Below, one piece after another: positions 1 to 64,000 of a stretch of 64,000 nt of DNA. Origin of the DNA: Biscogniauxia marginata (Eukaryota; Ascomycota; Sordariomycetes; Xylariales; Xylariaceae); contig MU404183.1 of assembly GCA_022695795.1 (NCBI GenBank), positions 35,210-99,209 on the forward strand. Direction: 5' to 3'. Both the position numbers and the translations under genes were made by a program. The notes under the pieces were generated by a model. It searched no databases. It was not told the DNA's origin and saw nothing but the letters and a program-made list of their open reading frames with translations. The number at the start of each line of letters is the position of its first letter. Position 1 is the first letter of the stretch.

Positions 1-252
1 ATACTAAGGAGAATAAGTATAAAAAGAATGGGATTTCTTATGTATTTAGTCTTTCATTCTCTAGCTATTAATTTAAAACTATAGTCACTCTTTAATATTA
101 TAGTGAGAATACTTTAAAACCTCTTTAATAAACATAACATTATAAATTAATTAAACTAATTTTAACTTATTATTACTTTTAAATTAAGAAAACCTAGTAC
201 ATACCCACCTATAAAATCAATTAACTAAAAAAACACAAGGAGGTTCGTTACA
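1..252 (+). repeat. Left LTR (partial) of retrotransposon copy 1
   Basis: This stretch aligns over its whole length with 7088-7339. It ends in the same GGAGGTTCGTTACA-type terminus seen at 49505 and, mutated, at 56553. The start of the LTR lies left of the window. Confidence 0.85.
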
Positions 253-3200
253 TTTTAATAGCTCCTTAATTAATACTTAACATTAATTCAAGAGAAGGGA
301 CTTTTAATCAAACAAGTCCCAAGATAAGTATACCCTTTAAAACCAAAAAGTAATAAGAAAAGAAACAAGTAAAAAAAAAATAATTAATAAGCTTTTAAAC
401 GAAAACTTTAAGCCTTTTTACGATATAACAAAAAGGTTTAAAAGAACCAACACAAAAGTCCATTATAATTATAACTAAAGAAGAGTCATAAGAAGACACC
501 TCGAAAGCTCAGCATGAAGAGTCATTTAAGGAAGAAAAAAAGGAAGAAAAAGAAACACCTAAAAAAAAAAAAAAATAAGTAAAATAACCTCTACTTCCTA
601 AAGATAAGCAACTAAAACTACTCTTAAACAATAACGACCTTAATAACTTAAACGACAAAAACAATATAACAACCCTCGACGTAAAGGATTTTAAACTAAT
701 TATACCTAGTAAATATAATAAATTAAACGATTTAAAAGGATTTCTAATTTAAGCCGAAATCTATTTACAGTTTTATTATAAAACGATTATTACTAAGGAA
801 TAAAGGGTTTTCACGGTATTTTAACTCCTCGCCGGAACCGCCTTAACCTGGTTTTAACCAGTGTTAAAAAATCATCTAGAAAACGGATTAAACGCCTAAA
901 AAGACACAAAAAAAGTCTTCAAAAATTATAAAAAGTTTAAAAAACAACTTAGGTCTATGTTTAGTAATTTAATTTTTAAGTAATAAACCGAAACTCGACT
1001 TTATAAACTACGATAAAACAAAAAAGCTTTAAATTACGCTATTAAGTTTAAAAAACTTGTAAGCTAGTTATAACTATTTATTAAAAGCCTATATTACTTA
1101 TTTTATTAAAAATTAAAAAACCATATAAAAAATAAACTATATAAAATAAACCTATATAAAAAAAGGAACTTAGGAAAATTCAATAATTACGTTATAATAG
1201 TAATTATCATTAATAACAAGAACTTTAAACGGTACTTTAAAAAGAAAAAAACGGTATAACAAAAGAATGGCAATTAACTAAAAGAAGGAAATCATAAAAG
1301 CGGTGCCGGAACCAGAAAAAGCACTAAAACCAAGTCAAACCCCATTAAAATTAACGTTATTTAAAAAGAACAAAAAAAACGAGACAAATTAACCATTAAA
1401 TGTTTTAACTATAAAAAGAAAAGACATTATAAAAACGAGTATTAAAGTCTTAAGAAACAAGAACTAAGAATAAAAAGAATTCCTTAACCCGAGAAAAAAG
1501 CTGCTAAGGCAAGGGTTTAATTTAAAAATAACAAAGAAATAAACCAAGTATTTACTATCGACATTATTAAGATAGAGAAAAACGAGAAAACCCTTATAAA
1601 AAGAGTTTATAAATCTTATTAAGTTAATTATAAGAACTATTTAGAGGATAACCACTCGTATTTAGAATATCTTACACTAAAACAAGCTAAATAAGGATAT
1701 AACGAAAGCGAATTATTATACAAATACGATAATTATAAACTAAAATACGACTTAAGAATTAAGTTAAACCATAATAATTTACATTAAAGCCATTATAATA
1801 ACGACAAATACGAAACCCACTAAAAAAAAAGCCAATATAATAACTTAAACGAAAGGTTTTATATAAATAATAACTATGATATTTATTAAAGCTTAAAGAA
1901 ATATATATCGTTACATTAAAGCTTTTATATTAATAACACTTATTAAATACACAAAAATTCTAAAAATAAAACTAGTTATTATCCTTAAAAACCAGAAAGT
2001 AATAACACGAAAAAAAATAAATACATTTACAATAACATCCCACGATAACCACATTTTCCTCGAGCATATTATCTTTACCCTAATTCCGAAAAAAGCAACA
2101 AAGCAATTATTAAAAGTTATATATATTACACCTTAATACTATACAACATACACGACTTACTCAAAACAAGTTTCAAAGAAAACGAGATTAAAAAAGAATT
2201 ATAGGAATTATAAAAGGGATTACATCTTCTATAATAGCTCGAAAAACGAACTAAATATAACACTAATTTATTCGGCTTTATAAAAAAACACTTAATAAAG
2301 CAACAAGTAAAAACACGTGCGACTAAACGAGGTTATAAATAAATCATTAAAATATACCTTAAGAAAAAAGGAAAACTTCTAAAAATCAATATAAACTTAA
2401 GGAAAAACATCGAAATACCCCTAACAAGTAAATTTAAGAATTATTCCTTTTATTCGAGAATAATTTAGAACTTCAAAAAATTCCGAGTTAATAAAACAAA
2501 CTTAGGTTATAAAAAGGCTCTTAAAAAAATTAAAGTTTTAATATATAAGGTTTTATATAAAAGATAAACCTTTTACCTCTTATTACGTGAAGGGTAATTA
2601 GAAAGACTATTTAAACAATGATTACTAAAAACACGTTTTTATAAAAACCCAAGAATAAAAAGACATCCGGGTTATAACAACTAAAAAAAACCAAAAAAGA
2701 AGGAACATAGAAAACCAAAAAACGGCAAAAGCTCTCGCTAGTAAAACAACGAGAAGCCATAAATAACAAGTCTTTATATAAAATCTAATCAAGACTCAAT
2801 AATACCATTAAAACCAAAATTAAGTATAATAAAAAGAAGTATAAAGCCCTTATAAACTTAGGAGTAAATAGGAGCTATATCTCAACTAAAATAACTTAAA
2901 AAAACAAAATATTATAAATATATAAATAAAGTTTATATTAATTACGGAACTTCGAAAGATATATATTCAATTACGAAAATAGCAAAGTACTAAAAAAGAT
3001 AATCCCTTTTTCGGTAACCATCTAAAAACACCTTAAACAAGTCATTTTTAATATTATATATATATTAAATCACGATATAATACTAAAGATGAATTAGCTT
3101 AAAAAAAGTAATTCACGAATAAATTTCAAGATAAACACGCTTCATTAAAATTAAAAATAAGAGAAGTTAACTATTATAAGTTACGAGATAAGTACTATAA

Positions 3201-6200
3201 ATAACTCCAGAAAAACGGATATAAAAACGAAACATATCGCTTATATAATTCGAGTAACCAAGCCTAAAAATCTAACGAAAAAAGTACCGCGCGAGTACCT
3301 CCGTTTCCACAAATTATTTAAAGATAAAATAAAAAAAGAATTACTAAAATATAACTAGTAAAATCACTAAATTTATTTCAATGAAGGAAAATAACCAAAA
3401 TTATTTCTAGTATATCTTATAAATCAAGAAAAATAAAAAGCATTATAAAAAGGAATTTAAAAGGATCTTAACAAAGAATATATTTAAGAGTTAAAATCCT
3501 CGTTAAAATACCTGGCAATTATAATACTTAAAATCGACAAAAACAAGAAATAACATGTTAATAAAGAAAGAAACTTAGTATAACAACAAGTAATTAACTA
3601 TCGACACCTCAATAAAATAACCAAAAAAAACAGGTACTCGTTATTACTAATAAAACTCATAAAAAAACAAATTAATAAGGCTTAAATCTTTATAGTATTA
3701 AATCTTCACGATAAATATTATATAATTAAAATAACTAAAAAACACGAATAATATATAGCCTTCTAAATAATATATAAACATTATAAATATAAAGTTATAC
3801 TATTTAGACTTATTAACACACCCGTTATATTTCAACATATAATTATAACAGTTTTTCGTAAGTTTCTAGACAAATTTGTATTTATCTACTTAAACGATAT
3901 ATTAATTTACTTAAAAAACGAGAAAAAATATAAAGAACATGTAAAGCAAGTGTTAAAAGCCTTAAAAAAAGCGAACCTACTTATTTATTCGACTAAAAGT
4001 AAATAACATATCAAAAAACTAAACTATTTAAAGTTTATAATAAATCCAAAAGAAATCCGTATTTAAAAGGGAAAGATAGTAATAATTAAGGATTAATTAA
4101 AACTTAAAAGTGTTATAAACGTATACGCATTTCTTAGCTTTATTAACTATATTAAATAACTTATTAAAGATTTCAGGCGTATCGCTAAACCATTAACAAA
4201 ACTAACTACTTTAACGAAAACAAGAAAGGATTTCCATTTCACTAAAAAAGCTAAGCAGGCTTTTCAACAACTAAAAAAAATTATAACTAATAAGGTTATA
4301 TATAAACTTTTAAACGAAAATAAAAAGAAACGACTAAAGATAAACGCCTTAAATTTCACTATTAAAGTAATCTTAAAACAATTAAAAGATAATAAGAAAT
4401 GATACCTAGTCACGTACTTATTTAAAGCACTATATAATACTAAATTGAATTATTAAATCTATAACAAGAAACTATTAATAATCATTAAAGCACTAAAAAA
4501 ATAAGAACCATAACTTAGTAAAACCAAGGAACTTATCAATATTTATTTAAATCACAAAAACCTTACATGATTTATAATAACATAAACGCTTAATTAAAAA
4601 CACGAGCGTTAAATAATTTTCTTATTTAAATTTAATTTTAGAATTTAACACATTAAAGGAAAAGAAAATATCTAAGTAGATCTTCTTAGTAAAAAGGGAA
4701 ATTATAAATTAAAAATTAACAAAAAAGATATCTAGATGTTTAAATAACAAAATAACGAATTAATTGTATTAACTTACATACGAATTAACATAAAAAACTA
4801 GAAATAACGTTTTAAAGAAAATTACAGTTAAAAAGAAAAACAATTATAATCTTAATAAGGATCTAATGACGAACTTCTCTCGTATAAAGAAAAAATATAC
4901 ATACCAAAACGAGTATAAAATGAATTCGTTAAAGAATTTCACGAATATTCTCTATATAGCCACCAAGGGATTTTCAAAACAATAAAACAACTTTAAAAAG
5001 AATTCGATTTTCTAGAAATACAATAAATAATTAAAAGAATTATAAAGAATTATAACATTTATAATAAGGCTAAAGCATCACGACATAAACTATATAAATT
5101 ATTATAACCAACTTAAATACCTAACAAAGCATGGCTTATAATTACATAGGATTTCGTAGTAAAACTTCCAAAGTTAAGAGATCTTACCACAAGAATACCC
5201 TATAACAGCATATAAGTAATTATTAATAAACTCACAAAATATACTTACTTCTTATCATTCAACAAATTAAGTATAATAAAACAATTAATTTTCAGTTTCT
5301 TAAGAAAGTATGTCAATAAATATAAACTACTAAAACGCGTTATTTTAAATAAAGATAAATTATTCACGTTAAAATTTTAAACCAGCTTAATAAAACGAAT
5401 AAAAATTAAGCAAAAATTATTTATAATATATTACCCTTAAACAAATAAATAAATAAAGAAATTAAACTAAATAATAAAACAATATTTACGAAGTTATATT
5501 AATTAGGAAATAAATAACTAAATAGAATTATTACTAATAACCTAAATAACATATAACACTTCGATTAATAAAAACATAAAAATATTACTACATAAGGCAG
5601 TGTACGGGTAAAAGGCGGAAATCTAAAGATAATTAATTAAACTTATAAAAGCACTAAAAGTCGAAACAAAAGCCCCGAAAACAAAAATACTATTCGAAAA
5701 GATTTAAATAATATAATAATAGCTATAAAAAGAATTACAATTCATTTAAGATAAAATAACAAAATACTATAATAAAAAAAGAATTAAAGAACCAATTTTT
5801 AAAAGAGAAAATATAGTTTATTTACTCCGTTAACAATAAAACATAACATTAAAAACACCTTAAATTAAAATAAAGCGACCTAGTAAAAAACTTAAATTTA
5901 AGAAATTAAAACTATATAGAATTAAAGAGATTATTTCGAAAATTAATTATAAATTAGCACTATTAAAAAGATCTAAAATACATCCTATATTTCATGTTTT
6001 GTTTTTAAAACTAATATTAAATAACATTATACTAAAAAACCAACTAAAATTTAAAAAAAACCCTAATAAATACGAAATAAAAAAAATACTAAATTTAAAA
6101 TAAATTAGAGATTAATTACAATATTTTGTTAAATAAGAAGGTTACCCACTTAAGGAGAATACTTAAAAACCTCTTAAACATTTAAAGAACTTAATAAAGA

Positions 6201-7084
6201 AACTTGCGAATTTTTACCGATAAAACCCGAATCGGCTAGAAAAGCTTAAAAGTCAGAATCCTAACCTAAAAAAGACAGGTCGAAAAAGGGGACGGCCTCG
6301 AAAGCAAAAATGTTTAGCTCGGACTCGAACTAACGTATCAAGTCTTTCATTTATTGCCGTTCCGTAGCAAGACACTTTTACTCTACCTCCACGCGTTTTT
6401 ATTTCTTTAACTCTTTAATAAACAATAAACCCCGTTTTAACATCTCAAAGCCCCGCTTTTTTAAGAACTCCTTTTATTTACATATATAAATCATTCGTCC
6501 CGCTAACGCTTAAAATTCCTCCTCGGCACGACGACGCTTTATAACAAGCTTTTCCTATTCGCAAATAATATTAAACAGGTTAAATATCGCGGTACCGCTA
6601 TCGTCATAATAACTTCGAACCTTAGCGGTATAAATAAAACAAATTTTAAACTCTAAAACCATAAAACAAAAAAAGTTAATTTAAAAGTAATAAAAACAAA
6701 GAAACACCTTATAACCGATAAAATAAATAAACGAAATAATAATATCACAAGTTTCGCGTTAATTCTTATAAAACTTCGTAATAAACTTAAAAACTCTTAA
6801 TATACTAAAAATAATAAATAAAAAGAACTTATTAAAAGGGATTTTTAAGACAAAGATTTTAAAAGGAGAGAAATAATATTACGAATTAACTATATTAAAG
6901 GAATTTTTAATAAAGGTGTTAAAACACGAACTAAGAATGTAAATATAAAACGATCCTTTTTTAGAACATAATAAGACGTTACGTAATATAATCTAAATTA
7001 CTTTTAAATTATAGTAAATGAGATTTAAGTTAATCTTAAATCCAGATAAACTCCGCTTATACGACAATTAATATAAAGAGGGAA

Positions 7085-7339
7085 TATATACCAAGAAGAA
7101 TAAGTATAAAAAGGATAAGATTTCTCATATATCTAGTCTTTTATTCTCTAGCTATCAATCTAAAACTATAATCACTCTTTAATACTATAATAAAAGTACC
7201 TTAAAACCTCTCTAACGAACATAACATTATAAATCAATTAAACCAATCTTAACCCATTATTACCTTTAAATCAAGAAAACCTAGTACGTACCCACCTGTG
7301 AAGTCAGTTGACTAGGAAAACACAGGGAGGTTCGTCACA
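7085..7339 (+). repeat. Right LTR of retrotransposon copy 1
   Basis: It is a direct repeat of 1-252 with mostly C/T and G/A differences. It is less AT-shifted than the left LTR and keeps, for example, ACCCACCTGTGAAGTCAG. The exact start is unclear because the 5' LTR is cut by the window edge. A purine-rich stretch, AAAGAGGGAA, sits close to the presumed start. Confidence 0.75.
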
Positions 7340-9745
7340 TTCTTTTTATAATTTTTATAGTTTTTCTTTAATTTCGTTTTCTTTAAAACCCGTTTTAAGT
7401 AACTTATATATATTGTAAAGTACTAAAGTATAATATATATAACTTTTAATAATTACTTAGTTATTTTTTTTTGGAACTTAAGTAAAAATAATAGGTTTTT
7501 AAATAACATGGTTATTATGGGACGTTATTATAAATATATTTGTTTTTTTTCGTGTTATTACTTTTTAGTTTTTAAGGATAATAACTGGTTTTATTTTTAA
7601 AGTTTTAATATATTTAATAGGCGTCGTTAATATAAAAGCTTTAATATAGCGATATATATTCCTTTTATAATTCTATTATTTTATTTTTATTAAGGTGAAA
7701 TGTTTTATTCCTTAATTATTTAACCACTTTTAAATTTGGTTTCAGCTTTTTATTTAATAACTTATTAAGTTAATTAGCATTATTTAGGTTTTAGTAAATA
7801 TTATAATTATTATTTGTATAAAACTTTTAATGTAAGTTATTATATTTACTTTTTCTTTAATATATTTTATATTTATTATTATTATAATAGCTTTAATATA
7901 ATTTATTATAATTTAACTTAATTTTTAAGTCGTATTCTAGTTTATAAGTATTATATTTATATGGTAGTTCGCCTTTATTACATTTTTACCTGGCTTATTT
8001 TAACGTGAAATACTTTAAATATGAGTTATTATGTTTTAAATAGTTTTTAAGGTCGACTTAATAGCATTTATAGCTTTCGCATATTATAATAAATAAGTAA
8101 TAATACCTTAAGTAATATTTATAAGTTTTTTCTTTATAATTTTAACGAATATTATAACTTTTTTTATAAGGACTTCCTCGTTTTTTTTTATTTTAATAGT
8201 GGTAATAATAAATATTTGATTTATTTTTTTATTGTTTTTAAAAAGAACCTTTACTTTAAAGGTCTTTTTCTCGGGTTAAGAAATCCTTCTTGTTTTTGGT
8301 TTTTATTTCTTAAAATTTCGATACTTGTTTTTATAATGTCTTTTTTTATAGTTAAAACACTTAATAGTCGACTTATTTTGTTTTTTTGCTTTTTTTAAGT
8401 AATATTAATTTTAATAGGGTTTAATTTAATTTTAGTGCCTTTCCTTGTTTTAATACTACTTTTATGATTTCCTTTTTTCTATTAATCGCCGTTTCTTTGC
8501 TATATCGTTTTTTTTAAAGTATTATTCGAAGTTTTCGTTATTAATGATAATTGTTATTATAACGTAATTATTAAATTTCTTTAAGTTCCTTTTTTTATAT
8601 AAATTTATTTTATATAACTTATTTTTTATATAGTCTTTTAATCTTTAATAAAATAAATAATATATGCTTTTAATAAATAATTATAATTAATTTATAAGTT
8701 TTTTAAATTTGATAATATAATTTAAAGCTTTTTTATCTTATCGTAATTTATAAAGTCGAGCTTCGGTTTATTACTTAAGGATTAAGTTGCTAAATATAAA
8801 CCTAAGTTATTTTTTAAATTCTTTATAATCTTTAAAGACCTTTTTTATATCTTTTTAGGCGTTTAGTTTATTATTTAAGTGATTTTTTAACACCGGTTAA
8901 AACTAGGTTAAAGTAATTCTAACGAGGAGCTAAGATATTATAAAAACCCTTTATTTTTTAGTGGTAATTGTTCCGTAATAAAACCGTAAATAAGTTTCGG
9001 CTTAAATTAAAAATCCTTTTAAATTACTCGATTTATTATACTTACTAAGTATAATTAATTTAAAACCTTTTATATTAAAAGTTGTTATATTGTTTTCGTC
9101 GTTTAAGCTATTAAAGTCGCTATTATTTAAAAATGGCTTTAACTATTTATTTTTAAGAAATAAGGGTTATTTTACTTATTTTTAAGTGTTTTTTTCTTTT
9201 TCTTTTTTTCCTTTTTAAACGATTTTTCTTGTTAAGCTTTAAAGGTGTCTTTTTAGGGCTCTTTTTTAATTATAATTATAATTAACTTTTATATTAATTC
9301 TTTTAAACATTTTTATTATATCGTAAAAAAATCTAAAGTTTTTATTTAAAAGCTTATTAATTATGGGTTTTTTATTTATTTCTTTTTTATTACTTTTTAG
9401 TTTTAAGAGGTATATTTATTTTAAGACGGTTTAACCGAGAATCCCTTCTTTTAAACTAATATTAAGTATTAATTAAGGAGCTATTAAAATATAATAAACC
9501 TTTTTATATGTTTCTAGTTAATTAACTTTATAAGTAAATACGTATTAGGTTTTCTTAATTTAAAAATAATAATAAATCAAGGTTAATTTAAGAGATTTAT
9601 AATGCTTTATTCATTAAAAAGATTTTAAGGTATTTTTATTATAATATTAAAAAGTAATTATAATCTTAAATTAATAATTAAAAAACTTAAATAAATAACT
9701 AAATATATAAGAAATCTCTTTCTTTTTATATTTATTCCTTTTAAA
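7340..9745 (-). mobile_element. Inverted 5' fragment of the same chromovirus (LTR plus gag), RIP-degraded
   Basis: Read on the minus strand, this block matches copy 1 from about 252 to 2215. An LTR copy occupies about 9490-9745, followed by the primer-site region (AATAGCTCCTTAATTAA at about 9473-9487) and the gag region down to 7343. It abuts the right LTR of copy 1 head to head. The internal breakpoint falls in the AAGAATTATAAGAATTATA motif that is expanded into a tandem array in the copy at 51.4 kb. Every reading frame on the coding strand is broken. Confidence 0.8.
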
Positions 9746-9929
9746 GAGTAATATTTAATATTTTCTTTACTTCTTTATAAGTATTTAAAAGTTTTATAAA
9801 CACGTCGTTATTTTACCTTTAAAAGTGTATACAACTTCGACTTTAAGTGTTTATATGTGTTTAAAAGTTTTATAAACACGTTCTTAATTTCCGAAGATTA
9901 CTCGAAACTAGGGTAACTTAATATCCTTA
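9746..9929. repeat. AT-rich stretch with two diverged repeats of a 25-bp unit
   Basis: The unit GTRTTTAAAAGTTTTATAAACACGT occurs at about 9780-9806 and again at about 9856-9881. Around it is AT-rich sequence that I cannot assign to the neighbouring elements. Confidence 0.5.
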
Positions 9930-10851
9930 TTAGTTCGTAATAAATATTATAAAACGAAATATTTTTTAATTAAAATAATATATAATAATAAAAAATAATT
10001 AGTAATATTTATAATTTAAATAATTATAACTTATTTTTAATTATTTTATTAAACTTATTATAATTATTTACGTCGTTTTATATTTATTATTATTATATTA
10101 ATTTTAATAATTATTTTAATTATAAACTTTATTTTATTAAAATTACATATATTTTTTAAATATTATATTTCGTAATTATATTACGTATTAATTTATATTA
10201 TTTTCGATATATATTTAAGTTTTCGTAAAAAGCTTTTTAATAATCGATTTATTTATTTAAACGCGTTTAAAAAGGTTTTTATCGTTATATAAAATTAAAA
10301 ACTTAATTTTATTTAATGTGTCTCACGTCGCGATCGCGTAATAAAATATTTATTATCTCGGTAATATAATAAAAATAAAAATAAAATAATTAATTATATA
10401 AATATACTTTTAAATTATCGTCGTAATATAATATTAAAAACATTATAAATTTTTAATAATAAATAAAAACTAATATTTAAATAATAATATTTATAAGTAA
10501 TAATATAATTAATCTGAGTTTTAAATAATATTTTTAGTTATTAAATTAAATTAATTAATAAAAAAACTTTAAAAAATAAAAATAAAAATTATAATTATAA
10601 TTTTACGCGTTTTAAAAATAATAATAAGCATATTAATCCTTAATTAAATAATATAAATCACGTTTTAAAAAACTAAATATTTAATATAAAAAAGGTATTT
10701 AATTTTTAAAGTATAAAGCTAAATAAAATAATTCGAATAATAATAATTATTAATTAATTTCGATGCGACGTAAATGATTTTTAATAATTAAAAGTATAAT
10801 AACTATGAAATTTTATTTATAAGCTTGTTTTATTTACTTGTTTATATAATA

Positions 10852-10884
<33 letters not shown>

Positions 10885-11430
10885 ATTATATTAAATTATA
10901 TTTATATATATTTATTTTAAAAACTAATAATAAAGTATTATATAAACGAGGAAGTTATATAAATAAGTGGGTTATATAAGTAAATAATTCACTTAATATA
11001 TTATATAAAATCAAGTTTTTTAATAATTTTATAATTTTATATGTAAAAATCGGAAGAATCTCGAACCTTTTTTTAATTATATAATTACTTAAAATAATTA
11101 AATATAAAAAAATTAAAAATTAAATGCTTAATAAAAAAAGTTTATATGTTTTATTTTAATTTTAGTTTTTACGCGTTTTCCTTTCGCGTCTTTTAAAATT
11201 AATTTTTCCGATTTTACTTATAATAAAGTCTTATAACTATATAATTAAATAAAAAGGTCCGAGATTTTTACGATTTTTACGCGCAAAGTTATAAATTTTT
11301 GAAAACCCCGATTTTATATAGGAAATTAAATGGCTTACTCGCTTGTGTGGCTTACTCGCTTATAAGACACGTTAATAACTATAAAATTTCGTTTACAAGC
11401 TTATTTTATTTACTCGTTTATATAACACGT
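9930..11430. mobile_element. RIP-degraded DNA-transposon-like repeat, copy 1
   Basis: The body 9930-10860 is paralogous to 39580-40450 and to 57690-58480 plus 59100-59490, with shared landmarks such as TTTAAACGCGTTTAAAAAGG. The right end, near 11380-11430, carries CAAGCTTATTTTATTTACTCG followed by TATAACACGTTA, which recurs at 39540-39570 and 59455-59490. A separate fold-back element (10931-11374) is inserted near this end. No open frame or recognisable transposase remains. Class II identity is inferred from the inverted terminal motifs and structure. Confidence 0.6.
10931..11374. mobile_element. Fold-back / MITE-like element, copy A
   Basis: Long imperfect terminal inverted repeats flank a short AT-rich core. 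The left arm reads roughly TATATAAACGAGGAAG, and the right arm ends GGCTTACTCGCTTATAAGACACGTTA. Further in, a second inverted pair, AATCTCGAACC on the left and GGTCCGAGATTTTTACG on the right, brackets a centre with TTTTTACGCGTTTTC. The right terminus contains two direct 17-bp sub-repeats (AAGCGAGTAAGCCACAC when read on the minus strand). The element has no coding capacity. Confidence 0.65.
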
Positions 11431-12393
11431 TATTCCTTTTAAAATATTAATTTATTAAAACTTTTAATAACTATATTAATAATTAGCAATTTAAAGTTAA
11501 GTCCGTTAAATGCCTTATATTTATAAGCGATTTATCTAATAAGTCCATTATAAATATAAGGGAGCCGATCGCTAAGCTCCTTATAGCCACGGTTATAGCC
11601 ACGGCCGATGCCAGCTGTCAGTGATGTTGCCAAGAGTCTTAGCAAGTCAATACTTTTAAAAGGGATAACCGTACTTATAAATACGTTAATATACTTATAT
11701 TAATATTGCTTGTACAAAATATTCACGCTTAAATATACATTGCTTTATCATCGCACGTGTCATGGAATTATCGAAGTATTATCCTCGAAAGCTTTATATA
11801 CCTTGTGTTGCAAAGCGATGGATCTTAACGGTGGTGGACAGCTCGAGTCCACCAACTATGGGACGATCTCGCCTGCGAAACAACGCAATATTGCAACATT
11901 GAAACAAAGCAACTATTCTAGAATGATTCTAGCTTTTATAAACTTGCTAAACCTGCCCACAAAACCTCCACTTTCATATTGAACTCTTTCACGGCATTCA
12001 ACTATCTCTCCACTATCACGGTCTGAGCCGGCCGGGTCGTAGATAAGCAGCCTTGGCAAATATCCCTCTTCCCGTTCAGTTCTGGTCCTCCGTCCCGATT
12101 CATTCTTATTGGTGCATAGTTATGGGTGGGGTAGCATGGAGGCTCCGTGACACGGTGATACTAATCCCTTCCTGGCAGGCAATCCAGATTCCAACACCCG
12201 CCAACGTCTTGTTATGCCTTGCCAAAAGGAGAAGGCGATAGGGGAATCTTGGTGATGAACGTCCGTATAGCTTTTATAAAATGGTACCAGTTTCGCCTTC
12301 GCTCGTTGCAGGTCTTTCTGTATCACTTTGACAACATCTTGGTTCCTCTCGAGAGACGTCTAGTTCCTAGACTACTAACAGACATAACACATC
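11431..12393. other. Transition from AT-rich block to gene island; aminopeptidase promoter region
   Basis: AT-rich repeat sequence fades out by about 11560, after which base composition becomes balanced. Short open frames at 11710-11982 and 12053-12241 show no family resemblance and no convincing splice structure. A TATA-like TTTTATAAAATGG lies at about 12272-12284, roughly 110 bp upstream of the aminopeptidase start. Nothing else is supportable. Confidence 0.5.
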
Positions 12394-13863
12394 ATGGTTG
12401 GATTATCCAAGGCTGGAGGCATCTTCTCGGCTCTGCTCCTGCAGGCTACTATATCACTTGCAGCTGTTCCTGCCGAGTCTAAGGTTAACAGACAGGCCGG
12501 GGGACTTCGCCTAATTAAGATCTCTGATGAGGACCCAGGAACATGGATGACAGAAGAGGAAAAGTTTGAGAACCTCATCTCCAAACGTATTGGCTTCATG
12601 GACATCACGGACACAATGGTGAGTGAGGGATACAGGGCAAGAGAATAGGATAACAACCTAGAAAGATCTGATAGCCTTGGCATAGGAACTCGAGACATTG
12701 GGTGCGAAGAGAACGTCCATCAACGTGAAAAGGGCGAGCGCCTTCGCCTTCCCAACTACTCCAAGCCATCAGACCGAGGCCAAAGCTCTCATTGCCAACG
12801 TCAAGCAAAACAACCTGCAGACCTGGACCAATTCGCTTGCCGATTTCTACAACCGCTACTATAAGGGCTCGTACGCTGCCGCTAGCGCCACCTGGATGTA
12901 CGACACTGTGGTTAATATAGCTTCGGCAAACCCCATTATCACTGTCAACAAGTTCACACACTCGTATAACCAACCGAGTGTCATCGCATCTATCCCTGGT
13001 GCTTCGGATTCGGTGGTTGTCGTCTCGGCGCATTACGACTCAGTCGGCAGCACGACCTCCGGACGCGCACCGGGTGCTGATGATAACGCATCTGTAAATC
13101 TAGTTGAAGGGAATTCTAAGCCTGGAAGATCATTCTAACGGAGTATAGGGCGTTGTAACTGTTCTCGAGGCCCTCCGTGTTCTCGCAGCTGCCAATTACA
13201 AGCCCGAGAACACCCTTGAGTTTCACTTCTACTCTGGTAAGGACTTAAGTCAAGAATTTTTGAGGGGCCACAGTTGATTCTATTGTTATTTGGCCGTAAA
13301 TACTCTGGCTAATCCTATAATCTATCCAGGCGAAGAAGGAGGTCTCCTTGGTTCTCGAGACATCTTCAACTCGTATGCCAAGAGCAGCGTCGACGTATTA
13401 GCTGTTATGAATCAGGACATGACCGGATTCTCGCCGAACAATGTCATCGCTGTTTATACCGACTACGTTGACTCCAGCCTAACCAGCTTCATCCAGAAGC
13501 TGGTTCCGGTCTACACGTCATTACCGCTCTCAACCGACAAATGTGGCTACGGCTGCTCGGATCAGTCAGTCAAACTCCCCGAGCTCTCAATATGCACATT
13601 TCGTACTCACGCAGGAGACCCTGTAGTGCCTCTGCCCGCTCTGCCGGATACGCGGCAGCATATGTTTGTGATGAAAATTTAGCAGATTCTTCACCATACA
13701 TCCACTCGGCTTCTGACACTGTCTCTACCGTGAGCTTCCCTCACATCTTAGAGCATGCTAAGGTAACTTCCCGCTATCCACGGAGGTCAAAAGAGAAAAG
13801 CACAATTATTGACGGTGTGATTAGTTGACTGTCGGGTTTCTAGTCGAAGCCTCCTACTTCTAG
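12394..13863 (+). CDS. lap1: Secreted leucine aminopeptidase 1-like, M28 family (6 exons, about 376 aa)
   Basis: This is a zinc exopeptidase that removes N-terminal residues from peptides outside the cell. Exons are 12394-12618, 12686-13093, 13149-13236, 13330-13564, 13627-13762 and 13825-13863. All joins keep phase, and the total of 1131 nt is a usual length for fungal Lap1. The N-terminus has a signal peptide (residues about 1-24, LLLQATISLAA). All M28 metal-site motifs are present: HYDSVG (His about 191), GADDNAS (Asp about 207), YSGEEGG (catalytic Glu pair), NQDMTG and SDHAS. The His of SDHAS is split by the fourth intron, whose acceptor is the TAG at 13624-13626. The C-terminus KLTVGFLVEASYF is family-like. 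The gene looks intact although its exons appear as separate frames. It lies within about 1 kb of the RIP-mutated repeat block. Confidence 0.9.
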
Positions 13864-14618
13864 GTGGGACGACTAGCAAACCAAGAATGGTAGAGAAAAT
13901 TGTTTTATATTGAATAGCACTTAAGTAGCTACATTGAATATCCATCTTAAGCAATCCTTTATCAAGTTCACTTAGACTTTTAATTTTGATTTATTTTAAT
14001 AAATTAAAATAAATTAAAAAATTATAATCTTTAAAAAATTTAAGTTTTAATATAAAAAATTTTGATACTTTTTATATAAACATTTTAAACTATTAAATTA
14101 TTATTATTTTAATTATAATAAATAAAATGTCTTTATAAACCTTTTTAATTTTTAAATATAAACATATTATAAATTATTAAATAAAAACCCCTTTTTAAAA
14201 GTATATATTCCTTTTAAGTGTTAAATTAATATATTTATAATTTTTTAACATTATAAACAAATTAATCAACTGGATAAATATAATATCTAGTACACATGTT
14301 ATTTATAAAGATATTAGAAGTGAAGAACTTTGCGTATCACTTAACATATACCTAATCTCATTTGTCACACAAGGTCAACTGTGGTACCAGTGACATGTAC
14401 CTGACAAGGCCAGTATCATTGGGGTAGAGCGGTTATATGTCACGACAGAGGCGAAATACACCATTGTGTCTATATTCAAAAAATATATAAGTGATGGCTT
14501 TCTAGCACTGCCCAGGCACATACCTCGGGTCCTCAAGCTCTTCTCTCTGTAAACGCAGACGAAGCACAGTAAACCAACTCTCGAGATCATACTGGGATTC
14601 CTGCACTTACCAAAGAAC
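13864..14618. other. Intergenic region with an AT-rich relic (about 13960-14270)
   Basis: After the aminopeptidase stop, a block of about 300 bp is almost pure A/T and resembles RIP-degraded repeat, but I cannot assign it to a family. A minus-strand frame at 14375-14626 has no recognisable features. Confidence 0.5.
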
Positions 14619-14795
14619 ATGGACAAAATGCCTGATGATCAAACTCGCGAGACTTCGCCGTCTCCGGAAGACACGGGCCGCCAATCGGTAGGTAAATCCT
14701 AGAGCGTCAAGAGAGCGAGAAGGCGGACAGCCGACCATTGCCAGCTAATGTTCCTCTTACCCTAGGGTTACGATGCGCCGAAGCCATCTTCTTGA
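14619..14795 (+). CDS. Candidate small spliced ORF (32 aa to a TGA; possible extension to 43 aa)
   Basis: Exon 1 (14619-14687) starts MDKMPDDQTRET. A good fungal intron follows (GTAGGT donor, GCTAATG branch region, CCCTAG acceptor, 14688-14765). Exon 2 reads GYDAPKPSS and then TGA at 14793-14795. In the same frame the sequence continues DACCKGCHIN to a TAG at 14826-14828. The CCxxC after the stop is reminiscent of short cysteine-rich fungal proteins, but I do not recognise a family. It may be a genuine small protein, a gene truncated by a C-to-T change, or chance. The intron is the best evidence. Confidence 0.3.
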
Positions 14796-14828
14796 GATGC
14801 ATGCTGTAAGGGCTGTCATATAAATTAG

Positions 14829-15848
14829 CGGCAGCAAAAGGTTGAGGCGACTATCGTAGGAGCTGAATTTTCCATTTTTCTTTTTGGGAGGGTGTTCGTA
14901 GTTACTTGTCCAGCTGTATCTCGTTGCTCGTTAGTATAAGTAATTCAACTCCCTCGCAATGAAATTTGCCCCGTAGCTGTTGTCGATGGTCCCTCGAGCA
15001 AATGGTAAGAAGGTCGAAACGGTTTAATTGCATGCTAGACCACAATCCCAACTGTCAGCAGCTATTACCCCCCTAGCAGGATTTGCTTCATCTCAGGCAA
15101 TTCGAGACAATTCTACTATAAGAGCGGCCGCTCCAGGGTGTAGGATAGATAATTACCGGCGCTGAGGGCTTCCTCTACCTGCACTGATAGCCATGCGGAA
15201 TGTAAAAGTGGACGTTCTTATTCATTTAGGTAATCAATTGCCGAGCCCTTTTATTATTACCTTTTATCTTTTTTGTTTCGAGTTTGTGTTTACAGGGATC
15301 TTTCAGCCTCCTGCAAGTTACCTACATATGTACATAGTTCGGCTACCTCCAGGTAAAGTACAGGTTCGTACCAGTTGCATGATACAAAGCTGCATGAGTA
15401 CTTTGGTCAGGTAGAACGCGGGGCATGGAGTTACCCCCGATCCATCTTAGTGGGTTAAGTACGGTACAACCTTATGGGAGGTAACTAAGCAACGCCCACC
15501 AACAAGAACGAAGTCCTCTTCCTCTTCGCCCACAGGATGTAGGTAGGTAGGTTCCTAATTCGTTATTACAACAATAATTACCTACCTACCTACCTACTAC
15601 TACTATTATTACCACAACCACCACCATCACCACCGCCGCCACCATCGCCGCCATCATTGTCTTATCATGATCTTGCGCAAGCAACCTTTTTCCATGTAGT
15701 AGCCTTGCCGGCTTGATCGCCGACCGCAGTTTGTTCATGCGGAAAATAAATTCAAAATCCCCAACGTCGATCGCAGATCCCTACCTTATGGCCAAGATGT
15801 AACAGAACTAGCCGGGATTGCCATATTTCGATACAAACTCACGACACA
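14829..15848. other. Intergenic region and promoter of the HbrB-like gene
   Basis: No supportable gene was seen; the frame 15193-15414 is unremarkable. The interval contains GTAGGTAGGTAGG and CCTACCTACCTACC tracts at about 15537-15597. A CAC/CCG-rich trinucleotide microsatellite follows at about 15610-15655, roughly 200 bp upstream of the start codon. Confidence 0.5.
15537..15655. repeat. Microsatellite cluster in the hbrB upstream region
   Basis: Tandem GTAG/CTAC tetranucleotide runs are followed by ACT/ATT and then CAC/CCG trinucleotide runs. The forward GTAGGTAGG and downstream CCTACCTACC tracts can pair as a hairpin. Confidence 0.7.
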
Positions 15849-18578
15849 ATGCAACAACCAAGACCCCAGCACAAGAGGGCCCCGGGGAGCTTCTCTCCAC
15901 TGCCGGGAAGTGTCAACACGTCCAGCACTCCAATCTTAACCCTAGCCTCAATGCCAGCACCAGCACAAGCACAATCATCCGCGCCGGCGCCGGCCCCGTC
16001 GACTTCACGCCCACAAATACGCCGAATAGAATCCTCATCGAGCGATGACACTATATCGATTCCCAAGACGCGAAGCCCACAGTCACCTGTCCGACTCACT
16101 AGCCCGACATTTGCCAGCTTCACATCCCACCCCAATTCGAGCTCTAACAACCTGCATAACTTTTCCCGTCCGAGTCGGTCCAACAACGATCTCCCTGGCG
16201 CCCGGAACGCCTCGCCCTTGACGCTGCCTCCGAACCGTGCCGGACACGTGCGGAAGCATTCCCAGACTCAGGGTCTCTTTGAGCCCACCTTGCCCTCCAC
16301 CAGTCTCTCAAACCTCTCCCAGATTGGCATGGCCCAGCCCGCATCTGCCTCGGCTTCGGTGCTCTCGGCTAGCCAGATAGCCGCCCAGGCCGCCATGCAG
16401 CACCAGCAACACAGTCGTCATCGATCGCAAACTGTCCCCTTTCCCGGCAGCGACGGCCACGATACCGCAAAGCGCCCTGGGCCCAAGCCCGTTGTTGGGC
16501 CTCGTAGCCCGCCCATGCTCAGCCTGACCGAGGCGAGTGGCCCTCGGGATAACGGATTTGGGAACCAGAGCTATCACAATGGCCTGTTGGGGAGCCATGC
16601 CGCTGCCGCTACTGCTGCCGCCAATGTCGTGTTTCCTAGGACCTCGCCCCAGTCCTCCCCTGGCCTGCCAACGCCGGACACGGCCATGCCCGCGCCCCTC
16701 TCCATCCCGGAGAAGCCCCCGAAGACAGAGAAGCCCAAGGTCAAGCTATTCTCGCGGCCCAAGAAGATTGATACGAAGGGCGAGGTCAGGGAACGCCCCC
16801 TTCCAAGCCCAGGCAAGATTGGGTCGGCATTAGCATCCCTGCAACGTGGAAACTTTAGCACGACCAGTCTGGCCGATTCCCAGTCTTTTTATAACCTAGG
16901 GAATTCTTCGTCTGCGACTATTCGACCGACTGACACCCCAGCTGAGAGAGAGGGCAAGGAAAGGGAAAAGGAACGGAAACATCACTTTTTGTCCCGCCAA
17001 AAGCACAAGTTGAGCGCCAAGGACGACTACCATCTTCCCTTATCCTCTGCTGCCAGCAATTCTAGACCTGTCGACCCGAGTGCCCCTTCGAGCTTGTATA
17101 ATTTTAATGTGCCACCGAGTCCGGGCCCGAGCAACAACTTGGGGAAGAGTGTCAGCGGTCTGGACCTGAGGCATGGCGGACGTGCCTTGCGAGAGAAGAG
17201 GAAGGAGGACAAACTGGGGGACATCATGCGTCATGAGAATGATTCAAGCTATGCGCTTGGGGCGGAATGGACCGGACCTGGTAGTCTTGGGTCCGGCACT
17301 CCCACGTACCTATTCGAGCCAGTGGACCCGGGTAAGCATGGCCTGAATAGCATGTCACTCGAAGACGCCTGGCCTTACCTCAGGGCGAGGCTGCTGGTCA
17401 TCTTTGAGGGTGAGGATCTACGGCTACCGGTGGAGGACTTCAACCGAGTCGTAACTATGCACATCCAGTTCTGTGTCCAGCGACGCTCCCCCCACATCAT
17501 TGTCGACGATGTACGTGACTTACTGTCTACTGGATTCGCCTCATTAGACCATTCCCTGCGTAAGACACCAGAGGATAGGCTGATTCCCACGCTGGTCGAG
17601 CTCTGGATATTTACCTTCACTTCCATTCTACCGTACATGCAGGCTGTCTTCCTGCCATTGGACCTCGAACTCTCAGTTCCTGGGTCGTTTTTATCATCTG
17701 ACCAGACACGCGATTACTGGGGCTGTGGGACTATCAACTCTCCCACGTTGACCGCACATCCCAACGGAACAAGTCCTGAAGCATATGCTTCGCCTACTTC
17801 AAAGATTCTCGACGTTCGGCGGCTGGTGCTCATCGCCTACCGAGACGCGATGATACTACCTCGCTACGAGAAACTCAAGACCATATTCTCCCGCCTATCT
17901 CTCGAGCACCTACCTTCTTCTCTCTCCTCTCTCGCCCTATCGTCGCCGCCTCCTCTGAACGACAGCGCCACGTCCCTATCTACCTCGCCGAGCGACGGCT
18001 ATTCAGCTCGCCCCGGGACGGCTATGTCGCTCGATCCTAGCGTCGCCAGCTACAATTCCAACTCAACGACAGTGTTTGGCAACGATTCAAATCCGTCGAG
18101 GAGCCGTGCTATCAGCAATGTGTCGTATGGCAGTGGCGCTTCGGATCCGGCATCTGCCGGTGCTGGAAGTCTGTTGCGACCCTTCACGCCGCAACTAAGG
18201 GACGGGGAGCGCGGGGCTGGGACTGGGAGCGGGAGCGGGAGGGAGATACTAGGCAGTGTGCGGGAGCAGAACGTTGAGGACAGCAAGCAGGTGACCGAGA
18301 TGGTCGGGCGTATGCTGCAGTGCATGAGCGTGCTTGCCAGCGTCGGCACGGGCGTCGACGGGCCGGTCTCAGGCAGTGCGGCGGCCGCTGGCGATGAGTC
18401 AAGCAAGATGGTGTCGGAGTTGGGGAGACTGCTGAAGCTGAACTGGTTGGGCAGAGGTCGGACGGGACGGAACAGGAGGGGTATGGTCGGAGGGAGGGTT
18501 AAGAGGCAGGAAAATAACAATCCAGTTCACGGCATACTGAGGGAAGGGATTCGCGAAGGCGTCAGTGCTGCTGGATGA
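15849..18578 (+). CDS. hbrB: HbrB-domain protein, TORC2 complex subunit (Bit61/HbrB-like), 909 aa
   Basis: The gene is a single uninterrupted frame. The N-terminal half (about 1-490) is low-complexity and rich in Ser, Pro and Ala, with a basic Lys-rich patch near 280-310. The HbrB domain occupies roughly 495-690: it begins SLEDAWPYLRARLL, continues through the helical FNRVVTMHIQFCVQRR and DRLIPTLVELWIFTF segments, and resumes after a short insert at ILDVRRLVLIAYRDAM. In yeasts and Aspergillus this family is a TORC2 subunit (Bit61, HbrB) needed for polarised growth at the plasma membrane. The C-terminal tail is again disordered and Ser/Gly-rich, ending in a basic segment. Start MQQPRPQH is the first ATG of the long frame. 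The role is inferred from the family. Confidence 0.88.
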   Translation: MQQPRPQHKRAPGSFSPLPGSVNTSSTPILTLASMPAPAQAQSSAPAPAPSTSRPQIRRIESSSSDDTISIPKTRSPQSPVRLTSPTFASFTSHPNSSSNNLHNFSRPSRSNNDLPGARNASPLTLPPNRAGHVRKHSQTQGLFEPTLPSTSLSNLSQIGMAQPASASASVLSASQIAAQAAMQHQQHSRHRSQTVPFPGSDGHDTAKRPGPKPVVGPRSPPMLSLTEASGPRDNGFGNQSYHNGLLGSHAAAATAAANVVFPRTSPQSSPGLPTPDTAMPAPLSIPEKPPKTEKPKVKLFSRPKKIDTKGEVRERPLPSPGKIGSALASLQRGNFSTTSLADSQSFYNLGNSSSATIRPTDTPAEREGKEREKERKHHFLSRQKHKLSAKDDYHLPLSSAASNSRPVDPSAPSSLYNFNVPPSPGPSNNLGKSVSGLDLRHGGRALREKRKEDKLGDIMRHENDSSYALGAEWTGPGSLGSGTPTYLFEPVDPGKHGLNSMSLEDAWPYLRARLLVIFEGEDLRLPVEDFNRVVTMHIQFCVQRRSPHIIVDDVRDLLSTGFASLDHSLRKTPEDRLIPTLVELWIFTFTSILPYMQAVFLPLDLELSVPGSFLSSDQTRDYWGCGTINSPTLTAHPNGTSPEAYASPTSKILDVRRLVLIAYRDAMILPRYEKLKTIFSRLSLEHLPSSLSSLALSSPPPLNDSATSLSTSPSDGYSARPGTAMSLDPSVASYNSNSTTVFGNDSNPSRSRAISNVSYGSGASDPASAGAGSLLRPFTPQLRDGERGAGTGSGSGREILGSVREQNVEDSKQVTEMVGRMLQCMSVLASVGTGVDGPVSGSAAAAGDESSKMVSELGRLLKLNWLGRGRTGRNRRGMVGGRVKRQENNNPVHGILREGIREGVSAAG

Positions 18579-20420
18579 TGGGGGTTATGAAGCAATGTGT
18601 GTGCAAAAACGTAGGTATAGAGGTAACCAATGCCCTGATTGTTTTTAGCGTTGGGCTGGATTTGCTCATTTCGGAGAAAGGGAATGGAATGGACCTGGAA
18701 CGGCGAAGAGTCCGGAGGCATGGTGGACGAGGTCACAAATGTCACAAATGTCACAAATTCAGAAATTATAGGTAGTAAACTACCGGTTTGGAGTCTATGG
18801 AAACGAATTTTATTTACTGTTGGCAAAGCGTATGATACGTACGATGCGACTCTATAGACTAGCGGACGGAGAAAGTTCTCTCGAATGTTGGCCGGGCACC
18901 TATAACTGGGTTAGAGTCACTGGTGGTCATACCTATAGGCTACTTGGTCAGTAAGAAGTATACTAAAAGAGTATTGGCCAAGATAAAGACAAAGTTGTAA
19001 AGGTTTTGGTCAGACATCCAAGGTAAGGTCTTGCACCCTCATCTGCTTCGAAGAAAGGCTCTTAGGTGAAGCTCGAGTGGAAACTGCGAATAAGGTGGAA
19101 AATTTCATCATGAAACCAAGTTGTTGTGGTAGCGCAAACGGCAAGGAAGACTCTTTTTCACTAACCTTTCAGACGGTGTAGTCCACAAGGGAATGGGACA
19201 TTGGAGGCTGCTGGTTAGAGGATATGCAGGAAATCGACATCAAGCGGTAGGCATCTGTTGGGCTCGTGGAATGTTAGCAATGAGCTCACAAACAATGCAA
19301 ATGTGAGATGGCCCCAAGTGAAGATGATCCCCCCACGCATGTGATACTGGGTCTAGCCAGAGGTTGGCCGTGTGCCTATTCCGAACCGGGTAGTCGAAGA
19401 AGAGGTACACAACTCGCAACGTGGACTAGAGCAGCAAAACATACGAGATCAGACAAAGTATACTGGCAAGTAACAGGTACCACCACGAAAGTGGTCAAAC
19501 CCGAACAGACAAAATTTCTTCATGGTCGATTCGGCTGGGAAAAGAAGACATGTTGTTTCGATGTCATCATTTCAAGGAGGGAAGAGATTGTGAATGAGGA
19601 AGTGCCATCCCTCCCGCCTGCGGCACACCGTAGATGAATCCATGGATCTACTACAATGTAGACAAGCGGGAAGTAGGGCTGAGAAGAGGCTGCTCCGGAC
19701 TCACCACATTGTTTCTGCTGTAGAAGAACTGGATCTGATCTCAGCCGCTTTGCGACATCTGCCACAGAGACGAAAATTCAATGGACGGGGATGAAACCAA
19801 GCGCCAGACAGTATACTAGTCCTCGCGTTGCGAGTGAGGAAAGAATGTAATTTGGGGTGACGCTCGCTGGACTGTTCATCGTTCGTGTTGAACCCTAACA
19901 AGGAGTGGAGGTTAAGATAGATGTGTAGAAATCAAGGAAGGAAAATTTTTTAAGGAAGAGAGGGAAATGGTATTTGTAGTCGCAAGCGCGCGTGAAGCTA
20001 GTTAATAAAAAAAAATTAAAAAAAAAGAGGAGGAAAAAAAATTCTAGTGGGGACGGAATTACTTAAAATACACTTTGCCTAAGCGGGACCTGACCTTATA
20101 AAGCCTCGAGTTTATAATACCTAAGTTAAAATGAAATTTTCATTTATAATTTAAAGTTATATAATAATAACAATTAAATATAAAATTAATATAAATATAT
20201 AAAATAAAGTTTTATATAAAATTAAATTTTTTAATATAAATAACTTCATTAAAAATTTATTTTTATTTTTATTTTTATTTATTTATTTAAAATAAAAAAT
20301 ATAAAAAATATAAAAAATATAAAAAATATTTATTAATTATAATTATTAATAAAAAGTTTTATATATAATTATAATATAAATATATATAATTATTTATAAA
20401 TGGTACTTACTTAGTATAAT
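18579..20420. other. Intergenic region, including an AT-rich relic at about 20080-20400
   Basis: Short frames on both strands (for example 19308-19637 and 19520-19765) show no family resemblance, signal peptide or splice pattern. The 320-bp block at 20080-20400 is almost pure A/T with ATAAAAAAT tandem runs and resembles RIP-degraded repeat. Confidence 0.5.
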
Positions 20421-21779
20421 TTGGCTTATCTGCCACTGTGTAGGATATTATTGATACTACTTATTAGCATGTTAACTTAGTAGGTACCTTGTCGGCCGCT
20501 TATAGCCCACAGCCCGTAAACTCGCCTATCGCTTGTTCGCCCATCTCTTTCCCTTTTTTAGTCTGTTACCCGCCATCCGCAATAAAACACCACCACCGTT
20601 GCACTGTCTACACGCCTGCATTTACACTCATTCACTGTCTACCTCACATAACCGCACCATACGATATCCTTTTTTTTCTACTCTTTTTTTTTTAACCTTC
20701 GGATGACAACGGGCCTCCCTCTAGCGTGTCAACCCCCCCTACCTTAATTAACTTGCACCTCACCTTCGCCTCTCTCCTTTACCGCTCTCCGGCTACGACT
20801 CCATACGACCTACACAACCTACTCCCGACTCTACAACTTAGTCATCTTAGCACCAACCGGCCTGACTGACCCTTTTTTTCGATTCATTTTTAGTTCTGCC
20901 GCGCGAGAACTACCAACCTACCTAACCTACAATAGACCACGACAACCCGCCCGCACCGGCACGACCAGCATCCAATTTGCCTTATCCGACAAGTGCACCG
21001 TCATTGGTCTGGATGGTCCATTAGCTAATTGAAATTGTATCAAGTCTTGCATGTTATTGTCGTGTGCCCCGTGCGGGTGTATATCGCGCGCGCATTAACC
21101 TAGAGAGGGAGATACGGACCGGCAGAGAAGAAGGCGAGAAACAGGGAAGGCAAGAGAAAGCTTTCCATCGCGTGTCTCTCTCTTCGGTACATTGACGTTC
21201 AATTCGACGCTTTCTTTCGCTCCGCTGCATGTCTCCAACATCCACGTCGAGTATCGTCGCCCAAAGTGGAACCCCGTGACAACAAGACAACCGCCGAGAC
21301 GAAGGAGGAGGACAAGAGGAGGAAGGCCATCTCGTCGTCTCCGATTGATCTTGATCGTTTGTCTCTTCGGATCTCCTGTGCATAGTCGAATCAGCCCGCC
21401 CGGATTACCGCTCCGCGACTGCATACACAGAACACCATTCGTGACACCCTCTCCCATCTCCTACACCACCCCATCCATCGCTCCCTTGCCCCGTATCCCG
21501 CCCCAATCTTCGTCGCATCGCATTGCATCGCATCGCGCGTCGCATCGGGTCGAATCAATCCGTGCAGTATCGCAACCGAGATCGCCTCCTTTCCTCAACA
21601 TATTCCCTCCTTTTCCTGCGCAGAGGAGACAGCGGCATAGATCGCCACCAACCGACCGAATCGGCCGATCGACCGAAATCCCCATCGCATTGGTACGATC
21701 GCCAACCTAGAAAGCGCATGAGATATTGAGGAGGGTCGGGAGTCGATATCCACGCCGTGGATAGTCGACAGTATCGGAC
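20421..21779 (+). promoter_or_regulatory. Long pyrimidine-rich 5' region of ptaB
   Basis: About 1.3 kb of CT-rich sequence precedes the PtaB start codon. It contains upstream open frames, the longest at 21192-21710, which begins at a non-ATG codon and looks non-coding (Arg/Pro/Ser-rich, GCATC repeats at 21507-21550). A long leader with upstream frames is common for fungal developmental regulators. Transcription start and leader extent are inferred. Confidence 0.4.
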
Positions 21780-22703
21780 ATGATGACGAGCATGGCCCCC
21801 AATTTTCACCCTGGCATGCAACAACATCCGGGTGTTCACGCCGCCCATCCCATGGGCGCTCCGGGCATGGCTCACAACCCGAGCCAGCCCGGCGCTCAGC
21901 CAGGCATACCTCCTCAGATGGCTCACATGGCCGTTTCTGGCCCTGGTGGACAGGTCAATCCTGCCGCTATGATGGGCGGTATGCCTCCGGGTGCCGGAGG
22001 ACCTAACGCTCACGCCCTACAGCATCTCAATCCCCAAATGTTCCCACAGGCACAGGCACAGGCACAACAGTTTGCTAGTAAGTCGCTTCTTCCCACTTTT
22101 GTTCCCTTTGTTCCCCCTTTTCAAGTCGGCTAAGGGATAGTAGTGCCGAATCATAATATGCTTCAACTACACCAGCAGAGGCTTCTCCAGCAGAGGCAGG
22201 CCATGATGCACCAGCAGATGTACGGCGGCATGCCCATGCAGGGTTTGAACGCGGCACAATATCAGGCGGCCTTGAGGAATGGCAACATGCAAAGGGTCGG
22301 CATTCCTCAGCACCTTCAACAGGCGCACCTCGCACAGCAAGGACAACACCAGAGTCCCCAGCACGCCCAGGCAAGTACCAGCTTTCGTCTCCGAGCTGTC
22401 ACACTATCATATACGTTTTCAGCTGGCTACCTGGCACATGAACACTGACCATGCCTTTACTAGCTCCTCGCACATCAGCTAGCGATCCAACAGCAGCAGC
22501 AGCAGCAGCAGCAGCACGCCCAACAACAGGTGGCTGGCAACCCGATGCACCAAGGTAACCAGCCCGGTCACCCAGGTCAGATGACGCCGCAACAAATGCA
22601 GCTACAACAAATGTCCATGGCTCAGCAGGTGCCCCAAGCCGCCCAGAACCAACAACCCCAGCCACAACCTCAACCCCCAAACCAACAACAACAACAACAA
22701 CCT

Positions 22704-22745
<42 letters not shown>

Positions 22746-22760
22746 CAACAACAACAACAA

Positions 22761-22804
<44 letters not shown>

Positions 22805-24593
22805 CCAGCAGCAACACCAGCAGCAACAACAGCAACAACAAGGCCAGGTAGGACAGCATCCGCAAGCGAACTCGCAGGGTCCTCAGCGAGCCCCAACACC
22901 TGCTGGTAATCAGCCGAACCAACCACAGAACCAAGGACCGAATCCTGGACAGTCCAATCAGCCACAACAACCGCAGGGACAAAGTCAGCCACAAGGCCAG
23001 CAAAACCAGCCTCAGCAGCCCAACCCGCAATTATTACATGTAACTCAGCAGCAGCAGCTCGCCAGCCTTCAGCAGATGCAGCAGCAGCAGCAGCAGCAAC
23101 AACAACAACAGCAGAAAAATGACGGCATGATGAAGGGTCATTGTTTCTTGAAGCTCATGCAGTTCAGCGAACATCTAAGCGGATACTCGGTGGGTGTACC
23201 TGTATCTATCTACATACCTGTGGTAGATTGCTAACTAATATTGTCTACTTGATAGGGCTCCAAGGCAAAGGACGATCTGGCTTATTGGCAGGCTTTCGTG
23301 TCGCAGTTTTTCTCGCCGAGAGGCGTCTTCCGGCTTTCCGTCTATATCACAAGCTCTGATCCGACAAGCGAAGAACACGGGACGGACAAGCAGTACGAGA
23401 TAACGCAACCGGCGCTAGCAAGATATTTCCATACACATTTCCAGAGTGGGATCAGGCAAATACAGATGACGTTTGAAAAAGGCACGATCGACAAGCCGTT
23501 GCCCAACGGTTGCCATTTCATTGAAAACCCGAAGGCGAGCCTAATATATTGGTTTGATAACTCTCACGTAAGTTCTACCGGCCGATCTGCGAAGTCGGCA
23601 CTTTAGGAAGTATCTAATGCGATGTTAATAGGTTGTTGCGACTGGCAGCCTCCGTGCGCAATTTGACAGCGACCAGAAGTTAGAGCTGTTGGAGTTTATC
23701 ACGGCAGGGCATGAGGAATACCTTTCGAGGAAGATGGTCATTAACGCCACAAAGCCTACGCACAACTGGATCAAAGAGTGGAATAGGTTGAATAACCAAG
23801 ATCCTAAGCTATCCCCGGAGATGAACAAGAAGAGCAAGGCGAAGGCGATGAAGTCCCCGCCAACCCAGCCTCCTGATATCGATCTTCCGCAGTCCTCTGT
23901 GAAAATGAACATGGGGATTACCGAAGACGTGTTCCAATTTCTTGAGGTTTGTCTCCGCTGGAAAGAAAACGAAGTGCTTATCTCGCTAATACTAGCTTTG
24001 TAGATTGTTGAAGTAATGGGCCAAATGAGTGTAAGTTGACGCGTTATTAGCCTTCAAGCCGTGAAAGTGCTCGACTTATTGGTGTCGTGCTGACCTGTGT
24101 CTTCTAGCCACTGTTCAACTTTTACCACTCACATCCTAACCTCTCACCATACACCGCACTTGAACAATATGTCAATGCGAATATCACCAACGCGCCCCAG
24201 CAGCCGGCCGTGAACGGCCACCAACAAAGTAACATGCCTCAGAATCCACGGACACCGAGCTTCGGCCAATTCCCCATGGGTGCCTCGCCTGCTGCAACTC
24301 ACCTCCAGCTCCCCAACTCCCCTCACATGGGTAGTCCTGCCCAGGGCCATATGCAGGCACCGGGCATGCAGCTGCAGCAGAGCCAGCAAGGGACCAGCTC
24401 AAGCGGTCCTAGCGCCAATACGAGTCCAGCAAGTAACAAGCGTCGGAGGCCATCGACGGTTAAGGCAGAGGAGGATAGCGGCGCACCGACGCCGGCGAGT
24501 ATCGGTGGACCCCAGGTTAACGGCGTGGCCATGGGCGGGAAGAAGCCCCCGACCCCTCGGATCCAGAAGCGTCAGAAACCTAACCCGGCATAG
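21780..24593 (+). CDS. ptaB: LIM-domain-binding (LDB1/CLIM-type) adaptor, PtaB-like (7 exons, about 791 aa)
   Basis: Exons are 21780-22077, 22144-22374, 22483-23189, 23256-23567, 23632-23946, 24004-24030 and 24108-24593, all phase-consistent. The second intron can equally be read as GC-AG (22371-22478) with the same product length. The N-terminal 390 residues are Gln/Pro/Met-rich, with a pure polyglutamine tract of about 30 encoded around 22698-22800 and a shorter one near 23080-23112. The LDB1-like region starts around residue 388 (GHCFLKLMQFSEHL) and runs through YWQAFVSQFFSPRGVFR and SLIYWFDNS to about 640, including a 27-nt exon (IVEVMGQMS). The C-terminus is Pro/Gln-rich, with a basic SNKRRRP motif. 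Aspergillus PtaB works with SomA as a nuclear co-regulator downstream of cAMP/PKA in adhesion and development. The role here is by family inference. Confidence 0.85.
22480..23115 (+). repeat. CAG/CAA trinucleotide repeats encoding polyglutamine in ptaB
   Basis: CAG runs occur at about 22491-22515, a mixed CAA/CAG tract at about 22685-22840, and another at about 23045-23112. They are in frame and code for Gln. Antisense frames through them read as poly-Leu or poly-Ala/Val and are not genes. Confidence 0.9.
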
Positions 24594-26160
24594 TATCTCT
24601 CGAAGCTTCGAAGCGAATTGTGTTTTTGATGGGGTGGTCATCAGCATATCGGCGTCACAATTGGATATGATCTTTCTCAGCTGTTCTTCGGTTTCGGTTT
24701 CGGCTCGGTTGCTTTCATACATGTTTCATGGATTGAACATTTGGGAAGGGGCTCGCATCGTTAGGGATTCGGTTGGAGAATTTGGATGCTTTTGATGATT
24801 CCCACCCGCTACCTCGAGTTCCTCTCACGCAGCGGATTAATTATTCTGTCGTTATACCTCGGGCGTTTCCTTTCCCGCGAGATAACATAGCGAATATCTC
24901 CACGGATGCGTGGTTGTATCTTGACAGCCATCTGGAAGCCAGGATGGTAATGCATAGGTTGCCGCTGCCGCTTTTATTGGGACACCTCCTAATGCTGGTG
25001 ACTACGAACTTATGAAGTTCAGTATTCACCCTTGTGTACGATATACTTTTTTTTACCCTTTGCCTTAACAGTTTGGCGTTGTCGTGTCTTCATTTTCGAA
25101 AATAGGTTCACGGAGTAGAGACGCGGCAGGTTTCAGAATACCTGAGGCAAAATGCCTGATGATTTGAAAAGTTGTTTTTATTCATCTGCTTGTTATATGC
25201 TGTTATATGGGTATTTTTGTATTGTTGCCCTGCTTTATATCCATCATTTCTAGTCCTCGTAGAGCAAGCAAATAAACGGTTATCCTAATACCCTAGTTTT
25301 TCCGCTTCGCGAGTACTTTACGGCTAATTAAATGCCTTTCGCTTTAACCATTTCGCACCTGTTCGCTATAGGCGATGGGGGCGTATGTCTCCCACCGAGC
25401 CGCCGGAGGAAATATGTGCACAATACGATATAGACCAGCTTAGCCATTATGGGGGGATTATCTTTTCTCACATGGAGTGTTGCTTACTTTGTTTCGTATT
25501 TCGATTCGAGGGTCATTATCAAAGTTAAGTAAGCGAAAGCTAGCTCTCTCTCCCAGGCCTTCTTCATGCTCGGCCGTTTATGTTCACCTCGTAGTCCGCC
25601 TCCTGAACGACCTTAACTCTTGTTGAGTTCTATAGACAGGGGTTCGTTTTCCAAGTGTATCGGAGCCCCCTTCGAATATAAACCGAATCTTCTAAGTGAT
25701 TGGCACTCATCTTTTTACTGTATTTTACCACCAAACGTTACATGGTAGCCTTCATACCGATGTCTTATCACCCCTTTGATACTCTCTATTTCGTGATATC
25801 TACTGGCTAGCTTAATTTTAAAATGTATAGATTTCTAGATGCAACGCTCTGAGAAAGCCAAATTGCGGTATGTTTCTAGAGAATCCTGCTATACATTTAT
25901 AAATAAGCACTAAAGGCATTTCGGGGAGAGCAACATTCGTATTGGTTTGTGTAATCTCTCATGAGTGTCTTCAATAAATAAGGAACATGATAGGGTTCCG
26001 TATTTGGGCTAAGGCGAACCGCTGCATTGGTTCAATAAAAGACACCAGAACATGTATTATATCACCCTTGGTGATATGGATTAGCTTATAACGGCCGCTT
26101 AGATGATCAAGAAATACCATTTATTGCTAGGGGATATCATGAATACATGCTAAATAGTTT
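24594..26160. other. Intergenic region with no recognisable gene
   Basis: This is 1.6 kb of balanced base composition. Short frames (24773-25015 +, 24841-25029 -) show no family features, and I found no convincing exon chain. It separates ptaB from a minus-strand gene whose 3' end faces it. Confidence 0.5.
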
Positions 26161-26312
26161 CTAAATACAGTTCAAATTACTCCAAAACTTTGGCGGCCCA
26201 GATTCATCCGAAATGGGTTCCCCGTGAGGCCTGTCCGCCCGATGATGTATCATTCCCATCTCGACAGTCTTCGTGATACTCGTCGACCTTGGTGGCCCGA
26301 ATATCTGCGCAC

Positions 26313-27719
26313 CTACGTCCGCATGTTCACTGTAGAATTCTGGTTCGAAGTGATTGTGGTTGCCATGCTCGTATTCGGGACGGATGTTGTGATTGGCGTC
26401 ACCTGTAGCGAGGGGGGTTCGTTTAGAGGATTCGAAGCCTTTACAATCTTCGCGATGAGGGTGGCCATTTTGAGTTCGATGTGGAGCTTGACTAGATGAA
26501 GTTTGGAATTAATAGAACTGTTTATGGATATCTAAGACTAGAAACTCCTTATCGAACGCCCAGGGCCTTACTGTTAATGCACCCGCTAACTCCTTCTTTC
26601 CCGGTGTATTATTCTTATAAACCTGCGTAGACTCACCTAGGTAGACAAGGGGATGGAATTGCATATATCTACGAATCTTTGTAAGCTCTAGTGGATCAAG
26701 TGATGAGATATATGGGGAGCTCACACAAGTTCGCTCCGCATCGACATAACGCCTATAAGGACCACCTAGGTGTTAAGCATCGTCAATATTGAACATTGAG
26801 TTTCGGTTTGTAGCATCGACACCTACATCCATTGATGTTGACACAGAGATCATTGCCAAATTGAATTTAAAGAGTGTGTAATACTTCTTCAAACCGCCCG
26901 CGATGAGCTTCGTCCTGACAGTATAAACGAAGTACAAGTTGAGGCCCGCATCTACAACGGCGAAGAGCGCTTTCTCCGTCCTATCCCAAATCTCATTGAT
27001 GTGGACATATGTCTCTGATATCTGAAGTCGTGCGGGAAGCCTGCAATTTCCACATCCCGTCAGCAATACCTGTTAAAGGAAGTCCTACGTCTTAGTGAGA
27101 GCACATACCATATGCAGAAGACCGATACGTTAATGGCGGCGATAATGAAGAAAACGACAATCTTCAAGGTGCGCGCTCGTGATTTCACTATCATTAGAAG
27201 TGCTACCCGGTTGATGATGATCTGTAGTATGCATTGTACTTGTTTCCGTCAAGGTCAAGCTCCGCGTTATGGACAAACAGTTGTCGTACTCACCCTGAAC
27301 TGTCCATAAACACACTGCGCATGACATTTCGTTAGTATGAATACCGCGGAGAAATAATTATGTCCGTCAGACTGACAAATTGTAAAGTATATCCAGAACC
27401 TAGAAGATGATTGCCAGGGACTGTTAATCGTATACATAAGCCCAAGGTCGGCATGTACTCACCCAGGGGGGATGTAACCCTTCAGAACCATCCAACTAAC
27501 GATGGATATTACTAAAGATGAAATCCACTCCGCCCAAACCATGATAATATAGGTGTTGAAAAGCTTTCCTTTCTGACAGAAGCGCCATGTCTGGCGTGTG
27601 GCCTCGGTGCAGGCGAAGACACTAAAGCATAGGGAAAAGCCCCAGATGATTGAGCATATGTTCATAGTCAGGTCATCTGGGACCTCTGTCTTATACCATG
27701 GCGGGATTAGGAACCCCAT
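26313..27719 (-). CDS. Multi-pass fungal integral membrane protein (8 exons, about 298 aa), possible 3' frameshift
   Basis: On the minus strand exons are 27719-27463, 27399-27377, 27314-27294, 27238-27109, 27040-26827, 26765-26725, 26668-26637 and 26491-26313. All junctions keep phase, with typical GT-AG introns of 55-68 nt and a last one of 145 nt. The product has about seven hydrophobic helices, for example ICSIIWGFSLCFSVFAC, IVVFFIIAAINVSVF and FALYFVY-like segments, plus the conserved loop ARLQISETYVHINEIWDRTEK. I recognise the sequence type from other Pezizomycotina, where it is annotated only as an integral membrane protein. No function is known to me. The final exon reads VKLHIELKMATLIAK, stops at 26313, and has an alternative open tail in another frame reaching 26161. 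Confidence 0.75.
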
Positions 27720-28850
27720 ATTGGTATACGAAGTAAAAGTTTCGGTTGAGCACGCTCACTCGTTGGGATCAAACAAACGGGTACTATGGTGATGACGAGG
27801 TACAAAACCTAAGTCCTTATCAAATACGACAGGCAATGAAGAAGGTAGGAGGGCATTTGAAGATAGTTCGTATTGGAGATACAGCCGCCGGGAAAGCCGG
27901 GAATCCAAGAGGGTGAACACTCCTGCCCTTTCAAAGAATGAAAAAGAAAATACAGCTTAGAACTCCTAGCAGACGTGGATACCTAGATTTAAGCTCTAGA
28001 AGAAGATTGCACACTAGATTGAGAGGCCAAAACACCTCGATTGGTATATAATTCGACAGAGTTTTTCGAGAGTTGCGACGGCATGATGAAATCGGCCGAT
28101 AGTTTTGCTCGTGAGTTCTTCATCACGAGCCAGGAGCTTGCAGCTTTAGGAAAGGGGCGGGCTCATGTAAGGGTCCGTAGAAATGATAGTTGGAGTATCA
28201 GCGAGTTTGAGTTTAGGTTTAACTCCTATTGGCGCTGTTGGTATCTTGCTGTATTATTTTCTATGATGTGTCAGTACGACTAGGCCTCCATGTAGCGGAT
28301 GGTACTGGAAGTCAAATAGGGGGAGTGAAAGAAGCTTCCGCCATAAGTCTATTAGATCAATTCAAAATGCCAGATGAGAGGCATCCAATCGAATCAAATT
28401 CAATTATATTGAATTCGATCATATAGTATCTTATAGCAGAATTGTGGACTTGAGGTTCGACATCTGTCTTAGATTTGACCACGTTCTCGACGGATGCATT
28501 CCGAGACATGGATAGCTTCTCTGTAAACATCTCACAGACATTTCGACGAACTGTGATACAAGCTTGAGATCGGTTCGAAAGTAGCGCATTAGCTTAGTGA
28601 TTGAAAAATGTGTTTAGGCCCTTTCCAAGACCTAGCAACGAGTCCCGATATATCTATTTAATAACATCCTAATGCCCACACAGCCGTAAATGAGACGACT
28701 GCAGCGCATGGAATTTCCTAAACCGTCCTTGAAAGAAGTTAGTTCAAACCTCCTAGACTCGAGAGCTGATGGGGGCCATATAGAGTTCCTGATAAAGGGT
28801 CTCCATAAAGGACGATGAAGTTATCAGGACGGATATCCCTGACGATTGTT
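27720..28850. other. Intergenic region with no recognisable gene
   Basis: The frames 28041-28283 and 28229-28426 have no motif, signal peptide or splice structure that I can support. It is a divergent intergenic region between the minus-strand membrane protein and the plus-strand phosphatase, so it probably holds both promoters. Confidence 0.45.
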
Positions 28851-28854
28851 CGTT

Positions 28855-28982
28855 CCCCCCCCCCCCCTTAACAAATGCGGGGCCAAGACAACAGGCAAAA
28901 ACAGCCCTGCCGAGCATTTCTTGCCACCGTTAAGTTCGCCACCGTTAAGCTCGCCACCGTTAAGCTCGCCACTGTTAAGCTC
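28855..28982. repeat. Poly-C tract and 15-bp minisatellite upstream of the acid phosphatase
   Basis: A run of 13 C lies at 28855-28867. Four tandem copies of GCCACCGTTAAGCTC occupy 28923-28982, with one or two changes in the first and last copies. The array ends 61 bp before the start codon of the phosphatase, so it lies in its leader or core promoter. Confidence 0.85.
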
Positions 28983-29043
28983 TCCCCGGAATTAGTCGAC
29001 CTGAATCTCTTAGCCCAGCATCTTGGATAAGAAACGGGTAAGC

Positions 29044-30779
29044 ATGTGCCGCAAGACGCTAAGATACCTCATCGCGTTGAGCACAATAGCCCTGCTCCTC
29101 TCCGTCGCCTTGCGTCAACTTACTACCATGCGGCCGTGGCAACTAGGTCCTAGTTTTATGGCCCTGTCTGTAACGGCGGCGATGGCAGACCCAGTCGCGA
29201 CACAGACGACAAATGTTGACTTAGCATGGTATCCCCCTAGGAACACGTCTATCAACAATCTTTCGGCGGTATTGGATGACGCTAATGGAGTCTACGGCTT
29301 CATCTTCAACACATCAGTTACCCCTGGCGAACGGTATGGGTCATATAACTGGTGTAACATGCCCCATGTTCGTAGAACAGAGTATGTAATGCCGCCTGCA
29401 GATTACAAACTGCAATATGTTGAGGTTGTGAGTTAGGCTTTCCCTTTTTTTCTTGTTTCTTTCTTCTTTGTTTTCTCTTGGCCCGCGCTGCGGCACATGT
29501 ATATATCTCCAGCACATGCTACCTATCTACTAAACCTTGGTAGATCCAAAGACATCACAAGAGGACGCCGTATGCGACCAACGCGTTCCCCACGGAGCCG
29601 TACCGTTGGAATTGTGGCGACCAGGGCCTCTATTATTATGGCCAGGCCCTTTCCGGCGCCGCGCAGAAGCAGGCTGCCCAGGGTTTCTGGCAGGGCTATA
29701 TATCACCCGTGAATCCGTACACGCCGTCGGGCTGGATTGGGACGTGTCAATTTCCCCAGATAACTTTGGGGGGACTAGATGATTCTTGGGTTCATGGTGA
29801 TGACCTATACGGAGTTTACCATGGCCTACTCGGGTTTCTGCCTGCTAGGCACGAGGACTGGCGCAGCCGCGTGGTCTACCGCGTGACGCAGAACGCTATC
29901 ACGAGCCAGGTGGCGGGCATGCTAATTAATGGGATGTGGGCGACAACGGAATCGGTGCCGCTCATGATCCAGGCTGCGGACGTAGACAGCCTGGAGCCGC
30001 AATATAGCTGTGGCGTGGGGAGTGGCCTCTTCGCCACCATCAAGTCGGCATCGAACGCCGCGTGGCAAAGACACATAGATGCAGCCGAAGATCTGTTCAC
30101 CATCCTCGATGCGATTTCCGGCGTGCCAGGAAGCGACCCGGAATTTCACGCTAGCTTCGATCACTACTACGATAACCTCTCGGCGCGTCAATGCCACGCG
30201 AAGCCCCTGCCCTGCAAGCTGGTGCACGACGCCAACTCGAGCACTTGCATTAACCAGAGACTAGCAGATGCGGCCTACCGCATGGGCCAGTGGGAATATT
30301 CGCAGATCTACCGCGATGCGCCGGCCTCCCTTGCCGCGTCCTCCACATCCTACGGAGTGTGGATTGCCGAGCTGAGCGCTCACCTGCGCAATCGCATCGC
30401 AGGCAAGACAGGGCCGGTTTATTTCCATAACATAGCCCACGATGGGTCTGTAAGCCGCTTGTTGAGTATTTTGCAGGTCGATGTCATGGTGTGGCCCGGA
30501 ATGGGTAGTGAAGTTGTGTTTGAGCTGTATAGAGCAATATATGCAAAGCCGGGATTGGTGTTGAACAGGGAGAGCACCGCAACCACAAGCACAGAGACAA
30601 GTAACAGTGGTTTTTATGTGCGTGTGCTGTTCAGTGGCCAGATATTGAAGTCTTCTAGCCCGAGTCTTGGTGTCATGGACATGTTGCCCGTGGAAACATT
30701 GTTGGCCTATCTCGATGGACTAGTCGGTGTGAACGCCAGCTTAGTTGTCGGCAGATGCAATGGGACTATCCCCGTCTAG
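29044..30779 (+). CDS. Histidine acid phosphatase family protein (2 exons, about 539 aa)
   Basis: Exons are 29044-29427 and 29544-30779, joined by a 116-nt intron (GTGAGT donor, CTACTAAAC branch, GGTAG acceptor). The N-terminus is MCRKTLRYL followed by a hydrophobic segment to about residue 26, a signal peptide or anchor. The active-site phosphohistidine motif, at about 129-138, reads IQRHHKRTPY, a variant of RHGxRxP with His replacing Gly. The second motif, HNIAHDGS, supplies the His-Asp pair near 427-428. Cysteines and N-glycosylation sites (NTS, NSS, NAS, NGT) fit a secreted phosphomonoesterase. Substrate cannot be deduced. Translation is placed at the first ATG (29044). The gene is convergent with Bet4, with only 34 bp between the stops. 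Confidence 0.85.
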
Positions 30780-30813
30780 AGACAGAAATATACTTGTTGG
30801 AACCAACCGATAA

Positions 30814-32170
30814 TCACTGGTCGGATTCTATTGCTTCTCTACGTGACCTTAACCGTTGCTCGACATCATCCCATCTACCTGCTTGCATGGGGTCTAACTT
30901 CCGCAACTTCGCCAGCCAGTTCTGAATGTTATCCTGCTGGTTACATTCACCGTTGCTCAACCCCGTATGATTCAGCTGTCTCAGCGCCAGTGTGTATTCG
31001 AGAAGGGCCTCGTATATCCATTTTATGTCCTCGTAATCTTCAAGGAAGTCCTTGATGTCGTCTATCTCCCTCTCTACGTATGAGACACGGGCCTTTATCG
31101 TCAGACCTGGCGCAATCGTGGACTTTCCGGTACGGTCGACGAGCTGGAGAATCAAGTAGCGGTGGTAGTACCATAAACTTTGGTCTTCGGGCCCGACGTT
31201 TAACGCTTCGCGCACTTGATTCAGCTCTTCCTCGAGAAAGGCCGACCTTGCTTCGTCGTCAGCGCCGCGTTCTTGGAGAAGACGCAGGATAAGTCGGCTT
31301 CGGTTATGCCATGCAGAAAAGTTAGACAGATCAACACGGATCATCTTGGTCGTGTATGCAAACTCGTCCTCGGCCATGCTCCTCCCACGGAGCGAGGGAG
31401 TCTCGAGTTTGGCAACGAGATGGCGCCTGTACCCCCACGCGTGGAAATTGCGACGGTCCTTGGTGAGCATCTTGGAATCGAGTGCGAGCTCGGCCTCCCA
31501 GATGCTGGTGGCGGTCGAGGTGGGTAGTCGGAGAATGGCCTGTTCGAGGATCCATTTCCGGTAGTTCCACAGCCAGTAGCACTTGGGGAATTCAAGAAGG
31601 AGAGGCACGGTGAATGCTAGTTCAGACTGCAAGATGCCGGCATCGGATTCGACTTCTTTACTTTCCTTGCCCTCGTCAACATCAGCTGTAGTACCAGTCT
31701 GCCCAGTCGTCGGGGAGCTCCGGTCTTGCGGGATCGCGGCCGAGGAGGAGAGCGAGGAGGCTGCGTGCAAGGTTCTCGTAGTGGCGCTCGGAGAAGTACT
31801 CGGCAACTCCCTCGAGGGCGACGATGAAGCTGAGCGTCTGGACAATAAGCCAGAGATTAGACAGCGGCGACGGACGTTCCATATCGTGTAGTACTCTGGG
31901 TTGAGGCGGAGGAGCTTGGAGGTGAGCTGGAAAAGCGCGGTGTCGTGGACGCCCTGGGACGCCTGACTGCGTATCGAGCCCTCGATCTGGCGATATCTGT
32001 GAATCTTCTCGAGGTCTTGCTGGCGTTGCTCTTCGGTCCGGGCGGCGCGGATGAATTGGGCCACGCCGTGCTATACGATGCATCGTTGTCACCATCACCG
32101 GTTAGCATATGCCGTTTGTATGGAAACAAAACTGCTCTGGGGATTACCGAGTGAGACATACGCTGGCCAT
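30814..32170 (-). CDS. bet4: Rab geranylgeranyltransferase alpha subunit (2 exons, 421 aa)
   Basis: The first exon is only 9 nt (32170-32162, Met-Ala-Ser), followed by a 91-nt intron and exon 2, 32070-30814, starting HGVAQ. The same frame lacks an ATG near its start, which supports the mini-exon; fungal homologues start MASHGV. Five PPTA repeats are visible, each with the W-x-x-R signature: NPEYYTIWNVRRR (about 60-73), FPKCYWLWNYRKW (about 164-177), DRRNFHAWGYRRH, DLSNFSAWHNRSR and DQSLWYYHRYL. A Ser/Thr-rich insert of about 75 residues separates repeats 1 and 2. With Bet2 and the escort protein it adds geranylgeranyl groups to Rab GTPases for vesicle traffic. Confidence 0.92.
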
Positions 32171-32791
32171 GGCGGAATTTCCCTAACTTAGTCAAGTCAA
32201 ACAAGCGCAGAGCAGAGTTTGGGTGAGGTCCCGGTTCTAAGGTATGATGTTGACCTACGCCTTGGTGTATATTACCATAAGTAGGTACGGGGCACCGGGG
32301 TACCTATCACGTACTACTAATTATTTTATGTACCTACCCGAATACTGATTACCTAAGGTACCTGGTACCTGACCTGTAGGCAGGATCAGTGGAGGTGTGC
32401 CTGCTATCAGCCCCTTATCGAAGCGACCGTCCCAGGTGGACACTGGAGGTACCTAGGTAGGTAGGTACCTATTAATTACGTATGATGAAGGCACCATAGG
32501 AAGGCATTAGCTCTGCCACCTCATGATCCGAATGTTCACATCCTACACCTAAGCTACCTCTATACCCCTATACGGCAGTACCCTAGACTGGAAGGTAAAT
32601 GAGCAGCCGACTCCTTCTCCGCGGGAGAGTGGCTGGCTTAATTATCACATCCCCTAAGATACCTCGTTCGAATATTGTCTTTTATTTGTCCTCCACCCCC
32701 CCCTCGACAAGGTGAAAGCAAGCCAGCCGAGGTAGGTAGTGGCATTAGAATAGATCCCATCATTCATTCTTTTCCATTCTTTTTATTCATC
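32171..32791. promoter_or_regulatory. Divergent promoter between bet4 and AMA1, rich in GGTACCTAGGTA motifs
   Basis: The interval has repeated TAGGTACC / GGTACCTA units, notably at 32279-32310, 32355-32372 and 32446-32472 (GAGGTACCTAGGTAGGTAGG). Comparable motifs recur upstream of hbrB and atg8. No gene lies here. That it drives both flanking genes is inferred from their divergent orientation. Confidence 0.45.
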
Positions 32792-34856
32792 ATGTCTACT
32801 GCGTCTCCCGACCGATTCGTACCTTTTTGTGTCTCAGTGCCGGATCGCTTCCGAGCCAACAAGCAACCCCACGAGCTGTCGCCCTCCGAACGCTTACTAC
32901 GTACCGATGAGGCCGGATCTAACGCATTCTGCTTCGCACCCAAGCGCGCGGTCCCGATGGCCGCCCGGCGCGTGTCTCGGTCTGACGGGACGGAGCGTCG
33001 ACTTGGTACGGTGCTTGACTTGCACTCCTTGGAGAGGCGGGTTAGCAATGGCGCCGTTTGGTCTGTCGGCGGACTAGCACCTGGTGATGGTGTAAGCGGA
33101 TCAGCTGTAGATGGTGGAGGTGGTCGGCTTGTCAGCTCCGGAACCAATGCTCGCCTCTACACGACTTCATTTTCGAACTCTCGACCTAAGTCTGAGGAAG
33201 AGCAAGAGAAACATGAAGGTAGGCTCGCATTAGCTTTGAAGATCGACCGAGTTCAGCGCGTACTTGACTTCGACGGCTTTTCTACATTTCCGCGCTGCAG
33301 GAGCAAAGGAAGGCCACTGTTGAAGACCAGCAAAACCACATGGACCGGGACCGAATGGAGCAACGATCATCACGTTTTCAGTAAGTCGTCGTTGTGGCGA
33401 CTGTTTCCTATTGACTAACACGCTCCAGAAGTTCAAAAAGAGGCCCGGATTCTACCTAACGCCCCGTTCAAGTAGGTGTTAGTACCATGACAAGGAAGCC
33501 GAGGGTTGCTTACTTGTCATCAGGGTTCTGGATGCTCCGGGTCTCCGGGATGACTTTTACTGCTCGATGATGGCTTACTCGAAGACCTGCAACACTTTGG
33601 CTGTTGGCCTCGGCAACCTTCTATACGGGTGGTCGGAGTCGTCGGGCGTCACCCTTCTTAATGCTGGGATCAAGGACGGATCGTGGTTGACTTCGGTAGC
33701 ATTCTCGTCGAACCAGGGATGCAAGTCCATCTTAGCTTTCGGTCGATCAAACGGCTCTCTCTCCCTGATGTCTCTATTCGACAGTCTCCTTCCTCGGTTT
33801 GAAGCTCAACAGCCAGCACCGGTCGCCTGTCTCTCATGGCGCCCCACTGTCACTCTCCGGCCGTCACTGAACAGTCGCAATCACGGTATGCTGGTCAAGA
33901 CTGAGGACCTTCTCGTAGGCGACGAGATGGGAGACATCTACTACTACTCGGTCGAGTGGCCCGAGCCCTAGGAAGTGGCTCGGGATAATTGGTCTGGGGT
34001 CATGACCTTGCTTGCGCGCATCAAGGTTCATTCGCAGCAAATATGCGGCCTCGCGTGGTCACTTAATGGGTTACAATTTGCGACAGGTGGCAACGACAAT
34101 TTGTGTTGTCTCTTCAACGTTGACAAGGTCGTTGACCCGGAACCTTTCACAGACACTACAGGAATGCAATCGAAGAGTTCTAGTGCAGAACGTGATTCAT
34201 CCTGTCCCGTAAATTCTGGCGACGGCGCATCGTCCTCGTTTCCAGAAGACTCGGAAGATCATCCAAGCACCAGAACCAACGCCAGACATCTGCCAGGAGG
34301 TTCAGAGAGACACCGGTGGCGTCACGCAGCTGCTGTCAAAGCCATAGCCTTCTGTCCATGGCGCGAAGGACTCATCGCGACTGGCGGCGGTTCTAATGAC
34401 AAGTGCATCCATTTTTATCACACTACCTCTGGGGCTGCCCTCGCCACTATCGCGGTCTCGGCGCAGGTCACCTCTCTCATTTGGAGTACAACGCGCCGAG
34501 AGATCGTGGCGACGTTTGGATACGCACAACCGGACCATCCGTATCGGATCGCCATCTTTAGTTGGCCCGACTGCCGCCAAATAGCCGCCATACCCTAGGA
34601 GGGCGAGCACCGCGCCCTATACGCCATCGCGTACCCCGGTGGCCCGAGCGACACGTATCGTACTAAGCAGAGGCTGAGGAGCCGCACAGCCGAGGAAGGC
34701 TGCATCGTCGTGGCTGGCAGCGACGAGAGCGTCAAATTCCATGAGGTCTGGATGGCAGGGCGCAAGGCAACGACACTTGGAAGCGGCATTCTAGCCGGAA
34801 GCGACATCCTAGAGATGGGGGAAGGCATAGATAAAGAGGGAGACGTGATTCGCTAA
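32792..34856 (+). CDS. AMA1: AMA1-type meiosis-specific APC/C activator (WD40), interrupted by two in-frame TAG codons
   Basis: Exons are 32792-33380, 33429-33471 and 33524-34856 (introns 48 and 52 nt, phase kept), giving 655 codons. The N-terminus has a C-box-like DRFVPF. Then come the family segments ELSPSERLLR, KHEGRLALAL-KIDRVQ and a WD40 propeller (APFKVLDAPGLRDDFYCS, SWLTSVAFSSNQG, QQICGLAWS, HAAAVKAIAFCPWREG, TSLIWSTTRREI). The protein ends GDVIR, the Ile-Arg tail that docks activators on the APC/C. Codon 360 (33969-33971) and codon 569 (34596-34598) are TAG where the family has Trp (WPES-WE and AIPWEGEH contexts). No frameshift or other stop occurs, and sequence after both stops stays conserved. 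It is either recoded by A-to-I editing in the sexual stage or a recently hit pseudogene. Confidence 0.85.
33960..33984 (+). promoter_or_regulatory. Hairpin presenting the first AMA1 TAG in its loop (candidate A-to-I editing site)
   Basis: CCCGAGCC at 33960-33967 is perfectly complementary to GGCTCGGG at 33977-33984. The 9-nt loop CTAGGAAGT contains the stop codon, with the candidate edited A at 33970. A U before the A and a location in a short stem-loop match the preferences described for fungal A-to-I editing. Function is inferred. Confidence 0.5.
34593..34603 (+). promoter_or_regulatory. Small hairpin around the second AMA1 TAG
   Basis: CCC (34593-34595) can pair with GGG (34601-34603), leaving TAGGA in the loop with the candidate A at 34597. 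The stem is only 3 bp, so the structure is weak. An alternative outer pairing, CGCC with GGCG, encloses the same site. Confidence 0.3.
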
Positions 34857-35586
34857 GAGGGTTGCCTGGAGGAAAGAATACTCAAGGATTGGGGTAAAAA
34901 AAGGGGGAGGACAATCAAGCATGCGAATACAAAATAGTATTGGTCCGTACAGAAATAAGTAGGTTTAATCCAAATGATCTAACCCTCGCAGCCCCGTCAC
35001 TGTTGATAGGTTCGGCTGTCTGAATCCGGGACCGGAATAGTTCGAGAATCGGGAACGTGTAGCTAAATAGACCCATGAACTATATTGACAGATGTCAGCA
35101 ACCTACCTATACATCAATTTACTTGATGTCCTCAACCCGTATGCACTCATTTCTCCGGGGCCTTCGTATGATAAGAACTCCCTTCCCCAAAACGTCCAAC
35201 TTGCCTGGTCATATGTATGTGCAAATTTGGTAGTCAGCGTAGGAGTACCGGAAGTTATTTGGTTGGTTAGGTACCTTTAAAAAAACATAGGTAGCCAAAC
35301 GCATACCCCTTGAACAGGTTCGTTTTCTAGAGGCATTGACCAAGACTAGAATGACGACGACAGTACCGTATGTTAAAAAGAAGAGAGTGCGTTATGATTG
35401 TGGTATCGGCTGTGACATCTATATGAAGGAAGAGACGAGGCCCATTTCCCAGCTCTTTACCGAGATCTCAGGCAATTCCGCCCCTAAGTCTGTTCTAACT
35501 GACAGTGTTATATATTGTCAATTCCAAATAAATTCTTTAGGTTGACTGACTTAGCACAGAAACGAAGATACATCTAACTAACTACT
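34857..35586. other. Intergenic region downstream of AMA1
   Basis: Frames at 35092-35280 and 35336-35545 do not resemble known proteins and have no supporting splice sites. Confidence 0.45.
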
Positions 35587-35985
35587 ATGGCTTCTAGTAG
35601 CGGGATTGATCGGCTTACCCAGGAAATGGCCCATGTTGATTTCGACTGCCTAGCTTGAGAAAACAGCCAGAATGCGGCCGATGCTTATACCGATATCATT
35701 AAGGCCTTTGGGATAAAGAACACAAAGGGTTCTGACGGGCAATTTCCTGGATAAACTTCTTAGACACGGGCGACTCAATCAAGTGGACGTGATCCAGCGT
35801 GAGGTTCCCAACGAAGGACTCGTTAGAAGAATTAGGTACCTAGTCTTACCACTAGTCTGTTGCCCTAACGATCATATTAGTCAATGCATTTAACTACAAG
35901 GGCAGAGCAAGAACAGCGACCAGCTGGTTAACGGGATGCCGGTTATTGACAAAGAGGAGAGGGGTATTCTAGAATATATCCAGGT
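35587..35985 (+). pseudogene. Remnant of an unidentified protein-coding gene (nonsense codon and frameshift)
   Basis: From the ATG at 35587 the frame reads MASSSGIDRLTQEMAHVDF to a TGA at 35656-35658, then continues ENSQNAADAYTDIIKAFGI. Near 35740 the coding signal jumps by one base to a frame reading NFLDKLLRHGRLNQVDVIQR and on to about 35838. A further open stretch (NGMPVIDKEERGILEYIQ) ends at a GTAAGT donor at about 35982. The composition looks like real protein, but I recognise no family. It borders an AT-rich relic at 36060, so RIP-type damage is plausible for the TGA. The exon structure is uncertain. Confidence 0.4.
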
Positions 35986-36059
35986 AAGTACCTAGGCAGT
36001 GAAATCATTCTATGTTAAAGAGGAGGTAAAAAGGATGATTTATCAATGTTATTAAAACT

Positions 36060-36480
36060 ATATCACCTTTTACCTAGTTTAATAAATACTTAATAAGCTG
36101 TCATTTAATTATTAGCTTTTTTTAAATATTTATAAATTTATAAATAAAAAAATAATAATTAATTATTAAAATTTAAAATTTTTTTAAATATTTAAATATT
36201 ATTTAATAATTATTATAATAAAAATTATATTTAAATTATTTTATAAATATAATTTTTAAAATATTTTATTTTAAATAAATAAATTTTTAAAAATAAATAA
36301 TAATATATTATATTAATTTTAACTTAATTATATTACTTTTATTATTAATTATTTATTAAATTTAATAAAGTTTAAAAGCCTTTTATTTACCTCGCCTTTA
36401 TTTAGCTCTTTATTTAATATCCTTAATATTTATTTATTATTATAAGTATTTATAAAATAGCATTTTTCTACATATTAAAT
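36060..36480. repeat. AT-rich relic, probably RIP-degraded repeat
   Basis: About 420 bp is almost entirely A/T between sequences of balanced composition. No family relationship is clear. Confidence 0.5.
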
Positions 36481-37064
36481 GTAAGTACATGCCTACATAT
36501 TTTTATATTTGTTCATTTACTTATCTTTTATACATAGGTACCTAAGGTTCTTACATCTTTATCAAGTGAAGGTACCTTAGGTATTTAGCATAGGTACCTA
36601 CCTTGTCAGCAGTTGTTAAGCAGGTGGTTGGCACACATTCACACGCACCCAATTTTTTTCTTGGTCATCAGCCCTTTTTTGGTCCTGTGGTCTACGCCTA
36701 CAAGGTACGTACCTACAGGTCCAAGGCAACCTTCGCTCCCCCCCCCACGTCACTTGCCTTCTTGCGCTTGTCTACACCTGAAGCTCATCCTCAACATCCG
36801 CTCCTACTACCTAATTACCACAAACTCCTCTCTTTCTCTTCCACCCTCTCTTTGTCTTCCGCATCTACCCTTTATTTCGCTGATCGCCCATCCCAGCCAG
36901 CTGAGGATAAACAATACCTCAGCACCTCTACCGTCGTCGTCAACCTCTAATCTAACCATTGCCCACACCGCATCCTCGTCATCCTCGTCATCCTCGTCAT
37001 CCTCGTCTCCCGTAAATAACCAACAACAGCACCGACAACGAAAACAACAAGAACCATCGTCAAG
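36481..37064 (+). promoter_or_regulatory. atg8 promoter and 5' leader
   Basis: It contains TAGGTACCTA motifs at 36535-36600, CT-rich tracts, and a 9-bp tandem repeat (CCTCGTCAT, about four copies, 36972-37008) just upstream of the start codon. The short frames here are non-coding shadows. Confidence 0.5.
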
Positions 37065-37683
37065 ATGCGATCCAAGTTTAAGGACGAGCACCCCTTTGAG
37101 AAGCGCAAGGCCGAGGCCGAGCGCATCCGTCAGAAGTACGCTGACCGCATTCCGGTGAGTTGCTTTCTCTCTCCTCCCCTCCTTATAATAACCATCTATC
37201 CATCCTTGATCCCAAATCTATGCATCGTCTTTGTCGCTTTCATCGCCTCGTCCGTCTCGCCTTCCTTCCATGCCTGTCTGCTGTTTTGCTGCCCATCTCA
37301 ACCTCACGACTCGAACTTAGTTTGCTAACTCCATCCATCGATAGGTCATCTGCGAGAAGGTTGAAAAGTCTGACATCGCTACCATCGACAAAAAGAAGTA
37401 CCTCGTCCCTGCAGATCTCACCGTAGGCCAGTTTGTCTACGTCATCCGCAAGCGTATCAAGCTGTCCCCCGAGAAGGCCATTTTTATCTTTGTCGATGAG
37501 GTCCTCCCCCCGACTGCTGCCCTCATGAGTAGCATCTATGAGGAACACAAGGACGAGGATGGGTATGTTCCACTCCCCCCGATAGACCCGTCTTGTTTTG
37601 CAGATCTATGACTGACCTTTTGTCTGTACAGCTTCCTCTACATCACCTACTCGGGCGAGAATACTTTTGGTGATGCCCTCTAA
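37065..37683 (+). CDS. atg8: Atg8, ubiquitin-like autophagy protein (3 exons, 119 aa)
   Basis: Exons are 37065-37154, 37345-37562 and 37632-37683 (introns of 190 and 69 nt). The protein starts [20 protein letters not shown] and ends [11 protein letters not shown]. Gly116 is the processing site: Atg4 removes Asp-Ala-Leu, and the exposed glycine is joined to phosphatidylethanolamine on autophagosomal membranes. Length, the two helices, the ubiquitin fold and the LIR-binding residues around VEKSDI and KKKYLVP are all typical. It is one of the most secure calls in the window. The long first intron and CT-rich leader are usual for this gene in filamentous fungi. Confidence 0.97.
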
Positions 37684-38985
37684 GGCCTTCTCAGGGTGTT
37701 CTTCGATTACAATCTCCCGGCGTTTACGGTGTAGGCTGCGATACGATGGTTTTAGTTGCTGTGGATTATTGGTAGGGCAAGGATAGCAAGGCAGACATCG
37801 GCAAAGTAATCCACTGCTTGCAGATGGCCATGCCCTCTTCTCGGTATTGGTTCGTCAATCAACACACCATATAGTGGCTTTGTGCCCACCAAACCGCGTA
37901 CATCCGCAACCTCGTTAGAGTGACCGCTCTTCATTTAATTCATCCATATGTGCCGTGAAGCTGGTGTGGCGGCCTATCCATTTGTCTGCTCTTTTTTTCC
38001 TAGTCACTGATGTCTACCTGCCGGCTCTCGTTCCGAGACGAAGGGAGCTTTAGTTTAGATCCAAGAACAGCACTCGAGTTTGAGCCTTTGATTGCTTCAG
38101 TTGAGAATGTAAGATTAATTTGCCACGCTTACATCTTGTTACCCCATAGGTGCTTTGCAGTCAATCCGATGCGTGGTGATTTCTAACTGTACAGCCCTGT
38201 CTCGCACACCCTATCAAAGAGTGAATGTATACAAGTTCTATGCCAGAAACACCTTAGGAACAAGAGTGTGTACGTTTTTACTCCTTTCTGACGCTTTGTT
38301 ATTGTTTTGTCTGTAGGTACCTTAATTTATAATCACGAGAGTGAATGAAGAAAAAAGGGGCAAAGAAATACTTACTGGACTGTGCGTAGGAAAGCTCCCT
38401 CGGGTATCATGCAGATGATATATTACCACCTCCAGATCCATAAATTCGTTGGCTATTCTGCCTAATAGTCAACTTGATGTCAGATAATCTGCCCTATCTG
38501 TTTAAGCCACACACGCACACACGCACACACGCACACACTTGGTGGATACGTTATCCGGTCTTCTCCGTGACAGTAACAAAGCCTTCTACAGCATTTAAGA
38601 CAGACAGTTCTCTTCCACGACGCTGGAATTGTAAGGTGCTACCTATCTAGATAAAGTCCACATTTAAACCCATGCCGACGAAGTGTGCAAAAGTAGATAT
38701 GTATAAAGTGAATGCTGCCTTATAATTATCGCTCTCAATGTTTACTATATCCCTGGGCCCTCAGAGATGGTTCTGAATGGTGACATACCTATTCTTAGCT
38801 TGGCCGGGTAGTTAAAGGCGAGTTTAAGAAGCTCGCGAGATGGAGAGGAAGATAAGAAGATATCAGCAGATCGTGGAAGCTGTTGGAAACGAGGCTTTTC
38901 AGCCCCCCTAATAAGCACCAGACTTAGGGGCCTGTAGAAGTGAAGGAGGAATCCCGCCTGGCAAGATTAAGCAACAAAGGATACT
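37684..38985. other. Intergenic region downstream of atg8
   Basis: No gene is supportable. It contains an ACACACGC microsatellite at about 38507-38538. Composition becomes AT-rich from about 38985. Confidence 0.5.
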
Positions 38986-40560
38986 TTTAAATGTAAAAGG
39001 ACCGTTTCCTTGTTCTTTAAATAGAAAGTCTTTATTATATTATTATATATTATTATATATTGTGATGAAAACTTTTTTTAACACTTTATTAAATATAAAG
39101 TAAACTTTAAAATTAGAAATAATAACTTTTAAATGTAAAAGGTTTTATTAAAAACATAAGCATTTTTTCATTTTTAATATAAAAAAATAAACTTTTTAAT
39201 ATATATATAATAATAATAAAATAAAACAAGTTTATAAAAGAAATAATTTTTATATAAAAATTAAAAAGATTTTAAACCTTTTTTTATTATATAATAATTT
39301 AATTTAATTAAAATAAAACTCGAAAAAAATATATATATAAAAAAGTTTCTACGTTTTATTATAATTTTAGTTTTTACGCGTTTTCTTTTTATATATTTTA
39401 ATATTAATTTTCTTGATTTTATTTTTAATTAAACTATATAATTATATAATTAAAGAAAAAGGTTTGATATGTTCCCGATTTTTATGTAAAAAATATTAAT
39501 TTTCGAAAAAATCGATTTTATATAAAAAAACTATTTTGTTTGTAAGCTTGTTTTATTTACTCGTTTATATAATATATTAATAAGTTATTATAATATTATA
39601 AAACTATATTTTTTTAATTAATATAATAAATAATAATTTAATATTATTATTAATTTTAATATTAATAATTTAAATAATTATTTCGATTATAAATCTTGTT
39701 TTATTAAAATTATATTTATTTTCATTTTAAATTTTATAATTATTTTATATATTAATTTAAATTTTTATATAAAGCTTTTTAATTAATTATTTAATTAATT
39801 ATTTAATCGCGTTTAAAATTAATTTTATCGTTATATAAAATTAATAATTTTAATTTTAATTAATTTTACGTTATATTTATATAATATTAAATTTATTATT
39901 ATAATAATATATTTTAAATAAAAAAGTGTTTAATTATTTAAATTAATAATATATTAACTAATTACCATTTTTTTGTAAAATATAAATTTTCGAATATTTA
40001 ATTATATAATTAATTATATAAATATATCGTTATTTTGTTTTTATAATATTATATAAAAAACTTTATAAAATGTTATTAATTTATAATAATTAATTCTCGA
40101 ATAATATCGTTTATATTTAACTATATAAGCTATTCGAGTTTTTATTAATATTATTAATTTTTAAAATAAATAAACTTTTATTTTTATTATTTTTAAAAAA
40201 TATAAATATAGTTTTACGCGTTTTAATAATAAATCTTTTTAAATTAATTTATATAAATTACACGTTAAAAAACTAACTAAATATTTAAAGTATAAAATTG
40301 AAAAATAATAATTTAAATAATAATATTCATTAATTAATTTCGATATTATATAAATAACTTTTAATAATTAAAATTAAAATTATTATAAAAACTAACTTAC
40401 TTTTTTATATAATTTACTTGTTTATAAATGACGTTAATTATTTTATATATAATTATAATATTTATATTATTTATAAGATACTTTAACTAGAATTATATAG
40501 CTCTTAATATAATTTAATCCGAAAACTTTAAATTTATCTTTGTATTTAGGAGAAGATTAA
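38986..40560. mobile_element. RIP-degraded DNA-transposon-like repeat, copy 2, with fold-back element
   Basis: Sequence from about 39580 to 40450 is paralogous to 9930-10860 and to 57690-59490. The terminal motif TTGTAAGCTTGTTTTATTTACTCG is at 39540-39563. A fold-back element precedes it (39190-39530). No coding frame survives. Confidence 0.6.
39190..39530. mobile_element. Fold-back / MITE-like element, copy B
   Basis: It has the same organisation as the other copies: an arm with AACCTTTTTTTATTATATAATAA, a centre with TTTTTACGCGTTTTC, and an opposite arm with AATTATATAATTAAAGAAAAAGG followed by AATCGATTTTATATAAA. It is heavily mutated, and its outer ends are less certain than in copies A and D. 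Confidence 0.55.
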
Positions 40561-41190
40561 AAAGGACGATGCTTTTCATTTTATGATACTATCTAGTAAG
40601 TTGAGAATTAAATGGGAACTAGGAAAGAAGGTCAATGACGAGATAACTAGTCTTGAGTATTACTAGTCCTCGAACAAAACATTCCATTTTATCTAGAACT
40701 TGACAATAGGGAAACATGAGGTCTACTGTAGTCCCAAAATGAATGACAAATTCAAAGACAGAGAAATCATAAAGTTGGTTCCATCTTGGAATCATCATTA
40801 TTTTATCATGTATTTACTCTTTGGTCGTGGCTCCATCCTACGAATACGGCACCATTTGACAGAAAGACTGCAAAATAACAAAGCGACGTTGCCCCGATGA
40901 GAGCTGAAATAGGAGAATCTAGAAGGCTGCCCGAGGACATAGACGTTAAAGTAGTCGTACCACCATTAGGGGTCCCCCACCCCGAGGCTGAGTTAGCGTC
41001 AGACCCGCGAGAACCCGATCCCGAGTTTGAGGATATCGATTCAGGGTCGACTACCTCGTCATACCCAGGTTCAGATCCGCCTTGACCTGAGTTCCCTGTC
41101 CCCTTATCGCCTCCTAGTTTTACGATATTATTAAGAAATCTTAAAAAGTGGACGAGCGCGTTAAGCAAACATACCTAGACTCGCCTTATC
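40561..41190. other. Intergenic region, possible alternative 3' exon of the adjacent secreted-protein gene
   Basis: On the minus strand a frame from 41168 to 40806 is Ser/Gly/Asp-rich, ends in a hydrophobic stretch (ALIGATSLCYFAVFLSNGAVF), and could be joined to the gene at 41325-41813 through an acceptor at about 41175. I consider the shorter model more likely. Confidence 0.3.
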
Positions 41191-41813
41191 CTATCCACTT
41201 AGCAAGGCCGAGATGAGAGCGGTCACGAATTCTGAAATAGCTGATATAAGCTAGAATGGGGGGAAACCATGTTAGCTAGCTACTCTTGGTTTACGCAGGA
41301 CCTAATCAAGGTGATGAGGCATACCGGTGCGGCATCTGAGATCAACCCTTGCGTCTGTTTGATGAAGTCGTCCGTCAACAGCGTGTTTGCCTTTCCTAGG
41401 AGGTTGCCTATCGTGTCGATGTTGTTGGGAGTGAGCAGCTTAGAGACAGAGTTCACGAGGCCTTCTAGGTCGAGGTCGAGGATGGTGCTGAGTAAAGGCT
41501 TTATCTGGTCGACAGTATCAACCGCGAAGCCAACGAGGCCACGGGTCTGGTTGGCGAAGGGGTCCACTAGCAGGTCAGCAAGGCCGTGTACAGTTATCTG
41601 TGTGTCGTCGAAGAACTCCGGGGTCAGGATGCCCGAGAGGGACTTGAGAAGGTCGACCAGATCCCCAAGGGCGGTGGTGAGATCTTGCCGTGGGCCTAGG
41701 CCGAGCTCATCTCGGGTTAAGAGAGGGTTCTCTGTATCCTTATGTGGGCCATTGAGAGCTGCCACTGGCATTGAGACAGCCACGGCCGTCATAAAGAATG
41801 TAGAGAAACGCAT
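41191..41813 (-). CDS. Small secreted protein of unknown function (2 exons, 182 aa)
   Basis: Exon 1 is 41813-41325, exon 2 is 41250-41191, with a 74-nt intron in phase 0. The start, MRFSTFFMTAVAVSMPVAA, is a clear signal peptide. The mature protein has no cysteine-rich pattern and consists of amphipathic helices rich in Leu and Asp (ALGDLVDLLKSLSGIL, TVDQIKPLLSTILDLDLEGL). The spliced end reads LISAISEFVTALISALLSG, which continues the same helical pattern. An alternative acceptor near 41175 would instead append a Ser/Gly-rich tail and a hydrophobic C-terminus down to 40806, as in a GPI-anchored protein. I recognise no family. Proximity to the repeat block is typical of lineage-specific secreted proteins. 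Confidence 0.55.
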
Positions 41814-43539
41814 GATGAGGAGTTGCTAGTAGGTGCAGGACGATCTTAGTCTGGGGTGAGTCCACGGCTAAAGCTTGGATATAGTTGTTGAGTTGGGATT
41901 AAGAAATATCATATATCTGGCAGAAAGTATCGTATCATACTTATAACGGTGCAAAGGAGGTTTGGATGTAATTACAGTCAGAGTTGCTCAAACACAGAAA
42001 AGCTTTACATTTCAGCCCCCCGGCTCTTCACGAGCCGCTTTGTTGATCTCAACTACTCTCTTCTCACTTCTCCGAATCATGATGCTAGATTCTCCGCAAA
42101 ACTTTACTCAATAGTTCATGATCTTGGTTACATCAAGCTTCATAGGTACAAGAACAAAGTAGGGAGTACCTAGTGCCGAGGGAGGTCAGCGTAGGAACCT
42201 GGAGTGGATAAGTGGAGTCATCTTAGAAAGCTTTAGGCCTGGCTAGTCAATATCCTCGTGATTGTAGTCGTGGGAGGGGCATAGGACTGCATCTAAGTCT
42301 GGCAGAGCGGAGGATGTCGACGAGGGTGACAGTGATGCAAGCGAAAATCTTGTCAAGAGAAGCTCGTCAGGATCGAAGATGGAAATGGACCATTTTCGGG
42401 CTAGGATCGTCATCAGTTGACCTTCGCGGGCACGGCTTCACCTGAAGACCGAATGGCACGTGAAGTAAAGGCATTGAGTGATTTCGCCAGAAATTTTGTC
42501 AGATATCCCTTTGTAGTACCATGTTGTACGGATAATGCTCAAGTGACCTGCAGGATGCTACAAACGCCCGGACATCAGAACCAAAAGAGTAGCAGGGTTG
42601 TGGCCGCCGCGACGTGGAGTAAGTGGTCGGCTTTTACAAGCTCACCCTGGCCTGCCCAAGAGATCAACGCTGTGGAGAACCCCGGATCATACCTTGCGGG
42701 GCCGCTTACCAAGGCCGGGGTCATGACGATTCGGAAAGCGGCGTACTACCTATCAATGCAGAATAGCATGACTGGGAGACGGCTTGGTAAAGAGAGTTGT
42801 TGATCAGTCCTCGGCCCTCAGGGATTTAGCATTAGAGCCTGATAGCTTATTACTTCTTTAACTCCTGAGTGGTTGGAATGCCAAAGTGACTCGGAGCAAA
42901 GCTTCACGGATGGTGGTGAGCAGACAAGGGGCTTTCCATATGAAACTGGTCTCTTTCAAGGGTGGTAACCTATATGGTATGTTTCTTTATAAGATATACG
43001 GCGTAGTAAGTCGCATTACCCGGTGTGACTGGATAATTGATACAGGGTGATAGGGCTTGGATATGTCACACATATTCTTTTTATGCGCGTCATGGGCGGT
43101 AACTAAACAATATTGTGTTCCTAAGCTGATCATCACATGCGTGAGTAGATGATTCTGCCTCGGCCCAGTTTGGCATTAATCTTATTATCGATCAGAGTTG
43201 CTCAATAGTGCCCTCGAGCCCATGGTGGACCTGGCGAAAGATCATCGTTTACATCTACATGTTGCTCGAAAGCCTCCCCGCACGGGTGTACCGTGACGTT
43301 ACCTAGAGAAGGGGGATCTCTGACGCGGTGAGCATGAAAAATCACGGAGCCCCTACGAGCTCTTATACTTGCAATTCTGTCGATGCTTGGCATTTGCTAT
43401 AGCCTTTACTCCGAATCGAATAAGACAAGCTTGTCCTAAGCCTATATCTTACTTTGTAAACCTTGACGGGCCCTTTCATGAGGTTACACTTAGTATTGAG
43501 ATTGTTAGAGTTTATCCTCCAAAATATTACCTTTGAAAG
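41814..43539. other. Intergenic region with no recognisable gene
   Basis: The frame at 42417-42803 (128 aa, no ATG at its start) and shorter frames lack motifs or support. Divergent promoters of the two flanking small secreted-protein genes probably lie here. Confidence 0.4.
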
Positions 43540-44297
43540 ATGGCATTTCTCGTAAAATTTATTGTAACATCTTTTGCAGTCGCGACGTTAGCTGCCCAGC
43601 CGCATCATCACCACAACATCGCAAAGAGAACAGACACTCCGACTGCAACATCTAGTGTCGATTTTGCGAAGATCTCAAATCAACTGTGAGTCAGCGTCGA
43701 CTCACTGCTTCGCCCCCTCCCCAGGGACCATTTTCAAGGCCCTTGAGGTACCGTAGGACGATGATCCCCTCAATTAACAAAATTACTAGACACTCCTATA
43801 TTGGACAGTTATCGGTACAACCGCTAGCTTCTCATCCGACCGAGACACTAGGGATATCCGTCCCAGAGAGCTTGAGAGCCGAAGTCATTAATGCCGTACC
43901 GGCGAGTGTTATCATCCGACTCGTGAATCCGCAGTATCGCGAGAGTGTTGCGGCTGACTTCGCGGCGGGAAATACGCCCGCGTGGTACCAGGTCAGAAAA
44001 CATGCCTTAATATAATAAAACCAGGTTAATTTGGACTTCATTATTTCTCACAACTATTAATAGTCTTTGCCACCAAATGTCAAGACGTTCTTCGAGGGAA
44101 TGGCTAAAGACATTAGGACCGGATCTGCTGTCTACACAATAACATCTGTCCCAACTTCTACGGCAACTGAGGAAGGAGGAGACGCCCCCATGACGACGTC
44201 AAGCTCGGATATGGCAATGCCAACTGGTCCAGATAGGAGCATGATGGCTGGAGTAATGGGGATGGCTGGTATTTTGGGTGTCGTTCTCGCCTTATAA
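43540..44297 (+). CDS. Small secreted, probably GPI-anchored protein (3 exons, 193 aa)
   Basis: Exons are 43540-43685, 43790-43991 and 44064-44297, phase-consistent. The N-terminus MAFLVKFIVTSFAVATLAA is a signal peptide, followed by a His-rich stretch and a dibasic KR. The core, with ISVPESLRAEVINAVPASV, LVNPQYRESVAADFAAG and NTPAWYQ-SLPPNVKTFF, resembles a widespread group of short fungal cell-surface proteins with a TPAWY-type motif. The C-terminus is Ser/Thr/Met-rich and ends in a hydrophobic tail (MAGILGVVLAL), as expected of a GPI signal. No enzymatic function is evident. The role is unknown; a wall or surface location is inferred. Confidence 0.7.
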
Positions 44298-46667
44298 GAT
44301 AATGCTTAGCGCGGTTGTCCTCATTTGAGTTATCGCAAGCTGTTCGAGAAATGCGATCCATGATATTCCTTGTAGTAAGGTACTAAGGTTCAATGGTCAT
44401 AAGTATATATCCAACTAAGCTAAGGGTTAATTGTCCTCATGTTCTTCCGTATATCTAATCATTGGTATAAAAGGGCAAATAGTATGTTTGGCATCGAGGT
44501 CAGTCCTGTACCTAACTATTATCACTAATCCGAAACCCAACTTTCGACCTGCAACAGTTTGTTTCTCTGATTAAAACTCGGAGCTCGCCACCTGTACTCT
44601 TATTATAAAAGCATCTTGATAACCCGTTGCAAGATTGTATTGGGAACTTATATCAAGTAACTCATTCAAGTGCATATAATATTTAGTACGAACTTGAATA
44701 AGATAATTGTTAGACAAATATCATAACAGAACTAGCTAACTAAATGAAATTTTTCTAATATCACACGAGGGCTCTAGAAGAGAACAAAGATGGTTAATGC
44801 TAATAATGTATAGCTTGGGTTACTGGGAACCAGCAAGCTGGAGGAGCTAATACATATCTCTCCAGCTCTGGTATTCGAGTAGCCCGGGTATCTGGTCGAA
44901 CACGTATAGAGAGTGTCGAAGCACATCTCCAGCTCCTTAATAGCCTCGGCTTTCTAAATGTCGCTGATCGTCAGTCTGGGAGAAGCATGTGAATTAGTAG
45001 GGAGGGTATTGGTTACAGTACGTCGAGTGGGAGTTAGTATGCACAGGAAACGAAATTACAGGCCTACTCTTTGACGACTCACCCCTCTTTTCCATAAAGG
45101 GCTTCATATCCGCTCGCGTTTGTTACTTTACGATTATAGATTTTCAGATCAGTGAGATAGTCACGTAACATTGTCTCGACTGCACATAACACCCCGTGTA
45201 GGTTAACAGGGTAATAGAAGTTGCGGGGTGTCTGGTGGGTGAGCTGTAGGCCGCGATGCGCGATGTCACTTTACAAGGGGTCTCCTGAAAATGCCGAGTT
45301 GCATAGAAGGAGGGAAGAAAGAAAAGAATTGTCTAGGGAACACTAAATTTCCGAATTGGCAGAAACAGATCATTTACAGTCGAAAAATACTTAAGTCTAG
45401 GTTAGTGTATTGGTGTCTTACCTACCTATGTTATTTGTATACCTATGTACGCATTGACGCAGGACAAAGCATAGTCTCATTACTCTAGATATTATCCGCT
45501 TAACTACTCAAGTCCGAAATTTTATACTACGCGCGGTTGGTACATTCTACAAAAACCTAGTTTCAACCAGCTGGTAAATCGTCACTGGGTAGTACCGCAT
45601 ATTACCGGGCCCATTATCATCCAGGATATATGTGTGGTATAGGTAGAGGATCTGTGGTCGAGCACCGGCATTTGATCGACTTATGATCATACGTGATGTC
45701 AAGAGAAAACCTCTGATCTGATCACACCTATAGTAGAGCCTCAACGAGAATTTGATGATATGACGGCTTGCCAAGAGAGATCATGGTCAAATACTTAATC
45801 GAAACCAAGTAGCAAACAAGATTTGACCTAGCATGAAGATATTACATACAGTACATTTCTCAATTATCTCATACCCCAGAAAAGGGTTGAAAATGGGGCA
45901 GATGATAATGTAGCCTAGAAGTTATTACTGGTATTTCATATGATTAGACACATTGACAAGACAAATCACCAATATGGAATTCTTCAATAGAAGTTACCCC
46001 AATACTTCCAGCCAACCTGACTACTCCTAGTCTGCAAAATTAAGTCATCGTGCGTATACGACTCAATAAATTGATGTTTTAAGCCGTACTACTACCATCT
46101 ATACTGCAATACCGTAAACTTGATACATATTACGCTTGGCCCTTGCATTTCCCATCTCCTCCAGCTGCGCGGGTTTGATACTATATGTGGCGAACGAAAT
46201 GACGATCTCCGTCAACCCTACACTAAGAATAGATGGATATGGAATATAAATCGCATCTTTTGCACCGCATAGTATGGTCTCCAATGCGGAATTGTAGGGC
46301 AGGGATAGTTCCCCGCGCTTCAACAAGTCAATAGTACATGCCGTGACTTAACATCAACCGTGGGTCATGCGATGCAATGTTTTTAAGTGCTACTAGATTT
46401 GGGTATTCCAGGGTTACTCTAAGGTTGAGATCCTCTGCCTAGTCCCACGATGGGCGCAGGTGACATACCCTTGCAAGACATTTCTATCATCGACGCCATG
46501 CATTCATTAGGTTGCCCGTCAGTGCCTATCAGGACTGTGCGGTATGATGCCCACGAGATCAAACATCAGCAAACACTAAGTACTATATGGGTTGTATTAA
46601 TTCTCACCTTGATTGCGTACGGATTCGATATTGTGTAAAGTAGTAATCAGGCTAATAAACATTGAAC
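44298..46667. other. Intergenic region, no firm gene
   Basis: About 2.4 kb with only short frames. A minus-strand frame at 46326-46099 (LPYNSALETILCGAKDAIYI) faintly recalls the C-terminal part of short-chain dehydrogenases, but no nucleotide-binding region is found nearby. The rest holds nothing I can support. Confidence 0.4.
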
Positions 46668-48082
46668 ATGAGTTTTGAGAAGGTAAAGGAGACTATTGCT
46701 GGCGACGATGTTGTGCAGCTAAACACACCACCAGCGTTGAAAAACGCCGTTTCGAGCTCAGATTCTGCAGAAAGGTCCAAATCTTCAGGGGGCATGGCTA
46801 GCTCGGGCATGTTTAACGACAACGAAGCTGACTCTGTATCTTCTGAGAGTTCCACGTCTGAGGACAAGGTTCCGCGACGGCGGCGAGTGTGGCGGCATTG
46901 TGCGAGGTTTTGGATATGGTATTTAATCGGTGTCATCGCATTCCTAGCTATATTTATTCCATTACTGTAAGTCTTGGGATCGACACATAACTCACGCAAT
47001 TAAAACAAAACTACAGTGAGTTCGCTAACAGTTTGACTAGGTTCCTCAAGATCATCCCCGCCATCGCTCAGGATATAGTCAACAAGGCCGACCTCCCGGT
47101 CTACGGCGGATCGCTAAGGGCCGTTTCCCACGACAGTTTGAGAATTGGGTTACAAACTTCCTTGAGCATCCCTACAGGACTTCATGTCCGGCTTGACCCC
47201 ACGGAACTTTGGCTCTACAATACAGAGAGTCAAAACTTTAATCCCTATACGATGGTTCCTCTCGGGGGACAGGATGTTAGCGGCACAACATATATAAATG
47301 TCGAAGACGACGCGAGCATTCTTAATCTTACAGAGATCGAAAGATTCCTGCAGAAGTTCTTGGTTTCGGAATCAATCGACCTTAGTTTCAAGGGTAACAC
47401 AACGGCACACCTCGGTGCTATAAAATCCCACATCGACTTGGAGAAATCACTGCAAATACCGGGCCTCAGGAACTTCACGGGTCTGGCGATAAATGGCGCC
47501 AGTTTTGTCTTGCCCCCAGAGGCAGACGGCTCAAATCTGGTTGGAAACTTGACACTTCCTAACTGGTCGAACCTGGAACTCGGATTAGGAAATATCACCT
47601 TCAACATCTGGACTGGCGAAATTCTCGTCGCTAAGGCCTCTGTTCTCGAAGTTCTACTTCAACCTGGCAACAATACGTGGCCTTTCAGAGGCGAGGTATT
47701 CCTTGACACCATAGTCTCGAACTTTGTGGAAGTCTTGAGGAGCCAATCCAGTATCTTGAGCAGCGGCAAAATTGCTCTCGGAATTACTGGAAATGAGACA
47801 ACGATCAACGGGCAGCATATAACTTATGTGGAAGATGTACTAAACTACATCAAGCTGGACTCAGAACTTCCACTAATGCAGCTTCTCACGGATATTCTCG
47901 GTAGCGTATTGAATGAAAACACAAGCCTGGATGGCCTAGAGGGTCTGCTTAGCAACTCCAGCGGTAGCAGTAATTCAACGGGCGATAATCCACTTGCGGA
48001 CTTAGTGGGTGGTCTAAACATCACTGGTTCCGTCGCAACGATTCTGCAAAAAGCAGCTCAACAATTGAACTTCAAAACTTAA
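46668..48082 (+). CDS. DUF3712 membrane protein (2 exons, 454 aa)
   Basis: Exons are 46668-46966 and 47017-48082 with a 50-nt intron that falls directly after the membrane segment. Residues 1-78 are acidic and Ser-rich, followed by a basic stretch (PRRRRVWRHC) and one transmembrane helix at about 81-100 (WYLIGVIAFLAIFIPLL). The C-terminal portion, lumenal or extracellular by the positive-inside rule, has repeated DUF3712 features: FLKIIPAIAQDIVNKADLPV, LQTSLSIPTGLHVRLDP and NFTGLAINGASFVLPPE. It carries many N-glycosylation sequons (NLT, NTT, NFT, NWS, NIT). DUF3712 proteins are fungal single-pass membrane proteins without known function. The end is a plain stop with no anchor signal. Confidence 0.85.
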
Positions 48083-48760
48083 CGCTTATAGTCGGGGTTG
48101 AGGGCGCTCGGCATGAGTTCTTAATTTAGTACCTATGTAATGTTACGATATAGTAACATGCGTGAAATACCTAATAGTATTGTGAATAGTTAAAGCCATT
48201 ACTTAGCATAACAGCTTGTTCCCGTGTAGTAATTGAACAGCCATAGTCCGTGAAGATGCGCATGAGTGGCCGGCTAAGTTAGTAGTTGGGAACCTCCTAT
48301 AGCTTGAATCCTTGTATACCAATATTTCTGCCTCTTCGTTGGCATGGATAATAGAATATACCAGCTATGTAGCACGTCCACAACTATATAAGAAGATCGT
48401 TGTGTGATACTTGAAACAAGGGGGATAGGAGGGTTAAGAGAAAATATGCATTATATGTTATTTGCCTTTCATAACCACTCGGACGGCTTCGTAACCTTGG
48501 TTGTATATTATATATTTTATCGACATTTAGTTATAATCGCCACTTTAAGTTTAAAATACTAGTTAAATTAAAGTAATTGTGGCTTTTTTATATTATTAAA
48601 AAATAAAAGACATAATCCTTTATTATTATTAATTTATAAAGTTATAATATTTAAATATATTTAAATACAATTATTTTTAAAGAAAATTAAAGTTTATTTA
48701 ACCTTTTAATAAGTTTATTAATAATTAATAATTTAAAATTAAGTTTAATTATTAAATATT
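48083..48760. other. Intergenic region passing into AT-rich repeat DNA
   Basis: Balanced composition continues to about 48490. From about 48680 the sequence is homologous to 11440-11510 (AATTTAAARTTAAGT), the flank of fold-back copy A. No gene is seen. Confidence 0.5.
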
Positions 48761-49112
48761 TTATATTTAATATATTATATAAAATCAAGTTTTTAAAAAA
48801 AATTATAACTTTACACGTAAAAGTCGCAAAAATCTCGGACCTTTTTTTTAGTTATATAATTATAAGTTTTAATTAAAAGTAAAATCAAAAAAAATAAAAG
48901 TGAAATATATAAAGAAATACGTAAAAAGGTTTATACGTTTTATTTTAATTTTAGTTTTTACGCGTTTTCTTTTCGCGTCTTTTAAAATTGTTTTTTATTT
49001 TACTTTTAATTAAACCTTATAATTATATAATTAAAAAAAAAGGTTCGAGATTTTTACGATTTTTACGCGTAAAGTTATAAATTTTTGAAAAAGCCGATTT
49101 TATATGGGAAAT
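48761..49112. mobile_element. Fold-back / MITE-like element, copy C, left part (split by LTR element)
   Basis: Two arms pair: TTATATAAAATCAAG through AATCTCGGACC (48777-48842) against GGTTCGAGATTTTTACG through GATTTTATAT (49042-49105). The element is cut at 49112 by the LTR retrotransposon and resumes at 56559-56606 with AAGTGGCTTATTCGC and an end of AAGACACGTTA. Rejoining the halves gives the sequence found uninterrupted in copy A at 11330-11374. Confidence 0.75.
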
Positions 49113-49505
49113 TATTACAACCCTGTCAGGTCAGGTGATTCAGGTCACGTGACCTGGGGTCAGCGATCTCGCGATCTCGCCGAGATCGCGAGATCAGTAA
49201 AGATCTCGCTATTTTTGCGAGATCACCGTATCTAAAGGAAGAACCTTAAATAGTAAGAAGAAATATAAAAAAAATAAGATTTCTTTTATATTTAGTTATT
49301 TATTCTAGTTCCTTAGTTATTAATTTAAGATTATAATTACTTTTTAATATTATAATGAGAGTACCTTGAAATCTCTTTAATAAACAAAGCATTATAAACC
49401 TTTTAAATTAATTTTAATTTATTATTACTTTTAAATTAAGAAAACCTAGTACGTATTTACTTATAAAGTTAATTAACTAAGAAAATAAAAGGGAGGTTCG
49501 TTACA
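49113..49505 (+). repeat. 5' LTR of copy 2 (393 bp)
   Basis: It begins TATTACAACCC (ancestral TGTTACAACCC, first G mutated to A) and ends GGTTCGTTACA. It contains a GC-rich palindromic stretch, CGATCTCGCGATCTCG and CGAGATCGCGAGATC, that RIP has largely spared. Confidence 0.9.
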
Positions 49506-51364
49506 TTTTAATAGCTCTTTAATTAATATTTAATATTAATTTAAAAGAAGGGACTCTTAATTGAACCGTCTTAAAATAAGCATGCTCCTTAAAACTAAAG
49601 AATAATAAGAAAAGAAATAAGTAAAAAAACAATAATTAATAAGCTCTTAAACGAAAGCTTTAAATTCTTTTACGGTATAATAAAAAGGTTCAAAAAAACC
49701 AATATAAAAGTCAATTATAGTTATAACTAAAAAAGAGCCTTAAAAAACACCTTTAAAGCTTAATAAGAAAGATCATTTAAGGAAGAAAAAGAAAAGGAGG
49801 AAAAAACACCTAAAAAAGAAAATAAATAACCAAAACTACCTTTAAACGATAATAACCTTAATAGCTTAAACGACGAAAATAACATAATAATTCTCGATAT
49901 AAAAGGTTTTAAATTAATTATACTTAATAAGTATAATAAGACAAATAATTTAAAAGGATTTTTAATTTAAGCCGGAACTTACTTACGATTTTATTACGGA
50001 ATAATTACTATTAAAGAATAAAAGATTTTCACGGTATTTTAACCTAGTTTTAATTAATATTAAAAAATTACTTAAATAATAAATTAAACGCTTAAAAAAT
50101 ATAAAGAAAGTCTTTAAAGATTATAAGGAGTTTAAAAAACAACTTAAATCTATATTTAACAATTTAATTTTTAAGTAATAAACCGAAGCTTAATTTTATA
50201 AATTATAACAAAATAAAAAGGCTTTAAACTATGTTATTAAATTTAAAAAACTCGCAAGCTAATCACGACTACTTATTAAAAGCTTATACTATTTATTTTA
50301 TTAAAGACTAAAGAATTATATAAAACAAACTTATATAAAGAAAGAAACCTAAAAAAGTTTAATAATTACGTTATAATAACAATTACTATTAATAATAAAA
50401 ACTTTAAACGGTACTTTAAAAAGAAAAAAACGATATATCGAAGGAACGGCGATTAGTAGAAAAAAGGAAATTATAAAAGTGGTGCCGAAACAAGGAAAGG
50501 CACTAAAACTAAGTTAAATCCTATTAAAATCAACGCTACTTAAAAAGAGCAAAAAAAACAAAACAAATTAACTATTAAGTGTTTTAATTATAAAAAAAAA
50601 TATTATAAAAACAAATATTAAAGCCCTAAAAAATAAAAACCAAAAATAAGAGGGATTTTTTAACCCGAGAAAAGAACCTCCAAAATAAAGGTTTATTTTG
50701 AAAACAATAAAGAAATAAACCAAGTATTTATTATTATTATTATTAAGGTAGAAAAAAACTATAAATATTATTAAGTTGACCATAAAAATTATTTAAAGTA
50801 CAACCATTTATACTTAAAATACCTTACATTAAAACAAGTTAAATAAGGATATAACGAAAACGAACTACTATATAAGTATAATACTTATAAACTAAGATAC
50901 GACTTAGAAATTAAGTTAAACTATAATAAGCTATATTAAAGCCATTATAACGATAATAAATATAAAACATATTAAAGAAAAAGTAAATATAATAACTTAA
51001 ACCGGAAGTTTTACATAAATAATATTAAGTAAAAAACTTAAAATAGAACTAAAAATAGAAAAATAACCGGAAAAGGAACATACATCGTTATATTGGAGCT
51101 TTTATATTAACGACGCTTATTAAATATATAAAAATTTTAAGGATAAAGCCGGCTATTATCTTTAAAAACTAGAAAGTAATAATATGAAAAAAAATAAGTG
51201 TATTTGCGATAACGTCTTATAATGGCTATATTATTTTAAAGCATATTATTTTCATTTAAGTTCCGAAAGAAATAACGAAATAATTACTAAGAGTTATATA
51301 TGTTACATTTTAATATTATGCAATATACACGATTTACTCGAAGCGAGTTTCAAAGAAAACGAAG

Positions 51365-51600
51365 TTAAAAAAGAATTATAAGAATTATAAAAAAGAATTA
51401 TAAGAATTATAAAAAAGAATTATAAGAATTATAAAAAAGAATTATAAGAATTATAAAAAAGAATTATAAGAATTATAAAAAATNNNNNNNNNNNNNNNNN
51501 NNNNNNNNNNNNNNNNNNNNNNNNNNNNNNNNNNNNNNNNNNNNNNNNNNNNNNNNNNNNNNNNNNNNNNNNNNNNNNNAAAGAATTATAAGAATTATAT
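51365..51600. repeat. Tandem array of about 22 bp (AAGAATTATAAGAATTATAAA) with assembly gap
   Basis: Repeated units lie on both sides of a run of 96 N (51484-51579), so the array was not resolved in the assembly. Copy 1 has a single unit at the same internal position (about 2190-2215). Confidence 0.9.
51484..51579. other. Assembly gap (96 N)
   Basis: The run of N interrupts the tandem array inside retrotransposon copy 2. Its true length is unknown, so the stated element length is approximate. Confidence 0.99.
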
Positions 51601-54600
51601 TAACTCGAAAAACGAGCTAAATACAATATAAGTCTATTTAAATTCGTAAAAAAGCACTTAATAAAATAAGAAATAAAAATATATATAATTAAACTAAGCT
51701 ATAAATAAATCGTTAAAGCATATTTTTTAAAAAAAAAGGAGAATTTTTAAAAATCTATATAAATTTATAAAGAGATATTAAGTTACCCCTAGTAAATAAA
51801 TCCGAGGATTATACCTTTTATTCGAAAATAATTTAAAATCTCAAAAAATTTCGAATTAATCAAAAAATAAACTTAAACTATAAAAAGGCCCTCGAAAAAG
51901 AATTAAAGTTTCAATATATAAGGTTTTATATAAAGAATAAACCTTTTATCTTTTACTACTTAAAAAGTAATTAGAAAAACTATTTAAATAATAATTATTA
52001 GAAACACGCTCTTATAAAAGCTTAAAAATGAAAAAACATTTAAGTTATAATTACTTAAAGAAACTTAAAAGAGAAGGGACATGAACTAAAAAACGATAAA
52101 GGCTCTCGTTAATAAAGTAACGAGAAGCCATAAATAACAAATCCTTATATAAAATCTAATTAAGACTCGATAATACCATTATAATTAAAGTTAAGTATAA
52201 TAAAAAGGAGTATTAAGCCCTTATAAACTTAAAAGTAAATAGAAATTATATCTTAATTAAGATAACTTAAAAGGATAATATATTATAAGTATATAAATAA
52301 AGTATTAAGAGAAACGGTCTTTTCTCGGTAATTATCTAAGAATATCCCGAGTAAGTCATTTTTAACATTATATATATATTAAATTACAATATAATTTTAA
52401 AAATGAATTAACTTAAAAGAAGTAATTCATAAATAAATTTCGAGATAAATACGCTTTATTAAGATTAAGATTAAAAAGAGTTAATTATTACGAGTTATAA
52501 AATAAGTACCGTAAGTAACACTAAAAACATAAATATAAAGACGAAATATATCGCTTATATAATTTAAGTAACTAAGTTTAAAGATTTAACGAAAAAAATA
52601 TTACGTAAATACCTCCGTTTCTATAAATTATTTAAAAATAAAACAAAAAAAGAATTATTAAAATATAATTAATAGGATTACTAGATTTGCTTTAAAAAAA
52701 GAAAACAGCCAAAACTATTCTTAATTTATCTTATAAATTAAGAAAAATAAAAAGCATTATAAAAAGGAATCTAGAAGGATCTTAATAAAGGATATATTCG
52801 AAAATTAAAGTTCTTATTAAGATACCCGGTAATAATAATATCGAAGGTTAATAAAAACGAAAAATAACATGTCGATAAAGAAGGAAATTTAGTATAACGA
52901 CGAGTAATTAATTACCGACACTTTAATAAAGTAATAAAAAAGAATAAATATTTATTAATATTAATGAAACTTATAAAAAAACAAATTAATAAAGCTTAAA
53001 TTTTTATAACATTAAATCTTCGCGATAATTATTATATAATTAAAATAATTAAAAAACATAAATAGTATATAACTTTCTAAACGGTATATAAATATTATAA
53101 GTATAAAGTTATGCTATTTAGATTTATTAACACACCCGTTACATTTTAACATATAATTATAATAATCCTTCGCAAATTTCTAAATAAATTTGTATTCGTT
53201 TATTTAAACGATATACTAATTTACTTAAAAAACGAGAAGAAGTATAAGGAATATATAAAACAAGTGTTAAAAGCCCTAGAAAAAGTAAACCTACTTATTT
53301 ATTTAATTAAAAGTAAATAACATGTTAAAAAACTAAATTATTTAAGGTTTATAATAAGTTTAAGAGAAATCCGTATTTAAAAACGAAAAATAATAATAAT
53401 TAAGGATTAATTAAAACCTAAAAGTGTTATAAATATACGCATATTTCTTGGCTTTATTAATTACGTTAAATAACTCATTTAAAATTTCGGGCGAATCGTT
53501 AAACTATTAACGAAATTAACTATTTTAATAAAAACAAAAAAAGCTTTCCATTTTATTAAAAAAGCTAAATAGGCTTTTTAGCAATTAAAGAAAGTTATAA
53601 TTAACAAGGTTATATATAAACTTTTAAACGAAAATAAAAAGAAACAACTAAGGATAAATACTTTAGATTTCGCCATCGAAGTAGTTCTAAAATAATAAAA
53701 AAACAATAAAAAATAGTACCTAGTCGCGTACTTATTTAAGGCATTATATAATGTTAAACTAAACTATTAATAATCATTAAAACATTAAAGGAATAAAAAT
53801 TATAACTTAGTAAAACTAAGGAACTTATTAATATTTATTTAAATCATAAAAACCTTATATAATTCATAATAATATAAACACTTAATTAAAGATATAAGCG
53901 TTAAATAATTTTCCTATTTAAGTTTAATTTTAAAATTTATTATATTAAAGGAAAGGAAAATATTTAAGTAGATCTTCTCAGTAGAAAGGGAGATTATAAA
54001 TCAAAAATCAATAAAAGAAATATCTAGATATTTAAATAACAAAATAACGGATTAATTATATTAGCTTATATGCGAATCAGCATAAGAAAATAGAAATAAC
54101 GCTTTAAGGAAAGTTATAATTAAAAAGAAAAGTAATTATAGTTTTAATAAGGATTTAATAATAAACTTTTATTATATAAAGAAAAGGTTTATATATTAAA
54201 ATAAGTATAAAATAAATTTATTAAGGAATTTTATAAACACCTTTTATATGGTTACTAAGGAGTCTTCAAGACATTAAAACGATTATAAGAAAAGTTCGAC
54301 TTTTTAAGAATAAAATAAACTGTTAAAAGAGTTATAAAGAATTATAACGTTTATAATAAAGCTAAAACGTCATAATATAAACCATATAAATTATTATAAC
54401 TAATTTAAATACCTAATAAAGCGTGACACATGATTATATGGGATTTTATAATGAAACTTCCTAAATTAAAAGATCTTACTATAAAAGTACCTTATAACAA
54501 CATATAAGTAATCGTTAATAAACTTACAAAATATGCTTATTTCTTATTATTTAACGAGTTAAGCATAGTAAAATAACTAGTTTTTAGTTTCTTAAAAAAG

Positions 54601-56160
54601 TATATTAATAAATATAAATTATTAAAACGTATTATTTTAAATAGAGACAAGTTATTTACATTAAAATTTTGGATTAACTTAATAAAACGAATAAGAATTA
54701 AATAAAAGCTATTTATAACATATTATCCTTAAATAGACGAATAAACGGAAAAACTAAACTAAATAATAAAATAATATTTACGAAGTTATATTAACTAGGA
54801 AATAAATAACTAAATAGAACTACTATTAATAGCTTAAATAGCGTATAATATTTTAATTAATAAGGATATAAAGATATTACTACACGAAGCAGTGTATAAA
54901 CAAAAAGCAGAAATTTAAAAATAATAAATCGAACTCACGAAAGTATTAAGAGTTAAAACAAAAACCCTAAAAGCAAAAATATTATCCGAAAAAGTCTAGA
55001 CAATATAGCTATAATTATAAAAAGAATTATAATTTATTTAAAACTAAATAACTAAATATTATAATTAAAAAAGAATTAAAAGACTAATTTTTAAGAAAAG
55101 AAACAAAGTATATTTACTATGATAATAACAAAATGTATTAATAAAAACTCCGTAAATTAAAATAAAACGACTAAATAAGAAACTTGACTTTAAGAAATTA
55201 AAACCTTACGAGATTAAAAAAGTTATCTCGAGTATTAATTACAAATTGAAATTATTAAAGGAATCTAGAATATATTTAATATTCTATATATTACTATTAA
55301 AACTAATATTAAAGAACGCCTCGTTAGAAACCTAAAACGAGATTAAGTAAAAACTAAATAAATATAAAGTAAAAAAGGTTTTAAACTTAAAAAGAGTTAA
55401 AAATTAATTATAATATCTAGTTAAATAAGAAAGTTACTTATTAAAAGAAAACACTTAAAAACCACTTAAATATTTAAAAAACTAAATAAATAAACTTATA
55501 AGGTTTTACCGCTAAAATCTAGACTAGTTAAGAAGGCTAAAGAATCAAAATCTTGATTTAACTAAAATTAATTGAAAAAAAAGAGGGCGACCTTAAAAGT
55601 AAAATTAACTTATACCACTTTTAAATACTTTTACCCTTCCTTTTTACGCTTAATACGCTTTAATTCCTTCAAATTATTAATCCCTCTAAAAATAACCTTT
55701 ATTATTTTGTTATATTATAACTTTTTTTTATTTTTAAACACGATAAATTTTTGTGTTTACCGATATATACTTCTTTTTTTAACTTCTTTAACTCGTTTTT
55801 AAACTTCTTATATTAAATAGCGACACAATCGAGTTACTTAAAAGTAAGACTTTAAACGTCATAAAACGCTTAATTATTTTTAATACAAGAAAAATAATAA
55901 GAAGAGTTTATTTTAAATAGCTGACAAGGAAGTTTTCGACGCTCGTAATAATAATATAAAGCTATTCTAATAAGGGATTAAAGTATTACTAAAAAAAAAA
56001 AGCTTTTTAAGTAGTACTTTTATAGAGAATTATTTAATTATTTTACGTATTTAATTAAACATAATCAAAATGAATAAAGAAAAGAAAGACTTATTTACTC
56101 ATTAAAGAAAAATCGAAAAAGTGGTATTTAAAGATAAAAACCTTAAGAGGGGAAAAATAG

Positions 56161-56553
56161 TGTTATAACCCTATTAAGTTAAGTGATTTAAGTCACGTGA
56201 CCTGGGGTTAGCGATCTCGCGATCTCGGCGAAATCGCGAGATTAATAAAGATTTCGTTGTTTTTACGAGATTACCATATTTAAAGGAAAAACCCTAAATA
56301 ATAAAAAGAAATATAAAAAGAATAAGATTTTTTTTATATCTAGTTATTTATTTTAGTTTTTTAGTTATTAATTTAAAACTATAATTACTTTTTAATATTA
56401 TAATAAAAATACCTTGAAATCTCTTTAATAAATAAAGCATTATAAACCTTTTAAATTAATTTTAATTTATTATTACTTTTAAATTAAGAAAATCTAGTAT
56501 GTACTTACTTGTGAAGTCAACTAACTAGGAAGATAAAAGGGAGGTTCGTTATA
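56161..56553 (+). repeat. 3' LTR of copy 2 (393 bp)
   Basis: It begins TGTTATAACCC and ends GGTTCGTTATA. It aligns without length difference to 49113-49505, and nearly all differences are C/T or G/A. The CACGTGACCTGGGG segment is retained in both. Confidence 0.92.
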
Positions 56554-57768
56554 GAAATTAAGTGGCTTATTCGCTTGTATGACCCACTTGCTTATAAGAC
56601 ACGTTATATCAAAATTAATTAATAATTATTATTATTCGAACCGTTTTATTTAGCTTTATACTTTAAAAAACGAATACCTTTTTTATATTAAATATTTAAT
56701 TTCTTAAAACGTAATTTAAATTAACTAGTTTATTATATTTTCCAAGTTAAAATCCTTTAAAATTAAAATAAAAAATTAATAATAAATACAATTAATTATA
56801 ATTCTTTAAAATTTAAATTATTAAATATCTTTTTATTTATTATATAAATACGTATATTATAATTAATTTAATTATATATATTATATCGTTTTTATTTAAT
56901 TATTACTTTTTTCGAGGTTTTCTTTTTTTATTATTCATAATAATATTTTTTAATTTATAAAATTATTTCTTTTTTTATATTAAACAATTCTTTTATTTAT
57001 AATTATTTATTTTTCGTTTTATATTACTTATTAAAAATATAATTTATCTCTTAAAAACGAATAATCTTTTTAAATTAATTATATATATTTATAATGTTTA
57101 TAAAATACTTTTTAATACTTTTTAATTTTATTTATAATATAATTAAATTATAAAAATACTTTATAAATTATTATAAATTTTTTAATTTTTTAAAATACTT
57201 ATATTATATCGAGATTTAAAAAAGTATATATATTATTTATATAAATATAAATAATATAATAATAACTTTTTTAAATTAAAAAAACTAATTTAATTATATG
57301 AAATTTAATTTATATATTCGAAATAATTATTATAATAATAATAACTTTTATAAACTTAATTAAAAAGTCTTTTTTATAATATAAATATAATAACGATTTA
57401 TTAAACTTTATAAGTAATTATTATATATTTATTTTAAAATATTAAAATATATAAAGTTAAAAAATTAAAATTTATATAATAAATAATTAAATATATAAAA
57501 TATAACGATATTTCTTTTTAATAATCTTTAAAGTTAATAAAATAATAACTATTATAATTATTTAAAATTAAAAAACGTATAGTTTTTATTCTCTTTTTTA
57601 TATATTTATAAAAATGCTTTATAAAGTTTATATTAAACTTATTTATAGTTTAATTATTATTTAATATTATAATTTTACTTTTTAATAATAATAAGTTATT
57701 ATAATATTATAAAGCGAGATATTCTTTTTAATTAAAATAATATATAATAATAAAATATAATTAATAAT

Positions 57769-57942
57769 TAATACGTAAGCATATAAAATGTATATAAATA
57801 ATAATAAATTATGTAAAAAAAAGGGAGGAGCCTTATAAGTTAAAGGCTTGTAAGCTTCATTTTATAAACCTTTATCTCCTTTATTTAAACTATTTAAAAC
57901 TAAGGCTTATAAGGTCTTTTAGATTTTTATAACCCCGTATTA
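57769..57942. mobile_element. 174-bp insertion with 7-bp terminal inverted repeats
   Basis: The segment starts TAATACG and ends CGTATTA, and is absent from the paralogous repeat at about 9998. It carries an internal purine run (AAAAAAAGGGAGGAG) and is less AT-rich than its host. It is probably a small non-autonomous element. Confidence 0.4.
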
Positions 57943-58483
57943 ATAATATTTATAATTTAAATAATTATAACTTATTTTTAATTATTTTATTAAGTTTTTT
58001 ATAATTATTTACGTTATTTTATATTTATTATTATTATATTAATTTTAATAATTATTTTAATTATAAACTTTATTTCGTTAAAATTATATATATTTTTCTT
58101 TTAAATATTATATTTCGTAATTATATTATATATTAATTTATATTATTTTTAATATATATTTAAGTTTATATAAAAAGTTTTTTAATAATTTATTTATTTA
58201 TTTAAACGCGTTTAAAAAGGTTTTTATTATTATATAAAATTAAAAACTTAATTTTATTTAACATGTTTCGCATCGTAGTTACGTAATAAGATATTTATTA
58301 TTTCTATAATATAATAAAAACAAAAAAAAATAATTATTTATTTAAGTTAATAATATATTAAATAATTATAACCTTTTTATAAAATATAAATTTTCAGAAA
58401 TTTAATATAATAATTAATTATATAAATATACCTTTAAATCGTTATTATAATATAATATTAAAAATATCGTAAATTTTTAATAA

Positions 58484-58910
58484 TTAACGTGTTTTATATA
58501 CGAGTAAGCCATTTAATTTCTTATATAAAATTGACTTTTTCAAAAATTTATAACTTTATATATAAAAATCATAAAAGTTTTAAACCTTTTTTATTAGTTA
58601 TATAATTAAAGATTTTTATTAAAATTAAAATTAAAAAAATGAATTTTAAAAAACGTGAAAAGAAAATACGTAAAAACTAAAATTAAAATAAAATATATAA
58701 ACCTTTTTACGTATTTCTTTATATATTTTATTTTTTAATTTTTTTAATTTTACTTTTAATTAAACCTTATAATTATATAACTAAAAAAAAAGTTCGAAAC
58801 TTTTATGCTTTTTATATGTAAAGTTATAAATTTTTGAAAAAGTCGATTTTATATAAAAAATTAAGTGGTTTACTCGCTTATGTGGCTTACTTGTTTATAA
58901 AACATGTTAA
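58484..58910. mobile_element. Fold-back / MITE-like element, copy D
   Basis: It begins TTAACGTGTTTTATA and ends TATAAAACATGTTAA, so the outermost 15 bp are an almost perfect inverted repeat. The inverted arms extend more than 100 bp inwards through AAGCCATTTAATTT and the AAAATTGACTTTTTCAAAAAT / GAAAAAGTCGATTTTATAT pair. It interrupts a repeat that is continuous at 10440-10480. It has no coding potential. Confidence 0.7.
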
Positions 58911-58911
58911 T

Positions 58912-59097
58912 TGATGGTTACGTGACTAACTTACAAAGGGTCATTACTCCGCGGTGCATGTATATAAGGATCATCTCATCCCACATTTATCAAGTCTGAT
59001 AGTTACCTCCTCAGACATTAATATTACACTAGTCTCGCTCTTACCTTTTATATTGTTACTTGTTCTTTACTTCTATATATATATGTACCTACCAACA
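58912..59097. mobile_element. Unmutated solo LTR (186 bp) with TTAAT target duplication
   Basis: The segment starts TGATGGTTACGTGAC and ends CTACCAACA (TG...CA). It is flanked on both sides by TTAAT (58907-58911 and 59098-59102). It contains TATATAAGGATCATC, as in an LTR promoter. Unlike everything around it, it has a normal base composition, so it inserted after the host repeat was mutated, or escaped RIP by being short or single. No similar sequence occurs elsewhere in the window. Confidence 0.65.
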
Positions 59098-59495
59098 TTA
59101 ATAAAAATTAATATTTAAATAACGTTATTTATAAATAATAATACGATTAATTTAAGTTTTAAATAATATTATTAATTATTAAATTAAATTAATTAAAAAA
59201 AAACTTAAAAAATAAAAATAAAAAATATAATTATAATTTTACGCGTTTTAAAAATAATAATAAATATATTAATCTTTAATTAAATAATATAAATTACGCT
59301 TTAAAAAATTAAATATTTAATATAAAAAAGGTATTTAATTTTTAAAATATAAAATTAAATAAAACGGTTTAAATAATAATAATTATTAATTAATTTTAAT
59401 GCGATATAAATGATTTTTAATAATTAAAAGTGTAATAACTATGAAATTTCGTTTGCGAGCTTGTTTTATTTACTCGCTTGTGTGGTACGTTATAC

Positions 59496-59817
59496 TTATT
59501 ATATAGGATATTTTGTATAAAGTATGCTGGTAATAGTTATACATAGTACAATCCAGCCACAAACTAACACGGCGATATCAACATGTACCAAGTGGGGGTT
59601 GGTGCATGGAGGGGCTACCGATAACAAAGCATTAACAGAAAAAAGTGATTTTGTCACTATGCGCCCCTCGGCGACGGTGACGGCGGGACGTGACTCACGC
59701 TTGCAAAGTCGTTCGGCCAAAGGATAAATCTAATATACCACACCCCGTCCTTGCGCCCTCTCTCTTCCCACTTACCATTCTCTCTTCCTTAGACCAATTG
59801 GCCCTACGCAAGACACC
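59496..59817 (+). promoter_or_regulatory. Tryptophan synthase promoter
   Basis: Balanced composition resumes at about 59500, directly after the repeat terminus. The interval contains a TGACTCA box and a CT-rich stretch before the start codon. Short frames here are not genes. Confidence 0.5.
59691..59697 (+). promoter_or_regulatory. TGACTCA box, candidate CPC1/GCN4 site
   Basis: A perfect TGACTCA lies 127 bp upstream of the tryptophan synthase ATG. In fungi this is the binding site of the general amino-acid control activator (CPC1, CpcA, Gcn4), and tryptophan genes are classic targets. Binding is inferred. Confidence 0.6.
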
Positions 59818-62217
59818 ATGGAGGCTCTCAAACAGACATTCAAGCGCTGCAAGGCCGAGCATCGGGTATGACTTGGTTCTCTTTCAATTCTCCTTCGCCT
59901 CAGTCGTGGTTGGTGTTGTCTTGTCCTCTTCTGACGTGAAACACCCCTCCCGCCACGACGGTTGCTTCATTGCAATTGCGCAACGAGACTGATACAGCTA
60001 TAGGCTGCCTTGGTGACCTACGTTACCGCGGGTTTCCCGAAGCCCGAGGACACACCAGACGTCATGCTGGGAATGCAAAAGGGCGGCGCGGGTACGTTGT
60101 TCCGTTGTCAACCAGCATGGGACGAGTCGCAGCTGACCGACGAGGCTAGACGTGATCGAGCTCGGTGTACCCTTCACAGATCCTATCGCAGACGGCCCGA
60201 CAATCCAGACCTCCAACACAGTCGCCCTCGCCAATGGCGTCACCATCCAGTCCACTCTGCAAATGGTCAAGGATGCGCGGTCGAGAGGGTTGACTACCCC
60301 GGTCCTGTTGATGGGATACTATAACCCCCTACTTAGCTACGGCGAGGAGGCGCTGCTGCGAGACTGCAAATCCGCCAGCGTCAACGGCTTCATCGTTTGC
60401 GACCTCCCTCCCGAGGAGGCTGTGTCCTTCCGGAAGCTCTGCAGCAAGGGTGCCTTGTCGTATGTCCCTCTGATTGCCCCTGCGACATCCGATGCCCGCA
60501 TGAAGATCCTGTGCACCCTCGCCGACTCCTTCATATACGTCGTCTCGCGCCAGGGCGTGACTGGCGCTCTTGGGACTCTTAATGCCAACCTACCGAGTCT
60601 CCTGCAACGTGTCAAAAAGTATAGCGGCGACAAGCCTGCCGCCGTAGGCTTCGGCGTGTCGACACGGGAGCACTTCCAATCCGTCGCTGCTATTGCCGAT
60701 GGTGTCGTCATTGGTTCGCACATCGTGACCACTCTGCAGAACGCCGATCCGGGTAAGCTTGCACAGTCCGTCCAGGAGTATTGTGCCTACGTCACCGGGC
60801 GGACTACAGATACGGTACGGGAGACCACGCGGGAAGTTGGTGTTATAGAAGCTATCAACGGCGCCAAGGAGCCTAGTGGCGACGATGTGACAGTCAATGG
60901 GATCATAACAGAACAGGAGGATGCCGCATTGGTTGCACAGCTGGCAGCGCTCCACGGCAAGATCCCCGAGAGGTTTGGCGAATTTGGTGGGCAGTACGTG
61001 CCAGAGTCCTTGATGGACTGCTTGTCCGAGCTGGAAGAGGGCTTCAACGCCATCAAGGACGACCCCAAGTTCTGGGAGGAATACCGCTCATATTACCCTT
61101 GGATGGGACGGCCGGGCCAGCTCCACCTGGCTGAGCGTCTGACCGAGTACGCCGGAGGTGCAAATATCTGGTTAAAGAGAGAGGACCTGAACCACACGGG
61201 TTCCCACAAGATCAACAATGCCGTGGGGCAAATCCTGCTAGCAAAGAGACTAGGCAAAACTAAGATCATCGCTGAGACCGGCGCCGGCCAACATGGTGTA
61301 GCCACCGCTACGGTCTGTGCCAAGTTTGGCATGGGATGCACCGTCTTCATGGGTGCCGTGAGTACTTACCATGCTCTTTTTCTTGTTTGACGATGACTGA
61401 CAGTGCATCACAGGAAGATGTTCGGCGACAAGCTCTTAACGTATTTCGGATGCGTCTGCTGGGCGCCAAGGTCATCGCGGTTGAAGCTGGAAGTAGGACG
61501 CTTCGAGATGCCGTCAACGAGGCATTGCGCTACTGGGTTGTCCATCTTGAAGATACCCACTACATCCTTGGCTCCGCCATTGGCCCCCACCCCTTCCCGA
61601 CGATTGTCCGAACTTTCCAGTCCGTCATCGGCAACGAGACGAAAGCTCAATTGCAGGAGAAGCGTGGTAAGCTCCCCGACGCTGTCGTAGCTTGCGTGGG
61701 TGGTGGAAGCAACGCAGTCGGCATGTTTTATCCATTCTCCAAGGACCCTAGCGTCAAGCTGTTGGGCGTTGAGGCAGGCGGTGACGGTATCGACACTCCT
61801 CGCCATTCGGCAACTTTAGCAGCCGGCACCAAGGGCGTTCTTCACGGTGTAAGAACTTACATTCTGCAGAACGAGCACGGTCAGATTTCGGACACGCACT
61901 CTGTCTCGGCCGGGTTGGATTATCCGGGCGTGGGCCCCGAGCTTTCCTCCTGGAAAGATAGTCAAAGGGCGAAGTTCATTGCCGCGACTGATGCAGAAGC
62001 GTTTCTCGGTTTCAAGCTTATGTCCCAGCTCGAGGGTATTATTCCTGCTCTTGAGTCTGCGCATGGTATCTACGGTGCTATCGAGCTGGCCAAGACAATG
62101 AAGGATGACGAGGACGTGGTCATCTGTCTGAGCGGCAGAGGCGACAAGGACGTACAGAGTGTAGCGGATGAGCTGCCTAAGTTGGGACCTAAGATCGGGT
62201 GGGATTTGCGTTTCTAG
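59818..62217 (+). CDS. trp-3: Bifunctional tryptophan synthase (alpha-beta fusion, 4 exons, 715 aa)
   Basis: It catalyses the last step of tryptophan synthesis: the alpha domain cleaves indole-glycerol phosphate, and the beta domain joins indole to serine with pyridoxal phosphate. Exons are 59818-59865, 60004-60091, 60150-61357 and 61414-62217, all in phase. The alpha domain (about 1-265) has [19 protein letters not shown] with catalytic Glu49 and Asp60. A linker of about 55 residues leads to the beta domain (from about 325, [14 protein letters not shown]), with the cofactor lysine Lys399 in TGSHKINNA, the phosphate loop GGGSNA and the [11 protein letters not shown] segment. The end, [15 protein letters not shown], is typical. 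Length matches fungal homologues, and the gene is intact. It starts about 330 bp from the repeat block. Confidence 0.96.
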
Positions 62218-62504
62218 ATAGACAGGCCCCCCTCTTGGAGGAGGCCGGGGGGGTTCCATTATAAGAGGATATTGCTGTACTGCGGACTTAGTGTGAGTGT
62301 GAATATGAAAGTGGGAAAACAGAAAAAAGGAGGACTGATATGGTCGACGATATTCGGTTGAATCTGCATCATGATACATTGGTTGTACAAGTCGACCAGA
62401 TTTAACATAATACAACCATAGCACAACATTGGTGTTTTGGCATGTTCCATTTGGTACTAAATAACCCTCAATTCCTCGGTTTCAATTGTTTTCCCCCTTA
62501 AGAC

Positions 62505-63320
62505 CTATTGAATTTTTTTCTTTTTTTTTTCTTTTTCATCTTCCCCGTCGTTTTCCGCGTCTAATATATCATCGACAGATCCGGGAGCTTCCCCAACCTC
62601 TCCTATGGCCTCGCGATTCCCCTTCACAGCCAGGTCTTCATCATCTCTCACCTCGCCAATAACAAACTCGTCGCCGCGCTCCAACATCTGATCAACCTTG
62701 CTCATCACGGCCTCCGCGGTGGTATCTCCAGACTGCAATTGTACTGGTAAAGCACTCAGCTGATCATCCGGTTTCGGCGGCAAACCCAGCGCTGTTCGCT
62801 CTCTCGCGAACCTCCCCTGCACGGCGGGCGTCTGCATGATCTTCCACCGCAGGGCCCAACCGGCGGGGCCCAGCTCCCGGATACGCTTCGTCTTACTGCC
62901 GAGCAGGTACTCGTCGATGCCGCCGAGCTTGTCGATCGTCTTGAGCACGCTCGCCGTCATGCGCGTACGTATGAAGCCGTTCAGCGCCGGGGACCACAGG
63001 CGCTTGGTGTGTCGGTTCGGCAGCCAGCTCGTGGGCGACTTACGGCCGTGCTTGGGCGCGACGGTGTTGCCAAACCGGATCTTGCTCCGTCCGAAGAGCC
63101 CCTCATTGCGCTGTTTGTACGTCAGGAAGCGCCCAAAGGGATAGTCCGGGACGAGGTCGGTCGGGACAGTGAGGTGAGAGGGTTTTTGGCGGGGGAGCTG
63201 TGGTGTGCTGCTGAATGTGCGGATGGTCGCGCAGGTGTTTAGACGATTATTGGTGAATTGGCAACGTGAGGCTGGGTGTGAGAAGAGGCACCGCGACAGC
63301 GCTGGGCGTATAGATGGCAT
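62505..63320 (-). CDS. mrpl24: Mitochondrial large-subunit ribosomal protein bL28m (MRPL24-like), 271 aa
   Basis: The frame opens upstream, but the plausible start is the ATG at 63320 (MPSIRPALSRCLF), giving a basic, Arg/Ser-rich mitochondrial presequence of about 40-50 residues (ending near IRTFSSTPQL). The bL28 core follows: GLFGRSKIRFGNTVAPKHGRK, SPTSWLPNRHTKRLWSPALN and FIRTRMTASVLKTIDKLGGID, with the RF-G--V----G-K and LW-P pattern of the L28 family. The C-terminal extension is acidic and ends in a Lys run. It belongs to the mitoribosomal large subunit. It is convergent with tryptophan synthase, with 287 bp between the stops. No intron is apparent. Confidence 0.9.
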   Translation of the reverse strand: MPSIRPALSRCLFSHPASRCQFTNNRLNTCATIRTFSSTPQLPRQKPSHLTVPTDLVPDYPFGRFLTYKQRNEGLFGRSKIRFGNTVAPKHGRKSPTSWLPNRHTKRLWSPALNGFIRTRMTASVLKTIDKLGGIDEYLLGSKTKRIRELGPAGWALRWKIMQTPAVQGRFARERTALGLPPKPDDQLSALPVQLQSGDTTAEAVMSKVDQMLERGDEFVIGEVRDDEDLAVKGNREAIGEVGEAPGSVDDILDAENDGEDEKEKKKKKIQ

Positions 63321-63908
63321 TTTTTTTAAATTGAGATGGGACAGAATACCTAACGATATAGCAACACTTGGTGCGATGTCGAGCCGGGTTTGTGGCCTGA
63401 ACGGCCAGTATCCCTGGTATTGTAAGGGTGCTGTCACCTCTCCGTTGCGAATTGCCCACCAAATTCGTTGGAGACGGCTTAGTATGGTGGGCTGTTACGT
63501 TTCGTGAAGGAAGGGTTCCAACACCTAGCTCACGATCCGGTGTCTCTTGGTGAGAGAGCGAGCTCGAAAGATTAACATGAGATTTTATCCGGGGTTACGG
63601 CGATCCATTAACTAAGCTATTCTGGGGTGGAACCTACCCCTGGTGCCCAGGTGCTGGACCCGGCCTTGGAAGAACAGAATCCCCGACACTTAGGTTCAAG
63701 GTCGTACCTACTTAGTACTAGGTACTGTGGGTCGGCCCGCATTTTACCCGAGATAAATCAGTTTTTACCCGCGTTTGCGTTTTACTAGCTTTATATAATA
63801 TATATATATTAAAACTTATATTTATTATTATTAATAAAATATTATTTAATTTATATAATAATAAATAAAAAAAGTTAAATAATTATAAAATAATATAATA
63901 TACTTTAT
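63321..63908. other. Intergenic region passing into AT-rich DNA
   Basis: Balanced sequence to about 63785 is the upstream region of the bL28m gene; the frames there have no support. From 63785 the composition is nearly pure A/T. Confidence 0.5.
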
Positions 63909-64000
63909 AAATAAGTAAATTATATAAATAAGTAAATTATATAAATAAGTAAATTATATAAATAAGTAAATTATATAAATAAGTAAATTATATAAATAAG
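63909..64000. repeat. 17-bp tandem array (AAATAAGTAAATTATAT), continues beyond the window
   Basis: Five identical complete units (63909-63993) and 7 bp of a sixth reach the window edge. Each unit equals the 17-bp terminal sub-repeat of the fold-back element (AAGCGAGTAAGCCACAC), with every C as T and with G as A at all but one position. Confidence 0.9.

Follow-up and report, generated by a model that had tools for sequence, protein, structure and literature searches.

An AMA1 gene with three exons and two introns lies near the middle of the 64,000-nucleotide stretch of Biscogniauxia marginata DNA analysed here (the window). The introns were placed by hand, guided by homology and GT-AG splice signals. 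After splicing, the CDS measures 1965 nt and comprises 655 codons including the final TAA (654 before it), and it is interrupted by in-frame TAGs at codon 360, in the surroundings CCC-TAG-GAA, and at codon 569, in the surroundings CCC-TAG-GAG. Before the final TAA it contains these two TAGs, no TAA or TGA, and no frameshift, and the translation ends in GDVIR. An in-frame UAG thus interrupts an otherwise intact conserved ORF, as in a gene subject to premature stop correction (PSC). The preliminary description had proposed a 655-codon frame with TAGs at these codons and in these contexts, no frameshift, and an Ile-Arg C-terminus; the spliced CDS agreed on each point, and the coordinates were exact. 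Elsewhere in the window, positions 1-11000 and 48000-59000 have a GC content of about 0.1-0.3 and dinucleotide ratios like those left by repeat-induced point mutation (RIP), and they flank gene islands.

Table 1 Features of the AMA1 gene in the window, with the two candidate editing sites.
Feature	Positions	Strand	Remarks
AMA1 exon 1	32792..33380	+	starts with ATG; C-box-like DRFVPF at residues 7-12
AMA1 intron 1	33381..33428	+	GTAAGT..CTAAC..CAG
AMA1 exon 2	33429..33471	+	
AMA1 intron 2	33472..33523	+	GTAGGT..CAG; strict CTRAY branch site not found
AMA1 exon 3	33524..34856	+	WD40 domain, Ile-Arg tail, TAA at 34854-34856
Premature TAG, codon 360 (site 1)	33969..33971	+	candidate edited A, 33970
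Premature TAG, codon 569 (site 2)	34596..34598	+	candidate edited A, 34597
Ile-Arg C-terminal codons	34848..34853	+	
Site 1 hairpin	33960..33984	+	8-bp stem, CCCGAGCC/GGCTCGGG
Site 2 possible small hairpin	34593..34603	+	CCC-TAGGA-GGG, read from sequence

When both stops were replaced with X, the AMA1 translation scored 204.4 bits with Pfam PF24807 (CDC20/Fizzy WD40), whose cut-off is 200. The genome search for the Cdc20 family recovered the gene as two matched pieces that jointly scored 206.4, each containing one TAG and no other stop. The top matches among PDB sequences were Slp1, Cdh1 (Fizzy-related), and Cdc20. Across all 229 contigs of the genome (45.3 Mb), only three genes passed the Cdc20-family cut-off, namely AMA1, a Cdh1-like gene (C108), and a Cdc20-like gene (C38); the latter two are stop-free within the WD40 match. 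A 31-base exact-match search found the AMA1 sequence in one copy. The gene combines the CDC20/Fizzy WD40 domain with the Ile-Arg tail and is distinct from the co-resident Cdc20 and Cdh1. APC/C activators carry in their N-terminus a C-box with the consensus DR[YF]IPxR, and the AMA1 N-terminus, DRFVPFC, is near this consensus with the final Arg missing. Judged from its sequence, the window gene is the single AMA1 orthologue, a meiotic APC/C activator of the CDC20/Fizzy type.

The preliminary description had placed both TAGs at tryptophans of the family. In the alignment with the paralogues of the same genome, codon 360 corresponds to Trp in Cdh1, adjoining a 13-residue gap, and to Lys in Cdc20. 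Codon 569 corresponds to Gly and Ala, with no Trp, in Cdh1/Cdc20. Pattern matches in other contigs added little: none of the four in viral contigs was confirmed, and one of the 20 in genome contigs encoded a relative, a CDC20-like WD40 stretch too distant to help. It lies on a contig (L052, JAJFMB010000134.1) from a MAG that bears the label Chlamydiae, possibly a eukaryotic contamination.

The nucleotides around the two stops were compared with the editing preference described for Fusarium graminearum in passages of PMC9600606: C or U at -2, U at -1, A or G at +1, G at +2, and A or G at +3 and +4. We counted the preferred nucleotides at these six positions, from -2 to +4, as a context score. 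Both AMA1 TAGs scored 6/6, and their A's were the sole 6/6 sites among the 425 scored A's of the AMA1 CDS, which include 62 in UA and 17 in UAG in any frame. The full score was reached at none of the 14 TGG codons of AMA1, at 5 of its 97 codons that are one base from TAG, and at 14 of 405 TGG codons elsewhere (62 other long ORFs in the window and fetched loci). From the squares of 14/405 and 5/97, the chance that random nonsense hits would give two 6/6 contexts is roughly 0.001-0.003. As controls, we scored 22 TAGs at 16 other loci, which were 16 of the 24 non-AMA1 TAG-bearing matches (2 of 5 Cdc20-family, 8 of 11 kinase, and 6 of 8 Ras-type matches). None reached 6/6; the two TAGs of PUK1, included among them, scored 5 and 3.

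RNA folding was less informative. In the minimum free energy (MFE) structure at site 1, two more inner pairs are formed, which leaves a 4-nt loop with the candidate A still in it. The 61-nt fold at this site had a z of -2.61, and one of 200 shuffles folded as well; the probability that the A lies in a hairpin loop was 0.995 with 30-nt flanks and 0.33 with 50-nt flanks. For the A of site 2, this probability was 0.93-1.0 with 10-20-nt flanks, 0.245 with 30-nt flanks, and 0.82 with 50-nt flanks. With 30-nt flanks, 33 of the 62 UA sites scored as high as site 2, and 138 of 200 shuffles folded as well as its 61-nt sequence (z 0.61). Since MFE hairpin loops hold 29 of the 62 UA sites of AMA1, structure discriminates little, and we rejected the hairpin as proof of editing because such loops are too common. 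The predicted hairpins give weak support to site 1 and next to none to site 2.

The preliminary description had left open whether editing of AMA1 orthologues was already reported, and it is for F. graminearum. FgAMA1 (FGRRES_10728), the stated orthologue of yeast AMA1, has a premature UAG, and its full-length product requires A-to-I editing, according to passages of PMC4817773, PMC9499528, and PMC11156358. Part of PMC4817773 lists AMA1 alongside SPO22 among the meiosis genes of this species that undergo editing. The window gene, with its two UAGs at codons 360 and 569, resembles FgAMA1 in being an AMA1 orthologue that carries a premature stop of this kind. AMA1 editing itself is therefore already in print, and the window gene adds a further candidate case. 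Neither two AMA1 sites nor this genome is described in the portions of the literature searched, whose scope did not extend to the main FgAMA1 and Neurospora crassa editing papers.

Among other genes, the kinase domain of F. graminearum PUK1 has a tandem UAGUAG that becomes UGGUGG, and N. crassa NCU03242 has the first of these UAGs and F. verticillioides the second, as given in part of PMC4817773. In the present genome, an NDR-type kinase (L037; G000:C11:440000-443600, minus strand) contains TAGTAG between ARCD and SLGV. With X at both positions, the tandem TAGs fall exactly on the Trp-Trp pair that STK38 and CBK1 have in the alignment. Its further stops, TAA and TGA, lie inside an intron-like stretch (GTAAG...CTGAC...TAG). 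This kinase is the apparent PUK1 orthologue, as inferred from the stop pattern and the Trp-Trp alignment. The mechanism proposed for AMA1 is the same as that of PUK1 and NCU03242. On the other hand, PUK1 is a different gene in which the two sites are adjacent, whereas those of the window AMA1 are 209 codons apart. Another kinase-like locus (L036; G000:C30:389415-390011) is interrupted within the match by three in-frame TAGs and by no other stop codon. Of these TAGs, one stands beside a Trp, between DDW and VQI, and the editing contexts are poor (2, 4, and 4 of 6).

AMD1, FgRID, and SPO22 are F. graminearum PSC genes in which UAG is changed to UGG in perithecia (parts of PMC4817773 and PMC11156358), the same correction as proposed for the window AMA1. 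The SPO22 locus of this genome (L023) has an in-frame TAG at 3405-3407, between LKS and DDLAGIV, with a context score of 5/6. This TAG falls outside the region matched by Pfam, which is stop-free. The A of the TAG is the third nucleotide in the 7-nt loop of a hairpin whose stem is 6 bp long. The loop resembles an anticodon loop. Of the F. graminearum PSC genes looked for, those with a TAG here are AMA1, PUK1, and SPO22; none was seen in the RID-like, DCP1, and RhoGAP genes examined, and these and the Ras-type genes lend the editing explanation no support. RID, edited in F. graminearum, was sought among five DNA-methylase matches, none of which had an internal stop. Unlike FgRID, two RID-like genes, both candidates for RID, were free of in-frame TAGs in their main frame. 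DCP1, also edited in F. graminearum, gave a single genome match without TAG. For RhoGAP, another type edited in that species, none of 11 matches had a TAG, and one had four TGA. Ras-type genes are likewise of a type edited there; 8 of 61 matches carried TAG, and in all six that were read the TAG looked intronic.

The editing enzyme is described in part of PMC11087585 as Tad2-Tad3 with Ame1, a DUF726 protein; according to the same source, its KN-to-MV change in Sordariomycetes was a critical step. DUF726 gave four matches at three loci in this genome (C101, C118, and C10). The aligned stretch reads GMVRAEKAG in C101, ARNRSEKAG in C118, and SQDRAWSAG in C10, so that C101 has Met-Val where its paralogue C118 has Arg-Asn. 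Relative to the Ser, the Met-Val of C101 stands at -30/-29, one residue off the published -31/-30. The published residues of Ame1 are D589 and H629 with S531 (part of PMC11087585), and C101 has Asp and His at Ser+58 and Ser+98, which is the published spacing. The deaminase matches comprised a Tad2-like sequence (HAE...PCVMC) and a Tad3-like sequence (HAA...PCIMC) without the catalytic Glu. By sequence motif only, Tad2-like and Tad3-like deaminases and an Ame1 of the Met-Val type were found in the genome, and C101, which has the Met-Val pair associated with mRNA editing, looks like a candidate Ame1. Together with the state of PUK1, that of Ame1 points to a filamentous ascomycete of the Sordariomycetes.

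RIP-like AT-rich blocks occupy much of the window (67 of 125 2-kb windows by the thresholds applied, mainly at 1-11 kb and 48-59 kb), so that the genome has probably been subject to RIP. AMA1 could accordingly be a recently dead or dying pseudogene in which RIP, or leakage of RIP from nearby repeats, turned TGG into TAG, which is a RIP-type change. The stop type does not speak on this question: the RIP stop opportunities remaining in the AMA1 CDS are 20 TAG, 9 TAA, and 0 TGA, and since RIP would mostly make TAG here, the TAG-only pattern is no argument against it. The 1-kb bin 33001-34000 is nominally over the RIP thresholds, at a borderline 0.90 / 0.96. However, exon 3, which bears both TAGs, is not RIP-like (TpA/ApT 0.647; (CpA+TpG)/(ApC+GpT) 1.118), and the corresponding ratios for the whole CDS are 0.70 and 1.057. 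The single exact copy and the small number of Cdc20-family genes also argue against RIP, which moreover would not pick two optimal editing contexts when so few TGG codons elsewhere qualify. We rejected a RIP origin of the TAGs, as the CDS and exon 3 ratios do not fit it, and consider the pseudogene explanation improbable. A-to-I recoding is favoured over RIP because the nucleotide context and the dinucleotide ratios separate the two.

The TAGs could instead be 3' splice sites (YTAG) that are removed with introns, as gene predictors often model. CCCTAG is acceptor-like at both positions, the sequence before codon 360 has two donor-like GTs (57 and 86 nt upstream of the codon's end), and many of the in-frame TAGs read in the genome's other genes resemble intron ends by eye. 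However, no CTRAY branch motif occurs within 50 nt upstream of either AMA1 TAG, compared with 14 of 20 control TAGs that have one upstream (15 other loci, the two TAGs of PUK1 left out), with the caveat that the true intron 2 of AMA1 likewise has no strict CTRAY. No donor-like site GTRNG[TCA] was found 40-250 nt upstream of codon 569, and splicing at codon 360 would remove the segment DLLVGDEMGDIYYYSVEWPEP, which lines up with one of the paralogues' blades. Splicing-out was rejected on the absence of the branch motif at both TAGs and of a donor at the second, and we give it very little probability. Decoding of UAG by translational readthrough or a suppressor tRNA, with no RNA editing, would also account for a frame that reads on past the TAGs. 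The agreement of both sites with the editing context at all six positions, together with the editing of the AMA1 orthologue, PUK1, and SPO22 published for F. graminearum (part of PMC4817773), makes this the least plausible explanation, with hardly any probability left to it.

A-to-I recoding of AMA1, as put forward in the preliminary description, gains support from the nucleotide context, the single copy, the non-RIP character of exon 3, and the signs of PUK1, SPO22, and Ame1. We therefore think it very likely that this single AMA1 orthologue has both UAGs converted to UGG by sexual-stage Tad2-Tad3-Ame1 editing and yields full-length protein only then, the editing and its timing being deduced from sequence. 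During sexual development, Tad2-Tad3-Ame1 would turn the A in both UAGs into inosine, so that each codon would be read as UGG (Trp). The edited mRNA would give a 654-residue protein with the complete WD40 domain and the Ile-Arg tail, in sexual development only. Any transcript made in other tissues would yield a truncated product of 359 residues.

As the two UAGs are separate, full length requires that both be edited in one mRNA. AMA1 might thus work as a two-step switch that is active only if both UAGs, 209 codons apart, are edited; we regard this extension as unlikely. Under such a switch, mRNA edited at the first site alone would give a product that ends at 568 residues, short of the final WD40 stretch and of the Ile-Arg tail, and this product could hold substrates without activating APC/C. 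If true, the switch could make meiosis, or the formation of ascospores, more sharply timed.

Sexual-stage stop-codon correction is known so far from a few model fungi. The presence of putatively correctable UAGs in AMA1, PUK1, and SPO22 suggests that editing-conditional meiotic genes are maintained beyond Fusarium, and AMA1 in this genome offers a clear two-site test case for stop correction. Automated annotation may label such an AMA1 as broken or invent introns in it.

Downstream of AMA1 in the window, the ORFs at 60152-61387 and 61336-62217 (plus strand) encode a tryptophan synthase whose alpha-chain and PALP domains share a single frame. Near 61360 the gene seems to pass into a second frame, with a probable intron between the two.
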